In this document: one piece after another, positions 1 to 64,000 of the stretch | Position numbering within the stretch: position 1 is the stretch's first letter | How the letters are laid out: each line of letters starts with the position of its first letter | Assembly (NCBI GenBank): GCA_029550525.1 | Contig: JAKPHF010000048.1 | Coordinates: forward strand, 124,001-188,000 | DNA: 64,000 bases | Direction of reading: 5' to 3' | DNA from: Planctomycetota bacterium | GTDB lineage: Bacteria; Planctomycetota; Phycisphaerae; UBA1845; PWPN01 | The notes under the pieces: model-generated | Seen by the model: only the letters and a program-made list of their open reading frames with translations | The model's database searches: none | What the model was told of the DNA's origin: nothing | Program-made: the position numbers and the translations under genes

Positions 1-2398
1 GGTCGATGCGAATCCAGTGCATCTCTCGGCCGACGAGCACTTCCTCCTTGCCCACGATGGGGATGTTGTTCTCCGCCTGACAGGCTACCACGCATGCGTT
101 GCAGCCGATGCAGCTCGACAAGTCCACCGCCATGCCCCAGCGGTTGTTGTCGTACTCGACGGGTTGTTCCCACAACTGCAGGGGAATCGGTGCGTGCCCC
201 CCTTCTTGCGCCGCATACGGATTCTGCTGGTAGACGGGCAGCGGGATCTCGCGAATCAGGTGCTCGGCTCGCTGCCGGCGCTCCTCAAAGCCCAGGCGGT
301 CGATGGCGTGGTGATTCTGGGCGGTGGCGAGTTTGTACGTCTTGTTTGTCTTCTCGACGCTCGCCGCGGCGGCGTGCATAGCCTCGGTCGTGCGGAGGGC
401 GTATGTGTTGAAGCCGACGCCTTCGCCCACGCGACCGGCGGCGGCGCGGCCGTAACCCAAGGGCAGCGCGATCGAGCCGGCAGCCTGCCCCGGCAGGACG
501 TACGCGGCGATCTCCAGTTCGCGGCCGTTGGCCTTCAGCCGGATCACATCGCCGGTCTTGACGCCCAGGGCGTTCGCATCCGACACCGAGATCAAGGCCG
601 CGTTGTCCCACGTGAGCTGCGTGAGCGAATCGGGCAGTTCTTGCAGCCAGCCGTTGTTGGCGAATCGGCCGTCGAAGACTTTGCGGTCAGCCAGGAACGT
701 GACTTCGAACGCCCCCGCCGGCTGCGTCGTGACGTGCCGGCTCACAATCTCCGTCAGCGATCGCGGCTCGACGCTCACCGCCGCGTAACCGGTGCCTTCC
801 ACCAAGCCGTCATGCAACGCCTTTCGCCACGCCGACTCGAAGCTCTCCTTCGGCAAGAAGGCCGCCAGGGCACGGCGCACGATGTCGTAGCCGGCTGTCG
901 GCGTCTCGCCTGCGAGCGTGGCCAGCAACTCGGCGCTGGTCTTGCCGTTGTACAACGGCTCGATGAGCGGCTGGACGACGCTGACCGTGCCGTCCCACGC
1001 CCTTGCGTCACTCCAGGCCTCCAAATAGTGGGCCCGGGGCAGCGACCAATGGCACCGGGCGGAGGTCTCGTTGACGTACAGCGACAGGTGCAGGCTCGTC
1101 GGCACGGCAGCCAGCGCTTCGGCGAAGCCCAGGTCGGTCGGTGCGTCGTACACCGGGTTGCCGCCCAGAATCAGCAGCGTCTTGACCTCGCCGGCCCGCA
1201 TTCGCGTCACCAAATCTCGGACGGCGTCGACATGCGACGGTCGCTGCGGCTCGGGATCCTCCACGAAGATCACCGTCTGGCCGAGGTTGCCCAACCGGGT
1301 GTTGAGCGCGGCGACGGCGGCGTGTACTTCCGGCGGCTGATCGTAGCCGGCAACAATGATGCTCCGACCGGAAGCTGCCCTCAGATCGGCGGCGATCGCT
1401 CGCGGGAACGGATCGATGTTCGGTTCGCCCGCCAGGCCGCGCTCGATCTCCCGCAGAAGGCCGGCGAGCTTGCCGCTGGGCATAGGCTCGCGATGGTCAG
1501 CCACCGAACCGGTGATGCTGTACGTGCTCTCGGCCACGTACAGGCGGTTCATGGTGGCGTCCGGCTTGTTCAGCTTCCGCCGCTCGGACCACTGACGCGC
1601 GTACTTCAGCGCGTCCGGATGCGTGCCCAGCAAATCGGCCCCGAGCGAGACGATGACGTCCGCCTTGCTCAGATCGAGGAGCATCCGCAGCGGCCGGCCG
1701 AATGCCAGCCGGGCCCCTTCGCGCTGGTTGTCCCAACTGATGGGTTCGTATTCGTACCAGCCGGATTGCGGAAACGCTTCCCGCCAGCGCCGCTTCATCT
1801 CGACCATGCTCGGCCCGGAAGCCGCATCGCTCAGGACGGCCAGACCCGCCCCGCCGTTTTTTCTCAACTCCGCAAAGAGCGGTTTGGCGGTCTCGAGAAA
1901 TTCATCCCAGGTGCTGACGGTGTACGCCGAGCGGTGAGCCGGCTCGTGTCGGCGGAGAAGGAACCGCGCCCGGTCAGGGTCGTACAGTTCGAGCACGCTG
2001 GCCTGGGCTTGAGCGCTGGCCGCGCCCAGGCTGGCAGGATGGAGCGGATTACCCTCGATCTTCACGGGACGCCCGTCGAAGCTGGTGACGAGCACGCCGG
2101 TGGCCGAGCCGCCCAGTTCCCACGTGGTCGCAAACTGATTAGGCACGCCGGGTACCCGACCGGGCGGTCGATAGGCGAATGGCGCGACCTTCTCCTCCGG
2201 CCATCGCCGGCACCCCGTCAAACCGGCGAAGGCGAAGGAGGCCCCCATGATCTTCAGGAACTGCCGCCGTGAGGGCGACAGCAGCTCGGCCGCGTGGTTC
2301 GGAAACTCGTTCTCCACGAACGCGCGGAACTCCGGCGTCTGGGCCAGCTCGTCCAGACTCCGCCAATATGCCTTTCCTGTGGTTCCCGCCCGACTCAT
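1..2398 (-). CDS. actB: Alternative Complex III subunit B-like (TAT-exported molybdopterin oxidoreductase/Fe-S protein), truncated by window edge
   Basis: Minus-strand frame from ATG at 2398 gives MSRAGTTGKAYWRSLDELAQTPEFRAFVENEFPNHAAELLSPSRRQFLKIMGASFAFAGLTGCRRWPEEKV..., a twin-arginine leader typical of ActB; open to the window start; adjacent to ActA-like gene. Confidence 0.85.
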   Translation of the reverse strand, partial: MSRAGTTGKAYWRSLDELAQTPEFRAFVENEFPNHAAELLSPSRRQFLKIMGASFAFAGLTGCRRWPEEKVAPFAYRPPGRVPGVPNQFATTWELGGSATGVLVTSFDGRPVKIEGNPLHPASLGAASAQAQASVLELYDPDRARFLLRRHEPAHRSAYTVSTWDEFLETAKPLFAELRKNGGAGLAVLSDAASGPSMVEMKRRWREAFPQSGWYEYEPISWDNQREGARLAFGRPLRMLLDLSKADVIVSLGADLLGTHPDALKYARQWSERRKLNKPDATMNRLYVAESTYSITGSVADHREPMPSGKLAGLLREIERGLAGEPNIDPFPRAIAADLRAASGRSIIVAGYDQPPEVHAAVAALNTRLGNLGQTVIFVEDPEPQRPSHVDAVRDLVTRMRAGEVKTLLILGGNPVYDAPTDLGFAEALAAVPTSLHLSLYVNETSARCHWSLPRAHYLEAWSDARAWDGTVSVVQPLIEPLYNGKTSAELLATLAGETPTAGYDIVRRALAAFLPKESFESAWRKALHDGLVEGTGYAAVSVEPRSLTEIVSRHVTTQPAGAFEVTFLADRKVFDGRFANNGWLQELPDSLTQLTWDNAALISVSDANALGVKTGDVIRLKANGRELEIAAYVLPGQAAGSIALPLGYGRAAAGRVGEGVGFNTYALRTTEAMHAAAASVEKTNKTYKLATAQNHHAIDRLGFEERRQRAEHLIREIPLPVYQQNPYAAQEGGHAPIPLQLWEQPVEYDNNRWGMAVDLSSCIGCNACVVACQAENNIPIVGKEEVLVGREMHWIRID

Positions 2399-2436
2399 GC
2401 TCCGGCTTTCCAGTGGTCGCTCCGTCTTGCGATGAC

Positions 2437-3123
2437 CTAGCGATGACAGAGCGAACAGTTGGTCATGTAGGCCGCGTCCCGGATGTTGTATTCCTTCTTG
2501 AGCCGCAGCCCCAGCTGAATCTGGTCCTCCTGCGGAACCCAATCCATCTGGGTCACGAACTCCTTGGGCCGCAAATGCTTCTCCGGCTCGCGGTGGCAGT
2601 CGAGACACCAGCCCATGCTCAACGGCGCGACCTGATGAACGACTTCCATGCGATCCACGCGGCCATGACACGAAACGCATCCGATACCCGCGTTCACGTG
2701 CGCCGCATGATTGAAGTACGCGTAATCCGGCAGATCGTGGACCTTGACCCACTCGATGGGCTTGCCCGTCGCGTAGCTTTCATTCACCTTGAGCAACCGC
2801 GGGCTGTCCGCCTTGATGCTCGCATGACAGTTCATGCAGGTCTGCGTGGGTGGAATGGCCGCAAACCCCGCTTTGTCTACCGTGTTGTGGCAATAGCGAC
2901 AATCCAAACCCAGTTGACCGACATGCACGAGGTGACTGTACGGAACCGGCTGCGCGGGCTGGTAACCCACATCCGTGGTTGCGGGCGCAGCCCCCAGGCC
3001 CACCACAAACGGGACGTAGATCGCGCCGCCCGCGATCATCACGACCAGCGCGACAAGCAGGTAGTTGGCCCAAGGCGGGAAAAGGAATCGTTGATTCGGC
3101 CCGGTGTTCGGCATATCGCGCAA
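2437..3123 (-). CDS. actA: Alternative Complex III subunit A-like membrane-anchored pentaheme cytochrome c
   Basis: Five CxxCH motifs (CRYCH, CMNCH, CVSCH, CLDCH, CSLCH), N-terminal TM helix, directly upstream of actB. Confidence 0.88.
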   Translation of the reverse strand: MRDMPNTGPNQRFLFPPWANYLLVALVVMIAGGAIYVPFVVGLGAAPATTDVGYQPAQPVPYSHLVHVGQLGLDCRYCHNTVDKAGFAAIPPTQTCMNCHASIKADSPRLLKVNESYATGKPIEWVKVHDLPDYAYFNHAAHVNAGIGCVSCHGRVDRMEVVHQVAPLSMGWCLDCHREPEKHLRPKEFVTQMDWVPQEDQIQLGLRLKKEYNIRDAAYMTNCSLCHR

Positions 3124-3413
3124 CTCTCAGATGCCCAACTACGGAAGTGGCCAATTGTAGTAGCCAGCCTCGTTGAGGCCATTCGATCCGGCCACTGGGC
3201 GGCGAAATTCGCGACGGTTTCCATCATCGCCGCCACAAGGCGCGGCCGCAACTATAAGTCGCCACAACTGCCTCAGACAAGTTTCCGCCCGGCCGAAAGG
3301 TGAAGCGAGCCTACTGCACGTTCGCCTCACCCGGCTTTGCCGCCGCCGGGCGATCCACTATAGTACACGCGCCAGGATTTGACACACGTTTCATCTTCGA
3401 CGGGCCGCACCAT

Positions 3414-4838
3414 ATGGACTTTCCACTGTTTCACCTGGACTGGGCCGGCAACCGAATGCTCATCGCCGTCATTGCCGTCCTGCACGTCCTGGTCAATCAC
3501 TCCATGGCCGTCGGTGCCATGCCCCTGATCGCCCTCGTTCAGTGGTGGGGCTATCGGACCGCAGACCCGAGGTGGGACCGCCTGGCCTACCGGCTGCTCG
3601 GCGTCTGCTTCATCGTGACCACCACTGTCGGGGCGCTCACCGGCGTGGGCATCTGGTTGTCGGCCTCGCTGGTCAACCCGCACGCCATCGGCAGTCTGAT
3701 TCGCGTCTTCTTCTGGGCCTGGTTCACCGAGTGGATCGTCTTCATCACCGAGGTCTGCCTCATTCTGGCCTACTTCCTGACGTGGAAGAGCTGGGGTGAG
3801 CGCCGCAAGGGGCAGCACATCGTTTTTGGATGCGCACTGGCTCTCGCATCCTGGCTGACCATGGCTATCATCGTGGCCATTCTCGGGTTCATGATGGATC
3901 CGGGCTCCTGGGCCGAGCGACGTTCGTTCTGGACCGGCGTGCTCAACCCGATTTACCTGCCCCAACTGTGCTTCCGCACGCCGCTGGCCATGGTGATGGC
4001 CGGGCTGCTGGCGTTGCTGCTGATTCCGTTCTTCACCGCTCGCGACGCCTTTCGCCGCCGGGCGTTGCGATTCGTGGGCGTCTGGACGCTGGCCTGGTCG
4101 GCTCCCTGCATCGTCGGGGCGGGCTTTTATTGGCTGGCCATCCCCGACGCCATGCGGTCCAACATGCCGGTGGCTCTGGCCACGCAGGCTTTCCAGACTT
4201 GGCACACCGCCGTGGCTCAGATCCTGACCGTCGCCGCCGCCGCGATCCTCATCATTTCGTTGTGGGCGGTCATCAAACCGGGCTGGCTGCCGCGTCCGGC
4301 GACCGCCGTCCCCTTCCTGCTCATGTTTGTCCTGCTAGGCTACTTCGAACGCGTCCGCGAGTTCGTCCGCAAGCCGGCGGTAATTGAGAACTACATGTAC
4401 GCCAACGGCATCGAGATCGACAAGTACCCGCTGCTCCGCGAGGAAGGCGTGTTAGCTCATGCCACATATGCGTCGCATCGCACCGTCACGCCGGAAAACG
4501 AGCTGGAGGCCGGTCGCGACATGTTCATCATCGCTTGCAGCCGATGCCATACCACCACCGGTGTGAACGGCGTGGTGAACAAGCTGACGACGATGTATGG
4601 CCGCGAACCCTGGAGCCGTGAGATCGTGCTCACGAACATCCGCACGCTGCACAACGTGAGGCCGTTCATGCCGCCCGCCCCCGGCACGGACGCCGAACTG
4701 TCCGCGCTGGCGGCGTACCTGGTTTCGCTCCAGGCTAACCCGGTCCCGGTGGGCGGTGCTCAAAACGAGGGCGTGAAAACGCCGGTCACGACCCAGCCGG
4801 CCGTCACGCTGCGACCGACAGCGCTGGGAGAAGGATGA
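3414..4838 (+). CDS. CydA-like multi-TM membrane protein with C-terminal c-type cytochrome domain
   Basis: MDFPLFHLDWAGNRMLIAVIAVLHVLVNHSMAVGAMPLI..., many TM helices, C-terminal CSRCH heme-c motif; ATG at 3414 preferred over ORF-track start. Confidence 0.7.
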   Translation: MDFPLFHLDWAGNRMLIAVIAVLHVLVNHSMAVGAMPLIALVQWWGYRTADPRWDRLAYRLLGVCFIVTTTVGALTGVGIWLSASLVNPHAIGSLIRVFFWAWFTEWIVFITEVCLILAYFLTWKSWGERRKGQHIVFGCALALASWLTMAIIVAILGFMMDPGSWAERRSFWTGVLNPIYLPQLCFRTPLAMVMAGLLALLLIPFFTARDAFRRRALRFVGVWTLAWSAPCIVGAGFYWLAIPDAMRSNMPVALATQAFQTWHTAVAQILTVAAAAILIISLWAVIKPGWLPRPATAVPFLLMFVLLGYFERVREFVRKPAVIENYMYANGIEIDKYPLLREEGVLAHATYASHRTVTPENELEAGRDMFIIACSRCHTTTGVNGVVNKLTTMYGREPWSREIVLTNIRTLHNVRPFMPPAPGTDAELSALAAYLVSLQANPVPVGGAQNEGVKTPVTTQPAVTLRPTALGEG

Positions 4839-4845
4839 CCCATCT

Positions 4846-4890
4846 CCGCGTCGCCGTGTCTCCGCGTCGCCGCGTCGGTGTCTCGCGAGA
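4846..4890. repeat. 8-nt periodic repeat (TCCGCGTC GCCGTGTC TCCGCGTC GCCGCGTC)
   Basis: Octamer units read directly; similar string at 26150..26186. Confidence 0.75.
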
Positions 4891-5114
4891 GGCTGGCGAA
4901 CCGGGCCCAAAACCATGGCAGCGGTCTTGACTCACCCGACGGCTGTTTCTGATAGAATGAAATTGAGGTGAGACCATGGTCCGTGCATTCAAACAACACG
5001 TGATGATTGGCTCGGGAACGCGCCGACTGTTTCGTTACCAATGATCGTTCGCTGCAGCGAGTTGCCGATGCGGATTGTTATATGCTGACCGAGTTGACCA
5101 CGGAGTGATCGGCT

Positions 5115-6452
5115 GTGATTCTCGCAAACATCCCTGTACCTCACGACATTCCGCTGCCCTTGCCGGTCGATCGCGTCATCCTCCAGGCGGTCATCGTGCT
5201 GCTGTTCCTCGCCCACATCGTGTTTATCAATCTCATGCTGGGCGGAGCCATGTTTGCCGTGGTGTTCGAGTGCATCGGCCTAAAGCGGCGTGACTTCGAC
5301 ACGCTGGCCCGCGAGATCACCCACACCATCACGGTCAACAAGAGCCTGGCCGTGGTGCTCGGTGTAGGGCCGCTGCTGGCCATCAACGTGCTCTACACCG
5401 TCTACTTCTACTCGGCCAACGCACTGACGGGCTACGTCTGGATCAGCATCGTTCCCCTGGTGGCGGTCGCATTTCTCATCCTCTACGCCTACAAGTACTC
5501 CTGGGAGCGCCTGGCGAACCGCAAGAAGCTGCATCTGGCGATGGGCGGGTTCGGCGTGGCCATCCTCCTGTTCGTGCCGTTGATCTTCCTGAGCAACATC
5601 AACCTCATGCTCTTCCCCGACCGCTGGACGCAGGTGCGGGGATTCCTCTCGGCCCTGTGGCTGCCCAACGTGTGGCCGCGGTTCTTGCACTTTGTGCTGG
5701 CCTGTGTGGCGGTCAGCGCCTTGTTCATGCTTGCCTACTTCACACGCGCGGGCTATCCGGTCGAAACGAAGTTTCAGGGCCTCGACCGGCCGAACCTGCG
5801 ACGGCTGTTCTACGGCATCGCCTTCGGGGCCACGCTTCTGCAGTTGGCCGCCGGCCCGCTCGTACTGTTCACGCTGCCCGCCCAGGGGCTCTCGGTGTTT
5901 TTGTACGCGGTGATCGGCACCGGCGCGGCCTTCGCCGTCGCCATGCTCGCCCTTATGTGGTGGGAGATTCTCACCCCGCGTCAGACCGCCGGGCGGTTCT
6001 TCGTGCCCATCGTCGCGCTGCTCATCCTGACCGGTTCGGCCATGGGCTTCGGCCGGCACGTCTACCGCGAGGGTGCCCTTCGCGACCATCGTCTGGCCAT
6101 GGAACAGCGGACGCAGGACCTCGCTTACGCCGCCGCTGCTGCCAAATGGCGGGCCGACCACGGTGTGGCCGTGGAAGATCTTCCGCTGGGTCAACGCGTC
6201 TTCCGCGACGTGTGCAGCAGTTGCCACATGCTGGACCGCGTGCTCACCGGGCCGTCCATCCGCGAGATCGCCGAGCTCTACAAGGACGATCCCGACGGCA
6301 TCGTGCGCTGGACCAAGGCTCCGACCCGCAAACGCACCGGCTTCCCGGCCATGCCGGCCTTCGATCGGCCCACCGAGCAACTGCGAGCCGTCGCCGAGTA
6401 CATGCTCGAGCTGGCGGCCCCGAAAAAAGAAGGCTTGAGTCCTGAGTCCTGA
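5115..6452 (+). CDS. Second multi-TM membrane protein with C-terminal cytochrome c domain (partner of preceding gene)
   Basis: GTG start at 5115; MILANIPVPHDIPLPLPVDRVILQAVIVLLFLAHIVFINLMLGG..., C-terminal CSSCH motif. Confidence 0.7.
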   Translation: MILANIPVPHDIPLPLPVDRVILQAVIVLLFLAHIVFINLMLGGAMFAVVFECIGLKRRDFDTLAREITHTITVNKSLAVVLGVGPLLAINVLYTVYFYSANALTGYVWISIVPLVAVAFLILYAYKYSWERLANRKKLHLAMGGFGVAILLFVPLIFLSNINLMLFPDRWTQVRGFLSALWLPNVWPRFLHFVLACVAVSALFMLAYFTRAGYPVETKFQGLDRPNLRRLFYGIAFGATLLQLAAGPLVLFTLPAQGLSVFLYAVIGTGAAFAVAMLALMWWEILTPRQTAGRFFVPIVALLILTGSAMGFGRHVYREGALRDHRLAMEQRTQDLAYAAAAAKWRADHGVAVEDLPLGQRVFRDVCSSCHMLDRVLTGPSIREIAELYKDDPDGIVRWTKAPTRKRTGFPAMPAFDRPTEQLRAVAEYMLELAAPKKEGLSPES

Positions 6453-6526
6453 GGCTTGAGGGGCCGTGAGCTGTGAGCCAGACGGTCCGGCTGAAAGCTG
6501 AGCGCTGACAGCGGATAGCTACACGC
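6434..6526. repeat. 7-nt periodic repeats (GCTTGAG TCCTGAG TCCTGAG GCTTGAG; GCTGAAA GCTGAGC GCTGACA)
   Basis: Heptamer units read directly. Confidence 0.7.
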
Positions 6527-6536
6527 ATCCGCGGCC

Positions 6537-7655
6537 TTACTTGAGCAGTTTGCGCAGGACGGGCTCGAGTTCGTCGGCCATGCGGACGAAGCCCAGATCC
6601 GTGGCGTGTGTGCCGTCCACCGTCGCGTCGTCGTCCACGCCCAGCAGCCGATCGCCCGGCACGAGCGTGAGCTGTGGCACGTTCGCATCACTCAACCGCT
6701 CGAAGGTGGCACGAAGTTCCGCGTTCTTACGGTCCACTCGCTCGCGTGCACTCGGCAGGAACCGGGCCGCCTGATGCGGAGCCTGCTCGACCAGGACGAT
6801 GGGCGTGTGAGGATGCGCTTTGCGCAGCGTGCGCACGAACGGCTCGATGCGCTCGCGCACCATCTCGGCGGTCATGTTGGGCAGGCAATCCAGCACGTAC
6901 ACTGCCGGATCCAGCTCGGCCAGCAGATCAGCCATCTCGGGTTCCATCTTGCCGTTGCCCGAGAAGCCCAGGTTGATGGTCGGTACGTCCAGCCGGCGAC
7001 CCAGAATCGCCACGTGAGCCATGCCCGGCCTTGACGCACAGCCGCCCTGACAAATAGACGTCCCATACACCACGACTGGCTTGGCCGCGCGCGGGGCCGG
7101 CTTGAATAGCTGTGCGGTCGGCGGGATACCGATCTCCAGCGACTTCACCCCGTTGTACAGCGGCAGGTACAGCATGTACTCATGCGTGCCCGCCGGAACG
7201 TTGTCCACGAGTACGGCCTCACTGGACGAAGTGCTGCCCGGCCGCCCCGCTCCCGTCCAGCGCCACTGCCCCTCGTGCCGTACGTACAGGTCCAGGCCGC
7301 TCACGCCGGTTGCCGGCATGTGCGGCATCGCCAGGTTCGACGACGTCACCGTCCAGCGGGCGGCGATCTTCGGGGCGTCGGTCACAAACCGCACGCAGAT
7401 GCCGGCCGTGTTCGTGCTCAGCGTCCAGACCGGATCGCGAACGACGCCCTTGGCCCGGGCGGGCAGGCGATGCCAGAACTCGGCCGTGTCCGTCCACCCC
7501 TTGCCTTCGACGGGCAACAGCCGGGCGTCATACCAGGCGAGCGTGGACTTGTCGCCGTCGGCTGCCTTGTCGGGTTCGAGCCTCTCCAGAGCCGGCGGTT
7601 TGGCCGCGACGGTCGCTGCAACGGACGCGATGAAGATGGAAGCGAATCGAAGCAT
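6537..7655 (-). CDS. SGNH/GDSL-type hydrolase family secreted protein
   Basis: MLRFASIFIASVAATVAAKPP signal peptide; VVYGTSICQGGCAS and DGTHATDLGFVRMAD C-terminal block. Confidence 0.75.
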   Translation of the reverse strand: MLRFASIFIASVAATVAAKPPALERLEPDKAADGDKSTLAWYDARLLPVEGKGWTDTAEFWHRLPARAKGVVRDPVWTLSTNTAGICVRFVTDAPKIAARWTVTSSNLAMPHMPATGVSGLDLYVRHEGQWRWTGAGRPGSTSSSEAVLVDNVPAGTHEYMLYLPLYNGVKSLEIGIPPTAQLFKPAPRAAKPVVVYGTSICQGGCASRPGMAHVAILGRRLDVPTINLGFSGNGKMEPEMADLLAELDPAVYVLDCLPNMTAEMVRERIEPFVRTLRKAHPHTPIVLVEQAPHQAARFLPSARERVDRKNAELRATFERLSDANVPQLTLVPGDRLLGVDDDATVDGTHATDLGFVRMADELEPVLRKLLK

Positions 7656-7877
7656 GGACGTGATCTCCTTTCGTTGACCGCCCTGATTGTCCGCTCGAAA
7701 TCGCCCTCTGTCCACCACCGTGTCACTCTCCCCTCGGACAGAAAAGCGCATCCGGAGCTCGCCGCCGCACTTTGAAACAACGGACAACTGACCACTGACC
7801 ATCCAGTGGTTCGCCTGTCGCCGCGCGGTTATTATGGCGACCAGCAGAGTCCCAATCGAACGTGCAAGGAGACGGTC

Positions 7878-9083
7878 ATGAGCAGCAACAAGCTTACGAC
7901 GACCGTGGGGCGGCGTGAGTTCCTGGCCGGCACGGCGGCAGCGTTCACCATCGTCCGCCCGTCGGCTGTCCGAGGCAGCACGGCCAACTCCACCATCGAG
8001 TTGGGCATGCTGGGCTGTGGCGGACGCGGCACGTGGATCGTGCCCCTGTTCCAAAAGCACGGCAAGTACAAATTCGTCACCTGCGCCGATTACTATCCCG
8101 AGCATGCCGACCGGGTCGGTGAAATGTGCCAGATCCCGGCGAACAAGCGCTTCAGTACGCTCTCGGCCTACAAGCGGATGTACGACACGAAGTTCGACGC
8201 GGTGGTGATCGAGACGCCGCCGTACTTCCATCCCGAGCAGGCCGCCGCCGCGGTCGATGCCGGCAAGCATGTGTACTGCGCCAAGCCCATCGCCGTCGAT
8301 GTCCCCGGCTGCCGAAGCTTCGAGGCATCGGGCAAGAAAGCGACGGAAAAGAAGCTCGTCTTTTTGGTCGATTTTCAGACCCGGGCCAACGAGCATTACC
8401 GCGAGGCGGCCCGCCGCATCCACCGTGGTGACATCGGCAAACTGGTGAGCGGTGACGCCAAGTACCCCTGTGGTGTCATGGGGTTAAAGACGCCGGCCAC
8501 GCCCGACGACCGGCTGCGATGCTGGTATTGCGACAAAGCCCTGTCCGGCGATTTCATCGTCGAGCAAAGCATCCACGCGCTGGACGTGGCCACCTGGATG
8601 ATCAACGCCGCGCCGGTGGCCGCCATGGGCCGCGGCGTCTCCAAAGGTTTGCGCGCCTATGGCAACATCTGGGATTCGTTCACGCTGGTCTACGAGTTCC
8701 CCGATAGCGTCAATCTGTCTTTCCATTGCGTGCAGATGGTGCACGGGGCTCCGAACGAGATTCAATGTCGGATTTATGGCGCCAACGGCACGTTCGACAG
8801 TGATTACTTCCGGTTTGTGAGCATTCAATCGCCCGACAAAGCCTATCCGCGACAGGAGTTCACGGATCTCTACACCAGCGGCACGGTGGTCAACATCAAC
8901 GAGTTCTACCAGGCGATCACCGGCGGCGATTATTCCAACCCCACGGTGGCTCCGTCGGTCCGCAGCAATCTCACCGCGGTCATGGGCCGCGAGGTTGCCT
9001 ACCGCAAGGAACTGCTGACCTGGGACGCATTGCTAAAATCCAGCGAGCGGCTCGAAGCGGACTTGTCGGGCCTGAAGAGCTGA
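7878..9083 (+). CDS. Gfo/Idh/MocA family oxidoreductase with TAT-like leader
   Basis: MSSNKLTTTVGRREFLAGTAAAFTIV leader; GMLGCGGRG nucleotide-binding motif; EKPIAVD-like CAKPIAVD motif. Confidence 0.9.
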   Translation: MSSNKLTTTVGRREFLAGTAAAFTIVRPSAVRGSTANSTIELGMLGCGGRGTWIVPLFQKHGKYKFVTCADYYPEHADRVGEMCQIPANKRFSTLSAYKRMYDTKFDAVVIETPPYFHPEQAAAAVDAGKHVYCAKPIAVDVPGCRSFEASGKKATEKKLVFLVDFQTRANEHYREAARRIHRGDIGKLVSGDAKYPCGVMGLKTPATPDDRLRCWYCDKALSGDFIVEQSIHALDVATWMINAAPVAAMGRGVSKGLRAYGNIWDSFTLVYEFPDSVNLSFHCVQMVHGAPNEIQCRIYGANGTFDSDYFRFVSIQSPDKAYPRQEFTDLYTSGTVVNINEFYQAITGGDYSNPTVAPSVRSNLTAVMGREVAYRKELLTWDALLKSSERLEADLSGLKS

Positions 9084-9145
9084 CTAGAGACTCGGAAATT
9101 CCACCACAGTGTAGGATATCCCCGGACACGGGGGAGGTTGGTTCG

Positions 9146-12055
9146 ATGATCGGGCGAAGTTGTGTGGCATGGACGTTTCTCATCGGCGTGCTGACGGCCG
9201 GTGTCGCCGCGAACGCGGACGACTTGGCCGACGGCTTTCTCCATCCGCCCGACTCGGCCAAGCCCTGGGCCTACTGGTGGTGGTTGGACAGCTACGCGAC
9301 CAAGGAGGGCATCACCCGCGACCTCGAGGAGATGAAGCGACAAGGCATCGCGGGCGTATTGCTCTTCGACGCCGGTGAAGGCAAGGGCTCACCCGTCGGG
9401 CCGGTGTTCATGAGCGACGCATGGCGCGAGCTGTTCAAGCATGCCATCGCCGAGGCCGATCGGCTTGGCATCGTCGTGGGTGCCAACATCTGCAGCGGCT
9501 GGAACGCCGGTGGTACGTGGGTCACGCCTGAACACGCTGCCAAGACCGTTGTGTGGTCGAGCGTCTCCGTGCAAGGTCCTGCCAGTGTTTCTCAAGTCTT
9601 GCCCAAGCCCCAAACATGGGAAGGCGACTACTACCGCGACATCGCCGTTTTCGCACTGCCCGAAGGCCGCCGCCCCGCCGACGCGCCCGGCCTCGACCAC
9701 TTCGACGTCAAGGCCGCTCGCGCGTTCCTCAACGTGCCGGCCGAGATGCTCGAGCGGGAGGCCGCTGGCGCACCCGACGATCGCGACTGCACGGCCAACG
9801 AAGTCCTGAATCTCACCGACCGAATGGACGCCTCAGGCCGACTCACCTGGGACGCCCCCGCCGGCAAGTGGACGTTGCTGCGCATCGGCTACGCTCTGCT
9901 CGGGGCCAAGACCAGCTGCACCAGCCCCGGCGCCCAGGGACTGGAAATCGACTTCTTCAGCACCGATGCCTTCGACATGCACTGGGGCCACACCGGTGAG
10001 AAGATGATCGCCGATGCCGGACCGCTCGCGGGCAAGACGCTTCGCTACGTGCACGACGACAGCTACGAAGTGGCCGGTCCCAACCGCCTCCAGCAGAACT
10101 GGACGCCGCGCTTCATAGAGGAGTTCAAGTCGCGCCGCGGCTACGACCCGACACCCTACCTGCCCGTGCTCACGGGCAAGATCATCGACAGCCGCGACGT
10201 CTCCAACCGGTTCCTGTGGGACTATCGCCGCACCATCGCGGACCTGTTCGCGTCGGGCCATTACGCGCGGATGCGCGAGCTCGCCCACGCCAAGGGTCTG
10301 GGCACGCACCCGGAATCGGGCGGACCGTTCTGGCCGTGCATCGACGGCCTGTTGAACCAGAGCCTGAACGATATTCCCATGGGCGAGTATTGGAAACGCG
10401 TCCCCGAAGCGCCCGACGGCAAAATCTTCTGGCGCGGCGACTACCACATCTGCGATACCGTCCGACAGGCCGCTTCCGCCGCCCACATCTACGGTAAGCC
10501 CATCTGCCAGGCCGAGGCCTGGACCTCCATGGGCCCCAACTGGGAAGAGGATCTGTTCGATCTCAAGGATCTTGGGGACGAGGCTTTCTGTGCGGGCCTC
10601 ACCCGCAATGTGCTTTGCTTCTACGTGCATCAGGCGGATTTGAAGGCACGGCCCGGCTATCAATGGGAAGCTGCCGGCACGCACTTCGATCGCAACGTGA
10701 CTTGGTGGGACCTCAGTCACGCCTGGCTTACGTATCTGGCTCGCTGCCAATACATGCTCCAACAGGGCCGATTCGTCGCCGATCTGCTGTACTTTTACGG
10801 CGAAGACGCGCCCAACTACGTGCCGGCCAAGACGCACATGCGGCCCGAACTGCCCAAGGGCTACGACTGCGACACTTGCAACGCTGACGTGCTGTTGAAT
10901 CGGCTGACCGTCCAGGACGGCCGGCTCGTGCTGCCCGACGGCATGAGCTATCGCATGCTCGTTCTGCCCGAACGCCGGCGCATGACGCCTCGCGTCCTCG
11001 CCCGGATCAAGGAACTCGTCGAGGCCGGCGCCACCGTCGTCGGACCCAAGCCCAAACAGTCCCCCAGTCTGGCCGGCTATCCCGAGTGTGATGCACAAGT
11101 CCGCCGAATGGCCGACGAACTGTGGGGCAACGACGACGATCCCAAAGGTCGCAAGCGCGAAGTCGGCAAAGGCCGTGTGATTTGGGGCAAACAGTTGTGG
11201 AAGCTGCTCGCCGCCGATCAGGTGCCGCCGGACTTCGAGTACCGTCGTCAGGCAGAAGACACCCGCCTCGATTTCATCCATCGCCGGGCCGGCGAGACCG
11301 ACATCTATTTCGTGTCCAACCAGCTCGATCGGCCTGACAAGGCAGAATGCTTCTTCCGCGTGTCCGGTAAGCAGCCGGAGATCTGGGACCCTGTGACCGG
11401 CGAGCGATGGGACGCAGTCAATTTCGAAAACAAGAACGGACGCACCCAACTGTTGCTGGAGTTCGCGCCCCGCCAGTCCTACTTCGTCGTGTTCCGCCGT
11501 CCGGCCGCACCGCCCGAAGAGCGTGCCGCTGACGGCCGCAACTTCCCGACCTACAGGCCGGCGGGCGAACTGTCCGGGCCGTGGACCGTCCGCTTCGATC
11601 CTGAACTGGGCGGTCCCGAATCCGTCGTGTTCGACAAGCTCGTGGATTGGACGCAGCGGCCCGAGCCCGGCATCAAGTACTATTCCGGCAAGGCGGTCTA
11701 CGAGAAAACGTTCGACTTGCCGCAGGATCTGCAAAAGCCCGGCAAGCGCGTCTTCCTGGATCTCGGCCGTTTCGAGAATGTCGCGGGCGTGCGGCTCAAC
11801 GACAAAGACGTGGGCGTCGTTTGGACGGCACCCTGGCACATCGAGATCACCTCGGCCGTGCAGACCACCGGCAACAAGCTTGAAATCACCATCGCCAATC
11901 TATGGCCCAACCGCCTCATCGGCGACGCGAGCCTGCCGCCCGAGAAACGTATCACCGTCACCAACGTGAAGAAGTTCAAGGCCGACATGCCTCTGTTGCC
12001 CTCGGGTCTGCTCGGCCCGGTCGTACTTAAGTCTGCGGAATCCAACGTGGAGTAA
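9146..12055 (+). CDS. GH106-like alpha-L-rhamnosidase family glycoside hydrolase, secreted
   Basis: PPDSAKPWAYWWWLDSYATKEGITRDLEEMKRQGIAGVLLFD N-terminal block and C-terminal beta domain (VFLDLGRFENVAGVRLNDKDVGVVWTAPW). Confidence 0.8.
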   Translation: MIGRSCVAWTFLIGVLTAGVAANADDLADGFLHPPDSAKPWAYWWWLDSYATKEGITRDLEEMKRQGIAGVLLFDAGEGKGSPVGPVFMSDAWRELFKHAIAEADRLGIVVGANICSGWNAGGTWVTPEHAAKTVVWSSVSVQGPASVSQVLPKPQTWEGDYYRDIAVFALPEGRRPADAPGLDHFDVKAARAFLNVPAEMLEREAAGAPDDRDCTANEVLNLTDRMDASGRLTWDAPAGKWTLLRIGYALLGAKTSCTSPGAQGLEIDFFSTDAFDMHWGHTGEKMIADAGPLAGKTLRYVHDDSYEVAGPNRLQQNWTPRFIEEFKSRRGYDPTPYLPVLTGKIIDSRDVSNRFLWDYRRTIADLFASGHYARMRELAHAKGLGTHPESGGPFWPCIDGLLNQSLNDIPMGEYWKRVPEAPDGKIFWRGDYHICDTVRQAASAAHIYGKPICQAEAWTSMGPNWEEDLFDLKDLGDEAFCAGLTRNVLCFYVHQADLKARPGYQWEAAGTHFDRNVTWWDLSHAWLTYLARCQYMLQQGRFVADLLYFYGEDAPNYVPAKTHMRPELPKGYDCDTCNADVLLNRLTVQDGRLVLPDGMSYRMLVLPERRRMTPRVLARIKELVEAGATVVGPKPKQSPSLAGYPECDAQVRRMADELWGNDDDPKGRKREVGKGRVIWGKQLWKLLAADQVPPDFEYRRQAEDTRLDFIHRRAGETDIYFVSNQLDRPDKAECFFRVSGKQPEIWDPVTGERWDAVNFENKNGRTQLLLEFAPRQSYFVVFRRPAAPPEERAADGRNFPTYRPAGELSGPWTVRFDPELGGPESVVFDKLVDWTQRPEPGIKYYSGKAVYEKTFDLPQDLQKPGKRVFLDLGRFENVAGVRLNDKDVGVVWTAPWHIEITSAVQTTGNKLEITIANLWPNRLIGDASLPPEKRITVTNVKKFKADMPLLPSGLLGPVVLKSAESNVE

Positions 12056-12204
12056 CCGTACCCCTGCGAATTATCACCACAGAGAATCAGAGGCACAGAG
12101 AGAGCAATCAGAAAGAGAGTCCTGCGAGATGTCATACCGGAGTTGGGGCTCAGCTCCTTGTTGACATCGTTCTCACGGGCTATTCTTGCATTCCTCCTTT
12201 CTTT

Positions 12205-12284
12205 AATCTGCGACCATCTGCGCAATCTGCGGACATTATCGACAAAGTATTGTTATCCGCAGATTGCGCAGATTCTCGCAGATT
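12205..12284. repeat. Long imperfect inverted repeat made of GCAGATT-type units
   Basis: 29-bp arms 12205-12233 and 12256-12284, 27 of 29 positions pair. Confidence 0.85.
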
Positions 12285-12399
12285 TTGCGTGAAGGGCACC
12301 ACACCGCGAATCCCGTAATGGCCTATTATTGTCAGTAGGAGCCAGGTACAATGTCGGCATGCAATCGCTTTACGGCGGTTTTCGGCCAGGAGGTCACGT

Positions 12400-12906
12400 A
12401 TGCACGCGTATCAGCACCTGCGAAGATGGGCGGCCGCTTCAACCGGCGCACTCCTCATGGCAGCGGGTTTGAGTGTCGGGCTATCGTCCTGTGCGGATTC
12501 GACGGACGGGCCCACCCGAGCGAGCACCGATGCGTCGGCCCGCCATGCCGTCCACAGTGCGGAGCTGCAGGCAGCCATGCGCGGCCTGGGCCAGCGGTCG
12601 AAGGAGGAGATTGCGGCTGAACTGTATACGGGATCGCCGACCAGCACGCGCATGCAGCGTGTGGCGGAAGCCGCCGGCGACATCGCCGCGACGGCCGATC
12701 GCATCCCGGAATTCCTGAGTCAGGTGCAACTGGACGCGACTGACCGTCAGCAGTTTATCGCGCTCGCCCGCCAACTGGGCAACGACGCCCGCGAAGTCCA
12801 GATCCGGGCCCGCACCGGTGATGCGCCGGCTGTGCAGCAGGCGGTCAATCGCATGGACGCCACGTGCAACGCGTGTCACAGCCTTTTCCGCCCGGGCGGC
12901 GTCTGA
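12400..12906 (+). CDS. Lipoprotein-like cytochrome c (cytochrome c'-like, C-terminal CxxCH)
   Basis: Lipobox-like GLSSCADS; MDATCNACHSLFRPGGV at C-terminus. Confidence 0.7.
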   Translation: MHAYQHLRRWAAASTGALLMAAGLSVGLSSCADSTDGPTRASTDASARHAVHSAELQAAMRGLGQRSKEEIAAELYTGSPTSTRMQRVAEAAGDIAATADRIPEFLSQVQLDATDRQQFIALARQLGNDAREVQIRARTGDAPAVQQAVNRMDATCNACHSLFRPGGV

Positions 12907-12971
12907 CGCTCGCCCCAGGGTCTTTCGCTTCTTCTCGCCGCGCGGCCGCGTCGCCGTGTCATTCTTTTCCG

Positions 12972-13880
12972 TCAGCCTTCTTTGGCCAACAGACTGACGG
13001 CGAAGATCACCGCAGCCGCCAGCACGATCACCGCACCCGTGCCCACGTAGCTGAGCGCATCGGAGAACGAAACGAGCGTGCCGGCCACGCTCGAAATCAA
13101 GGCGATCAGCGTGGCCCACCAGAACATGCCTGACACACTGCGGGCCAGGTTGCGGGCGGCGGCGGCGGGCACGACCAGCATGGCCGTCACCAACAGAATG
13201 CCTGCCGTGCGAATCAGCGTCATGATCACCAACGCCAGCAGCATGGCGAACAGGTAATCGTACAGGCGCACCCGGATCCGCCGGCTGTGAGCCAGCTCGC
13301 TGTTCAGGCCGATGAGCATGAGCGGATTGAAGCTCAACAGCATGAACACGAGCATGCCCACGGCCAGTAGAGCGGACACGTAGAGGTCGGCGTCGTCCAG
13401 CGTCAGGATGGAGCCGTAGAGATACTTGGGGAATTCCGCGCTGTGCTTGGGGAATGCGGTGATGATGGCAATGCCGATGGCCACCACCGTGCTGAAGAAC
13501 ACGCCGATGACCGTGTCGTTGGACAGATCCGTCCGGCGACGCACCATGGCGATGCCCAGCCCCACCATCACGCCGAAGATCACCATGGCGATCCGAGGGT
13601 CGAAGCTGAACCGCGTAATGGCGTCGTGCAGGAGGAAACCGAACGCCACGCCCGCGAATGCCGAGTGCGAGATGGCGTCCGAGAAGAACGCCATGCGGAA
13701 GTTCACGACCTTCACGCCCATGGCCGCACACATGGGTGCGATCAAAATGCATTCGATGATGGCCCGATGCATGAACGCGTAGTGTTGCCACGCTTCGGGC
13801 ATGAGCGAGCGCACGCCACGCTCCAGGAGCGGCTGAACCATTTGCGACCACCATTCCAGTCCGGGCAATTGGGCGATCAT
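12972..13880 (-). CDS. znuB: Metal (zinc) ABC transporter permease
   Basis: MHRAIIECILIAPMCAAMGVKVVNFRMAFFSDAISHSAFAGVAFGF, ABC-3 family pattern; downstream of znuC. Confidence 0.88.
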   Translation of the reverse strand: MIAQLPGLEWWSQMVQPLLERGVRSLMPEAWQHYAFMHRAIIECILIAPMCAAMGVKVVNFRMAFFSDAISHSAFAGVAFGFLLHDAITRFSFDPRIAMVIFGVMVGLGIAMVRRRTDLSNDTVIGVFFSTVVAIGIAIITAFPKHSAEFPKYLYGSILTLDDADLYVSALLAVGMLVFMLLSFNPLMLIGLNSELAHSRRIRVRLYDYLFAMLLALVIMTLIRTAGILLVTAMLVVPAAAARNLARSVSGMFWWATLIALISSVAGTLVSFSDALSYVGTGAVIVLAAAVIFAVSLLAKEG

Positions 13881-13893
13881 GGCGGCTTGTCCC

Positions 13894-14736
13894 TCAATGC
13901 GAATGCGGCCCCGGGCAGCCGTGGCCGGTGTGGCCCTGGCCGCCCGTCCCGTGATGGTGCTTGTGCGCGTGGCCTTCGTGCGTGCCAGTGTGCTCGTACA
14001 GGCTCACGTCCTGGCGATAGAGGGCCCGCAGGTTCTCCGCCGTGAGCGTGGTGACCGCGTCGCCCTGGCACTGCACGGTCTGGTTCAGACAGATGACGTA
14101 CTGTGCGTGCTGCGTTACGATGCTAAGGTCGTGACTGACCAGCAGCATGGTGTAACGGCCCTGCTGCTGAAGCGAGCCGAGCAGATCACAGAACAGTTCC
14201 TCGCCGGCCACGTCCACGCCCGACACGGGCTCGTCGAGCAACAGGATGTCCGGCTCGTGGCTCAACGCCATGGCCAGGAGCACGCGCTGCAACTCGCCCC
14301 CCGACAAACGTCCCAGGCTCTTGTGCTCCCAACCGCTGCCGCCCACCTGGGCAAGGTACTTGGCTGCGACGCTGCGAGCGGTGCGGCTGTGGCCGAGCCA
14401 CACCGGGCGCCGCTGCAGGCCTGCACACATGAAATCGAGCACCGAGATGGGCATGCCGCGATCGAAGTCCAGCCGTTGCGGCACGTAGCCCAGCCGCAGC
14501 GGCTCGCCCTCGACCGTCTGACCAATCTGGATCGTGCCCGTGTACGGCACGAGGCCGAGAATCGCCCGCAACAGCGTCGTTTTGCCCGCCCCGTTCGGCC
14601 CGATGATGGCGTTGAGCGCGCCCACTGCTGGCTGCGCGGTGACGTTGGACAGAATCTGCACGCCGCCCAGTGTGACCGACACGTTGCGAAGCCGCAGCGC
14701 GTAACCATCCTTCGGGATTCTGGCCGTACTGGTCAT
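13894..14736 (-). CDS. znuC: Metal (zinc) ABC transporter ATP-binding protein with His-rich C-terminal tail
   Basis: Walker A GPNGAGKTT, signature LSGGELQRVLLA, Walker B ILLLDEP; tail HTGTHEGHAHKHHHGTGGQGHTGHGCPGPHSH. Confidence 0.9.
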   Translation of the reverse strand: MTSTARIPKDGYALRLRNVSVTLGGVQILSNVTAQPAVGALNAIIGPNGAGKTTLLRAILGLVPYTGTIQIGQTVEGEPLRLGYVPQRLDFDRGMPISVLDFMCAGLQRRPVWLGHSRTARSVAAKYLAQVGGSGWEHKSLGRLSGGELQRVLLAMALSHEPDILLLDEPVSGVDVAGEELFCDLLGSLQQQGRYTMLLVSHDLSIVTQHAQYVICLNQTVQCQGDAVTTLTAENLRALYRQDVSLYEHTGTHEGHAHKHHHGTGGQGHTGHGCPGPHSH

Positions 14737-14922
14737 GCGTCCACTGTTTCCGTCATTCTTCGGGCGGCGGGCATCTTGCCCGCCTCGAACCCGTAGTGCC
14801 TATTTAAGGGCACTATCAAACGCCTGCGCGCTTGGCGTGTCGGCCTTTCCACGCCCCGCCGGGGCGCAGGTCAGTAGCGGTAGGCGTGAGCCTACGGACC
14901 AATCGCCGAGCACCCAATCTTT

Positions 14923-14965
14923 CCTTTCCTCCAGATGCCGGCTCCGCCGGCATCTGGAGGAAAGG
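14923..14965. repeat. Perfect 20-bp-stem palindrome with 3-nt loop in znuA-znuC intergenic region
   Basis: CCTTTCCTCCAGATGCCGGC-TCC-GCCGGCATCTGGAGGAAAGG. Confidence 0.9.
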
Positions 14966-14990
14966 TATAGAATCTGATCGCAATACTTCC

Positions 14991-15040
14991 CCGGCGGCTC
15001 ACGCCGCCGGCTATTAACCTGCGCCCCGTTCGGGGCGAAC
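14991..15040. repeat. Two-hairpin intergenic repeat module, copy 1
   Basis: CCGGCGGCTCACGCCGCCGGCTATTAACCTGCGCCCCGTTCGGGGCGAAC. Confidence 0.85.
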
Positions 15041-15129
15041 AACGTCTGGTTGCCGGACGCTGGACGGTTGCGATCGTTGCTTTGCCCCACCGCGAAGAAG
15101 GCGGGCGAGACGCCGGCCCCCCGAAAGCG

Positions 15130-16314
15130 CTAGCCTTGAGGCGACGGCGTCGCCCCCAGGGCCCGTTGGAGCGTCGCCAGGTTCTGGTTCATGACGTCCT
15201 CGTACAACCGCCGCTTCTGCTCGGGCGTGGTCGCTTCGGGCAGGCCCGCGTCGGTGTTGAACGGGTTGAGCGGATATACGGCGGTGCCCGTCTCGCGGGC
15301 GATGGTTTCAGCCAGCTTGTCGCCGAACGGCGGCTCCCAGAAGATCGCGGCCGGCTTGGTGGCCCGGACCGTGTCGATGAGTTTGGCCATCTCGGCCGCC
15401 GATCCGGTCTCGCCGGGGATTTCCCGCAGCGTCGCCACAATGTTCAAGCCCAGATCCCGCGCCAGATAATCAAACGCCGCGTGACCGGTCACGATGTTCC
15501 GGTTGGCGAAGCTCTTGGCCGCCTCCTCCATTCGTTGAGCCAATGCCTCGAGCCGCTGAGCGTACGCCTCGGCGTTGGCGCGGTAGACGTCCGCACGATC
15601 GGCGTCGATTTCAGCCAGCCGGGCCGCCAGCGTGCGAACCTGCCGTGCGGCCTGCCGCGGCGAAACCCAAGTGTGCGGATTCACGTCGGAATCGTGATCG
15701 TGGTCATGATCGTGCGTGCAGCACGCGCGAGCGTCTTTTTCGTTCTCGTGCCCGCCATGATGGTCGTGCGTGCAACCCGCATGTCCATCGCTCCCGTGAT
15801 CATGAGGACACGCTTTGGTCTGCTCGCCTTCGTGATCGTGTGAGCAACCCTTGTGCTCGTGAGCCGCATGGTCGTGCGAGCAACCGGCATGCGCGTTGGC
15901 GGTTTCACCGCCGATCAGATCGCAGTCATTCGAGATGGTGACGATCTTCAGATCCCGCCGGCTTCGAAGCAGTTCAGACAGGAAGGGCTCGGCCCCCAAA
16001 CCGTTGGCAACCACCAGATCGGCTCGACTGATCAGCTTGAGGTCCCGACCGGTCAGCGAATACGAATGCGGGCAACCGACATCCCGATCAACCAGGAGTT
16101 GAACGTCCACGTCCGGGATGTCGCCGACAACGTTCTGCGTGAACACATAGACAGGCAGGAACGTGCACACGATGCGCAGCTTGCCGTCGTCCGCGGCCCC
16201 GCCCTGGCCCTTGGGCACAACCATCCCGATGGCCGCGAGCAGGCCGACGACCCCGACGAGCACCACCGGCAAAACCCATCGCGAACGCGCGGGCGATTGA
16301 GTCTGGCCCATCAT
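15130..16314 (-). CDS. znuA: Metal (zinc) ABC transporter substrate-binding protein with Cys/His-rich insertion
   Basis: LRIVCTFLPVYVFTQNVVGD, HSYSLTGRDLKLISRADLVVANGLGAE, NPHTWVSPRQA; start at 16314 supported by GAGGAGGT 5 nt upstream. Confidence 0.88.
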   Translation of the reverse strand: MMGQTQSPARSRWVLPVVLVGVVGLLAAIGMVVPKGQGGAADDGKLRIVCTFLPVYVFTQNVVGDIPDVDVQLLVDRDVGCPHSYSLTGRDLKLISRADLVVANGLGAEPFLSELLRSRRDLKIVTISNDCDLIGGETANAHAGCSHDHAAHEHKGCSHDHEGEQTKACPHDHGSDGHAGCTHDHHGGHENEKDARACCTHDHDHDHDSDVNPHTWVSPRQAARQVRTLAARLAEIDADRADVYRANAEAYAQRLEALAQRMEEAAKSFANRNIVTGHAAFDYLARDLGLNIVATLREIPGETGSAAEMAKLIDTVRATKPAAIFWEPPFGDKLAETIARETGTAVYPLNPFNTDAGLPEATTPEQKRRLYEDVMNQNLATLQRALGATPSPQG

Positions 16315-16428
16315 ACCGACCTCCTCGACAGCTGCGGGCGCGACGACGTGCCCGGACCTCTCCAAAACGCGTAATTGTTTCCGGTTCAGGAACTTGCGCA
16401 TTATTCTGCGCAGGCCGGCCCGCATGTA

Positions 16429-16458
16429 TACATTGTATCCGCAGTCGTATTACATTGT
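16429..16458 (-). promoter_or_regulatory. Candidate znuA promoter with overlapping operator (two direct ACAATGTA repeats)
   Basis: Minus strand: TTGACAATGTAATACGACTGCGGATACAATGTATACATG; TTGACA -35 and TACAAT -10 with 18-bp spacer; ACAATGTA at both, 22 bp apart. Confidence 0.55.
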
Positions 16459-16550
16459 CAACGCGAGGGTCATACCCGAGAAATCGGTCCCGGGCACTCG
16501 GCGTACCCGGGACCGAGGGGTGAATCACACAGCGGACGCGGGCGCGCCGA

Positions 16551-18974
16551 TCAGAAGAACGGCAGGCCCACGAAGAAGTTGAAGTATCGGACGTCGTCCT
16601 CGCCGTGCCGCGACACCGGGAAGGCCAGATCGAACTCCATGGGCACCGTGCCCAGAATGTCGAGCGTGAGCCGCACGCCGGCACCCACCGACGCCCGCCA
16701 GGTGCTCAGACCGAATTCCTTTTCGACCGTGCCCATGTCCGTGAAGAACACGCCGCGAACCGCCCGAGCATACAGCGGGAAGGAGTACTCGGCTCCGGTC
16801 AGTGCGATGAACTCGCCACCCACGCGGTTGTTCCGTAGGCCGTCGCGCGGGCTGATGCCGCGGAAGTCGAAGCCGCGGATCGAGCCGATGCCGCCGGCGT
16901 AGAAGCGTTCGAACACCGGAGCATCGCCGAGAATCTGCCCGGCCTCGGCCCGCACGCTCAGCACGCTCTTGCGATCCTGCTCGTCGGTGGCCAGCGTGAA
17001 ATGCTGAACGTAGCGGGCGTATGCCTTCCCGAAGAAGAAGTCGCCGCCCATGGCCCCGGCCTGCTCGTACGAAGCCAGGAAGGTGTGACCTTTGCTTGGA
17101 TCGAATCGGCTATCCGTCGTGTCGTGAACGAGTGAGGCCTTCACGCTCGATAGGTAGTTCCAGCCGTCTACCTTGCGGATGTCGCGGGCCGCGAACGATT
17201 CGCGGTCGAGCACGCCCACGTACTCCGCCCGGAAGGCGATTTCGCCCGTCCAGCCCTTGAGCAAGCCCTGCTCAAATCGCTTGTCGAAGCTGAAGCTGCC
17301 GCCGTAACGCCGCTCGTCGTAGCCGTCGCGGCCGCGGTCGAACAGATACAGGCTGGTGTTGAAGCCGATGGGCATGTCGAGCAGGTACGGCTCGCGGAAG
17401 TCGATGCGGCCGCGGACCAACTCGGTGCCCGGCTCGAACTGGATTCGCATGGTCTGGCCCGCTCCGCGGAAGGCACGTCCGCGGAAGAACTCGCCCCAGC
17501 TGCGCGGCCAGTCGGCAATGTCGAAGTTCGTGTTCTCCAGCATGATGTTGCCCAGCAAGCCCTGGTCGCTACTGGCGCCCACGCCGGCGATGAACCGCGT
17601 CGTGTTGGGGCTCTCGGTCACCGTGACCAGCACGTCGCGCACGCTGTCCTCGTTCATAGGCGGCACGATGGGTTCGATCGTCGCCTCCGAGAACAAGCCG
17701 GTGTCCTTCAGCCGCCTCTCGGACTCGCGGACGGCCGTGACGTCGTACAACTGCTCGGGATAGAACCGCAGCTCGCGGCGAACCACCTTCTCCTGCGTGC
17801 GGAAGTTGCCGTTGACCTCGATCCAGCCGATGTGGAACTGGTTGCCTTCCTTGACCGTCAACGTGAGGACGACCAGGCCCGGTTCTTCGGCGAACACCCA
17901 GCTGGGTACGATATTCGCTTCGATGTAGCCGATGGTGCCGTACTTGGTTTCGAGGTTTTTGAGGTCCGTCTGCAGCCGCGGCTGGATGAGGTAATCGCCG
18001 GGCTTGAGCTGCATGGCCGCCTGCAGTTCCTCGCCGGTGAACACCTCGTTACCCGCGAAGCGGATCTCGCGGATGCCGTAGCGAATGCCCTCGTTCACGC
18101 GGAACACCAGGCGCAACCGCTTGCGAGCCACGTCCAGAAACTCCGGCTCCCAGCTGACCTCGGCATCCAGGAAGCCGCGGTCGCGGTAGTACTGCTGCAC
18201 GGCCAATGCGTCGCGCTGGGCGCGATCGGGGTCGAAGTCGCCCGTGCGGAAGATCCAGATGTACGTCTTGGATTCGATGACGCCTTTGAGTTCGCTGTCG
18301 CCGAACGTGACGTTGCCTTCGAAGTCGATTTTGCGGATGCGGACGCGCTGGTTCTCGACGATGGAGTACGCGACCACGTTCTCGCTCAGTCGCTGCTCGT
18401 CGTAGGTTACTTCGGCGTAGGCGTAGCCCTTCTCGCGGTACTTGCGTTCGATGAGATCGCGCCCCTGGCGAACTTCGTAGAGATCCAGCGGATCGCCGAC
18501 GGCGAACGGCAATTCCGCGAGCAGATCCTTGTCCTTGAACTTGACGTTGCCCTCGAACTCGATGGCGGCGACTTCGGGTTTCTCCGTCACCCGGAGCACG
18601 AGCTGCACCTGGTCATCGACGAGCTGTGGCACCGCCCGCACGTCGCGGAACCGACCCGTGCGCAGCAGCCGGGCCACGTCACGCTGCACCTGGTCCTGGG
18701 TGTAGGTCTCGCCGGCCCGCGTGCGGATCTGATTGCGAACGTACGACTCGCTGATCTGGTCAAGGCCCTCGATGACGATTTCGCGGACGACCCGCCCGTC
18801 CAAGGGCGAGGCCGGCGCCGCCGGGGCAGGCGTCGGCAGCCCTTCCGCCGGCGACGGCGTCTGCGCACGCGCCCCGGAATGACAGACCAGGACTGTGCAG
18901 GCACCCGTCAGCAGGAGGATGACTGTCCATCGGCGGCTGCCCATGCCGCGCCGCAGGCATGCATGTTCCATCAT
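16551..18974 (-). CDS. bamA: Outer membrane protein assembly factor BamA (POTRA repeats and Omp85 barrel)
   Basis: POTRA-like repeats and C-terminal barrel with GGIGSIRGFDFRGISPRDG motif; signal peptide. Confidence 0.88.
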   Translation of the reverse strand: MMEHACLRRGMGSRRWTVILLLTGACTVLVCHSGARAQTPSPAEGLPTPAPAAPASPLDGRVVREIVIEGLDQISESYVRNQIRTRAGETYTQDQVQRDVARLLRTGRFRDVRAVPQLVDDQVQLVLRVTEKPEVAAIEFEGNVKFKDKDLLAELPFAVGDPLDLYEVRQGRDLIERKYREKGYAYAEVTYDEQRLSENVVAYSIVENQRVRIRKIDFEGNVTFGDSELKGVIESKTYIWIFRTGDFDPDRAQRDALAVQQYYRDRGFLDAEVSWEPEFLDVARKRLRLVFRVNEGIRYGIREIRFAGNEVFTGEELQAAMQLKPGDYLIQPRLQTDLKNLETKYGTIGYIEANIVPSWVFAEEPGLVVLTLTVKEGNQFHIGWIEVNGNFRTQEKVVRRELRFYPEQLYDVTAVRESERRLKDTGLFSEATIEPIVPPMNEDSVRDVLVTVTESPNTTRFIAGVGASSDQGLLGNIMLENTNFDIADWPRSWGEFFRGRAFRGAGQTMRIQFEPGTELVRGRIDFREPYLLDMPIGFNTSLYLFDRGRDGYDERRYGGSFSFDKRFEQGLLKGWTGEIAFRAEYVGVLDRESFAARDIRKVDGWNYLSSVKASLVHDTTDSRFDPSKGHTFLASYEQAGAMGGDFFFGKAYARYVQHFTLATDEQDRKSVLSVRAEAGQILGDAPVFERFYAGGIGSIRGFDFRGISPRDGLRNNRVGGEFIALTGAEYSFPLYARAVRGVFFTDMGTVEKEFGLSTWRASVGAGVRLTLDILGTVPMEFDLAFPVSRHGEDDVRYFNFFVGLPFF

Positions 18975-19337
18975 GTCAGGCTCGTTTTGGGTAACGTATG
19001 AATGACACGGCAGCGCTGCCGGAATCGCGCCGGGGCCACGATCCCAAGCCTGAAGGCAAACCCCTGAGCAACTCCGTCGGGCTTCTGCCGACGACCGCGC
19101 TAATGCGGGGTAATATATCGGGTTCGTCCACGGGTGCAAAGCTAATCTGCAGCGAAAGTTAGCCCAGCCCACCCTGATCGCGGGCCGGATACGCCTGGCT
19201 GCGACGGTAATCCTTGTGCCAGCGTCCTGCGATTGTCGTTCGAATAGGCAATCCCCGGATGTGCCGCACCCGGGCACTGCTGAACAGGCTCGCCGGCTTC
19301 CTTGCCAACCGGCGGGTTATCGGAACAATGGTGGACC

Positions 19338-21245
19338 ATGTGCGGGATTGCCGGCATCATCGACTTCGAGGGACGCCCCATCGACGTACGTCGGCTGGAG
19401 GAGGCGTGCCAATCGCTGGCCCACCGCGGTCCGGACGACCGGGGAATCTGGCAATCCCAATCGAACGGCTGGAGCGTGGGCTTGGCTCACACGCGGCTGG
19501 CCGTGATCGACCCGGCACCCGAAGCCCATCAACCCATGATCACGCCCGACGGTCGTTGGGCCATCGCCTACAACGGCGAGCTCTACAACTACCGAGCGCT
19601 CCGGGACGAGATCGGCTCGGAGAGGCGCACGGCCTCGGACACCGAGGTGGTCCTGCAAGCCTGTCGGGCCTGGGGTCCCAAGGCCCTGGAGCGATTCGAC
19701 GGAATGTGGGCGATGGCTGTCGTGGACGCCGAGTCCCGTACGGGCCATCTGTCGCGCGATCCGTTCGGCATCAAGCCGCTGTATCACACCTTTGTCGATC
19801 GCAAGCTCGTGTTCGCCAGCGAGTTGCGCACACTCGTGGGCCTCCTCGATCAGCCGCTCGACATCGATCCGGCGGCGGTGGCCTGTTATCTACAACTGGG
19901 CCATGTCCCCCACCCTCTGACGATTTATCGTCAAGTCCGCAAGTTGCCGCCCGGCCATGTGCTGGCGTTCGACGCCCGAGGACCGGCCGAACCGCACCGA
20001 TACCATTTCTTGAAGCCGCCTCCTACGCCAGCACCCGACTACGCAGCCGCGTGCGAACAGTTGCGGGCGCTCATTCAGGATGCCGTGCTTCGGCAATGCG
20101 TGGCCGACGTGCCGCTCGGCGCGTTCCTGTCGGGTGGGCTGGACTCGTCCGTGGTGGTGGCCTGCATGGCCCGTCGGCAGGGCTCGCCCATCCGGACGTT
20201 CAGCATCGGCTACGCCGATCACGCCCGTTACGACGAGACGCACTACGCGCGGTTGGTCGCCCGACACCTGGGTACCGAGCACCATGAGTTCCGGCTCAGC
20301 TTTGCCGACATCCTGGCCGCCGTCGAGCCCATGCTCGACCATCTCGGCGAGCCGTTCGCCGACAGTTCGCTCCTGCCCACCTCACTGGTCAGCCGGTATA
20401 CCCGACAGCATGTCACCGTAGCGCTGAGCGGCGACGGCGGCGACGAGCTGTTCGGCGGCTACTGGCGCTATCTCGGCCATCACTATCTCGATCGCTACCG
20501 GCGACTGCCCGACGCGATTCGCCGGCCGATCGAGTGGCTCTTGCAGATCCTGCCCGAGGCTCGCTCGACGCGGCGGCTCGATCGGTTGCGGCAGCTGCGC
20601 AAGCTGTTGCGCGGCGATCTGCCCGATCCGATGGACCGCCATCTGGCCTGGGCCCGATTCCTAGAAGCGGACGTGGCGGCGGAGCTACTGGGCCAGGACC
20701 GTGCACGAGAGGCGACGCGGATCGTAGGCGAGGCCTACCGCGAGGCCGTCACGAGCTGGTACGCGGACAACGTACCGGAATTGGAGCCGCTCCAGCGTAT
20801 TCTCCTGGCCGACCTGGGTGTGGGACTGGCCGACGACATGCTGTGCAAGGTGGATACGGCCAGCATGTACCACTCTTTAGAGGTACGTGTGCCATTGCTC
20901 TCCACCGACGTGGTCGACTTCGTCACCGGCCTGCCGCTGGAATACAAGATCGCCGGGACGACCGGCAAGCGCATCCTCCGCGATGCATTTCGCGACTGGC
21001 TACCCGAGACCGTCATCGAACGAACCAAGATGGGCTTCGAAGTGCCCGTAGGCGAATTCTTCCGCAACGAGCTGCGCGAGCTGTTTGCCGACGCGGTGAC
21101 GCCCGACGCATTGGCCGCGTTTGGCATCAACCCGCAACCGGCACTGCAAGCGTTCGACGACCATCTGCACCGTCGGCGCGATCGGACCGAACATCTTTGG
21201 GCGCTGCTCGTGCTGTGCTGGTGGCGCCGCAAGACACGCGCGTAA
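19338..21245 (+). CDS. asnB: Asparagine synthase (glutamine-hydrolysing)
   Basis: Starts MCGIAGII (N-terminal nucleophile Cys); synthetase PPi loop LSGGLDSSVV. Confidence 0.92.
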   Translation: MCGIAGIIDFEGRPIDVRRLEEACQSLAHRGPDDRGIWQSQSNGWSVGLAHTRLAVIDPAPEAHQPMITPDGRWAIAYNGELYNYRALRDEIGSERRTASDTEVVLQACRAWGPKALERFDGMWAMAVVDAESRTGHLSRDPFGIKPLYHTFVDRKLVFASELRTLVGLLDQPLDIDPAAVACYLQLGHVPHPLTIYRQVRKLPPGHVLAFDARGPAEPHRYHFLKPPPTPAPDYAAACEQLRALIQDAVLRQCVADVPLGAFLSGGLDSSVVVACMARRQGSPIRTFSIGYADHARYDETHYARLVARHLGTEHHEFRLSFADILAAVEPMLDHLGEPFADSSLLPTSLVSRYTRQHVTVALSGDGGDELFGGYWRYLGHHYLDRYRRLPDAIRRPIEWLLQILPEARSTRRLDRLRQLRKLLRGDLPDPMDRHLAWARFLEADVAAELLGQDRAREATRIVGEAYREAVTSWYADNVPELEPLQRILLADLGVGLADDMLCKVDTASMYHSLEVRVPLLSTDVVDFVTGLPLEYKIAGTTGKRILRDAFRDWLPETVIERTKMGFEVPVGEFFRNELRELFADAVTPDALAAFGINPQPALQAFDDHLHRRRDRTEHLWALLVLCWWRRKTRA

Positions 21246-21247
21246 GA

Positions 21248-21302
21248 AAACCGCTCTTTCCTTCGTCGCTTACACGAGCCGCAGGAAGGTAAGAGCGGTT
21301 CT
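21248..21302. terminator. Bidirectional terminator-like hairpin between convergent asnB and PHP genes
   Basis: AACCGCTCTTTCCTTC...GAAGGTAAGAGCGGTT inverted repeat (one mismatch). Confidence 0.6.
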
Positions 21303-21338
21303 CTGTCAATTACCGACGCTCAACAGAGCGCCCGAGGT

Positions 21339-22610
21339 TTACTTCACCGGTTGGAACGGCTGCGTCCAGGCGACTTCAACATCCCCCTCGGCGAACGGGT
21401 TGGGATGCTTGGCGTCACTGATGATCTTCGCCCGCACGTACAGCTCGCTGCCGTTGAGCGTGTAGCTGACCTTTGTGCCTTCCTTCTCGGCCAGCACCTG
21501 GCCGATGGTGTCGCTGTACTCGTAAACGACGTGGTCGGCAGCCGGGCGAGTGGTCACCGTGCGATCGTAGTTGCGAGGCGTGCCGATGAACTGCGTCTTG
21601 TACGACACGCCGGGCTTGGCGTCGATCTCGACCGTCAGCGTGTTGTTCTCGAAGCGAATGTCCTTCAGAATCACGCCGGTGGTGGGATAGAAGTCGCCCT
21701 TCTCCATGGCCTCCACCAGCGACTCCGGCGTGAGCTTCTCGGCCCGGACCATGATCCAGCCTCGTCCCGGATTGGCGCCGCCGCCGGGAATCTTCGCGTA
21801 ATTATGGGCATCGTCGGAAGCCACGCCGTACATCACCGGCAGATTGAGCTGACCCAGCCGCCGGGACAGCACGACGTCCCACATCCGATCGACCGGCACA
21901 CGTGTGGCGTCGCCATAGTTGTGCACGCTGGGATGACCGTTGTGAACCTCGAAGAACTGCGCGCCGCGAAGCGGGGCGATGTCCTCAGCCGTCATGGCCC
22001 AACCAAAGTAGGGGTGGTTCACAGTAGGAAACATGGGCCGGCCGGTTGCCTTCCGCTGGGCGAGCACGGCATCAATGTTCCGCTGGGTGCACTCGGCAAC
22101 GGTTTCACCCCGCTGCGGCGGTATGAGCTCGGCCAAGTTGATCCCGTTGAGGTGGACCGGCTTCTTCGCGGCCGAATCGCTGATCTCTTCGCCTGGCACC
22201 AGGAGAAACGAACCGGGCTGCTCGAACATCGCGCGCAGCTCGTCCAGCGTCTTGAGCCGGTACTCGACCTGGTCACCCTTCTGCCGCTTGACCAGCGTGT
22301 CCCCGAACTGCTGCTCGTAGATTTCGGCTCCTTTGGCCCACCGATCTTTGGGGGCCACCCACTTCTCACCCTGGAGCATCACGTTGTGATCGCTGATGAC
22401 CAGAAATTGATACCCATGATCCTTGTACCACTTCACCGCCACCTCCGGCGGGCAGTCGCCGTCGCTCCACCAGGTGTGCGTATGCGTGTTGCCCTTGAAC
22501 CACCGCTCGGCGGCCACGGCGTTCGGAACAACCGCCAGCAGCACCAGGCCACAGGCCAACCCCGCGGCGACACCAGTTCCCATCCCTTTACTCCCGTACG
22601 TACGGCTCAT
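21339..22610 (-). CDS. PHP-domain-like metal-dependent phosphoesterase, secreted
   Basis: WFKGNTHTHTWWSDGDCPPEVAVKWYKDHGYQFLVISDHN. Confidence 0.82.
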   Translation of the reverse strand: MSRTYGSKGMGTGVAAGLACGLVLLAVVPNAVAAERWFKGNTHTHTWWSDGDCPPEVAVKWYKDHGYQFLVISDHNVMLQGEKWVAPKDRWAKGAEIYEQQFGDTLVKRQKGDQVEYRLKTLDELRAMFEQPGSFLLVPGEEISDSAAKKPVHLNGINLAELIPPQRGETVAECTQRNIDAVLAQRKATGRPMFPTVNHPYFGWAMTAEDIAPLRGAQFFEVHNGHPSVHNYGDATRVPVDRMWDVVLSRRLGQLNLPVMYGVASDDAHNYAKIPGGGANPGRGWIMVRAEKLTPESLVEAMEKGDFYPTTGVILKDIRFENNTLTVEIDAKPGVSYKTQFIGTPRNYDRTVTTRPAADHVVYEYSDTIGQVLAEKEGTKVSYTLNGSELYVRAKIISDAKHPNPFAEGDVEVAWTQPFQPVK

Positions 22611-22651
22611 TGCATTCTCCTCATATAGCAGACCTTAGCCACCCGGGCATT

Positions 22652-22798
22652 CTACAGGATAATCCGTTCGCTCGCCGCATCGAACCTCGCCACCTTGCCC
22701 GCTCGCATGGCCAGGCTGGCCATCTGCAGCGCGGTCTGCACGTGGAACCGGCGACGACTCCGCGCGGAAGAGCGGCTGGAATGACGGGCTGAATCCAT
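22652..22798 (-). pseudogene. 48-codon remnant of a Gfo/Idh/MocA oxidoreductase gene: leader fused in frame to C-terminal tail
   Basis: AGGAGGT RBS then MDSARHSSRSSARSRRRFHVQTALQMASLAMRAGKVARFDAASERIIL; the tail resembles Gfo/Idh C-termini. Confidence 0.55.
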
Positions 22799-23042
22799 GG
22801 TGGACCTCCTGTGAAGAGCCGGGTTCGAAAGGAGAACGTCGTGATGTTCACCCGGCCCGGCCGCGGTGTCAAACCGGGCGGTGTTCACTCTCCGTGCTCG
22901 AGTACGCATGCGTTCAGGGCGGCGGCAATCTGTCCGCCTCCGAGGCGGGCGGGACGCCGCCCCCCCCAAGCGAGCGTCGGTTGTGGAGGGATGTGGCAGC
23001 CGTTACGATTCTCCGCACCAGACGCCCTTCAGGAGATCTGTC

Positions 23043-25823
23043 ATGTCCCGAACTTGGCTCATCGTGGTTGCCGTGCTCTGCGCCTCATCAAATTCCGATT
23101 CCGCGCGAGCGGACAAACAGACCAGCGCATTTTTTCCCGCTGAACTCGTGGCCCGGGCTCGCGCCAATGCCGAGAAGTACCCCTGGGCGGCCGCCATCCG
23201 CGACGAGATCGTCGAAGCGGCTCGACCCTGGCTCGACATGAGCGATGACGAATTGTGGTCGCTGCAGTTCGGCCACACCATCACCCGCTCGTGGATGGTC
23301 TGGTCGAACGGCCACTGTCCCGCCTGCAAAGAAGGCGTGCCCATGTATAATTGGATCATCCGGGCCCTCGAGAAACCCTGGAAGGTCCAGTGCCCGCACT
23401 GCAAGGAGCTGTTCCCCAAGAACGATTTCGCGGCCTTCTACCGGTCCGGTCTCGACGAACACGGCGTGTTCGACCCCCGAAGGGCCGACCGCACGCTGCT
23501 GTTCAACACCGACCATCCCGACCCGGCCGATCCGCTGCATCGCTTCGGCGTCGATGACGGCGAGGGCTACGTCGAAGGCGACAAGCGCTGGAGATTCATC
23601 GGGGCATATCTAATCTACGGTCAGTGGAAACAGGCGATCGTGGGCGGCATGCGCAAGTGTGCCGAAGCCTACATCGTGACCGGCGACGCACGCTACGCAC
23701 GCAAGGCCGGCATCCTGCTCGACCGGGCCGCCGACCTGTATCCCACGTTCGACTTCAAGAGCGAAGGGCTGGTCTACGAAGTGCCCGGCGTGGCGGGTTA
23801 CGTCTCGACCTGGCATGACGCCTGTATCGAAACGCGGGACATGGTCCTCACGTACGACATGATTCTGCCCGCCATCGCGCAGGACGCCGAGTTGCAGCAC
23901 TTCCTCGCCGCCAAGGCCGCGCAGTACAAGCTCGATAATCCCAAAGCGTCATTTGCCGACATCCGTCGCAACATCGAGCAGCGCATCCTCATTGATTGCC
24001 AGACCAACCGGCCCAAGATCAACTCCAACTATCCCCAAACCGACATCACCATCGCCTTCGCCAAGACCGCCCTGGCCTGGCCCGACAACCGCGACGAGGT
24101 GTACGCGATCATCGGCGAAATCGTCCAGCGCACCACCGCCGTGGACGGCACGAGCGGCGAAAAAGGCCTGTCTGGCTACTCGGCCATGGCCAACAGCGGC
24201 CTGGCCCAACTGCTGGCCATGTACGCCCGCATGGACGCGAATTTCCTGCCCGACATGATCAAACGGTGGCCGCGCATTCATGATGCGTTTCGATTCCACA
24301 TGGACGCCTGGTGCTTCCAGCGCTATTACCCCAGCTGCGGCGACGCGGGATCGTACTGCGCGCCCGTCGAGCACCTGTGTTCCGTACCGTTGTCCACGCG
24401 GGCCTCCCTCAACCCGTCCATGTTCAGCTTCCTCTGGCAGCTGTACGAGCAGACGCGCGACGTGCGATTCGTCCAGGCGCTGCATCACGGTAACGGCGGC
24501 AAGCTCGAAGGCCTGCCCCACGACCTGTTCGCCGAGTCGCCCGAGCGGTTCCAGCGCGACGTCGAAAGCGTTATCGCCCGGTTCGGCACGCGGATCGAAG
24601 TGCCCAGCACCAACAAGCAGGAATGGTGCCTGGCCCTGCTACGCGGCGGTCGCGGCGATGACGAGCGCGTGCTCTGGCTTGACTACGACTCGGGCGGCCA
24701 GCACTCGCATTGCGACGGCATGAACCTGGGTCTGTACGCCCGCGGCCTCGATCTCATGCCCGACTTCGGTTACCCGCCCGTGCAGTACGGCGGCTGGGGG
24801 GCGCCGCGCGCCCGATGGTATGTGAGCAGCATGGCCCACAACACCGTGGTGGTCGATGGCGGCAACACGCAACCAGGCACAGGCAAGACGCAAGTGTGGG
24901 CTGACGGCGAGGCCTTCCATGCCATCCAGGCGGCCTGCCCGGAAATGATCGGCGGCGGACGCTACGAGCGTACGGCCGCCATGGTCGACCTGTCCGAACG
25001 CGACTTCTACGTGATCGACGTCTTTCGCGTGACCGGCGGCACCGATCACGCCAAGTTTTTCCGCAGCCATTTCGGCACCGTCGCCACACAAGGGGTGCCT
25101 GAAAGATCCGCGACGCTATTGTCCGGCGTGCCGCACATGCGCAGCTGGCGTGGCGGTCCGGCCGAGCCCGGCTGGAGCGTGGAATGGAAGATCGAGGATC
25201 GCTTTGGCCTGCTCGACGCACCGATCGACCTGCGCGTGCGCTACACGGACCTCACCGCCGGGACTGAGGCTTACACCGGCGAGTCCTGGGTTTCCATCGG
25301 CAAGCACGGCTTCAGCAGCAACGACGATGCATGGATCCCGCACGTCGTGAGCCGGCGCCACGCCGCCGCCGGTCCGCTCGCATCGACGTTCGTGTCCGTC
25401 ATCGAGCCGTTCGAGAGCAAGAGCAACATCGCCGCCATCAAGCGAATCTCGCTGCCGGCTGCAGGCGATCCTCCTCGCGATGAGGACGTGGCGCTGGAAG
25501 TGACGTTGGTTGACGGCCGGCGCGATCTGTATATCTCGCGCGATCGGCAGGACCCGCCGACGAACGCCAATCCGGACGCGGCCGTCTCACCGGGAGCCGT
25601 GTGCCTGCTGCGTTGCGACGCTGCCGGGACTCCTGCCCGCCTGTGCCTGGCCGCCAGCCGCTGGGTTCGCATCGGCGGACTCGAAGCCCGGCTAAAGCCC
25701 GACGTCCATTACGTCGAGATCGTTTTCACCGGCGACAAAGCCCGGTTGCTGTCTGGCCAGTTAGATTCGATCGAATTGCTGACACTCAACAACAAGCCGA
25801 TCCAGATCATTAGTGTCGAATAA
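23043..25823 (+). CDS. Heparinase II/III-like polysaccharide lyase family protein
   Basis: Signal peptide, alpha-helical N-domain, GGQHSHCDGMNLGLYARGLDLMPDFGYP and AHNTVVVDGGNT heparinase II/III-type blocks. Confidence 0.8.
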   Translation: MSRTWLIVVAVLCASSNSDSARADKQTSAFFPAELVARARANAEKYPWAAAIRDEIVEAARPWLDMSDDELWSLQFGHTITRSWMVWSNGHCPACKEGVPMYNWIIRALEKPWKVQCPHCKELFPKNDFAAFYRSGLDEHGVFDPRRADRTLLFNTDHPDPADPLHRFGVDDGEGYVEGDKRWRFIGAYLIYGQWKQAIVGGMRKCAEAYIVTGDARYARKAGILLDRAADLYPTFDFKSEGLVYEVPGVAGYVSTWHDACIETRDMVLTYDMILPAIAQDAELQHFLAAKAAQYKLDNPKASFADIRRNIEQRILIDCQTNRPKINSNYPQTDITIAFAKTALAWPDNRDEVYAIIGEIVQRTTAVDGTSGEKGLSGYSAMANSGLAQLLAMYARMDANFLPDMIKRWPRIHDAFRFHMDAWCFQRYYPSCGDAGSYCAPVEHLCSVPLSTRASLNPSMFSFLWQLYEQTRDVRFVQALHHGNGGKLEGLPHDLFAESPERFQRDVESVIARFGTRIEVPSTNKQEWCLALLRGGRGDDERVLWLDYDSGGQHSHCDGMNLGLYARGLDLMPDFGYPPVQYGGWGAPRARWYVSSMAHNTVVVDGGNTQPGTGKTQVWADGEAFHAIQAACPEMIGGGRYERTAAMVDLSERDFYVIDVFRVTGGTDHAKFFRSHFGTVATQGVPERSATLLSGVPHMRSWRGGPAEPGWSVEWKIEDRFGLLDAPIDLRVRYTDLTAGTEAYTGESWVSIGKHGFSSNDDAWIPHVVSRRHAAAGPLASTFVSVIEPFESKSNIAAIKRISLPAAGDPPRDEDVALEVTLVDGRRDLYISRDRQDPPTNANPDAAVSPGAVCLLRCDAAGTPARLCLAASRWVRIGGLEARLKPDVHYVEIVFTGDKARLLSGQLDSIELLTLNNKPIQIISVE

Positions 25824-25960
25824 GAGTCACGTATAACGCGATCCGCGTGCAAGGCTTCTCGCTCCTCAGGGGCGCGATGGCTCCAAGAAAACTATCCCTT
25901 GTCAACGGGCGGCTTCGCCGCCCTCAGGTTGACAAGGGGAGTTGGTGTCGGGGTTTCGCA

Positions 25961-26010
25961 CCGGCGGCTCACGCCGCCGGCTATTGACCGGCGCCCCTAC
26001 AGGGCGAGAA
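25961..26010. repeat. Two-hairpin intergenic repeat module, copy 2
   Basis: CCGGCGGCTCACGCCGCCGGCTATTGACCGGCGCCCCTACAGGGCGAGAA. Confidence 0.85.
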
Positions 26011-26041
26011 GGTGCCGTACACTAAACACGTACCACGCCCA

Positions 26042-26074
26042 CGGCTATTAACTTGGCGCCCTTTCAGGGCGGAA
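26042..26074. repeat. Two-hairpin module, partial copy 3 (second half)
   Basis: CGGCTATTAACTTGGCGCCCTTTCAGGGCGGAA. Confidence 0.75.
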
Positions 26075-26181
26075 CCGCGCTAATCTCTCGTGTGCTGAAC
26101 GCGTGCCGCGAGCGTCGAGACTGCCCATGTCTGCACGTCGTTTTTCGCCCCCTCGCCGCGTCTCCCCGTCGCCGCGTCGCT

Positions 26182-27345
26182 TCACGCCTTCCGCGTGGGT
26201 TCAAACGCACAGTACGGCTCTTCCGCCAGGTAGTCGCCGTACTCGTAAAATGCCCGGGCCCGACAGCCGCTGCACACCATCTTGTACTCGCAGCGCCCGC
26301 ACTTGCCGGTGAGCGTGGCGGGGTCGCGGAACTCGTTGAACACACCGGCGTCCCGCCAGATGTCGGCGAAGTTCTGACGGCGCACGTTCCCCACCGCAAC
26401 GGGCAGATAGCCGCAAGGGAACACGTCGCCGTCGTGCGAGACAAAGCAGACGGCCGTGCCGGCCAGGCAGCCCTTGGTAATCGAGTGCAACGCTCCGCTG
26501 GACGCATCGGCGGAAGCGTGCGGGCGGCCGGCGCCGGGATGGCCGCCCGGGTGACCTCCCGGATGCCCGCCGGGGTGGCCGCCGCGGCTCGGCATGGGCC
26601 GGCCCTCGGCCCGGGCCTGCTGGCGGATGACGCGGTAATAGTGCGGGGCACACGTGGGCTTGATCTGCAGGTCGGTCGTTTGCTCGAGCCGGGCGATCAG
26701 ATTCAGCCGGTCCTCGACCTCCTGCGTGGTGAGCATCTGGTCCTCGGCGATCTGTTCGCCGCAACCGACCGGCACCAGCAGGAAGTAATGCACGGCCACC
26801 GCCCCGATCTTCTCAGCCAGCCGCAGGAGCGCCTCGACCTGATCCTTGTTGTGCTGGGCCATGGTGCAGTTGATCTGCGTGGCCACGCCCGCGGCCCGCA
26901 TGTGGGCCAGCCCCTGCATGGTCCGCTCAAACGAGCCGTCCAGGCCACGGAAGCGGTCGTGCGTCTGAGCATCGGCCCCGTCAAGCGAGCAACTGACACG
27001 GTCGAAACCGGCTTCGGCGATCCGAGATGCCATGGTCGCGTCGATCATGGTGCCGTTGGTCGCCAGGGCCGTCAGCAGCCCCTTGCTCTTGGCGTAATGA
27101 GCCAAATCGAAAATGTCTGGCCGCATCAACGGCTCGCCACCCGAGAACACCACCACCGGCCGGCCCACCGAGGCCACCTGGTCGATGAGCGTCATTCCCT
27201 CGGCCGTGCTCATGTCGCTCTTCATGAGCTCACGAGACACGTCCAGCCGTCGGCAGTGAACGCATTCAAGATTGCACCCCGCCGTGGTCTCCCAGAACAG
27301 CAGTCGAAGCGGAGGTGCGCTCTTTGCGGATTGATGGTCGGTCAT
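26182..27345 (-). CDS. Radical SAM/SPASM protein of the AhbC/AhbD alternative heme biosynthesis type, with HPGG-repeat insertion
   Basis: CNLECVHCRR radical SAM motif, FSGGEPLMRPD, C-terminal cysteines GKCGRCEYKMVCSGCRARAF; four HPGG/HPGA units. Confidence 0.75.
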   Translation of the reverse strand: MTDHQSAKSAPPLRLLFWETTAGCNLECVHCRRLDVSRELMKSDMSTAEGMTLIDQVASVGRPVVVFSGGEPLMRPDIFDLAHYAKSKGLLTALATNGTMIDATMASRIAEAGFDRVSCSLDGADAQTHDRFRGLDGSFERTMQGLAHMRAAGVATQINCTMAQHNKDQVEALLRLAEKIGAVAVHYFLLVPVGCGEQIAEDQMLTTQEVEDRLNLIARLEQTTDLQIKPTCAPHYYRVIRQQARAEGRPMPSRGGHPGGHPGGHPGGHPGAGRPHASADASSGALHSITKGCLAGTAVCFVSHDGDVFPCGYLPVAVGNVRRQNFADIWRDAGVFNEFRDPATLTGKCGRCEYKMVCSGCRARAFYEYGDYLAEEPYCAFEPTRKA

Positions 27346-27403
27346 ATGTGCCTATGATACGCGTTTCGAACGACCGTTCCCAGCGAGCGGCTCCGTTCGA
27401 CGG

Positions 27404-30400
27404 ATGTTACGTTGGCGACACAGGATCGGATCGCAACAGAAAGGGCGTCACGTGCAGTTTCACGACAACCGGTTTCACTTGTTCTGGACACCATTCCTCG
27501 CCCGACGCGGCGGGAAGACCCTCCAGGCCGTGGGCCTCGTCTGCCCGCCCGCCCTGGGTTCGGGCGGCGAACTCACCCTGCGCGTCGCAGGCAAGACGCA
27601 CAAGGCCCTCCCGTTTGATCTGCTTCGCTATCCCACCGGTCACGTGGACCAAGACGCCCCCGCGGTTTACCTCTGGCTCGTACCGAAGCCGGCTCGCCCG
27701 GTCACCTGCCGAGCCACCTGGAAAACACCGGACGGCCGGGTGCACAGCGATGCTTTGAAGCTCCGGCCGGCCGAGCCCGTCCGCGTGCACGTGGTCTCCA
27801 AGACGCACGTGGACCTGGGTTACACCGCCCGATTCGAAGAGGTCCTGACCGACTATCGAACCACGCAGTTGGACCGGCTGCTCGGTCTGCTCGAAAAGAC
27901 CGAACACAACAAGCCCGGCCGGCGGTTCGTCTGGACCATGCCGACCTGGCTGCTCGAACAGTGCCTGGACGAAGAGGCGGTTACCGCCGACCGCCGCCGC
28001 CGGCTGGCAAAGTACATCCGCAACGGCCAAGTGGTCTTCGGGCTCATGCCCTTCACGCCGCACAGCGAGTTCTTCGGCCTGGAGGAGATGTGCCGCAGCC
28101 TCTACGGCGCCCGCCGATTGGCCGAACGCTTCGGCGTGCCCGTGCCCCGAGCCGCCAAGCTCACGGACGTGCCCGCCCACACCGCCTCGATGGCCATGGC
28201 GTTCACTGCCGCCGGCGGTCAGTTCCTGCAGATCGGAACCAATCCCGATTCACAGAAGCCGCCTACGCCACAGTTGTTCTGGTGGAAGCTGCCCGATGAA
28301 AGCCGCATACTGTGTCATTATAAAGGCACGTATGGCACGACGCTGCTGCCTCCGCCCGAGTATCCGTATCGCGAGTATCTTGCCCTGCACGTCACGCACG
28401 ACAATGCGGGCCCGGGCGATCTGACCGTCATCGAGCAGATGGACTGGATCGAGCAGCACTTCGATGCCCCGGCCTTCCGCATGGGGCGCCTGGAGGATTT
28501 CGCCGACGCCTTCATCCGCACCCATGGAGCACAACTGCCGGTGATGGAAGGCGAGCCCACCGACTGGTGGATTCACGGCATCGCCAGCCAGGCCGGACCG
28601 ACCGCGCTGGCCCGTCAAGCCAAGGACCGCCTGCCTGGCGTGGAAATCATCAAGACGCTTGCGGAACTCGCATCGGGCGAGGCGAGCACCGATCGCGCCG
28701 CCATGTATCGCCTCGGCTACAAGTATCTGTCGCTGTACACCGAGCACACCTGGGGCGACCACGCCACCGACGCCGACCGGGCGTTCGGCAAACAGAACCG
28801 CTACACCGCCGACGTGGATGCACTGGCCAAGAAGAGCCGCAGCCGCGAAGGCGCGAGCATCCTCGACCGCTGGGTGCAATCCTGGCGTGACAAGACCGCC
28901 CACGCCAACGCCGCCGACGGCATCACCAACGCCCTGGAAAAAGATGTTCTTCGGAACGCGGCCGGCCGGCTCGCCTCGGGCCGTGGAAAGACCGGCATCC
29001 TGCTGTTCAACGTCGCGTCCTGGCGTCGGGGCGGACTGGTGCGCATGAGCGACGCCGACCTGCCCAAGGGCGATTTCGAACTGATCGACGCGAGCACGGG
29101 CGGCATCGTGCTCTACGAGCGGCAGGGTGGGCAGATCGAATTCCTGGCTCCGCCCGTGCCGGCGGGCGGATACCTCTATCTGGAGGTACGCCCGGTGCGC
29201 CGCCGGACCGTGCCCGGTCCCGAGGCAGACTGGAACTCAAAGCACCTCACGCTGCACTTTGAGTCCTACACGCTGCAGTTCCACACCGCCGGCGGCATGT
29301 GCCGATGGCATGACCGGGCCCGCTCGCTGCAATGGTGCTCCAACGAGGCCGAATACCCCATGGGCACGTTCCTCTACGAAATGCCCGGCGGCCGCCGCAT
29401 GCGGGAGTTCGCTCGCCGCGTGCACGGCAATGCCTGGGAGGGCACCGCCGGCTTCTTCAATCGCCACGGCTATGGCGACATGAAGGACACCGGCCTGCTG
29501 GGCGGCGGGACCGCCACCATCACGCCGGAGATCGGTCCCCTGCGCACGCGAGTCATCATCGAAGCCGCCTGCCGTGATCCCAAGGCAGCCGGACGCAAGT
29601 CGGGCAGCCCCCGCCGATACCGGACGACCTTCACCGTCTATCGCGGATGCCGCGACCTGCACGTGAACATCGAACTGCTGGACAAGCCCGCCACGTTCGC
29701 CGCCGAGGCCGGTTACGGCTTCTTCCCGTTCTACGGCAGCGAACCCTACGTCCTCATCGACCGCATCGCTCATCTCGTCGAGCCGAGCGGCGACTTCATG
29801 AAGGGCGTGAACACCGCGCATCTGGCAGTCCATCACGGCATCCGCCTGGAACTCGAGCACGCGGGCATGAACTTCTATCCGCTGCACACGCCCTTGGTCG
29901 GCTTCGGCGAGCCTGGACTGTGGCGCTATGATGATCGGCGCGAATACGAGAACGGCATCCTCTACGCAACGCTGTTCGCCAACGGCTGGGGAACCAACTT
30001 CGCCCAGTGGCAGTCCGGCAACTTCTCGTTCGACTTTGTCTGCCGCCCCACCGGCAACGACGAGTGGGACGGCGGACTCGCCCGGGGTGGACTCGAGGTG
30101 TTCCGGCCGTTGGTGGGCACGGTCGTGCAAGGCAGTGTGAATCCGCCCGCCCGCTCGCTCGTGAAGATCGAGCCCGATCTCGTGCAGCTGGTGAGCATGA
30201 AGCCGGCCGACTTCGATTCCGGCATCGTCCTGCGGTTGTGGAGTGCCGATCCCGATCCGCTCACCGCCGAGCTGTCGTTACCGTTCGCCCGCCCCGGCGA
30301 CTCGATCGAGATCTGCGATCTGCTCGAGCGCCCCACGGGAAAACGTATCCGCGTGGGCAAGAATGGAATCACCAACGTGCCCTTGCGACCGCACGGCATC

Positions 30401-30439
30401 ACCACGTTGCTCGTCAAATCCCCGAACAAGCGACGGTAG
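27404..30439 (+). CDS. GH38-like alpha-mannosidase N-terminal domain glycoside hydrolase
   Basis: VHVVSKTHVDLGYTARFEEV, GHL-style GH38 N-terminal pattern; start may be a GTG near 27452. Confidence 0.72.
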   Translation: MLRWRHRIGSQQKGRHVQFHDNRFHLFWTPFLARRGGKTLQAVGLVCPPALGSGGELTLRVAGKTHKALPFDLLRYPTGHVDQDAPAVYLWLVPKPARPVTCRATWKTPDGRVHSDALKLRPAEPVRVHVVSKTHVDLGYTARFEEVLTDYRTTQLDRLLGLLEKTEHNKPGRRFVWTMPTWLLEQCLDEEAVTADRRRRLAKYIRNGQVVFGLMPFTPHSEFFGLEEMCRSLYGARRLAERFGVPVPRAAKLTDVPAHTASMAMAFTAAGGQFLQIGTNPDSQKPPTPQLFWWKLPDESRILCHYKGTYGTTLLPPPEYPYREYLALHVTHDNAGPGDLTVIEQMDWIEQHFDAPAFRMGRLEDFADAFIRTHGAQLPVMEGEPTDWWIHGIASQAGPTALARQAKDRLPGVEIIKTLAELASGEASTDRAAMYRLGYKYLSLYTEHTWGDHATDADRAFGKQNRYTADVDALAKKSRSREGASILDRWVQSWRDKTAHANAADGITNALEKDVLRNAAGRLASGRGKTGILLFNVASWRRGGLVRMSDADLPKGDFELIDASTGGIVLYERQGGQIEFLAPPVPAGGYLYLEVRPVRRRTVPGPEADWNSKHLTLHFESYTLQFHTAGGMCRWHDRARSLQWCSNEAEYPMGTFLYEMPGGRRMREFARRVHGNAWEGTAGFFNRHGYGDMKDTGLLGGGTATITPEIGPLRTRVIIEAACRDPKAAGRKSGSPRRYRTTFTVYRGCRDLHVNIELLDKPATFAAEAGYGFFPFYGSEPYVLIDRIAHLVEPSGDFMKGVNTAHLAVHHGIRLELEHAGMNFYPLHTPLVGFGEPGLWRYDDRREYENGILYATLFANGWGTNFAQWQSGNFSFDFVCRPTGNDEWDGGLARGGLEVFRPLVGTVVQGSVNPPARSLVKIEPDLVQLVSMKPADFDSGIVLRLWSADPDPLTAELSLPFARPGDSIEICDLLERPTGKRIRVGKNGITNVPLRPHGITTLLVKSPNKRR

Positions 30440-30489
30440 GTGACACTGTTTGAACGTACTCACCACAGAGACAGTGAGACACAGAGAAG

Positions 30490-30525
30490 ACTGGCGCAGA
30501 GATGGCCATCCCTGCGCCAGTCTGC
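30490..30525. terminator. Hairpin between convergent GH38-like and KS genes
   Basis: AGACTGGCGCAGAGATGG/CCATCCCTGCGCCAGTCT, 17 of 18 bp paired. Confidence 0.55.
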
Positions 30526-30553
30526 TTTGATGCTCCGTGGTCGTGATCCGTGG

Positions 30554-31882
30554 TCAGATGCGAGTCACGACGAGGGTGTCGTTCTGTCCCCCGAAGCCGA
30601 AGCTGTTGCTCAACGCCGCGTCCACCCGAGCCTTGCGGGCCTGGTTAGGCACGTAGTCGAGCGGGCAGTTCGGATCGGGCACCGAGTAGTTCATGGTTGG
30701 AGGCAGGATGCCGTCGCGAATCGCCAGCACGCAGGTGATCAGCTCGACCGCGCCGGCCGCCGCGATCAGGTGGCCGAACATGCTCTTGACCGAACTGATG
30801 GGCACCTTCTTGGCATGTTCGCCGAACACGCTGGCGATGGCGAGTGACTCAATCTTGTCATTCTCTTCCGTGCCCGTGCCGTGAGCCGAAATGTAGTGGA
30901 TGTCGGCCGGTGTGAGTCCCGCGTCCTCAAGGGCCAGGCGCATGGCTGCGATGCCGCCCCGGCCGTCCTCGTGAATGTCGGTGATGCGGAAGGCGTCCGC
31001 CGTCGAACCGTACCCCCTGACCTCGGCCAGGATCCGCGCCCCGCGCCGTACCGCGTGCTCGTACTCTTCCAGAATCAGCATGCCCGCGCCTTCGCCGAGC
31101 ACGAATCCGTCGCGAGTACGGTCAAACGGACGACTGGCGGTGATGCACGAGTCGTTGCGGGTCGACAACGCGGTCAACCGGTTGAACCCGGTCACGCCGA
31201 ACGGGTGAATCATGCTGTGCGTGCCGCCCGAGATGACCACGTCCGCGTCGCCGCGACGGATGAGATTGGCCGCCTCACCGATTGCCTGCGTGCTGGCCGC
31301 GCACGCGGTCAGCGTGTTGAAGGTCGGGCCTTGCACGTTGAACTGGCAGGCGATGTGCCCGGCCGCCATGTTGGGGTCCTGCTCAAACTCCCGGACGGCG
31401 TCGAGCTTCTGCCCGGCCACCTCGGCCCATTTGCAGGCGTCCAGGTCGCCTCGTCCGCCGTTGGCCTCGCGGTTCCAGGCCCGCACCGCCGCTTCCACGA
31501 AGTTGAAGAAGTCGATGGGCCCTTCGCCTCCGCCCAGGTAAATGCCCGCGCGGGTCGGGTCCAGACCGTCGAAGCGGTCGAGGCCGGCGTCCGTCCAGGC
31601 CATCTTGGCCGCCGCCAGCGCAAACTGCGTGTTGCGACTGCCGCAGCGATGCCGCTCGGCATCCGCGCCGAGGTACTTGTCGAGGCTGAACCCCTTGACC
31701 TGAGCCGAAAATGTGGTCGGGAATGTCGAGGCGTCGAACAGCTCCGTCGGCGAAATGCCGCTTTCGCCCTTGAGGAGACGCTGCCAGACGGCCTCGATGT
31801 CGTCGCCGAGCGGCGTGATCCAGCCCATGCCGGTGATCACCACGCGACGTCGGCTGCTGTCGGGGGAGTTGCTCGCCACCAT
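30554..31882 (-). CDS. Beta-ketoacyl-ACP synthase (KS-alpha, FabF-like), catalytic residues intact
   Basis: TACAASTQAIGEA Cys, ISAHGTGTEEND His, SSVKSMFGHLIAAAGAVE Lys/His. Confidence 0.9.
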   Translation of the reverse strand: MVASNSPDSSRRRVVITGMGWITPLGDDIEAVWQRLLKGESGISPTELFDASTFPTTFSAQVKGFSLDKYLGADAERHRCGSRNTQFALAAAKMAWTDAGLDRFDGLDPTRAGIYLGGGEGPIDFFNFVEAAVRAWNREANGGRGDLDACKWAEVAGQKLDAVREFEQDPNMAAGHIACQFNVQGPTFNTLTACAASTQAIGEAANLIRRGDADVVISGGTHSMIHPFGVTGFNRLTALSTRNDSCITASRPFDRTRDGFVLGEGAGMLILEEYEHAVRRGARILAEVRGYGSTADAFRITDIHEDGRGGIAAMRLALEDAGLTPADIHYISAHGTGTEENDKIESLAIASVFGEHAKKVPISSVKSMFGHLIAAAGAVELITCVLAIRDGILPPTMNYSVPDPNCPLDYVPNQARKARVDAALSNSFGFGGQNDTLVVTRI

Positions 31883-33220
31883 TTATGCCTCCAACCGCTT
31901 GAGCACCAGGGCGGCGTTCTGACCACCACCCAGGGCGTAGGCCACAGTCAATGCCACATTCACCCGGACGTCGGCAGGCTTGTTCCGGACGACGTTGAGA
32001 GGACACTCCGGATCGAGCGTCTCCACGTTCCGGGCGGCCGGCACGGTGTTGTGCTGCATGCACAGCGTTGCGATGGCCACGTCGATCGCGCCCGCCCCCG
32101 CTCCGTTGTTGCCCGTGAATCCCTTGGTGGCCAGGGCTGGAATCTCCGTCGCCCGGTCGCCCAGGGCCAGCCGCAGACCACGTGCCTCGGACACGTCGTG
32201 TGCCGGAACGCCCGAACCGAACGTCCCGATCAGATCGACCTGGTCGGCCGACAAGCCGGCGTCCTGCAAGGCCTTGGTGGCCGCCAGCGCCAGCGCCTTG
32301 CCTTCCGGATGAGGCTCCGACCAACTGTGCGTGTTGGTGCTGGCCCCGAACCCGACCACCTCGGCATAGATCCGCGCCCCGCGCCGACGGGCGTGCTCGA
32401 GTTCCTCGAGGATAAGCAGGCCACCGCCTTCGCTGATCACTGTGCCGTCGCGGCTCGCGTCGAACGGACGGCAGGCGGACTCGGGCGTATCGTTGTATTT
32501 CGTCGAGAGCCGACCCAGCAACTGCTGACGCATCAGCCCCATGGGGTTGATTTTGCTTTCGGCCCCGCCGCAAATGCAGATGTCGGCCGCGCCGCGAGCG
32601 ATCGTCCGGAACGCTTCGCCGATGGCCAGATGGCTCGACGCTTCCGAGCAGGTGATCGTGTTCGACGGCGCCTGGGCGTCGTGCACGATGGTCACGTGAC
32701 AGCTCAGCATGTTGGGCAGGAACTTCAGCAGCCACAGCGGCGTCAGGTTGTTCATCCCTTCGGCGCCCCATTTGCGGATGCTGAACGCGCCGTTCTCATC
32801 CACCGCCGTGCTCAACGCCCCCGCCAGCTCGCACAGATCCGCACAGATCAGGCCCGCACCGATGTTGGCCCCGAATCGCGTCGACTCAATGTTGGGCGGC
32901 CCCTCGACCTCGCCCCGCTCGATCAGGCACTTGGTCTTCAATCCCGCGTCCTTGGTCGCGCAATAGGCGGCGGCCACCGCGATCTCGATGTCGCGAGCCA
33001 TCACCCGGGCGTTTTTGCGGTACGTCTTGGGGATGTAGTTGCTGACCGACAGCGACGCGATCTGCCCGCCCACCTGCGAACTGAACCGCGACGGGTCGAA
33101 CGCGCTGATCCGGCTCGTCCCGCTCTGGCCGGCCAACAGCGCGGTCCAGACCTCCTCGGTCCCGATCCCGATGGGCGTGACCAGCCCCAATCCCGTAATC
33201 ACCACGCGACGTGATTTCAT
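31883..33220 (-). CDS. Ketosynthase-like protein lacking catalytic Cys/His/His (KS-beta/chain-length-factor-like)
   Basis: Ungapped alignment to the neighbouring KS: TACAAST versus CSEASSH (Cys to Glu), AHGTGT versus TFGSGV (His to Phe), KSMFGHL versus KGFTGNN (His to Asn). Confidence 0.85.
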   Translation of the reverse strand: MKSRRVVITGLGLVTPIGIGTEEVWTALLAGQSGTSRISAFDPSRFSSQVGGQIASLSVSNYIPKTYRKNARVMARDIEIAVAAAYCATKDAGLKTKCLIERGEVEGPPNIESTRFGANIGAGLICADLCELAGALSTAVDENGAFSIRKWGAEGMNNLTPLWLLKFLPNMLSCHVTIVHDAQAPSNTITCSEASSHLAIGEAFRTIARGAADICICGGAESKINPMGLMRQQLLGRLSTKYNDTPESACRPFDASRDGTVISEGGGLLILEELEHARRRGARIYAEVVGFGASTNTHSWSEPHPEGKALALAATKALQDAGLSADQVDLIGTFGSGVPAHDVSEARGLRLALGDRATEIPALATKGFTGNNGAGAGAIDVAIATLCMQHNTVPAARNVETLDPECPLNVVRNKPADVRVNVALTVAYALGGGQNAALVLKRLEA

Positions 33221-33318
33221 GACAGATCCTTGAACTAGAGCATTTCACGGTTCGTGCGGCGCTGCGCCGTGCCCATCGCCTCGAGGTACGTGCGAGACCG
33301 CCGCTGCGGGCGAAAGCC

Positions 33319-33822
33319 CTACGCGTCCGGCGGGGAGCCACCGGCTTTCGGACTGACGTCGATCTGGTACATCCGAAGCAGGCTCTTGAAGTCCTCGGTG
33401 AACACGAAGTTTTCTTCCGGGAAGTCCAGCCCGCTCATGTTGTTGTCGATGTGGCTGAACATCAGGTCGATGCGGCCCAGCTCTTTGCCGTCGCAGTACA
33501 CGGTCCCGCTGATCTGCGCCGCCTGCTCGGTGATCGTGTCGATGGTCGCCTCGTAGCGCAACTGCTGGCCGGGCCGAACCAGTCCGTTGAAGCTGGCCCG
33601 GCGAATCTTGGCCAGGATCACCTTCTCGGCAAACTGCCGCGCCTCGCCCACCAGGATGCCCGCCGTCTGGGCCATGCCCTCGATGATCAGGCTGGCCGGC
33701 ATGATCGGGTAGGCGGGAAACTGGTCGTGCAGATGCTCCTCGGCCAGCGTGACGTTCTTGGTCGCCACCGCCCGCCTGCCCGACTCGAACTCGACGAAAC
33801 GGTCAATCCAGATCCAACGCAT
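33319..33822 (-). CDS. FabZ/FabA-like hotdog protein lacking the catalytic His
   Basis: EHLHDQFPAYPIMPASLIIEGMAQ; Gln where FabZ has the His of HFP; Glu retained. Confidence 0.82.
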   Translation of the reverse strand: MRWIWIDRFVEFESGRRAVATKNVTLAEEHLHDQFPAYPIMPASLIIEGMAQTAGILVGEARQFAEKVILAKIRRASFNGLVRPGQQLRYEATIDTITEQAAQISGTVYCDGKELGRIDLMFSHIDNNMSGLDFPEENFVFTEDFKSLLRMYQIDVSPKAGGSPPDA

Positions 33823-33965
33823 GGTATGCTGTGAGCTCTGAGCTACGCCGGTTCCTGACGCCGGCTGTCTTCGCAACTAGCACAACGGCCGGCATGGGGC
33901 CGGCCGTCGTGACTTTGAGAGCGTTTGTCCCGCACGCATCGCGCGAATCCACGCGGTTCAACCCG

Positions 33966-34355
33966 TCAGGCCGCGAGCTTGGCTTCGATGTAGTTCACCA
34001 GCGTCTTGACGGTGAACAGATCCGACATGCGGTTGACGTCAGGATCATTCTCGAAATTGGTGAAGTCCGCGTGGGGCATCGCCTTCTTGATCTGCATCAG
34101 CCCCGCCGGCGTGAACTTCCCGTTCGAGACGTAATCCGGGTTGTTCAGCAGATCGTCCGGAAACAGCTCGCCGCGCGGAATCTTGATGTTGAAGCATTTC
34201 TCCAGGCGGAAGACGATATCCAGAAAGTCGATACTCTCCGCCCCGAGATCTCCGGTCAGCGTCGCATCTTCGGTGACCTCCTCCGGCTCCACCGCCAGCG
34301 CGTCCACTAACGTCTCCTGGACGCTGCTAAAGATCTCTTCGCGGCTCATCGCCAT
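33966..34355 (-). CDS. Acyl carrier protein-like (extended, 129 aa)
   Basis: LGAESIDFLDIVFRLEKCFNIKIP phosphopantetheine attachment region. Confidence 0.88.
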   Translation of the reverse strand: MAMSREEIFSSVQETLVDALAVEPEEVTEDATLTGDLGAESIDFLDIVFRLEKCFNIKIPRGELFPDDLLNNPDYVSNGKFTPAGLMQIKKAMPHADFTNFENDPDVNRMSDLFTVKTLVNYIEAKLAA

Positions 34356-34480
34356 ATCAGAATACCTCCATGCTGGTTCGCCTTGCGGGCTTCTCTCGTG
34401 CTCTTCTTTTCTCCGGCCGGTGGCAGACCCGCAACGAAACGGATGCCACCTTTCCGTAATGACTGCTGTTCAATGTCCGC

Positions 34481-34954
34481 TCACACCGCCGTCTGGAGCA
34501 GGCTCAACTGCTGCCGAGCCGACGCCACGAGCTTGCGATCGATTTCGGCCATCCCGGCATCGCTGTCCGCGAGGTTCAGGTGGCGAAGCGTCCAATGCGC
34601 CTTGACCATCTCCTGGTCCCCGCATCGCCCGACGCCCACGAACTGGCTGGAATCGGCGTCGATCTTCTTGGCTTCCACCTGAACTTCCAGCACCCGGCCG
34701 GGGGCGACGAAACTCTTGTACGTTACATTCTTCGCCTCGCCCAACACCAGAATGCTGTGAGCGAAATCCTCACTGACCCGGACCAGGTGCATGGACGCCT
34801 GCACCATGGCCTCGATCATGAGCACGCCCGGCAGGACGGGGAACGTGGGGAAATGATCCGCCAGATATTCCTCCGCCAGCGTGACGGCCTTGACCGCCTT
34901 GATCCGCTCGCCCGGCACCAGTTCGGTAATTCGATCGATCAGGTTGAACTTCAT
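34481..34954 (-). CDS. FabZ-like 3-hydroxyacyl-ACP dehydratase with intact catalytic His
   Basis: EYLADHFPTFPVLPGVLMIEAMVQ. Confidence 0.85.
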   Translation of the reverse strand: MKFNLIDRITELVPGERIKAVKAVTLAEEYLADHFPTFPVLPGVLMIEAMVQASMHLVRVSEDFAHSILVLGEAKNVTYKSFVAPGRVLEVQVEAKKIDADSSQFVGVGRCGDQEMVKAHWTLRHLNLADSDAGMAEIDRKLVASARQQLSLLQTAV

Positions 34955-35312
34955 GTATCATCCGCAATCGGCGCCGCGTTTACGCCAGATTACGCCGGGC
35001 AGAGTTTAGACAGCCTCTGGCCATCATGCAAGACCCGTCCGCCGGGCCGAAGGTTGGAACCCATCCCCTGCCCCGAAAACCGGCCCGGCGGGAAGCCGGC
35101 GGTTCGCCCCCCTGCGGGTTGTCTCAGGTAGATTCCGCGGGTACCGTTTTACAGAATCCCGTTCCAGGCACCCGCGACCCGCGGCATCTCGAGCCCCGCC
35201 TCGTCCCCGGTCCGCTCAGAAGCTCCCACTGAACCCGGGAGTGCCGGACCCGGGGGTGAACGAAACGAAGGGTGGACGGAACAACAAGGTGGAAGGGCCC
35301 TGCAGGTTCGAT

Positions 35313-36788
35313 ATGACACTCCGCCACCGACTGCTGCTGGTCTACCTCATCGTGGTGTTCCTCAGCGCTGCCACTGTTGGAGTGGCCATCTTCGAGTTGA
35401 ATCACGCGCACACGATTATGAGCGACCTGCAAGCCTGGAACGGACTCATGTTGAAATTTGAAAAATTAAAGCAGAGGTGGCCACCCCCGCCGGATGTGCC
35501 GCCTGAAGAGCTCGAGTACTACGACCTCAAGAGCGAGCTGGTCCATCTGTTCCGGTTTCTGGCCGCCGCCCCACCCGACGATACCGAGTCCGAAACCCTG
35601 GTCGTTCCCCGCGAACTCGCCAACCAGGTCCGCGCCAAGCTGAACGACGTCTACCGGGCCTGCGACCAGTGGGAGCGTCTACCCGCCGACCAACGCGAGC
35701 CTCAAAGCGATGCCGTGCGCCGAGCGCTCGACGGCGTCAGGGTCATCCTGGAAAGCGAATTGTCCACGCTCAACCTGAAGGCGGACACACAGTCCATCCG
35801 GACCCGCATCCTCCTGGTGATCGTCGGGTTCCTCATGCTGCTGCACGTTGTGACCATCGGGTCGCTCTTGCGGCGGTGGCTGCTTTGGCCGATGGAACGG
35901 CTGAACCGGCAGGTCGAAGCGTTGGCGCGCGATGAGGCCCCCTCCGAGCCGCTGCTGACCTCGCCGCGGGAAATGGCCCGGCTCGCGCTGGCCCTCGACC
36001 GGGCTCGACAATCACTCGGCATGCTTCGCCAGCAACTCCTGGATGCGGAACGGCTGACCGTGATCGGGCAGATGGCGGCCCAGCTGGCCCACAACCTGCG
36101 CAATCCGCTGGCCAACATCCGGGCTGCCGCGCAATTGACGCTCCGCCAGACCGACAACACCGACCGGCTGAAGGAGCGCATGACCGACATCATGGTTTCG
36201 GTAGACCGCCTCAACCGCTGGGTCATGGGCCTGATGGAAATCGCCCGGCGTGATCCGACGCTCACCAAAACCGTGGACGTCGTGCCGACCGTTCAGGAAG
36301 CCATCCAGGCCGTAGCCGGCGAACTCGCACCCAAGGAACTCGTGCTGACCACCGACGTTCCCCGCGAAGGCCTGGTGTGCGCTCACGATCCGGCTACGCT
36401 CGAGCACGCGCTGGTGGCCATGTTGGTCAACGCCATCGAGGCATCGCCCCTGGGGGGCACCATCCAGGTGCGTGTGGAGCCGGTCGAATACTCGAGCGGC
36501 ATCTCTGTGTGTCGCATTTCAGTCATCGATCAGGGCATGGGCCTGCCCCCGGACTGTCCGGACCGGATCTTCGAGTTCTCGTATTCCACCAAGCAGCGGG
36601 GGATGGGCCTGGGGCTGGCCTTGGCTCGACAGGCCCTCAAACGTCAAGGCGGAAACACGCAAGCGTTCAACAATCCCGACGGCGGCGCCACCGTCTGCGT
36701 CGAGTTGCCCAGGCAACGCGAGCCGGTTTCGCCCGGGAAGGCTGAACCGCAACCGAAGACCGTGGTATCATCGGCGGCGAGGAACTGA
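35313..36788 (+). CDS. Two-component sensor histidine kinase (PilS/NtrB-like arrangement)
   Basis: Two TM segments, HAMP-like region, QLAHNLRNPLANIRAAAQL H-box, HATPase GLGLALARQALKRQGG. Confidence 0.88.
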   Translation: MTLRHRLLLVYLIVVFLSAATVGVAIFELNHAHTIMSDLQAWNGLMLKFEKLKQRWPPPPDVPPEELEYYDLKSELVHLFRFLAAAPPDDTESETLVVPRELANQVRAKLNDVYRACDQWERLPADQREPQSDAVRRALDGVRVILESELSTLNLKADTQSIRTRILLVIVGFLMLLHVVTIGSLLRRWLLWPMERLNRQVEALARDEAPSEPLLTSPREMARLALALDRARQSLGMLRQQLLDAERLTVIGQMAAQLAHNLRNPLANIRAAAQLTLRQTDNTDRLKERMTDIMVSVDRLNRWVMGLMEIARRDPTLTKTVDVVPTVQEAIQAVAGELAPKELVLTTDVPREGLVCAHDPATLEHALVAMLVNAIEASPLGGTIQVRVEPVEYSSGISVCRISVIDQGMGLPPDCPDRIFEFSYSTKQRGMGLGLALARQALKRQGGNTQAFNNPDGGATVCVELPRQREPVSPGKAEPQPKTVVSSAARN

Positions 36789-36791
36789 TCG

Positions 36792-38192
36792 ATGCCCAAA
36801 TTGCTGATTGTCGAGGACGAGATAAGTCTCGCCCGTTCCATGGGCGACGCCCTCAGTGGCAACGGCCACGAAGTCCGCCTGGTGCACGTAGGCGAGCGGG
36901 TCATGTCCGCGTTTCGCGAGTTCGCACCGCACCTGGTGCTGCTCGATCTTCGGCTCGGAGGCGTGAACGGGCTCGATCTGCTCCAACAGATGAAGGCCGA
37001 AGCTCCTGACACCGAAGCCATCGTCATTACCGCCTACGGCAGTGTCGAGGTCGCCGTCGATGCCATGAAACACGGCGCGGCCGAGTTTCTGACCAAACCC
37101 GTCGATCTGGACGTCTTGTCCGTGGCCATCGAGCGGGTCTGGTCCTCGTCGCAAGCGCGACGGCGGCTCGAACAGTTCCGCAACGTGCAGGCGGGCCAGC
37201 TCAAGCAGATCCAGATCCTGGGCGAGTCGCCGGAAATGCAGGCGGTGCGACGCCAGATCGACCGGCTGATCCACCGCGCGGCGGCAGCCACGACCGACAT
37301 GCCCGCCATTCTCCTGACGGGCGAAACGGGCACGGGCAAAGATTTGGTCGCCAATTACATTCATGCGGCCATGCCTCATCGCAGCGGGCCCTTTGTGGCG
37401 CTGAATTGCAGCGCCGTCCCCCGCGAGTTGTTCGAGTCCGAGTTGTTCGGGCACCAGCGCGGCGCCTTCAGCGGCGCGACCGCCGACAAGCCCGGCCTGT
37501 TCGAGACCGCCGACGGCGGGACGCTGTTCCTCGACGAGGTCGGCGATCTGCCCGCCGAGCTCCAGCCCAAACTGTTGCGGGCCCTCGAGACGCGAACCGT
37601 CCGCCGCGTCGGCGAGACCCGAAGCCGTTCGTTCGATCTGCTCCTCATCGCCGCCACCAATCGCGACCTGGAAGCGCAGGTCGCCGCCGGCAAGTTCCGC
37701 CAGGACCTGTACTACCGACTCAAAGTGGTCACCATCGAACTGCCCCCGCTTCGGGATCGCGTCGATGACGTGACCCTCCTGGCCACGCACTTTCTGAACC
37801 AACTGGCCATCAAGTACGACGTGCCCGGCCTGAAGCTCTCGGAAGCCGCATTGGAGACCCTCAACCAGTACTCATGGCCGGGAAATGTTAGGGAACTGCA
37901 GCATGCACTCGAGAGCGCCACGCTGACCATCGCAGGATCCGTCATCGAGCCCAACGACCTGCCCATGCCCACCATGGTGGATCCCGTGCGGCGGGCCATG
38001 CGGGCACTCGAACACGATCGCCCTATCAACCTCGAGGAGGTGGAAAAGGAGTTGATCCAGCAGGCCATGCGGCGGACGGGAGGAAACGTCTCGGCAGCCG
38101 CTCGGCTCCTGTCCATTGGCCGCGAGGCCCTGCGGTACCGGCTGGCCAAGTTCGGGCTCTCCCCCGAACGCGGCGAGAACGACGCCAAGTAG
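36792..38192 (+). CDS. NtrC-family sigma-54-dependent response regulator
   Basis: Receiver LLIVEDE; AAA+ GETGTGKD; GAFSGA variant of GAFTGA; Fis-type HTH at C-terminus. Confidence 0.92.
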   Translation: MPKLLIVEDEISLARSMGDALSGNGHEVRLVHVGERVMSAFREFAPHLVLLDLRLGGVNGLDLLQQMKAEAPDTEAIVITAYGSVEVAVDAMKHGAAEFLTKPVDLDVLSVAIERVWSSSQARRRLEQFRNVQAGQLKQIQILGESPEMQAVRRQIDRLIHRAAAATTDMPAILLTGETGTGKDLVANYIHAAMPHRSGPFVALNCSAVPRELFESELFGHQRGAFSGATADKPGLFETADGGTLFLDEVGDLPAELQPKLLRALETRTVRRVGETRSRSFDLLLIAATNRDLEAQVAAGKFRQDLYYRLKVVTIELPPLRDRVDDVTLLATHFLNQLAIKYDVPGLKLSEAALETLNQYSWPGNVRELQHALESATLTIAGSVIEPNDLPMPTMVDPVRRAMRALEHDRPINLEEVEKELIQQAMRRTGGNVSAAARLLSIGREALRYRLAKFGLSPERGENDAK

Positions 38193-38343
38193 GACTCAGC
38201 CGGCGATCGCCTCCGGCAGAGCCACGAGGCGACCCGCGACCCCGGCCGCATCTGATTGGTTCATTTCAACCAGTGCTCTGTTCATTTCACGGCCGTCCGG
38301 ACTCGGCTGACCGGCCGGCCGCCCCGGCAGCCGAGTTCGGGCG

Positions 38344-38360
38344 TTGGCATGTCGGTTGCA
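38344..38360 (+). promoter_or_regulatory. Candidate sigma-54 (-24/-12) promoter for the prepilin gene
   Basis: TTGGCATGTCGGTTGCA matches YTGGCACGrNNNTTGCW with one major mismatch; about 110 bp upstream of ATG at 38471. Confidence 0.65.
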
Positions 38361-38470
38361 GGGAATGAGTTGACCAGACGGACGGCTGGTGCGGGTCGCG
38401 GACTTGTGAAACGTCGGCTGCTCCGGTACCATCCGAGCCCGAATCTCTAGTCTTCTTTGGAGGAAAAACC

Positions 38471-39643
38471 ATGTTCAGGCGCCCAAGTGCAGGTAACAGC
38501 CGGACCACCCGCGGCTTTACCCTCATCGAACTGCTGGTGGTTGTCGCGATCATCGCCCTGCTGATCAGCATTCTTCTTCCCTCGCTTCAAAAAGCCCGCG
38601 AGATTTCGCGGCGAACGGCCTGTGGCGCCAACCTGGGTGGCTTCGGTCGCGCGGCATTGACGTACGCCGAAGTCAACAAGGGCGTTCTGCCGTCGTCTGA
38701 CCACAACCCCACTGTATCCACCACAGCTCAGGGCACCGTCTCCGGTCAAACCGCCACGTTGGTCGGCTACAACCGTGCCTTCCGGGATCGCCGCACCGCC
38801 ACTGACTCGATCGCCAACACGAACGACGGCAGCAACACGCGCGGCTGGTTCAAACTGCTAAGAGGCGGCAAGAACGCGTACCTCAAGGGCAAGCAGCTCA
38901 TCTGCCAGAGCACCCGGCAATTGCGGCATAATCCGGAAGGCACCAGAGCCACAATCATCTCCGGCAGCGGTAAGGAAATCCAAGCTTACGACTTTGACGG
39001 CGGGCTCAGCGAAGATGGCCCTGCTCCTGCCCGTAATCCTACCCCCGGAACGGAAATGGCCGAATTCAGTTATTCCTTCGCGGTCACTTTGAAGAACGGC
39101 GGTCCCGGCGGCGCCAATTCGGGTGAGGTCTGGGGCCACATCCTCACGAATACCCAAGACCCGGGCAAGGCGATCGCGGCCGATCGCAACCCCTACTCGA
39201 ACCACATTGAGCCGCGCCGCAAGCTCACAGATATCACTCGCGACGGAGCGACGTTTGTGATCGGCGGCTACGGGCATTACCAGTACAAGCCAGACAAGCT
39301 GTCGTCCGACATGCAGGGCTTCAACCCTCCTCCCATCCCACAGAACGATGACGACTACCAGACCATCCTCCGCACCAAGAAGACCGTCAACTCCCGCAAC
39401 CACAAACAGGAAGGTCAGAACGTCTGCTACCTCGACGGCCATGCCAAGTGGGCCAACAATCCCAAGGTGGGTGTGGACGACGACAGCATTTGGAGCAACT
39501 GGGTCTACGACCCCCGCAGTCCTCAAGGCTTCAAAGTCAACAAGGATCGACTGCCCTACGACGCTCAGCCTCCGAGCGGCGAGACCTATGGCACCATGCG
39601 AGCCAAGAGCAACTGGGCAACCGATTCGGTGCTGATCCCATAA
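38471..39643 (+). CDS. Type II secretion/type IV pilin-like protein with prepilin N-terminal methylation motif
   Basis: [31 protein letters not shown]. Confidence 0.9.
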
Positions 39644-39676
39644 TCCCGCAGCTCGAGCTCGAGCAACACAAATACG

Positions 39677-39712
39677 AAGGGAGCACTCGGATGTCCGAGT
39701 GCTCCCTTTTCT
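39677..39712 (+). terminator. Rho-independent terminator of the prepilin gene
   Basis: AAGGGAGCACTCGG-atgt-CCGAGTGCTCCCTT followed by TTC; perfect 14-bp stem. Confidence 0.85.
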
Positions 39713-39748
39713 ATTAGGATCCATGCCGAGACGCTGATCGCAACCGCG

Positions 39749-40069
39749 TCAGCGGTCTTGAGAATCGTCGAACTCATCCGATTCGTCGTGATCGAGCTTC
39801 CACGCGTCCGCGTCTTCCATCTCCTCGATCTCGCGCTGCATGTGCCGGAACATCTTCTCCTGCAACGGGGCCAGCCGCTTGTACATCTCCACCGTCGCCT
39901 GATACGACCGCACCATCACATCCAGCTTCACCGCCATCATGTCGAGCTTGAAGAGCTGCCACTTCACCAGGCACTCCGGCTCCTTGATGGTGGATAGCGG
40001 ATTGCACGTGAAGCTGATCTGACCGTCGCTGCCGCGGACGCAGTATTCGCAGTTGCTGCATTGGAGCAT
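39749..40069 (-). CDS. Small conserved-type hypothetical protein with N-terminal Cys cluster
   Basis: MLQCSNCEYCVRGSDGQISFTCNP; acidic C-terminus; follows a terminator. Confidence 0.55.
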   Translation of the reverse strand: MLQCSNCEYCVRGSDGQISFTCNPLSTIKEPECLVKWQLFKLDMMAVKLDVMVRSYQATVEMYKRLAPLQEKMFRHMQREIEEMEDADAWKLDHDESDEFDDSQDR

Positions 40070-40205
40070 GCGGGCAGCATAACCCAAACGGCGGGGGGAA
40101 CCAAGAACACTGTAACGAACGGATTGGCCAGAACCGCGAGGCCGGGCGAACCGATCGCGATGGAGCGGGAGCCTCCTGCCGCCGCGAATCCCGGGCCGGC
40201 GGCCC

Positions 40206-40589
40206 TCAGTAAACGAAGTTGGGCACGGTACGCTCGATGCTGCTGCCGTCGCCCTCCAGCTGGTGCTCGATCGCCCGCCGATAGGCGGGCTCCTTCTCGG
40301 CCCAGTGCTCGAATTCCTGCTCGATCAGATTGCCAATGATCGTTACGTTCCGAGCCGCGGCCTCCTGGTCACGCCGGTAGCGCTCATCAATCATGCGCCC
40401 GGTCCACGCCAGGTTGTCCGACCGGTGGTCATCCAGACTACCGACGATCTTCAGGCTGCGGTTCATGGCCGCTTCCCGGGTCTCGCGAGCGCGCTGCATG
40501 GCTGGGGTTTCGCAGCCGCCCGCCAGCCCCAACACCAGCGCCGCGCCTCCCAGCCAAACCGACATCAGCCGTATTCCCGGTCGCATCAT
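40206..40589 (-). CDS. Small lipoprotein of unknown function
   Basis: LVLGLAGGCETPAMQ lipobox-like; ORF 127 aa. Confidence 0.55.
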   Translation of the reverse strand: MMRPGIRLMSVWLGGAALVLGLAGGCETPAMQRARETREAAMNRSLKIVGSLDDHRSDNLAWTGRMIDERYRRDQEAAARNVTIIGNLIEQEFEHWAEKEPAYRRAIEHQLEGDGSSIERTVPNFVY

Positions 40590-40804
40590 GTTCCGCCCCG
40601 CCCAGTTTCTGTCGCCTGTCGCCGGTTCGCCCCTGGGCGCCGGCCGGTTTACCGCCACTCGCCCCGAGCCACACCGGCAGCCAGCTCACCTTACCTGATA
40701 CGCGGCACGCCATCCAGCGGTCGCAGATGGGCCGCGACCAGGCGCCGTGAGGCCATCCTGCGCCGGCAATCGCAATTTTGTTCCAGCCGCTGCGTTAGTA
40801 CCAT

Positions 40805-41428
40805 ATGGGAGCCGGAATGGACCCGACCGAACTGACGCACGTGATCTCGCGAGCCCAGGCGGGCGAGGCCGCTGCTTTCGACGCGCTCGTCGATACGTAC
40901 GGCCCGCGGCTGTACGGCTACTTTTATCGGGCATCCGGCCGGCGAACCGATGCCGAGGATCTGCTGCAGGAAACGTTCGTTCGTCTCGTGAGCATGCTCG
41001 GCCAATACGCTCACGACGGTAGATTCGAGTCCTGGCTCTTCCGGATCGCCACCAATCTGATCCGGGACCGGATTCGCCGCAGCCGGGCTTCTCGCGAGTC
41101 GTCGCTGATATCGGCGGACGAGCGGCAGGACGAAATTCAACGCGATCGCCGCCTCGACCCGGACGGCGATCGGGAGCGTTCTCCCGTGGATCGCCTGGCC
41201 ACGGCCGAGCAGTTGGACGAACTGGGCCGGGCCATTCAGCAACTACCCGAGCAGGAGCGCATGGTCATCCTTCTGAGGCACTTCTCGCAGATGTCGTTTC
41301 GCGAGATCGCCGATCTGATGGAAGCGCCTTTGGGAACGACACTGGCTCGCGCCCACCGGGGACTGGCTCGGCTGCGCGAGTTGATGACCACCGACGACGG
41401 TGTACGACCGGCCCGACCCGACAGGTGA
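40805..41428 (+). CDS. ECF-type RNA polymerase sigma factor
   Basis: DAEDLLQETFVRL region 2, LPEQERMVILLRHFSQMSFREIADLM region 4. Confidence 0.9.
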   Translation: MGAGMDPTELTHVISRAQAGEAAAFDALVDTYGPRLYGYFYRASGRRTDAEDLLQETFVRLVSMLGQYAHDGRFESWLFRIATNLIRDRIRRSRASRESSLISADERQDEIQRDRRLDPDGDRERSPVDRLATAEQLDELGRAIQQLPEQERMVILLRHFSQMSFREIADLMEAPLGTTLARAHRGLARLRELMTTDDGVRPARPDR

Positions 41429-41432
41429 TGAA

Positions 41433-42038
41433 ATGCCACATTCCACTCACATCCCGGATCTCGAAAAGCAGGTGGACACGCTGATCGGCGGTCTGAAGGT
41501 GGAACTCGACCGCCCCCAGCCCAATCCCGCCGTGCTGGCCCGCGTGAAAGCGGCGGTGCGCCACGAACTCAATGAGCGATGGCTGGACCAGTATCCATCG
41601 CCCCAACCCAGCCGCAAAGCCTTGCACCGCGTCCGGCTCGCGGTCCGCGAGGAACTGGCCCGTTCAGGGCCGGCCCGCCGTCGCACCTCGCTGTTTTCGG
41701 GTGGGTGGGCTGCGGCGGCCATGATGGCCCTCTGCGTCGGCCTCATTCAGCAGATCGGATATCTGCAACCGGTATCCGTTCCCGATAGCAACGCTGCATG
41801 GGCCCAGGCTGCTCAGACCCACGTTGAGCTCTTTGTCGAGACGGTCCAGTTGGCCATGAGCACGGACGACTTCAGCCACTCCGTCCTCGACGAGCTTGGA
41901 GAGATCAGGCAGAGCCTCACGGGACTGTCCGATCGCAGTGCGACGCAGGATGTTCTGGACGAGCTGGACAGCGCCATGTGGCAAATCCTCGACGACCAGG
42001 ACGGTGACGAGTCGCGGCAGACAAGGAGGGTGGGATGA
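41433..42038 (+). CDS. Single-TM protein, probable anti-sigma factor or partner of the ECF sigma
   Basis: Immediately downstream of sigma gene; one TM segment; no recognisable zinc motif. Confidence 0.5.
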   Translation: MPHSTHIPDLEKQVDTLIGGLKVELDRPQPNPAVLARVKAAVRHELNERWLDQYPSPQPSRKALHRVRLAVREELARSGPARRRTSLFSGGWAAAAMMALCVGLIQQIGYLQPVSVPDSNAAWAQAAQTHVELFVETVQLAMSTDDFSHSVLDELGEIRQSLTGLSDRSATQDVLDELDSAMWQILDDQDGDESRQTRRVG

Positions 42039-42868
42039 GCCACCAACGCTTTCCACTCTTGGCCAGACGGATCGTAGCCGCTTACTTGCTGACCGTGCCT
42101 TTTGGCTGGGCCACAAATGCCGACGACAACAGGCCCGCTTGGGCAGACTCCAGGCCGGCGGAGGTCATGCCCTTTGGACCGCCGCCGGAATCACCAGATG
42201 TGGGACCGCTACCCGGCCCACCCGAAGACCACCCACCCTTGCCCGGTCCGCCCGGCCACGGTCTTGGCGTGCGCGGCGGCCCCGGCGGCCGGCGCCTGGG
42301 ACCGGGCGGCCCCGGACGCGGCCCCCAAGGAGGACCCGATGACGGCAGCCAGCTTCGGCCGGACGAAATCGACGAGTTCCTCGACTTCGCTCGCCAGCAC
42401 TTTCCGCCGCTGCACGACCAGTTGGCCAGGGCGCGCCGCGAGGATCCCCGGCTGTTCCGCCAGATGCTGCGGCAGATCGGCCCTCCCATGACGCGGCTCA
42501 TGCGACTATGGCGCGATGACCCGGTCGAGGCTGAGCGGATCATCCAAATTCAGCAAATCGAAATGCGCATCCGTGAACAGCACCGGAAATTCCAATCGCT
42601 CCGCAGCGAGGCGGAGAAGAACGCTGTTCGCGCGGAAATTCGAGAACTCCTCGAAAAGCGGTTCAGACTCCGGCTGCAGCGGCTCGAGAACGAGGTGGCC
42701 GATTTGCGCCGCCGGTTGGACGAACAGACCGCCCGCCTGGCCGAGCAGAATCGTAACCGGGATCGCCTGGTGGAAGAGGAACTGGACCGCTTGCTGGAAG
42801 GGAAACCATGGGACCGCGGACCGCGAAGGAACAGGCCGCCCTCAGCCGAATCCCGACCGGCGAACTGA
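42035..42868 (+). CDS. Exported coiled-coil/Pro-Gly-rich hypothetical protein, translationally coupled to previous ORF
   Basis: ATGA overlap with 41433..42038; signal peptide, PPPESPDVGPLPGPPEDHPPLPGPP segment, charged coiled coil. Confidence 0.55.
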   Translation: MSHQRFPLLARRIVAAYLLTVPFGWATNADDNRPAWADSRPAEVMPFGPPPESPDVGPLPGPPEDHPPLPGPPGHGLGVRGGPGGRRLGPGGPGRGPQGGPDDGSQLRPDEIDEFLDFARQHFPPLHDQLARARREDPRLFRQMLRQIGPPMTRLMRLWRDDPVEAERIIQIQQIEMRIREQHRKFQSLRSEAEKNAVRAEIRELLEKRFRLRLQRLENEVADLRRRLDEQTARLAEQNRNRDRLVEEELDRLLEGKPWDRGPRRNRPPSAESRPAN

Positions 42869-42899
42869 AGAGTCATAATTACGGCACCAAAAAAACAGG

Positions 42900-42970
42900 A
42901 GTCGGAAGAGAGGAATCAGAAGACAGGAGCCAGGAGACAGAAGTCCTGTCTTCTGTCTCCTTCTCTTCTC
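42900..42970. repeat. 7-nt periodic repeat arranged as inverted arms
   Basis: AGGAGACAGAAG-tcctgt-CTTCTGTCTCCT; minus-strand GGAGACA GAAGACA units. Confidence 0.75.
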
Positions 42971-43412
42971 ACTCCGCATCCCAGTCGCTGCCCACGGGCT
43001 GACGGCCTTTCGCCCCCGCGTCGATTTCGTGCCACCAACTGATTTTCTCTTCGCCCAACATCCAGCAGAGCAGGACGTCGCGGCCGTTATGCCGAGCCGG
43101 AAAATCCACCAGGCCGTTGGCGTAGTCCTTGAGTTCACAACCGATTTCTTCCAGCTCTTCGCGCAGAGCGGAAAGTCGATCCGTCACCTGGATGTAACGG
43201 CCCCGAGCTTCCTCGGCTCGAGCGGTGTCACCCTCCGCTTCATGCAAACGGCAGCTCGAATGCAACTCGCGCAGTCGGCCGTACTCACGCACGATATCCG
43301 CTACGATGCGCCGTACCAGCGTTAAAGAACGATTTGCTTCAGCCAGGGAAAAACGCTTGCGGCACGACAGTGCGGATGAATCAGGGAGCGAGATGGCCTC
43401 GAATGCATCCAT
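42969..43412 (-). CDS. DUF2203-like protein
   Basis: RFSLAEANRSLTLVRRIVADIVREYGRLRELH and GLVDFPARHNGRDVLLCWMLGEEKISWWHEIDAG. Confidence 0.8.
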   Translation of the reverse strand: MDAFEAISLPDSSALSCRKRFSLAEANRSLTLVRRIVADIVREYGRLRELHSSCRLHEAEGDTARAEEARGRYIQVTDRLSALREELEEIGCELKDYANGLVDFPARHNGRDVLLCWMLGEEKISWWHEIDAGAKGRQPVGSDWDAE

Positions 43413-43646
43413 GAAAAAACTCCTCTCGCACCGTACTGCAGGATGGGTGGCAAAGCGGCGAACAACCGCTCAGCCCGGAAGTGAAGCCTCGTTCTCCACC
43501 TCCACTGCTGAGGCTACCAAAGGGGTTCGGGCAAGTCAACGTGAGCGGGAGTTGCACTCCATCGCGCCGCCGTACGCCGGCCGATAAAATCCGCTCATCG
43601 GATCGCGGGAGCGCCGTGAAGCATCATGGAGAAATGCGAAACGGCT

Positions 43647-44267
43647 TCAAGCGCCGCCTTGTTGAAGCAGCATGAGGACCATCAGGCCTTGGCAAACCAC
43701 GATTAGTGCGCCGATCAGGCAAGCCGCGCCCGCTTTGACATAGTGTCGCTCATCGGCGATGAACGATCGCAACGCAAGAGCCAGCGCCGCGATTCCGCAC
43801 AGAATGCCGACGGCCAGTGTCGTCACCGCCGCGGGACTCACCGGCGCCTTGCCGCCCATCATGATTTGCTGAGCCGCTCGCTGCAGTTGTTCCGGCGCGG
43901 CATTCTCGCCAACCTGGCGAATCGCGGCCTCGTACAGCCCGACCCACCAGAGCATGGTGCCCGCGAACGCCAACACCGCCGCGAAGATCGCCAGCATCAG
44001 TGCCCAACCCGCGCTACTGACACCGCCTCCCGTTGAACGAGGCGGCGGGCCATAGACCTGTTCCGCCGGACGACCGATCGGGGGAGGAGGCGGCGCGAAT
44101 GCACCGCTCGCCGGTGAAGCAACTGGTACATCGCCCGGCGGCCAAGTGCTTTCTCGCGGCGCCGTCACCACGCGCCGGCAATACGGACACGCCACCGCTT
44201 GACCGCCCCAGTTGTCATCCACTTCGATAGGCTGCTGACAGGAGGGACACGAGAATCGGATGGCCAT
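43647..44267 (-). CDS. Zinc-ribbon membrane protein of unknown function
   Basis: FSCPSCQQPIEVDDNWGGQAVACPYCRR zinc ribbon plus TM helices. Confidence 0.65.
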   Translation of the reverse strand: MAIRFSCPSCQQPIEVDDNWGGQAVACPYCRRVVTAPRESTWPPGDVPVASPASGAFAPPPPPIGRPAEQVYGPPPRSTGGGVSSAGWALMLAIFAAVLAFAGTMLWWVGLYEAAIRQVGENAAPEQLQRAAQQIMMGGKAPVSPAAVTTLAVGILCGIAALALALRSFIADERHYVKAGAACLIGALIVVCQGLMVLMLLQQGGA

Positions 44268-44399
44268 GACTGCTCCACATCACCGGCGAACGACGCAGCG
44301 CCTTGAACGCAACTGAACTTCCTCGGTAATGCCTGGGATCATACGCGCACTTGGGGCGCGCGACAAGATGAGACGCACTGTCGGTGCCAGTCGTGCAGA

Positions 44400-45680
44400 C
44401 TATCGTTGTTGCAGCACGACCGGCATCACAACGGTTTCGTTACCATCGAGCTCGCCAACTGGCAGGAACCCGGGAGGGGCACTCGCCAACTTTCGCAACG
44501 CTTGGACGCGAAGCTCACCCTCCCAACCGGCGCCGTAGGGCGAAGCCAGCGTCAGTGTGCCGGAGATCCAACTGCGGACCTCCTTCGGATCGACGGCCAC
44601 ACCCGTCGCTGCACACCACTTCTCGACCGGAATGACGAATGTACGCTCGGTGTCGAACTCCGAAACGAATCGGCCCGTTCCGATCTGCAGGTAGAACGTC
44701 CGTCCGATCTGTTCGATGACGGCCGGTAAGGGCGCAACCTCTTCGCCCATCACTAAGCTGAACGTGCCGACCGCCCGCGGCCAAGCACGACAAAGCCTAT
44801 TCAACTGGTCGATCCGACGGGCTGGTGCATCGGCCGAACTCAGCATTTCCAGTGTCCGATCATCCAGCGGGATCTTGAACAAAAGACATAGAGCTTCGGC
44901 CGCTGGACGCCGCACTTCGGCTTGATCGTCAACGCTCAGTTCGACAAGCCGTCTGGGTCCCAAGGCCTGCAAAATCTGAATCGCGCCAGACGCCAGCGCG
45001 GCATCGGTGGACTTGGCCTTGTCCACGATGGGCTGCACTTGCGTGATCTTCCCGCACGCGATGAGAGGCGCAGCCGCGGCGCGAATCATGGCGTCGCCCG
45101 CGTTGAGCATTTCCAGTGCGCGGGGCAAATTCTTGTCGGTCACGCGTCCGGCGTGTGTCACCGCGAAATCGTCGGGATCCATCCCGTTGGCGAGATCCTG
45201 CGCCGCTTTGCGGATCATCCGCACCTGGGCCATCTCCAAGCCGTCGTCCACTGCGGCCTTGAACATGCTCTTGATGGCCACGAACACGCCCATGCCGATC
45301 GCTGCCACCACGGCGACCACAATTAGCGGCTTGATGGGAAGCAGCGCCCAGAAAGGGGCTTTCACGTCCTGCACGGGCCGATTTCTCGGCTTGTGCACGA
45401 GACCGGTGATCTGATTCGCACCACAGGCCAGACAGCGAATAGCATCATCACCCAGCGGCGCATCGCAGATGATGCAATGCTTGATTTCCTTCTTCTCTTC
45501 CGGCGGCTCCACGCCGATCCACGAGTCCTCGGCCAGACTGGTTGGTTTCCACGTGAAGGGTGGGCGGGCCTCGCCGATCCGAAAGCTCTGGTGGCAGCCG
45601 CTGCACACGGCCGTTACGCCCATGGCTTCGGTCGTCGTGCGGAACGTGCGCTGACAATGGGGGCAGGCGACGCGAATCAC
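44400..45680 (-). CDS. Double zinc-ribbon, single-TM protein of unknown function
   Basis: CPHCQRTF...CSGCHQSF and CIICDAPLGDDAIRCLACGA; TM; C-terminal helical domain. Confidence 0.6.
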   Translation of the reverse strand: MIRVACPHCQRTFRTTTEAMGVTAVCSGCHQSFRIGEARPPFTWKPTSLAEDSWIGVEPPEEKKEIKHCIICDAPLGDDAIRCLACGANQITGLVHKPRNRPVQDVKAPFWALLPIKPLIVVAVVAAIGMGVFVAIKSMFKAAVDDGLEMAQVRMIRKAAQDLANGMDPDDFAVTHAGRVTDKNLPRALEMLNAGDAMIRAAAAPLIACGKITQVQPIVDKAKSTDAALASGAIQILQALGPRRLVELSVDDQAEVRRPAAEALCLLFKIPLDDRTLEMLSSADAPARRIDQLNRLCRAWPRAVGTFSLVMGEEVAPLPAVIEQIGRTFYLQIGTGRFVSEFDTERTFVIPVEKWCAATGVAVDPKEVRSWISGTLTLASPYGAGWEGELRVQALRKLASAPPGFLPVGELDGNETVVMPVVLQQR

Positions 45681-45776
45681 GGTCCGGCATCCTCGTCAGA
45701 TCGATGTTGATTCCCGCGAGCGGCGGAATGACGGTCAAGGTACGCTGCACGACGCGCGACCGCCAGCATGAGCGTT

Positions 45777-46973
45777 TTATTCCGGACCGTCGGCCGCGCC
45801 TGTGTCCGGAAATTCATCAGCAGCCGGCGCCGGGTCACCCGCCGGCGTCAGTTCATCCAGCCAGTACGCCTCATCGTTCCGCTCGTACCGCAGGAACTGC
45901 CCGCGCAACGCGGGGTCGTGCGCTCGATGATACCGCGCATAGATGTATCTCGAATCGACGCCCACCAACTCGATCTTGCCCGTGGCATGAGACATGACGA
46001 ACCGGGCGCGCCGGGCCAGTCCGGAACCGATCCGCAGCGCATCGCGGAAAATGAACCAAGCTCGAACGATAGGAACGCGAAACGGCTCGTTGCCCGCGGT
46101 GGGCCGGCCTTGGAACAGGTAGTACGGTGGGCAACCGATGAACGACAGTTCCCGGAACAGATCGCTCAAGACCACCGGATCGTCATTGATCCCGCGCAAC
46201 AGCGGACACTGGTTCACGCAGATGACGCCGTCGCGAATGAACGCGTCGATGCAATCGATGGCCGCATCGGTCAGCTCGCGGGGATGGTCGAAATGGGCCA
46301 TCAAGTAAATGCGCTTGCGGGCGGTCGAGTATTTCCGCAGACACGTATGCAGCAGCTCGTCCTCGAGCAGCCGGTGCGGATCGAACGCCGGCATCTTCGA
46401 GCCGATCCGGATGATGCGAACGTGCGGGATGGCCCGTAAGCGACCGATGATGTCGGCCAAATGACGAGAACTCATCATCAGCGGATCGCCACCGGTCAGC
46501 AGGACATTGGTGACGTTGGGGTTCGCAGCGATGTAACGAATGCCCTCCGAGACGTCCCGGGTGGTCTCATCGGCATCGTTCATGAACAGCCGCTTGCGGA
46601 AACAATACCGGCAGTAGCCGCCGCACACTTCATTGCACAGCAAAAGCACGGTGTGCGGATACTTGTGCTGGACGCCTTTGGCGACGGTGATGGCCTTCTC
46701 GTTGCTGGCGTCGAGCTGGCCCCACTCGTTCAGCTCGCCCAGTTGCGGAATGATCAGCCGGCGAATGGGATCGTTCGGATCGCTCCAGTCGATCAGATCG
46801 AGGTAATAATCGCTGACCCGGAACGCATATTCACGCGTGACACGCTCGAGTTCGCGTTGCTCACCGGCCGAAAGCTGGGGCAACTGGCGCAGACTGCGGA
46901 GGTAACGCGCACGGGCCGGCGGCGAAACCAAGGACTCGGAACTGTCGAGCGGAAGAGACGGCAACAGAAACAC
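45777..46973 (-). CDS. Lysine 2,3-aminomutase-like radical SAM protein (KamA family)
   Basis: CNEVCGGYCRYCFRKRLF, LTGGDPLMMSSRHLADIIGRLR. Confidence 0.82.
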   Translation of the reverse strand: MFLLPSLPLDSSESLVSPPARARYLRSLRQLPQLSAGEQRELERVTREYAFRVSDYYLDLIDWSDPNDPIRRLIIPQLGELNEWGQLDASNEKAITVAKGVQHKYPHTVLLLCNEVCGGYCRYCFRKRLFMNDADETTRDVSEGIRYIAANPNVTNVLLTGGDPLMMSSRHLADIIGRLRAIPHVRIIRIGSKMPAFDPHRLLEDELLHTCLRKYSTARKRIYLMAHFDHPRELTDAAIDCIDAFIRDGVICVNQCPLLRGINDDPVVLSDLFRELSFIGCPPYYLFQGRPTAGNEPFRVPIVRAWFIFRDALRIGSGLARRARFVMSHATGKIELVGVDSRYIYARYHRAHDPALRGQFLRYERNDEAYWLDELTPAGDPAPAADEFPDTGAADGPE

Positions 46974-47162
46974 CTCGCAAACAATACACGGCGCAGACCT
47001 CTCGGTCAGCCCGAATGTCGTTGAACGTGAATGGCGGCCCGACCATTCAATCGCCTGCGAGCGGCCTTCGCCCGCACCCTCTGGATATCATATTTTATCC
47101 CATGGTATTCAGCCTTTCCGTTAGGGTCAACCCGGATCTCACAGGTCGCATATAATTATGGA

Positions 47163-47954
47163 ATGTCCACCGACACCGATCCGTTGATCGCGATGCATCG
47201 GGCCAATCAGGCCTTTCACGAGCAACTGACGCAACAGGCAGCGCTCAGTTGCGGCGTCGCGCATTTCTCCATGCCATTCGGCCGTCTTGCCAATCAGCTT
47301 CGTGAGGCTGTCGTGCCCGCCGATCGATCCATGCAGGAGGCGTATGCGGAAGTCGAGGAGTTCTACGGCCGGCTCGCTCACCCTTGCCGATGCTGGTCGC
47401 CCGCACCTGATCAGCCAATCCAAGAAATGGAGCGGTTCTTGATCGAGCACGGTTACACTCCACGGCACATGGCGATCATGCAACTGCGGCCCTGGCCCGA
47501 GCTGCCTGCCCGGCCGGCCGTCCGCGTGCTCCCCGGGCGAGCCATGCGGGCGAGTCTGCGCGAGCTCCTGCTGAGCCATCCGACTCATAGCCCTTCCGAG
47601 ACCCGCGAAGTCTGGGCCGAAATGATGCTCGCTCGCCTGGACGATCCATCCTTCGAAGTGCTGCTCGCAATGTCGGGAAGTACACCGATCGGACACGCGT
47701 GCCTCCTGCAGGTCGGTCCCATCGCTGCGATCTATGACGTGTACGTCCGCGAGGATTTTCGGCGCGGCGGCTGCGCGTTGGCCATGATGCACGATATGAT
47801 TACCACCTGCCGACGGCTGGAACTCCGGACGGTCGTGCTGGAAGTCGGCGAATTCAACGCGCCCGCCATCAAGCTGTACGAGCGTTGCGGCTTCGAGCGG
47901 GCGGGCAACACAGTGGATTTCTGGAAACCGGCGACGACGGGAAACGAAGCCTGA
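47163..47954 (+). CDS. GNAT-family N-acetyltransferase
   Basis: ASIYDVYVREDFRRGGCALAMMHDMI-type block and YERCGFERAGNTVDFW terminus. Confidence 0.78.
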   Translation: MSTDTDPLIAMHRANQAFHEQLTQQAALSCGVAHFSMPFGRLANQLREAVVPADRSMQEAYAEVEEFYGRLAHPCRCWSPAPDQPIQEMERFLIEHGYTPRHMAIMQLRPWPELPARPAVRVLPGRAMRASLRELLLSHPTHSPSETREVWAEMMLARLDDPSFEVLLAMSGSTPIGHACLLQVGPIAAIYDVYVREDFRRGGCALAMMHDMITTCRRLELRTVVLEVGEFNAPAIKLYERCGFERAGNTVDFWKPATTGNEA

Positions 47955-49237
47955 TGTCGAGCCTGATCCTCAACGCACGATGGATTCTCCCGGTGACCGG
48001 CCGGCCCATCGAGAACGGGTGCCTGCGAATCGCAGACGGCCGCATCGCCTCCGTCCAGCGAGCTCAGCCCGGACAGACCTGCGACGTGGATTACGGCGAC
48101 GCGGTGATTCTCCCGGGACTCGTCAACGCTCACACTCACCTGGACCTCACCGCCTTCCGCGGCTGCGTACCGTACCTCGGCGCATTCACCGACTGGATCC
48201 GCATTCTCGTGTCCATGCAAACCGCCGCAGGGGCCGATGAGCGAATGGATGAAGGCATTCGCGTGGGCCTCGACGAATCCCTTGCCGCCGGTGTGACCTG
48301 CATCGCCGACATCGGTTGCGGACAGCGCGCCACCACCGCCTGGTCAAACGCGCCGGCTAATATCGTCGGCTTCCTTGAAGTCATCGGCATGGGCCCGCGC
48401 CGATTCGACACGCATCCACGGTCGCTGCGGAAATCCCTCGAAACCTGCGATGCGGCACGAGCCACGGCCGTGGGTGATCGATCAACCTCCGCAACGGACT
48501 CTTGCGTCTCGCCGCGCGTGTTCATCCCCACGCTCTCGCCCCATGCCCCCTATAGCACGGCGCCGGAAGTCTATCGCGAAGCGATGGCCTATTGCCGCCG
48601 GCATGGCCTGCCCATCTGCACGCACCTGGCCGAGACGCAGGAGGAGGCGGAGTTTCTCGCCCACGGCACGGGACCGTTCCGCACGTTGCTCGAACACAGG
48701 GGTTTGTGGGACGGGTCATTCACACCGCCGGGTTGTTCCCCAGTCCAATATGCCGCTTCGATCGGCCTGCTCGAATCGCAACCGCTTCTGGCTCATGTGA
48801 ACTACGTGAGCGATGAGGATATCGATCTGCTCGCGCGGCATTGCTGCAGCGTGGCGTACTGCCCACGCACGCATCGATTCTTCCGGCATCCCCCGCATCC
48901 GTACCCGCGCATGCTCGCCCGCGGCCTGAACGTCTGCCTGGGAACCGATTCGCTGGCCAGCGCGCCCAGCCTGTCCATCCTGGAAGAAATGCGGCTCTTC
49001 CGTGAGATCGATCCCGCCGTGGGCGACAGCTTGCTCCTGGAGATGGGCACGCTCCGCGGCGCCCGGGCTCTGGGGCTGGAGAACGTGCTGGGCTCGCTCG
49101 AACCGGGCAAGCAGGCCGACTTCGTGGTCTTCCCCCTGACTGCACCCGCCGCAGAACCCATGGAGGACCTCCTCCGCGGTCAGTCCTCCCCGCTCGCCGT
49201 CTATGTTGGCGGCCGGGCCGTAGCCGGCCACTCCTAG
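47954..49237 (+). CDS. Amidohydrolase family protein (chlorohydrolase/deaminase-like)
   Basis: [14 protein letters not shown] metal motif; ATGA overlap with GNAT gene; C-terminal [15 protein letters not shown]. Confidence 0.85.
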
Positions 49238-49422
49238 CCTGGCCGTGCTTCTGGAGACCCGTGGTATTTGCTGGTGAAGGATTCTGGCGTCCATTCTTGG
49301 TGTGCCCTTCACTGTGTCCTTCGCATCGCGGCCTTCGGGCCTGTTCTGTTGACGCTGGGCAAGGGCAAGACCTATTATTGCTCCGGAAATTCGGCCCCGG
49401 TATCCCTGTCTTGGAGAAGACC

Positions 49423-50367
49423 ATGGCACGACTGTACGACGACATCACGCAAACCATCGGGAACACGCCGCTGGTGCGGATCAACCGCATCATTCAGGCC
49501 CCGGCCACCGTGTACGCCAAGCTGGAGTATTTCAATCCACTGTCCAGCGTTAAGGACCGCATCGGCGTGGCCATGATCGATGCGGCGGTCCAGGCCGGCC
49601 GTCTCAAGCCCGACACCGTGATTATCGAGCCGACGTCGGGTAACACCGGCATCGCCCTGGCCTTCGTCTGTGCCGCCCGCGGGTACCGCCTCATCCTCAC
49701 CATGCCGGAAAGCATGTCCATCGAGCGGCGTAACCTGCTCAAGGCCCTGGGGGCCGAACTGGTTCTCACGCCGGCCTCCGAGGGCATGCGGGGGGCCATC
49801 AACCGGGCCGAGGAGCTGCGGGCACAAAACCCCAACGCCTTCGTCCCGCAGCAGTTCGAGAATCCGGCCAACCCCGAGATCCATCGTAAGACGACTGCCG
49901 AGGAGATCTGGCGGGATACCGACGGTGCGGTCGATATTGTGGTGGCCGGCGTCGGCACCGGCGGGACGATCAGCGGCATCGGTCAGGTCATCAAGCCTCG
50001 CAAGCCGTCGTTCAAGTGCGTCGTCGTCGAACCCACCGACTCGCCGGTCATCACCCAGCAGCGACAAGGTCAGGAACTACGGCCCGGGCCACACAAGATC
50101 CAGGGCATCGGTGCCGGCTTCATCCCCAAGAACCTCGATCTGAGCGTCGTGGACGAGGTCGTCTCGGTCAGCAACGACGATGCCTTCAACTGGGCCCGCC
50201 AGGCCGCCAAGCGCGAAGGAATCCTGTGCGGTATCTCGTCGGGTGCCGCCCTGTGCGCCGCCAACCAGATCGCTTCCCGTCCGGAGAATAAGGGCAAATT
50301 CATCGTGGTCATCCTGCCCAGCGCCGGCGAGCGATATCTCTCGACTCCGCTGTTCCAGGAGGCGTAG
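49423..50367 (+). CDS. cysK: Cysteine synthase A
   Basis: [33 protein letters not shown] lysine; PTSGNTGI. Confidence 0.93.
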
Positions 50368-50379
50368 CCGCCAATCCGT

Positions 50380-50514
50380 GATCAGTCGTCCGTGGTCCGT
50401 CATCAGACCCGCGGTCCGTTGGTCCGTGGCGAGGCGGTCGCTCATGGGATATGGTCTTGGGGACCGACGGGGAACCACAGCTGACAACTGACTACTGACA
50501 ACTGGCCACGGAAT
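50380..50514. repeat. 7-nt periodic repeats (GTGGTCC-type; ACTGACA ACTGACT ACTGACA ACTGGCC)
   Basis: Heptamer units read directly. Confidence 0.75.
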
Positions 50515-51268
50515 GTCCACTGACGCCGGCGACCGCCTGTCCATCGCACGCCAGGTTCTCGAGCGGATGAGCCTGCGGCCGGGCTGCGCTCACGTCTGCC
50601 CGTACCTGCCCGACCGCCAGGCTCGCGATGTGGCGTTCCAGGTCCGGCGCATGCCGCCCGGGCTGTACCATTCGCTTATGGATTTGAACTTTCGGCGCAG
50701 CGGGCTGATCGTGTATCGGCCCGCCTGCGACTCCTGCAGCCAATGTCGCGCGATTCGTCTGCCCGTAGCGGAGTTTCGGCCGAACCGCAGTCAGCGACGA
50801 TGCTGGGCGGCCAACGCCGACGTCACCGTCGGGCTCTCTCCACCCCTGCCCACGCCGAGCAAGCACGAGCTCTATCGCCGCTACCTCCGGCAGCGACACG
50901 ACCGCCAGATGGACGAGTCCTGGGATGCCTTCCGCGACTTCCTCTATCGCTCGCCCGTGGACTCCCTCGAAGTGGTCTACCGCCGGCGCGACCGCCTACT
51001 AGGCGTGGGCATCCTGGATTTCGACGGCGATGCGGCCAGCACCGTCTATTGCTACTACGACCCCGACGAGCGCGGCTCGCTCGGTACGTTCAACATCCTG
51101 TGGACGATCGACTATTGCCGCCGCCTGGGCATACGTTGGGTCTACCTGGGCTACGCCATCCAGGACTGCCCCAAGATGAACTACAAGCTGCGCTTCCGTC
51201 CGCACGAAATCCTCGCCCCCGACGGCACGTGGATCCGCAGCGAACCTTCCGCGCTACAACACCCGTAG
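50513..51268 (+). CDS. bpt: Aspartate/glutamate leucyltransferase (bacterial Arg/Leu-tRNA-protein transferase)
   Basis: ACDSCSQCRAIRLPVAEFRPNRSQRR; YYDPDERGSLGTFNILWTIDY; YLGYAIQDCPKMNYK. Confidence 0.9.
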   Translation: MSTDAGDRLSIARQVLERMSLRPGCAHVCPYLPDRQARDVAFQVRRMPPGLYHSLMDLNFRRSGLIVYRPACDSCSQCRAIRLPVAEFRPNRSQRRCWAANADVTVGLSPPLPTPSKHELYRRYLRQRHDRQMDESWDAFRDFLYRSPVDSLEVVYRRRDRLLGVGILDFDGDAASTVYCYYDPDERGSLGTFNILWTIDYCRRLGIRWVYLGYAIQDCPKMNYKLRFRPHEILAPDGTWIRSEPSALQHP

Positions 51269-52219
51269 CTCAGGTATCACGCCGAGACTGCGCGCGAATG
51301 CATCGACGTGCGGCCGGGCCGCGGGCGCGGCGATGATCACCAGCTCGCCCGCTTGCGAGTCAACCGGTTGGTATGAGGAATGAACACTGCGCGGATCATT
51401 GCGGCAATCAACACCCGCCGCGGAAACATCGACGTATACCACACCCGCGGGCGTGCGCACGAAACCTTTGGCACGATAGACGTGCGGTTGCAGCTCAGTC
51501 AACGCACTGACCAGCCGCTCGCGTTCGACGTGGCATGTCACATTTACGACACGTGACTCGACGTTCGGATCCACGCATTGTGCATACTCGCCCACCAGTG
51601 AACGGTGTGGCTCGGCCCCGCCGATCTTTGCCGTAACGGCATCCGCGGCGAACACGTCGAACTCCACCCGGCAATACTGCGTGCACACCACGCGTGCCCC
51701 AGGGTTCATTTCGCGAACGCCGGCGATCGTCCGCTCGACCTGCTCGGCCGTGTATAAATCGGTCTTGTTGATCAACACCACGTCGCTGGCTTCGACCTGG
51801 GCGATGATATTCGGCAGCGTGTGCACGAGCTTGGAGAAGCTGCCGGGGTCCACCACCGTCACAATCGTCCGCAGGTCGTAAACGATATCCAGCCGCGTTT
51901 CGGCCAGCATCTGCACGATCACCTTGGGGTCGGCGATGCCGCTGGCTTCGATGAGCACGCCGTCCGGAACGGACGCATCACTGACTTGACGCAGGACGCG
52001 GATGAACTCACCCACCAGGCAACGACAGAAAATGCTCCCGCCGGGAATGCTCACCCGTTGTTCGGGAGGCAGCTCGACGAGCTCACCGTCGATGTCCACC
52101 GGCCCAAACTCGTTGATGATGCAGACGCACCGTCGCGAACGGCTCCGTTCGATCAACCCGCGCATCAACGTGGTCTTGCCGCTACCGAGAAAGCCGGTGA
52201 TGAGCGCGAGCGGAATCAT
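51254..52219 (-). CDS. CobW/COG0523 G3E-family GTPase
   Basis: GFLGSGKTTLMR P-loop; IEASGIADP; INKTDL; FCRC in place of the usual CxCC. Confidence 0.88.
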   Translation of the reverse strand: MIPLALITGFLGSGKTTLMRGLIERSRSRRCVCIINEFGPVDIDGELVELPPEQRVSIPGGSIFCRCLVGEFIRVLRQVSDASVPDGVLIEASGIADPKVIVQMLAETRLDIVYDLRTIVTVVDPGSFSKLVHTLPNIIAQVEASDVVLINKTDLYTAEQVERTIAGVREMNPGARVVCTQYCRVEFDVFAADAVTAKIGGAEPHRSLVGEYAQCVDPNVESRVVNVTCHVERERLVSALTELQPHVYRAKGFVRTPAGVVYVDVSAAGVDCRNDPRSVHSSYQPVDSQAGELVIIAAPAARPHVDAFARSLGVIPELRVL

Positions 52220-52250
52220 GGGAACCTCAACGTGAGAAGCGGTGGACTCC

Positions 52251-53618
52251 TCACTGTTTCGCTTTGATCTTTTCCTCCAGCGCCTCGATCAGCGTGGTGA
52301 TGTCGGGAATGATGGACGGGAACTTCACCTCACCGTCGATGCAGATGGTGGGAATCTGCCCCACGCCGAGTTTGGCCATGTGGCCCAGACCGCTGCGGGT
52401 CGTGATCTTGTGCTCGTTGACGACCACGCGGTCGCCAAACTTCTGCGCCGCCCGCTCCACCGCGGCCACCATGTACTGGCAGGGAGCGCACGAGGCCGAG
52501 TCCAGCGTGATGACGTCCACGATTACGCGATCTTCGTGCGAATAATCCGGCAACTGGATGTCGTCGAAAGACTCTGCCGAGTCCACCTGCGTGGCCGCCC
52601 GAGCCACGTTGCGCTGGTACTCGTCGTGCACCATGTGGGCCACCGCCTGCAGGTTGGCCTCCGGCGTGGCGTAAGGCAGATCGCAGCCGGGGGCCAGGAT
52701 GAACCCTTGCGTCCCGCCGATGTCAATGCAGCGCAACGCGTCCCGCCGAGCCGCCGCCTCGTCCCCGAGCAGGAGGACGGTGGTCAGCTTGAGGTTTCCG
52801 CCGAAGCTCTTGCCTGCCGCCCGCGCCATCTCGCCCAGCCGAGCAAGGTCGATGTTCTCATCGACCGACACGTTGTCGCATCGTGTCGCACACATATTCT
52901 CGAGGTTGCGGGTGGCGTTACCGCACACGAACAGCGATGACAGCGCGCCCTTCTCGCGAATGTGGTCGAAGACGACGTTGACCGGGGCGGTCACAAACTC
53001 CTGGAAGTGCTTGGGCGAAATCTGACTGGTCATGGGATCGACCACGGCCACCACGTCCGCCCCCTGGTCGATGTAGAAGTCCGCCGCCTTGCAGCCCACG
53101 CCCGCGCAGAAGTCCACCACTCGCTTGACCAGATCGGGATTGTTGAACATCTCCAGGAAGATGTTCGTCCCCATGAGGTGCAGGGCCAGCGTGAACGGGC
53201 CGGTGATCAGCCCGTACAGCGCGACTTCCTCGCCGATCTGCCGCTTGATCGTCTTCATCGCCTCGGCGACGACGGGATAGCGACGCTTGCCTGTGTCAAA
53301 CGACGGCAGACCGTCCAGATCCGTGCCCGACGAGAGCGGGTGCGACGTCACCGCAGGCGGCGTCTCGTCCGACCATCGCAGTTGGCAGCCCAATACCTCG
53401 GCTTCCAACTGCAGATCGAACACGATGGGCAAGCCATCGGGCCGATAGAGCTCGAAGGCTCGAGTCAGACCTCGAATGATCAGCTCGGCCGATCGCAGGT
53501 AGTTCTGCGCCGTCGCCCCGATGATCTTGCCGCCGTGCACACCCACGAACGGCACCCAGGCCGGCCGGGACGTGGACTGATTCCGCAACGCGTTCAGCAA
53601 AAGCGTCTTGCCGCTCAT
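52251..53618 (-). CDS. Uroporphyrinogen decarboxylase (URO-D/MtaA)-like methyltransferase fused to C-terminal thioredoxin-like domain
   Basis: URO-D-like N-domain; C-terminal SASCAPCQYMVAAVERAA...GVGQIPTICIDGEV thioredoxin-like fold pattern. Confidence 0.82.
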   Translation of the reverse strand: MSGKTLLLNALRNQSTSRPAWVPFVGVHGGKIIGATAQNYLRSAELIIRGLTRAFELYRPDGLPIVFDLQLEAEVLGCQLRWSDETPPAVTSHPLSSGTDLDGLPSFDTGKRRYPVVAEAMKTIKRQIGEEVALYGLITGPFTLALHLMGTNIFLEMFNNPDLVKRVVDFCAGVGCKAADFYIDQGADVVAVVDPMTSQISPKHFQEFVTAPVNVVFDHIREKGALSSLFVCGNATRNLENMCATRCDNVSVDENIDLARLGEMARAAGKSFGGNLKLTTVLLLGDEAAARRDALRCIDIGGTQGFILAPGCDLPYATPEANLQAVAHMVHDEYQRNVARAATQVDSAESFDDIQLPDYSHEDRVIVDVITLDSASCAPCQYMVAAVERAAQKFGDRVVVNEHKITTRSGLGHMAKLGVGQIPTICIDGEVKFPSIIPDITTLIEALEEKIKAKQ

Positions 53619-53773
53619 GTGGAGATTCACCTCGGTCAGTGTTCCGCGGACCCGGGGAACTATGGTACAAGGTGCAAGCGGGGATTGCGAGGACCGCCGG
53701 AGCTTCTCGGCCCGTACGCCGGCTTCGCCCGGCCCCGGTTCCCGACCCAACCCCAATGCAAGGAGATGCCTGC

Positions 53774-54148
53774 ATGGTGCGCCTATGGCTCGTTTTGGGT
53801 GGGGTGAACGCGTTCATCGCCGTCGCCGCCGGCGCGTTCGCCGCCCACGGTCTGCGTGGCAAGCTGGAGCCGCGGATGCTGGAGGTCTTCGAGACCGCCG
53901 CCCGCTACCAGATGTACCACGCGTTGGCCCTGTTGGCGGTGGGATGGCTGGCCGCCCGTTCGCCCTCGCCCGTCGTGACCGCCGCCGGCTGGTGCTTCCT
54001 CGCCGGTATCGTCCTGTTCTCCGGCAGCCTCTATGTCCTCACCACGGCCGGTCTGGGCCGACTGGGGATCATCACACCCATCGGAGGCACGCTGTTCCTG
54101 GCGGGATGGGCGCTGATGATCGTCGCCGCCGTTCGACTCGAGCAATGA
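53774..54148 (+). CDS. DUF423 family membrane protein
   Basis: GAFAAHGLRGKLEPRMLEVFETAARYQMYHALALL; FSGSLYVLTTAGLGRLGIITPIGGTLFLAGW. Confidence 0.9.
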   Translation: MVRLWLVLGGVNAFIAVAAGAFAAHGLRGKLEPRMLEVFETAARYQMYHALALLAVGWLAARSPSPVVTAAGWCFLAGIVLFSGSLYVLTTAGLGRLGIITPIGGTLFLAGWALMIVAAVRLEQ

Positions 54149-54219
54149 TCCCTCCTCGATAGCCCCGGGCCGGGCACGAGCGATCAGGCTCGGCGGATGG
54201 GAACGCCGAGGTCATTGCG

Positions 54220-55014
54220 TCAAGCGGACCGTTCGGCCACCACGAACGTGCGGCCGCGATCGAGGAAGCTTCCCACATTCAGCACCCGCCGTTCGCGAAT
54301 CGTGAACAGCCGGCCGATAATCTCGATCACTCCCGCAAGGCCCTCGCCTTCGTGATCCGGGGCGTGCGACTCGAACAGAAACAGGCCGCCGGGCGGGAGC
54401 AGGTCGCGACACTTACGAAAATACGTTTCCAAATCCTGGCGGGTGTTGCCGTCGTACGTGTGATGGTTCGCGAACGAGAGAACCGCGTCGTACGCCTGGT
54501 CCGAGGTAAAATCCTCGAAACTGGATACGTCGAATCGCGTGTTATCCGTCCCGAGCCACATCGCCGCCTCGCACGCCATTCGCACCAGGTATGGATTGAT
54601 GTCGAAGCCGGTCACTTCGCGGGCCACGTCCGCGACGGACAGCCCGAGAAACCCGCTGTTGCAGCCGATCTCCAACACCCGCCGTCCGGCGAGCTTCTCC
54701 CGCAGGCCCATCGCGGCGACGCGGGCGGCTGTATCTCGAAGGCCGCTCACGCCGATCTGCGGAAAGGACTGGTAGAAGTACCCTTCGCCGTAGTCGTAGC
54801 TGCTCCACTCCCGGGCGGAGGCGACAAGCTGCTCGTTCAACGCTCGATGTAACGGCAGCAGTTCCGGGTGTCGGCCCAGGTTGAGGTAGTCGTGGTACCG
54901 GTTCAGCATCGACGCTCGGCGCAGGGAGGTCGGCGCCCGCCAAGCCGCGAACAGAATCCTGGGCACCGCGTACCAGGAGAACCGCTCGTACGCTGAAAGA
55001 AACTGATCTGACAT
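54220..55014 (-). CDS. Class I SAM-dependent methyltransferase
   Basis: RVLEIGCNSGFLGLSVAD motif I; FDINPYLVRMA. Confidence 0.8.
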   Translation of the reverse strand: MSDQFLSAYERFSWYAVPRILFAAWRAPTSLRRASMLNRYHDYLNLGRHPELLPLHRALNEQLVASAREWSSYDYGEGYFYQSFPQIGVSGLRDTAARVAAMGLREKLAGRRVLEIGCNSGFLGLSVADVAREVTGFDINPYLVRMACEAAMWLGTDNTRFDVSSFEDFTSDQAYDAVLSFANHHTYDGNTRQDLETYFRKCRDLLPPGGLFLFESHAPDHEGEGLAGVIEIIGRLFTIRERRVLNVGSFLDRGRTFVVAERSA

Positions 55015-55197
55015 TGAAAACCTTATCCGCCCTCTCGGCCAGGATGAGGAGTGCTCGGGTGTCGAGAAACAACAGGAGTGCGGAACAGCATCAAGATCGA
55101 TGCGGCCGACTCGCTTGCGGATGATGCCGAGGGGCGAGCATCTTGCCAGCCTGAGGCGGGTGGGACGCCCGCCCCCCGGGGAAGCCGCCGTTATCCA

Positions 55198-56559
55198 TCA
55201 CAACTCGGACGCGATCTTCTCGAGCACCTCGAGACCTTCGCGCAAGGCTTCCTCGTTGATGACCAGCGGTGGATTGATCTTGATGGCGCAGCCGCCCACT
55301 CCGACCGGCGCGAACAGCATCACGCCGCGCTGGACCGCCCGCAGCACCATTTGCCAGGCCGTCTCAGGATCGGGCGTGGTCGTGCCCGGCTGCGTGAACT
55401 GCACGCAGCCCACCAGGCCGACCGCATCGTAGTGGCCGATCTTTCCGCGGCTGGCGGCGGTGATGCGCTTCACACCGTCGGCGAGGATAGGAGCGAGCTT
55501 CTGAACGTTGTCGATCAACTTCTCCTTGCGGATGGCCTGGAGATTGGCCAGCGCCGCCGCACAGCAGACCGTGTTGGCCGAGTGCGTGCTGGTCATCTCG
55601 CCCGGACCGTACATGCTCATCAGCTCGTCCGTACCCAGCACGGCCGACAACGGCATACCGCCGGCGATCCCCTTGCCGCACGCCGCGAGATCCGGCACGA
55701 CGCCCAGGTGCGAGAAACCGAACGGCGCCCCCGTACGGCCGAAGCCCGCTTGCACCTCGTCGAAGATCATGACCACCTTGTGCGCGTCGCACCACCGGCG
55801 CAGGGCCTGGGCATAGGCCGCGGGCATGAGCGTGGCGTTGCAGCCCTGGTACGTCTCGGACATCACACCGCACACCTGCTCGGGCTTGATGCCCTTGGCC
55901 ACCAGCGTCGCCTCGAACACCGAGAAGCTCGTGTCCTTCTGCCGGAAGCCGTCGGGGAACGGAACCTGCACGAAATCCGGGTTGTCGCCGAGCCAGTTCT
56001 TCAGCGCCGCCGATCCTCCCGCCAGTTGCGCGCCCATGGTGCGCCCGTGAAACGCGTTATCGAACGTGACCAAGACCCTCTTGCTCGGACCGCCCACCTT
56101 CAGCCCGTACGTGCGAGCCAGCTTGATGCAGCACTCGGTCGCCTCCGAGCCGGTGGTCAGCAGGAACACCCGCTTGAGCGGAGCCGGCAACCACGACGAG
56201 AGCTCTTCGATGAGCTTCAAGCGGATCTCGGTCGGGAAACAGTAGGCGTGATACAGGCCTTGGTCCGCCATGCCGCGAATCGCCCCGATCACGTCCGGAT
56301 GGTTGTGGCCCACGCTCGTGACCAACACGCCAGCGCTGAAGTCGATCCACCGGTTGCCCCAGCGATCGCTGACCGTCGCGCCCTGGCCGCTGTGCCAAAT
56401 GACCGGCGGCTGGCCGCCCATGCTGCGGGGCTCGAGTGCGCGAAGCTTCTCGAGCAAGGGCACACTCTCCGGAACGGGGATCGGTGTGCTGATCCTGCGA
56501 TAACGGGTTTCGATGAGCTCGACCTTTTCGGGTACGAGTGGGAATTCCTTCGTTGCCAT
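55198..56559 (-). CDS. Class III PLP-dependent aminotransferase (GabT-like)
   Basis: FSAGVLVTSVGHNHPDV; MIFDEVQAGFGRTG; GKGIAGGMPLSAVLG. Confidence 0.9.
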   Translation of the reverse strand: MATKEFPLVPEKVELIETRYRRISTPIPVPESVPLLEKLRALEPRSMGGQPPVIWHSGQGATVSDRWGNRWIDFSAGVLVTSVGHNHPDVIGAIRGMADQGLYHAYCFPTEIRLKLIEELSSWLPAPLKRVFLLTTGSEATECCIKLARTYGLKVGGPSKRVLVTFDNAFHGRTMGAQLAGGSAALKNWLGDNPDFVQVPFPDGFRQKDTSFSVFEATLVAKGIKPEQVCGVMSETYQGCNATLMPAAYAQALRRWCDAHKVVMIFDEVQAGFGRTGAPFGFSHLGVVPDLAACGKGIAGGMPLSAVLGTDELMSMYGPGEMTSTHSANTVCCAAALANLQAIRKEKLIDNVQKLAPILADGVKRITAASRGKIGHYDAVGLVGCVQFTQPGTTTPDPETAWQMVLRAVQRGVMLFAPVGVGGCAIKINPPLVINEEALREGLEVLEKIASEL

Positions 56560-56626
56560 ATGCGTTGTTCCTCTCTGCGAATATTTCGCTAGTCCTTGAC
56601 GATCTTCTTAAACGAGTCGCGCGATT

Positions 56627-57337
56627 TCAGTCCGCGCCATGCGTCGCCGATGCTCGCCGCTTCCCCTTCGCCATCCTGCCGTACCGCTTGATGGAGTCCA
56701 GGTGCCGATCGAGCACACGGCAGGCGGTCCCCACGTCTTCGGCTTCGATCGCCGCCAGCAGCCGCTCGTGATGCCGCAGGGCCCGAGCCTCCTCCCCTTC
56801 CTGCTGCGACGTGTACACCGCGGAAAAGCGGTGATAGTCGTAGATGGCCTCGAAGGCAGTCGCCAGTACGGCATTGCCGCTCGCTCGCACGAGTGACTGG
56901 TGGAACGTCAGATCCAGCTCCAAGAACGCCGGCAGATCATCGACGGCCGACGCCATCCGTTGCAGCAGGCCGCGCAGCGCGCGCAGGTCGCGCGGCGCGA
57001 TCCGTCCCACCGCCTGTCGCAACGCCGCCAGCTCGATGGCCTTACGGGCGACGATAATGTCATCGAGATCCACCCGTTTGAAGTCGGGCGGCAAGAACGT
57101 CTGCGGTAACTCGGTGTGTGTGACCCCTCGCACGTACACGCCCGAGTTAGCCTTGATTTGCACCACGCCCAGTTCTTCGAGCATGCTCAAGGCCTTGCGC
57201 AGCGTGCCGCGGGCAACGTGGAATTCTTCGCACAGCACCCGCTCGGCGGGCAGCCGCCGACCAACTGCGTACGTTCCCGACGCCACGCGAGCGATGATCT
57301 CGCGAACGATCAAGTTGTGCAGATGATCGCGCTGCAT
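56627..57337 (-). CDS. GntR-family (FadR-type) transcriptional regulator
   Basis: Winged HTH RRLPAERVLCEEFHVARGTLRKALSMLEELGVVQI plus FCD-like helical domain. Confidence 0.9.
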   Translation of the reverse strand: MQRDHLHNLIVREIIARVASGTYAVGRRLPAERVLCEEFHVARGTLRKALSMLEELGVVQIKANSGVYVRGVTHTELPQTFLPPDFKRVDLDDIIVARKAIELAALRQAVGRIAPRDLRALRGLLQRMASAVDDLPAFLELDLTFHQSLVRASGNAVLATAFEAIYDYHRFSAVYTSQQEGEEARALRHHERLLAAIEAEDVGTACRVLDRHLDSIKRYGRMAKGKRRASATHGAD

Positions 57338-57476
57338 GAAACCGCACTACATGCGGGAATGTCGCCCCACCGGAATGCCATGTCGGCCGCCGTCTCGCGC
57401 GGACGGCGGTCTTTTAAGGGACGGGCATCCGGCCCGTCTCTGACGGCGGGCAAGACACCCGCCCCCGAAGTCAAAC

Positions 57477-57495
57477 TGGTACACAGAGTGTACCA
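57477..57495. promoter_or_regulatory. Perfect palindrome, candidate GntR/FadR-type operator
   Basis: TGGTACAC-AGA-GTGTACCA, 140 bp upstream of the GntR gene start. Confidence 0.5.
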
Positions 57496-57510
57496 ATTTC
57501 CGATGCAGTG

Positions 57511-58905
57511 TCAAGCGAGCCCGAACAGATGGGACAGCACCCGACGGCGCAGCCGGGGATGCATGAAGTGGTAAGTGACGCCCTCCGAGGGATCTTGCGG
57601 TGCGGTCGCGAGTTGCTGCGGATTGACCGCCGAACTCAGCACGTTCACCAGCAGATCGGCGCGGAGCAGTGGATCGATGAAGGCGAAAACCGCCCGGTAG
57701 AGCGTGAGGTCATCGGGCCAACTGCCGTTCAAGCGCAGATTCAGCGGCGGGTACTCGCGGCGGGCGATCACGTCGCCGGTGTCCAGCCCGGCCGACAAGT
57801 GAAAACAAGACATGGCCGGCCGGCCGCGCACCAGCGTGGACCACAACAATCCGTCAGCGCCCCGCACGTGAGGCAGATGGCCGGGGTGGACATGCAAGAA
57901 GCGTAAGCCAGGCAGGTCAATGATCCGGGCGGGCAGGATGCCGCCGCCGGTGAACAGCACGGTCGAGGGCGTGATGTCGCGCAACGCGTCCGCCAATCGC
58001 TCGTCGCGAAGATCGCGGACGACCACACGATCCGCGCGTTGGGCCCAGCGCTCATATCGCGGCGGACCGTACATGTCGTCGATCAACTCGCCCGGCCGAT
58101 CGACGATCGCCGCCAAGCCGTCGGTGATGGCACGAACCAGATTCGGATGCGCGGCACGTAGGCGTCGAGGCCAATGGTTCAGCGCCATCTCCTGCGTCTT
58201 CTCGGCATACCAACTGCGCAGCCGGCCGGGAAACCACCGCCCCACCGGCTTGTGCGAGGCCGGATGCTCGCTCAAGACCAGCAACACGAGGCGCTCAGGT
58301 CGCAAACCCGCTCGTCGCAGCGAGCTCAGGTATGCGCGAAAACACGGGCCCTCGTAGCCCAGGACGGTGACGGGCAGCGTGCGGTCGGCTGACGGAACTC
58401 GCCGCTCGCCTCTTTCGTGGGCCGCATCCCCCTCGATTTCACATGCTGGAACGGCCACCGCGCTCAACAACTGTTCGGCCTGCTCGGCCAGTTTGCCCGC
58501 TGCGATCTGTTCGCCGAAGAACGAATCCAGCGCGGTCAGCGCTGCGTTCAAAAGCTTGTATGCCAAACCCCGCCCTTCCGGTCCCATCTGCTCGGGCACG
58601 TGGGCCCATGCGAGAAGCGTGGCCACGGCCAACGTGGCGCCTTGCAAGTCCAGCGGGTTCTTCCCGCCCTTCGCTGGCTTCCAATTCTCGCCGTATCGCC
58701 TGTACAGCGTGCCAGTGAGTGCCAGCTTGCGACAGATGGCGTCCAGATATTCGCGGTGAAGCGAAGTCAGCGGACCTGGCCACGCTCGTGCCAATTCGCG
58801 GAGAACGCCGAGCGTGGCGATCCCATCATCGTCAGCGGACCCCGCGCAAGCGCCGGTCCCCACGTTTTTCAGCGCTTCCGACAACCGCGTCTCGATCGAA
58901 GTCAT
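57511..58905 (-). CDS. Formyltransferase-like protein (Fmt N-terminal fold) with N-terminal helical extension
   Basis: LHVHPGHLPHVRGADGLLWSTLVRGRPAMSCFHLSAGLDTGDVIARREYP, matching the formyl-transfer HPSLLP/GAxP region pattern. Confidence 0.7.
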   Translation of the reverse strand: MTSIETRLSEALKNVGTGACAGSADDDGIATLGVLRELARAWPGPLTSLHREYLDAICRKLALTGTLYRRYGENWKPAKGGKNPLDLQGATLAVATLLAWAHVPEQMGPEGRGLAYKLLNAALTALDSFFGEQIAAGKLAEQAEQLLSAVAVPACEIEGDAAHERGERRVPSADRTLPVTVLGYEGPCFRAYLSSLRRAGLRPERLVLLVLSEHPASHKPVGRWFPGRLRSWYAEKTQEMALNHWPRRLRAAHPNLVRAITDGLAAIVDRPGELIDDMYGPPRYERWAQRADRVVVRDLRDERLADALRDITPSTVLFTGGGILPARIIDLPGLRFLHVHPGHLPHVRGADGLLWSTLVRGRPAMSCFHLSAGLDTGDVIARREYPPLNLRLNGSWPDDLTLYRAVFAFIDPLLRADLLVNVLSSAVNPQQLATAPQDPSEGVTYHFMHPRLRRRVLSHLFGLA

Positions 58906-58906
58906 C

Positions 58907-60118
58907 TCACCGACCATCCTGCTCGCCTTCTGTCTCCTGGCGCCTGTCTTCTGTCTCCTGCCCTCCAGCAATCTCCGCAATCGCTCGTGCCCCCACCCGT
59001 CCGCTCTCGCTCACGTTGTACACCGTTTCGGCCCGAACTCGCTGAATACGGGCCCGTATTCCCTCACCGTCGCGCATCAACGCTTCCAGATGCATCGGCA
59101 GATCGGCCAGACGGTCCGGAGATATCACCCGGCCGACTTGCTCGCGAATCGAGACCTCCAGCGGTTCGCAACTGATCCGTTCGTACTCGGGGTTGTTGAC
59201 CTTGCGCGGCACGTCCACGAACAGCACCGGTCGCTCGTACGCGAATGCGAACTCCAGCGCCGCTCCCGACCAGTCGCTGATCATCACGTCCGCGGACTCG
59301 AGTGAATCGAATGCCGCCACGCCCGTCTCCAGCGTCAGTCGATCCTCCCCGCCGAACCCACGCTCGATCTCGCGGATGCACTCAGGCCACTTGCGTCGCG
59401 TCATGGGGTGCGGCCGCACCGTCACCCGCAGCCCCGACGACAGCAGTACCCGGCATAGCTCGACGCCGCGTGTCTCCAGGAGTCCGTGCGGCCCCCACGA
59501 CGGCGCGACCAGCACATGGGCCGGCGCCGAACGATTCGGTGCTGCCGACGAGCCGGCGCGACGCGAGGCGAGCATGGTATCAAGACGGCCGTAGCCGCAT
59601 GGGATCAGCTTCTTCGGGGCAAGTCCATAGGTTTGTTCCGTGGCTCGAATTTCCCGCTCGTGATGCGGGCCCACGCACAGGATCGTGTCGAACGCGTCGA
59701 ACGCCGCTTTTCGATAGATCATGTGCGTGCTGACCATGGAATGAAACACGTAGACGTAGTGCACGTTCTGCGCCTGCGATCGCTTGAGATGGAACGTCTG
59801 CAGGTCGGGCATCGTCATGACGCACACGCCAGCCCGCAGCGACAGGAACAGCGACGTACGAACGAGACCCTCGCCGATGCAAAAAGGTCGGATGCGTGGA
59901 TTGGAAGTCCGCAGCACCGGATCGCTTCGGCTCGACGTGAGATAGCAAACCTCGCGGCCCATTTCGCCGGTCAGCTCGCGCACGATCGGCTCGAAATGCG
60001 GCCAGGAATCGCCGTCCTCGGCATAAAACACAATCGACCGCGCCGCGTCAGGCAAGGCTTGAAACCGCCGAGCGCTGGCCCAGTCTTCCAGCAATGATTG
60101 ACCAGGAAAGCGAAACAT
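58907..60118 (-). CDS. CDP-glycerol glycerophosphotransferase (TagB/TagF-like) family protein
   Basis: VHYVYVFHSMVSTHMIYRKAAFDAFDTILCVGPHH; ADVMISDWSGAALEFAFAYERPVLFVDVP. Confidence 0.82.
   Translation of the reverse strand: MFRFPGQSLLEDWASARRFQALPDAARSIVFYAEDGDSWPHFEPIVRELTGEMGREVCYLTSSRSDPVLRTSNPRIRPFCIGEGLVRTSLFLSLRAGVCVMTMPDLQTFHLKRSQAQNVHYVYVFHSMVSTHMIYRKAAFDAFDTILCVGPHHEREIRATEQTYGLAPKKLIPCGYGRLDTMLASRRAGSSAAPNRSAPAHVLVAPSWGPHGLLETRGVELCRVLLSSGLRVTVRPHPMTRRKWPECIREIERGFGGEDRLTLETGVAAFDSLESADVMISDWSGAALEFAFAYERPVLFVDVPRKVNNPEYERISCEPLEVSIREQVGRVISPDRLADLPMHLEALMRDGEGIRARIQRVRAETVYNVSESGRVGARAIAEIAGGQETEDRRQETEGEQDGR
58918..58972. repeat. 7-nt periodic repeat (CTTCTGT CTCCTGG CGCCTGT CTTCTGT CTCCTGC) inside a CDS 3' end
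   Basis: Heptamer units read directly; overlaps last codons of 58907..60118. Confidence 0.8.
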
Positions 60119-60121
60119 GTT

Positions 60122-60195
60122 GAGCGACGAATGACGAAACCAGAATGACGCATGAATGAGAGTGCGAGTTCATGCTCGGCATTAGGCATTCGTCA
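60122..60195. repeat. 7-nt periodic repeat (GAATGAC GAAACCA GAATGAC GCATGAA)
   Basis: Heptamer units read directly. Confidence 0.6.
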
Positions 60196-60982
60196 TGGCT
60201 GGTGCGAAGTCCAGGCAACACAGCTCGTCCAATGTGCCGTCGTGCCGCATCCGCTCGTACATCTGCAGATCGCTGACGCTGTCCACCTCCAGCCAGCCTC
60301 CGTCCACGGGCACGGCCCGCACGGGCCAGTCATGGTCGACGAGGTGCTGCAGGAAGCTGGTCATGAACATGCGGTGCTTCGGCTTGCCGTCGTAGAGCCG
60401 AGCGTCGTCCAATCCGCGATAGATGGCCGGGAGCATGCGGGCGAATTCGGCCCGAGCCAGGATGAGCCCCATGTACTGGGCCTCGATCTCGTCGATCGAC
60501 TTCGGTTTGCCACCGATCTCGACGATGTTGCCCCCGGCGTCCAACCGCAACGTCTCGGCATCCGTGAGCGGATCCTCTTGCCGAGCCCGCCACAACCGCA
60601 GCCACTGCCGGTCCACGGTCGTGCACAACGGCCGACGGCAACCGCACAGCGCCTCCACGATCCGCGGCTCGTAGACGATGTCGGCGTACGCGATGAGCAC
60701 ATCATCCGTGCCGTCGAGCAGATCCGCCGCACACATCAGGCTGGCCACCATGTTGGTGGACGCATAGTTCGGATTATGACGCATGGGCCGGCCGTACGAA
60801 GCAAGCGCTTCGGCTCGATAGCCGGTCACCAGCGTGACGTCCTCGATGCCCGCCGCCGCCAGCGCGTCGAGCTGGTACTGCAGCAGCGGACGACCCGCCA
60901 GTTCAACCAGGCACTTGGGCCGATCGTTGGTGAACGGCCGAAGCCGCGTACCCTCTCCGGCCGCCAGAATAATCGCTCTCAC
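60182..60982 (-). CDS. Sugar-nucleotidyltransferase/cytidylyltransferase-like protein (Cj1416-like phosphoglutamine cytidylyltransferase candidate)
   Basis: MRAIILAAGEGTRLRPFTNDRPKCLVEL; between GATase-like and TagF-like genes; 4-bp overlap with upstream gene. Confidence 0.85.
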   Translation of the reverse strand: MRAIILAAGEGTRLRPFTNDRPKCLVELAGRPLLQYQLDALAAAGIEDVTLVTGYRAEALASYGRPMRHNPNYASTNMVASLMCAADLLDGTDDVLIAYADIVYEPRIVEALCGCRRPLCTTVDRQWLRLWRARQEDPLTDAETLRLDAGGNIVEIGGKPKSIDEIEAQYMGLILARAEFARMLPAIYRGLDDARLYDGKPKHRMFMTSFLQHLVDHDWPVRAVPVDGGWLEVDSVSDLQMYERMRHDGTLDELCCLDFAPAMTNA

Positions 60983-61629
60983 GCGTGCCCGCCTCCGAAC
61001 AAGGTGCGAAGAATGACCACGTCGCGCTCGTCACGGCTGCCGCCCGGACGGATCGGTCGCTCCGGGTGCCACATAATCGCCCAGATGGGCAACGTCCGAT
61101 GGACTACCGCCTCGACCCCGCCGTCCGGAGCCATTCCCGCCACCACCAGTTCCCCCGGCAAATGCTCCGCCCGCGCGACGAACCGGTGAAAACTGTTGAC
61201 CTCGGCCCGGGGCAGCGTCGGCATGTTGGACGGACGCGGGATGATCGGGTGCGGCACGCGCACGTGACCTTCGGTCGCAGCCAGCCGTCCGCCGAAATGA
61301 CGCACCACGAATTGCATGCCCCGGCAGACGCCCAGCACGGGCAGCCGCCGCTCGATGCAGTGTTCGAGCAACTCGCGCTCGAACGCGTCGCGCTGCGGCG
61401 CGACACCCGTCGCCCCCGGCACGTCGGCCAGGTCGTTGCCTCCCGTGAAGATCACGCCGTCCAGACCCAATGCTCCGACGAGTCGCCCGGCGTGACCCGG
61501 CTGATTCGGCAGCGGCACGGGGACGAACCCTGCGTGCAACACGACCTGAGCCCAGGCTTGATCGAGAGCATCCCGTCGCTCGTCGCGATCGGCAAGCACA
61601 TCGACACGCTGCGTCAGGCCGATTTTCAT
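60979..61629 (-). CDS. Class I glutamine amidotransferase-like hydrolase (Cj1417-like gamma-glutamyl-CDP-amidate hydrolase candidate)
   Basis: MKIGLTQRVDVLADRDERRDALDQAW; FTGGNDLADV; LGVCRGMQF nucleophile; IMWHPER. Confidence 0.85.
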   Translation of the reverse strand: MKIGLTQRVDVLADRDERRDALDQAWAQVVLHAGFVPVPLPNQPGHAGRLVGALGLDGVIFTGGNDLADVPGATGVAPQRDAFERELLEHCIERRLPVLGVCRGMQFVVRHFGGRLAATEGHVRVPHPIIPRPSNMPTLPRAEVNSFHRFVARAEHLPGELVVAGMAPDGGVEAVVHRTLPIWAIMWHPERPIRPGGSRDERDVVILRTLFGGGHA

Positions 61630-61641
61630 GAGGGCTCGTAC

Positions 61642-64000
61642 CTACCGTATTTTGCGGATCTGGCCGCTCGCACAGTCCAGCTCGACCATTTCAGCCGTGC
61701 TGGTCTGCTCGTACAATCGCTCGCCTACGCCGATCGCCGCCGGCAACTGAAATTCGGCCGCGCGAATCGCCATATGCGAGTTGGCACCCCCATACATCGT
61801 CACCAGTCCGGCAATCGGGTGAGAGAAAATCCAATCGAAGCCGGGATCCGCGTTCGGCGTGACCACCAACTTGCCGGCCAGATCGACGTCCGGCCGGCTC
61901 TTGTTCGACAGGCACACCACCTCGGCCTGCACCTTGCGCGACGTGATGAAGTTGGGCTGTGCCCGCAACTGCTGGAAACAGACGATGTCCAGTTCCGAGC
62001 GAATCTGCCCCGGCAAGCAAACCGCCTGCGTCAGTGCTGCCTGTTCGCGGCCTTCAGCCGCCCATCGTTCGAGCCGCCGCGTCACGTTCTCGCATGACGC
62101 GCTGCGAAGCGACAGCAGATCGGTAATCCGGATCTGGGCCAGATCATCGCGAGTCAAAAAGTGGGCTGCGCCAAAGTCGGCGATGGCCTCGAGCGCCGCG
62201 CTCAGATTGCGCGTGAACACGAATTTGGCATACTCTCGCCCCTCGATGGCCCGACGGCAGAAGTGCTCGAAGCCGTCCGCGTCCACGCCGAGATTCAGCC
62301 TGGCCAACTCGGCATTGACAGCGCTGCGGGTCGTCGCGTCCCAGACCTCCTCACGCGCCGCAGGCGTCTCCGCATTTCGTGCCCCGGCCACGATCGGCCG
62401 CAAGTAAGCCTCGGCCATGCTCGCGTAGTTGGGCGACGTGATGTCATACGTGCCGGGGCGCAGGTGCCCATATCGCTCGACGAACGCATCCCATTCCAGC
62501 TCACCGCGGGCGACCGCCGCCGCATCCTCCTGGAGACGGCTCGAGACCGTCCGCACGCTCGCGAGAAACGCGTCCTTCTGCGCCGCCGAGATGATCCCTG
62601 CGTCAACCAGCGAGCGCAGCAGACTCACTGCCACGAAGCCGTTCCGCGCCAGGTGCGCGAACGCCAGCACGCTGCTCAACCGCGCGTCTTCCAGCCATAG
62701 GAATGCCTTCTCCAGCGGCGGCAACTGCGCGGCGCGGATCGTTTCGAACCGCCGCTGCGCATCGGCCAGCACGGCCCAATCGCGCTCGCAGCGGGCGATC
62801 CCGCCGCGGGTAATGCCGATGAGCGCCGAGCGAAGTCGGCGAATCTCCTCCTCGCTGAAGCGGGCCTGCCGCAGCCGGTCGGCCTTGGCATCGAAATCGA
62901 ACGTCATGCAGGTGAACAGGACGTCGAATTCGACCTTGTCGTGCAGTTCGGGATTGCACGAAAGGTGATCGAGGTAATGCTCGAGCAGCCGCTCGGCCAG
63001 CGCGTCCGGCAATGCCGCCGGAATGAACGAGTTGAACGTCGCCCTTACGTCGATGTACGGATGCCCCAGTATATCGACCAGCAACTGGCAGGGCCGCACG
63101 TCGCGGTAGCCGTACTCGCTGCGCTGGCGGGCCCACGTTTCGTCGGTGATGAGGTAACGATACAACGAGAACGCCAGCCGCGAAGGCTTGGTGCCCACGA
63201 TCTCGGCCGGGTTCCAGTCGGTCATCACGCTCAACTGTGTCGATCGCCCCAGCAGATGCGGTCGCGGCCGCTGTAGCTCGCGGAAGAAGCGAATCGCGTC
63301 CCGCACCGCATCCGTGAACCGTTGATCGTCCACGGGATGGTCGGGATGCGCGACAGCGATGGGCCGAACCTGCAGGACATGTGCCGTGCCGTCGTCGGTG
63401 AAGGCGAACTCGATGTCGAGCGAGTCGTGTCCGACCAGTTGCTCGATTTCCTGCACGACGGCGATCAGCCGGTAGAACTCGCCGGGCAACCCCGGCCGCA
63501 GCATCATGCCGCGCTTCAGGAAGAGCGTGCGGACAGCCGAGCTTTCGCCCGACGTCACGGTGTCTGTGCGGCTCGTCGTGTTGTCGTAGTTGATGACGTA
63601 GTACGGGGCTCCCAGCGTGGGCGTGCGGGTCATGACCACGCCGCTCATGGTCACGTTCCGCAGCATCTCCTGCACGAGCACCTGGTTCTGCTCGTCGGGC
63701 TCGCCGTAAGACGCCAGCACGCGCTCGATGGCTTCGGCCAGTCGAGGCGTGTCGCTGGCCGGCACGTCGAGCACGCTCGTGTACGCTCCGGCCGACGACT
63801 GCCGCCAACTGTCCTCGCTCAGTGCGCTGCTGCGGACGATGACGTTGGCGTCCGCAAACGCTTGTTCGATCCGATCGAGCACGGCGGGACGGTTGCGTTG
63901 CCACTCGCCATGCGTGAACGAGACCGATTCGCCAATGTGCCCGATCTGCACGAGCGGGCGCAGCCGTTCCAGCGACTCGGCCTTCGTGCCCAGCACGAAT
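61642..64000 (-). CDS. PEP synthase-like protein (PEP/pyruvate-binding and mobile His domains; Cj1418-like L-glutamine kinase candidate), truncated by or starting near window edge
   Basis: VIVRSSALSEDSWRQSSAGAYTSVLDV nucleotide-binding N-domain; GGANSHMAIRAAEFQLPAAIGVG mobile His domain at C-terminus. Confidence 0.82.
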   Translation of the reverse strand, partial: FVLGTKAESLERLRPLVQIGHIGESVSFTHGEWQRNRPAVLDRIEQAFADANVIVRSSALSEDSWRQSSAGAYTSVLDVPASDTPRLAEAIERVLASYGEPDEQNQVLVQEMLRNVTMSGVVMTRTPTLGAPYYVINYDNTTSRTDTVTSGESSAVRTLFLKRGMMLRPGLPGEFYRLIAVVQEIEQLVGHDSLDIEFAFTDDGTAHVLQVRPIAVAHPDHPVDDQRFTDAVRDAIRFFRELQRPRPHLLGRSTQLSVMTDWNPAEIVGTKPSRLAFSLYRYLITDETWARQRSEYGYRDVRPCQLLVDILGHPYIDVRATFNSFIPAALPDALAERLLEHYLDHLSCNPELHDKVEFDVLFTCMTFDFDAKADRLRQARFSEEEIRRLRSALIGITRGGIARCERDWAVLADAQRRFETIRAAQLPPLEKAFLWLEDARLSSVLAFAHLARNGFVAVSLLRSLVDAGIISAAQKDAFLASVRTVSSRLQEDAAAVARGELEWDAFVERYGHLRPGTYDITSPNYASMAEAYLRPIVAGARNAETPAAREEVWDATTRSAVNAELARLNLGVDADGFEHFCRRAIEGREYAKFVFTRNLSAALEAIADFGAAHFLTRDDLAQIRITDLLSLRSASCENVTRRLERWAAEGREQAALTQAVCLPGQIRSELDIVCFQQLRAQPNFITSRKVQAEVVCLSNKSRPDVDLAGKLVVTPNADPGFDWIFSHPIAGLVTMYGGANSHMAIRAAEFQLPAAIGVGERLYEQTSTAEMVELDCASGQIRKIR

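Follow-up and report, generated by a model that had tools for sequence, protein, structure and literature searches.

The planctomycete protein KSbeta has a ketosynthase (KS) fold in which the catalytic Cys and both catalytic His are replaced, and its gene lies directly before that of an intact, FabF-like ketosynthase (KSalpha). KSbeta probably serves as the non-catalytic half of a KS heterodimer, within a module dedicated to acyl elongation. KSbeta descends from an intact ketosynthase, KS1, by an ancient tandem duplication, and a second planctomycete lineage carries the same operon with both ketosynthases intact, to all appearances an ancestor-like state of the KS/dead-KS operon that shows how such pairs arise. 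The operon lies in the window, by which we mean the whole 64,000-nucleotide stretch of contig JAKPHF010000048.1 that was analysed (Table 1).

Table 1. Genes of the operon and active-site codons of KSbeta, in window coordinates
Feature	Coordinates	Strand	Residues and basis
FabZ-like dehydratase 1	34481..34954	(-)	catalytic His34 and Glu48 present
ACP, dedicated, 129 aa	33966..34355	(-)	GAES41ID attachment site
FabZ-like dehydratase 2	33319..33876	(-)	catalytic His replaced by Gln52 (33721-33723); Glu66 retained
KSbeta, ketosynthase-fold protein, 445 aa	31883..33220	(-)	ATG start; AlphaFold2 and FabF-fold match
KSbeta Glu193 codon, catalytic Cys position	32642..32644	(-)	alignment
KSbeta Phe334 codon, first catalytic His position	32219..32221	(-)	alignment
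KSbeta Lys366 codon, Lys retained	32125-32123	(-)	
KSbeta Asn371 codon, second catalytic His position	32108..32110	(-)	alignment
KSalpha, intact FabF-like KS	30554..31882	(-)	Cys194, His334, Lys366, His371, gate Phe430

KSbeta lacks the catalytic residues of active ketosynthases

HMMER alignment with FabF structures covered the full length of KSbeta and gave Glu at the Cys position, Phe and Asn at the two His positions and a retained Lys. A sequence-only reading of this DNA had described the same replacements beside an intact KS, and both parts of that description were confirmed, as the catalytic residues of KSalpha are all in place. KSbeta has the thiolase-type KS fold of active FabF (KAS II) with both domains (PF00109 and PF02801) and lacks its Cys-His-His triad; its FabF equivalog score of 333 is below the cut-off of 494, and its identity to KSalpha is 38%. 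Modelled alone with AlphaFold2 (pLDDT 95.4, pTM 0.94), KSbeta had FabF as its nearest solved fold (target TM 0.93-0.95).

One MAFFT run introduced compensating one-residue gaps near the Cys site of KSbeta that would shift the Glu one residue later. Larger alignments had no gaps around this site, and in a model of the two proteins as one chain (described below) KSbeta Glu193 and KSalpha Cys194 each lie 13 residues past the end of a helix and 21 residues ahead of the next strand. The ungapped alignments and the equal spacing make Glu at the Cys position the better register.

Across 79 KSbeta relatives, the Cys site is occupied by Glu in 63, Asp in 13 and other residues in three (Gln in one), and never by Cys. 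The first His is still His in 36 of the 79; at the second His position 56 have Asn and four have His, while the Lys is retained in 62. Among these relatives, only the loss of the Cys is general, not the loss of all three residues. Since no KSbeta has the Cys and all 72 KSalphas keep Cys, His, Lys and His, the change in the KSbeta site is not due to chance. KSbeta has dN/dS values of 0.05-0.16 (0.04-0.10 for KSalpha) and invariant residues specific to it, and is under purifying selection. On the opposite strand, an open reading frame of 777 aa spans both KS genes (window 30881-33214 (+)), and similar ones recur in relatives; we take these as a by-product of codon bias.

The KS pair ends a five-gene operon conserved in the class

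KSbeta and KSalpha are the last genes of an operon on one strand with the order FabZ-ACP-FabZ-KSbeta-KSalpha, in which the stop codon of KSbeta (TAA) is immediately followed by the ATG of KSalpha. The sequence-only reading had left out the operon's own ACP and its two FabZ-type dehydratases. The ACP is lengthened by a conserved segment of some 50 residues; although it looks like AcpXL by eye, its HMM score was no closer to AcpXL than to an ordinary ACP and does not support homology with AcpXL. The second FabZ has lost its catalytic His in six of 28 genomes of the order, namely that of the window and five of the 27 others, with Gln, Leu, Tyr and Lys as replacements. These sequences suggest repeated loss of the His in one half of a dehydratase pair, but a loss in just six of 28 genomes led us to drop the idea of a general pseudo-dehydratase.

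The operon has no reductases, FabD or FabH of its own, and unrelated genes flank it (a GH38 glycosidase, a radical SAM protein and two-component genes). A canonical FASII cluster with FabF, ACP, FabG and FabH is present on another contig (C75), which makes the five-gene operon a second, dedicated module. The genome also encodes an LpxC-FabZ fusion protein and homologues of lipid A acyltransferases. At G000:C8:62154-63503 (L146:7155-8504), another divergent KS lies directly after a biotin synthase-like radical SAM protein that carries a BATS domain, and in the window itself positions 38471-39643 (+) encode a protein with a pseudopilin-like N-terminus, a frequent type in planctomycetes.

A KSbeta ortholog (57-82% identity), mostly adjoining KSalpha, was found in 40 of 41 order-level genomes, counting that of the window; outside the order, a match was present in each of the 14 genomes sampled from the class. 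We compared 80 named loci, all from Planctomycetota and mostly from Phycisphaerae. KSbeta adjoins KSalpha in 76 of these, and the full gene order is present in 54, many of the incomplete loci being cut by contig ends. No other lipid genes, and no tailoring, ligase or transport genes, are conserved among the neighbours of these loci; seryl-tRNA synthetase and a ComEC-like gene, both named by eye from their sequences, often lie next to the operon. In the genomes examined that are Planctomycetia-like, as judged from genome features and from a 2009 paper (PMC2649909), there are several KSbeta paralogues with Glu, Asp or other residues at the site, and these do not adjoin KSalpha. Pairing is thus not forced by operon structure in those genomes.

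Active-site loss followed a tandem duplication

A planctomycete family outside the window's class, which we call f25 (genomes G052, G078, G097 and G156; loci L046-L049 and L148), has a FabZ-ACP-FabZ-KS-KS operon in which both ketosynthases are catalytically intact. In the tree, f25 KS1 and all KSbetas are sisters (100/96), as are f25 KS2 and all KSalphas (100/99), and both groups together split from FabF (97/97). AU tests rejected both a clade of f25 KS1 with KS2 (p 9e-5) and a clade of KSalpha with KSbeta without f25 (p 0.001). The tree and these rejections place the tandem duplication first and the loss of the KS1 active site later.

The sequence-only reading had likened KSbeta to the chain length factors (CLFs) of type II polyketide synthase (PKS) and aryl polyene systems and had proposed a phylogeny. 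The part of the type II PKS likeness that holds is the arrangement, a dead KS beside an intact one; the tree places the origin of KSbeta inside the planctomycete tandem KS duplication, as sister to KS1, although a clade of KSbeta with the actinorhodin CLF is not firmly excluded by the AU test (p 0.08). KSbeta is not of the aryl polyene kind by descent, and the CLF of that system is half-size.

The question of how CLFs evolved out of active ketosynthases is commonly pursued in the polyketide clusters of actinobacteria, which no longer contain the ancestor. In planctomycetes, one operon occurs in two states, with KS1 and KS2 both intact in f25 and with a dead KS1 in the window's class, and the tree matches the slots one to one. 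If planctomycetes do preserve the ancestral state in this way, the change of an active KS pair into a KS/CLF-like one could be replayed experimentally with extant proteins. We regard the intact, ancestor-like operon as the most interesting part of these results and the one that makes the finding worth following.

Comparison with known inactive ketosynthase partners

Inactive KS partners are already known from R. baltica, from rhizobia (FabF2XL) and from the KS/KS' pair of anammox bacteria. Rattray and colleagues (2009) described two FabF paralogues of R. baltica in which Glu or Asp takes the Cys position, and noted that the K. stuttgartiensis protein Kuste3606 lacks the catalytic residues (PMC2649909). 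The Rhodopirellula baltica paralogues, RB4527 and RB3714, resemble KSbeta in the acidic residue at the Cys site and probably form that branch of the KSbeta clade which belongs to the Planctomycetia. Unlike the KSbeta of the window, paralogues of this type keep the first His and are not beside KSalpha in the Planctomycetia-like genomes examined.

The anammox pair is similar in several respects, being from the same phylum and encoded in an ACP-FabZ-KS-KS' operon, with both ketosynthases present as chains of one solved entry. A fragment of chain B of PDB 9s5h/9s5i is 95-96% identical to the KS in several genomes, and chain C matches the adjacent KS' over its full length. On this sequence match, the two chains are almost certainly the anammox KS/KS' pair, and the gene order and KS' residues of that family agree with Kuste3603-3606; the chains would belong to the proposed ladderane-type cluster (kuste3603-3608 type). 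Like KSbeta, the anammox KS' lacks the Cys and both His and keeps the Lys (PMC2649909, PMC4790861). However, the anammox pair goes back to its own duplication in the tree (98/98), although the AU test does not firmly reject a joint clade of KS' and KSbeta (p 0.07), and its KS' has Val/Ile-Asn-Glu where KSbeta has Glu-Phe-Asn. The order of the two ketosynthases is also reversed relative to the five-gene operon, there is one dehydratase, and the published cluster includes desaturase and radical SAM genes. In an anammox-type cluster of another planctomycete family, f72, the KS' has Glu at the Cys site (L225:10502-11728), as against Val/Ile in the Kuenenia-like KS', an apparent further change of Cys to Glu.

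In rhizobia, the very long chain fatty acid of lipid A is the product of the acpXL cluster (PMC11901934). This cluster shares with the operon a dedicated ACP, a dehydratase and a dead KS directly before a live one, the order in S. meliloti being ACP-FabZ-FabF2XL-FabF1XL. FabF2XL has Glu at the Cys site in all four Rhizobiales genera compared (L198, L204-L206), a residue of which we found no mention in a narrow literature search for active-site terms. It differs from KSbeta in being very divergent and about 45 aa shorter, and the rhizobial cluster has a single dehydratase and is followed by adh and lpxXL genes. HMM scores of FabF2XL did not discriminate between KSbeta (73-83 bits) and FabF (63-79 bits), and do not support homology of KSbeta and FabF2XL beyond general KS likeness.

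The KS/CLF of type II PKS (actinorhodin, PDB 1tqy) likewise consists of a full-length dead KS beside a live one. As in a CLF, KSbeta is a KS-like subunit without the Cys next to an intact KS, but CLFs have Gln at this position, also a polar residue, where 76 of 79 KSbetas have Glu or Asp. In the tree, the CLF groups with its own KS or with FabF, apart from KSbeta (AU test of a joint clade, p 0.08). The KS comes first in the Streptomyces type II PKS cluster that we read, whereas KSbeta precedes KSalpha in the operon, which also has no aromatase or cyclase. The aryl polyene proteins ApeO and ApeC form a KS/dead-partner pair too, with paired dehydratases and ACPs of their own. ApeC has a single thiolase domain and half the usual size (PMC8358021), with 240 aa in E. 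coli CFT073, whereas KSbeta is full-length with both KS domains. Taken with rhizobial FabF2XL and the anammox pair, the five-gene operon suggests that special membrane-lipid pathways have repeatedly given rise to dead-KS partners, in several cases with an acidic residue replacing the Cys.

Proposed role of KSbeta and alternatives

The heterodimer with one inactive partner that the sequence-only reading had proposed gains support from the adjacency of the genes in 76 of 80 loci, from the TAA-ATG junction and from the constraint on KSbeta. A structure model points the same way. KSbeta and KSalpha are in frame with only the TAA between them, and can be read as one chain of 888 residues. The model of this read-through chain had a pTM of 0.86 over 888 residues and a mean pLDDT of 77.9, from a shallow alignment of 11 rows that included 10 naturally in-frame paired relatives; the covalent join could bias it. 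Two equal domains of undefined relative placement are expected to score a much lower pTM, and the model thereby suggests that KSbeta and KSalpha form a defined arrangement.

From these results we infer direct pairing of KSbeta with KSalpha, shaping of the pocket, sharing of FabG, FabD and FabI, and the nature of the product. The growing chain would be carried on the operon's own ACP, and KSalpha would perform every condensation. KSbeta would do no chemistry and would stand in for the second KS of the dimer. The acyl pockets of ketosynthases sit at the dimer interface, which is why KSbeta would be expected to shape the KSalpha pocket and hence the chains accepted; control of chain length by KSbeta is plausible. 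Against this reading, KSalpha could form homodimers, and the KSbeta relatives of the Planctomycetia-like genomes examined are not encoded beside KSalpha. The two FabZ proteins, probably paired, would dehydrate, and reduction and malonyl supply would come from the main FASII enzymes. By analogy with acpXL, and given the housekeeping distribution, our leading guess for the product is a special acyl chain of the envelope, possibly a very long one. The findings suggest that nearly all Phycisphaerae make an acyl product that has gone unrecognised. We see the case as evenly balanced for a broader claim, that a KS/dead-KS heterodimer belongs to the core lipid metabolism of the whole class rather than to secondary metabolism and that planctomycetes keep the ancestral intact tandem pair.

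A closer parallel, in which KSbeta plays the part of FabF2XL, would account for the shared order of ACP, dehydratase, dead KS and live KS and for the shared Glu, and would fit a genome with an LpxC-FabZ fusion and lipid A acyltransferase homologues; the KSbeta residue aligned with the actinorhodin CLF gate 'GGF' is also small (Ala, Cys or Thr in the rows read). Nevertheless, we think this rather unlikely, given how far FabF2XL has diverged without being clearly nearer to KSbeta than to FabF, an ACP that is no closer to AcpXL than to ordinary ACPs, and the absence of adh or lpxXL genes beside the operon. Less likely still is that the pair acts like the KS/CLF of a type II PKS and produces a reduced polyketide or a polyene instead of a fatty acid. 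A KS/dead-KS pair with a dedicated ACP and two dehydratases does recall highly reducing type II PKS, and the KSalpha pocket region has a strictly conserved acidic residue, which is considered below. Yet KSalpha is closest to FabF, the distribution is that of a near-universal housekeeping operon, tailoring, ligase and transport genes are not conserved nearby, and we know of no chromophore.

The acidic residue of KSbeta, together with the Gln that CLFs carry at the same site and the first His kept by nearly half of the relatives, could instead indicate a chain-initiating decarboxylase of the KSQ type with Glu in place of Gln. Decarboxylation is generally held to require both His residues, and the second is present in so few relatives, with both gone from the KSbeta of the window, that we judge such an activity very improbable. 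That KSbeta is a decaying, functionless duplicate might be thought from the absence of all three catalytic residues, but is contradicted by its dN/dS, its own invariant residues and its retention in nearly every genome of the order, and we give it practically no credence.

The conserved acidic residue of KSalpha is at the position of FabF Ile108, where all 72 KSalphas have Glu (71) or Asp (one); in the window it is Glu120 (31523-31525). It is odd for an acyl pocket to have an acidic residue buried in it. A search of plasmids for an Iga11-like KS for comparison with Glu120 gave no result. In the ishigamide KS-CLF, the cavity of Iga11 contains the acidic residue Asp113 (PMC8358021), which Glu120 of KSalpha may resemble.

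What the first reader, a model, noticed from the sequence alone, without database searches (positions are those of the whole stretch)
57511..60118. TagF-like transferase and formyltransferase-like gene coupled to the diphosphoramidate cassette
Downstream in the same direction are a CDP-glycerol glycerophosphotransferase-family protein and, 1 nt later, a formyltransferase-like protein with an N-terminal helical extension. Neither is part of the described Campylobacter pathway. TagB/F-like enzymes use CDP-activated donors, so one hypothesis is transfer of the phosphoramidate group from the CDP intermediate to a surface polymer or small molecule, with formylation of an amine. This would be a different end product from MeOPN.
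Basis: inference. Interest (0 to 1): 0.72.

Follow-up and report, generated by a model that had tools for sequence, protein, structure and literature searches.

The report
TagF-type branch for phosphoramidate transfer
A planctomycete carries the first three genes of the Campylobacter pathway for a rare phosphorus-nitrogen surface group, followed by a teichoic-acid-type transferase, an unusual formyltransferase-like protein and a methyltransferase; the same set recurs in four other genomes, so this looks like a second, undescribed way to finish and attach that group.

Summary
The TagF-like gene (60118-58907) and formyltransferase-like gene (58905-57511) lie on the minus strand, 1 nt apart, behind a glutamine kinase/hydrolase/cytidylyltransferase core homologous to Cj1418/1417/1416. 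The link to the core is real. The same set recurs in four other genomes, two of them planctomycetes. The formyltransferase clade is found only in genomes with this core plus TagF (5 of 5), and in none of 7 other kinase genomes tested. These loci lack the Cj1415-like CDP-amidate kinase and UbiE-type methyltransferase found in six other kinase loci. Where TagF relatives outside the cassette have recognisable donor genes, these are mostly phosphonate genes with a cytidylyltransferase (14 loci), not teichoic-acid genes. I therefore read TagF as transferring the phosphoramidate group directly from CDP-amidate to an unknown acceptor. 'Formylation' is weaker: the catalytic Asn of formyltransferases is His in all five proteins. 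'Not MeOPN' cannot be claimed, because a dedicated methyltransferase is present. Verdict: a new variant of a known pathway; chemistry unproven.

The parts
61642..64000 (-). L-glutamine kinase homologue (Cj1418-like), cut by the window end; the full gene is 1058 aa with an extra N-terminal nucleotidyltransferase-like domain (L002:10819-7643)
   Evidence: NF004508 883 bits vs cut-off 501; catalytic-type motif GGANSHMAIRA; full ORF; N-terminal domain similar to the NTase, E 9e-17
60979..61629 (-). gamma-glutamyl-CDP-amidate hydrolase homologue (Cj1417-like, peptidase C26 / class I GATase)
   Evidence: NF045546 E 3e-33, 115 bits, below its cut-off 250; Cys (GVCRG) and His/Glu (WHPE) present
60182..60982 (-). 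CTP:phosphoglutamine cytidylyltransferase homologue (Cj1416-like, MobA-like NTP transferase)
   Evidence: PF12804 E 2e-20; best PDB relative is CTP:phosphocholine cytidylyltransferase 1jyk
58907..60118 (-). TagF-like CDP-dependent phosphotransferase, proposed CDP-phosphoramidate:acceptor transferase
   Evidence: fold match to TagF and TarL; H126, R235-x-H237, S284, E289 invariant in 36 sequences; conserved next to the core
57511..58905 (-). formyltransferase-like protein: helical N-terminal domain (about residues 1-170) plus formyltransferase core with HVH in place of NxH
   Evidence: strong matches only in genomes with core plus TagF
54220..55014 (-). cassette-specific SAM-dependent methyltransferase
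   Evidence: 45-57% identical homologues in all four other TagF-type amidate genomes; found in 2 of 294 phylum genomes, both with the cassette
56627..57337 (-). GntR/FCD regulator between the formyltransferase-like and methyltransferase genes; probably an insertion, not part of the conserved set
   Evidence: PF00392 and PF07729; no homologue found in the other amidate loci
55198..56559 (-). class III aminotransferase, probably the partner of the GntR regulator; not part of the conserved set
   Evidence: PF00202 E 1.5e-81; no homologue found in the other amidate loci

Best explanation
The locus is an alternative finishing branch of the nucleoside diphosphoramidate pathway. The core makes CDP-amidate from L-glutamine: kinase to N-phospho-glutamine, CTP cytidylyltransferase to CDP-glutamine, hydrolase to CDP-NH2 (inferred from homology to the characterised Campylobacter enzymes). 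In Campylobacter CDP-amidate is then 3'-phosphorylated by the Cj1415 kinase. Here that kinase is missing from the locus, and a TagF-type GT-B transferase takes CDP-amidate directly: a hydroxyl of an acceptor attacks the amidate phosphorus, CMP leaves, and an H2N-PO2- group is attached, as TagF does with glycerol phosphate (inferred). A dedicated methyltransferase and a formyltransferase-fold protein with a changed catalytic residue act on the group or its acceptor (inferred). The likely destination is a cell-surface glycan or lipid, but the acceptor is not known.
For: Recurrence: GlnK-Hyd-NTase-TagF-FT in G103, with the FT split over two contigs and the methyltransferase beside it; Hyd-NTase-TagF-FT(N)-FT(core)-methyltransferase on one strand in L064, whose kinase is split over L064/L109; L068, with its FT on another contig; L100. 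Specificity: FT and methyltransferase in 5 of 5 genomes with core plus TagF, in 0 of 7 other GlnK genomes, and in 294 phylum genomes only in the two that have the cassette. Replacement: six other GlnK loci carry an APS-kinase (Cj1415-like) gene and a UbiE-type methyltransferase; none of the TagF-type loci does. Donor class: in 14 of 33 loci outside the cassette, TagF relatives lie with PEP mutase, decarboxylase or Fe-ADH genes, mostly with a PF01467 cytidylyltransferase fused to PEP mutase, a Fom1-type architecture known to make CMP-hydroxyethylphosphonate (PMC6697681). Fold and catalytic residues. Convergence: amidate-associated TagFs have at least three places in the TagF tree, and the L100 kinase groups with the other type, yet L100 has the same FT and methyltransferase.
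Against: No biochemistry. The window TagF alone is below Pfam's cut-off, and the hydrolase is below NCBI's equivalog cut-off (115 of 250 bits). No acceptor gene is conserved; surface-glycan genes lie nearby only in some loci. Only five genomes show the set, all in many contigs. L100 holds only a partial TagF. Absence of the APS-kinase homologue was tested in the loci, not in the whole genomes. 16 of the 33 other TagF loci have no recognised donor genes.
Confidence: 0.66

Rival explanations
1. The end product is methyl phosphoramidate after all, as in Campylobacter: the TagF-like enzyme and the new methyltransferase are non-homologous or distant replacements for the Campylobacter transferases and methyltransferase, and the formyltransferase-like protein is accessory.
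For: Each of the five genomes has its own methyltransferase with the set, and the other GlnK loci have a different one beside the core. Campylobacter phosphoramidate exists with and without the methyl group (PMC9561416).
Against: The Cj1415-like kinase is missing from these loci, and the strict presence of the formyltransferase-like protein is unexplained.
Confidence: 0.35
2. TagF builds a glycerol-phosphate or other CDP-polyol polymer and merely sits next to the amidate genes.
For: Best fold match is TagF with CDP-glycerol.
Against: None of the annotated neighbours in the cassette loci is a CDP-glycerol or teichoic-acid gene; relatives with recognisable donor genes sit mostly in phosphonate loci; the neighbourhood is conserved in three planctomycete genomes and joined with a second kinase lineage in L100.
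Confidence: 0.1
3. The formyltransferase-like protein really formylates, using N10-formyl-THF: either an amino group on the acceptor or the phosphoramidate nitrogen.
For: Formyltransferase fold; His and Asp of the catalytic triad kept; in the L068 genome the gene lies among ORFs that read as NDP-sugar and glycosyltransferase genes (my reading of ORF sequences, not a family search).
Against: The Asn of the triad is His in all five cassette proteins, whereas five other formyltransferase-fold proteins found by the same searches keep Asn.
Confidence: 0.4

Closest known systems
Campylobacter jejuni O-methyl phosphoramidate (MeOPN) pathway, Cj1415-Cj1418 with transferases Cj1421/Cj1422
   Same: Homologous glutamine kinase, CDP-amidate hydrolase and cytidylyltransferase; a methyltransferase is present
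   Different: No Cj1415-like CDP-amidate kinase in the loci; TagF-like transferase; a methyltransferase of another family than the UbiE-type one beside the other GlnK loci; formyltransferase-like protein. Homology of TagF to Cj1421/Cj1422 could not be tested
TagF / TarL CDP-glycerol and CDP-ribitol phosphotransferases (PF04464)
   Same: GT-B fold, invariant His and R-x-H-P motif, cytidine-activated donor implied by neighbours
   Different: Compact about 400-residue protein; no teichoic-acid genes seen nearby; neighbours make phosphoramidate or phosphonate donors
Fom1-type CMP-phosphonate biosynthesis clusters (cytidylyltransferase fused to PEP mutase)
   Same: Relatives of this TagF sit in such clusters in many loci
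   Different: Carbon-phosphorus instead of phosphorus-nitrogen donor; this formyltransferase and methyltransferase were not matched in those loci
N10-formyl-THF formyltransferases (Fmt, ArnA, WbkC, PseJ; PF00551)
   Same: Fold; His and Asp of the catalytic triad
   Different: Asn replaced by His in all five proteins; extra N-terminal helical domain in the planctomycete proteins

Membership tests
MeOPN / nucleoside diphosphoramidate pathway of Campylobacter | L-glutamine kinase homologue | tested here: met
   NF004508 883 bits vs cut-off 501; the model is named 'hypothetical protein', so the glutamine kinase name rests on recalled Cj1418 homology and on the hydrolase next door
MeOPN / nucleoside diphosphoramidate pathway of Campylobacter | gamma-glutamyl-CDP-amidate hydrolase | tested here: inconclusive
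   NF045546 E 3e-33 but 115 bits against cut-off 250; catalytic residues present
MeOPN / nucleoside diphosphoramidate pathway of Campylobacter | cytidylyltransferase for phosphoglutamine | tested here: inconclusive
   PF12804, LicC-like; overlaps the hydrolase gene. Family fits; substrate not tested
MeOPN / nucleoside diphosphoramidate pathway of Campylobacter | CDP-amidate kinase (Cj1415, APS-kinase-like) | tested here: not met
   None found in the five TagF-type loci (L100 contig short, L064 split); present in six other GlnK loci
MeOPN / nucleoside diphosphoramidate pathway of Campylobacter | MeOPN transferases Cj1421/Cj1422 | not testable with these tools
   No Campylobacter sequence was available in the searches used
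CDP-glycerol/ribitol phosphotransferase family PF04464 (TagF) | fold | tested here: met
   best PDB match 3l7k TagF + CDP-glycerol, E 8e-12, TM about 0.55
CDP-glycerol/ribitol phosphotransferase family PF04464 (TagF) | curated sequence cut-off | tested here: inconclusive
   window protein 16.3 of 22.1 bits; 34 of 36 family members match at E 0.01 or better, best 3.7e-15
CDP-glycerol/ribitol phosphotransferase family PF04464 (TagF) | catalytic His and R-x-H-P motif | tested here: met
   H126, R235, H237 invariant in 36 sequences; alignment to TarL covers the R-x-H-P and S-D-x-S parts
CDP-glycerol/ribitol phosphotransferase family PF04464 (TagF) | teichoic-acid donor and locus | tested here: not met
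   no teichoic-acid genes among the annotated cassette neighbours; recognisable donor genes are for amidate or phosphonate
formyl-THF formyltransferase (PF00551) | Asn-x-His ... Asp catalytic triad | tested here: not met
   HVH in all five proteins, Asn in five other formyltransferase-fold proteins; Asp kept
formyl-THF formyltransferase (PF00551) | fold | tested here: met
   Foldseek matches to Fmt, WbkC, ArnA; model confidence moderate in the core, poor in the N-terminal domain

The most novel reading that the evidence does not exclude
This TagF-like family is a general transferase for unusual cytidine-activated phosphorus groups (phosphoramidate, phosphonates, and a third, unknown group made by a pyruvate-kinase-like and an ATP-sulfurylase-like enzyme), and the planctomycete branch makes a phosphoramidate carrying both a methyl and a formyl-type modification on a surface glycan or lipid.
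Probability: 0.3. Interest if true: 0.78.

Novelty: new variant of a known kind. Interest (0 to 1): 0.6.

Why it matters
Phosphorus-nitrogen groups made from glutamine are described in the reviews read here as specific to Campylobacter. Here the same core appears in planctomycetes and unclassified bacteria with a different, recurring finishing set. If right, it gives a candidate transferase that acts on CDP-amidate itself, links phosphoramidate and phosphonate surface chemistry through one transferase family, and offers a formyltransferase-fold enzyme with a changed catalytic residue to test.

Tried and rejected
Plasmid search with TagF: no match. PDB sequence search with the single TagF: nothing relevant. 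Four literature searches for TagF/phosphonate or phosphoramidate clusters outside Campylobacter found no description of this set in an open-access library; key Raushel papers are not held. Considered and rejected: chance adjacency of the two genes (recurs in other genomes); L064 FT as a frameshifted pseudogene (the two ORFs are the N-terminal domain and the core as separate genes); GntR and aminotransferase as cassette members (no homologue found in the other four sets; own palindrome and promoter-like site). A kinase search in another phylum could not be run as planned ('of' needs a G handle).

Full report
OBSERVATION. The TagF-like gene ends with TGA at 58909-58907 and the formyltransferase-like gene starts with ATG at 58905. 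The kinase, hydrolase and cytidylyltransferase genes upstream are on the same strand; gaps are 12, -4, 63 and 1 nt. Pfam supports the TagF call weakly for the window protein alone and better across the family (34 of 36 members). A confident AlphaFold model matches TagF with CDP-glycerol best. The second protein has the formyltransferase fold with a helical N-terminal extension.

SURROUNDINGS. The kinase gene runs past the window end and has a fused N-terminal domain that resembles the cytidylyltransferase. Further upstream on the same strand lie a DUF1570 gene, a methyltransferase, a GNAT of the PF13480 type and a polysaccharide deacetylase, and an ORF that reads as a GT4 glycosyltransferase (my reading). 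Downstream come a GntR/FCD regulator, a class III aminotransferase and a methyltransferase.

RECURRENCE. A search of 294 phylum genomes found close TagF relatives in few genomes: G103 has GlnK-Hyd-NTase-TagF-FT, with the FT continuing on a second contig next to the methyltransferase. A scan of 84,980 species genomes gave 37 TagF loci. L064, L066 (the same contig as in G103), L068 and L100 carry the amidate core with TagF; L064, L068 and L100 also carry the methyltransferase on the same contig. The L068 genome has the FT on another contig. Loci come from Planctomycetota (L064, L066) and unclassified bacteria (L068, L100). The window genome is in the same class as G057, whose contig is a Sedimentisphaerales MAG, so it is probably a planctomycete of the class Phycisphaerae.

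SPECIFICITY. Strong FT and methyltransferase matches occur in all five genomes with core plus TagF and in none of seven other GlnK genomes tested. As arithmetic, 5 of 5 against 0 of 7 is one arrangement in 792, but relatedness and incomplete MAGs make this nominal. In 294 phylum genomes the methyltransferase was found only in the window genome and G103; strong FT matches likewise. In the six TagF genomes without GlnK that were tested with both profiles, and in G057 for the methyltransferase, neither gave a strong match; one weak FT-profile match (E 1e-12) is generic.

TWO TYPES. Six other GlnK loci (L053, L054, L056, L057, L058, L108) have an APS-kinase homologue, as expected for Cj1415, and a UbiE-type methyltransferase; the TagF-type loci have neither. 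In three of these six (L053, L054, L108) the hydrolase was not detected at that threshold. L055 ends at its contig end and cannot be typed. I read the TagF-type set as taking CDP-amidate directly, without 3'-phosphorylation; this is inference. L100 has a kinase grouping with the other type and a TagF on another branch, so the set seems to have been assembled more than once. Amidate-associated TagFs need at least three changes on the TagF tree. Long branches and a partial L100 TagF limit this.

DONOR CLASS. Of the 33 TagF loci outside the amidate cassette, 14 carry phosphonate genes (PEP mutase, phosphonopyruvate decarboxylase-like, iron alcohol dehydrogenase, cytidylyltransferase), 3 carry pyruvate-kinase-like and ATP-sulfurylase-like genes, and 16 have no recognised donor genes, many on short contigs. 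In L083, PF01467 is fused to PEP mutase, the Fom1 architecture reported to make CMP-hydroxyethylphosphonate (PMC6697681). This supports a cytidine-activated, non-glycerol donor.

FORMYLTRANSFERASE. Profile alignment to Fmt and PseJ puts His where they have the catalytic Asn. All five cassette proteins read HVH, while five other formyltransferase-fold proteins found by the same searches keep Asn. Whether it formylates is open.

KNOWN AND UNKNOWN. Four searches of an open-access library found no description of this set. Reviews describe the kinase and the modification as specific to Campylobacter. Shown: gene order, recurrence, fold, residues, absence of the Cj1415-like gene in the loci. Inferred: CDP-amidate as donor, direct transfer, surface acceptor, methyl or formyl on the product.

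Noticed in passing
L067:9995-13675, L071:7917-11179, L086 (about 9959-12200 and on): TagF relatives next to an ATP-sulfurylase-like and a pyruvate-kinase-like gene in two Myxococcia MAGs and a Woesearchaeota archaeon: a third recurring context, possibly another activated phosphorus group.
   Followed up: partly
window 57477-57495: Perfect 19-bp palindrome TGGTACAC-n3-GTGTACCA between the FT stop and the GntR start, next to a promoter-like TTGACA/TACACT site (57514-57487); looks like the GntR/FCD operator. A second site with 2 mismatches is at 52615. GntR and the aminotransferase may be a separate unit.
   Followed up: partly
L068:12174-19377, L109:3428-4549, L067:7450-9117, L059:5192-6388: PF00884-type sulfatase-like proteins recur near amidate and phosphonate TagF loci; none found in the window, L002 or L003.
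   Followed up: partly
window 52251-53756 and 51254-52219: URO-D-type protein with a C-terminal thioredoxin-fold region, followed by a CobW-like gene on the same strand.
   Followed up: no
window 29121-29215: ARAGORN calls a tRNA with a four-base anticodon (gccg) and no assigned amino acid; may be an artefact.
   Followed up: no
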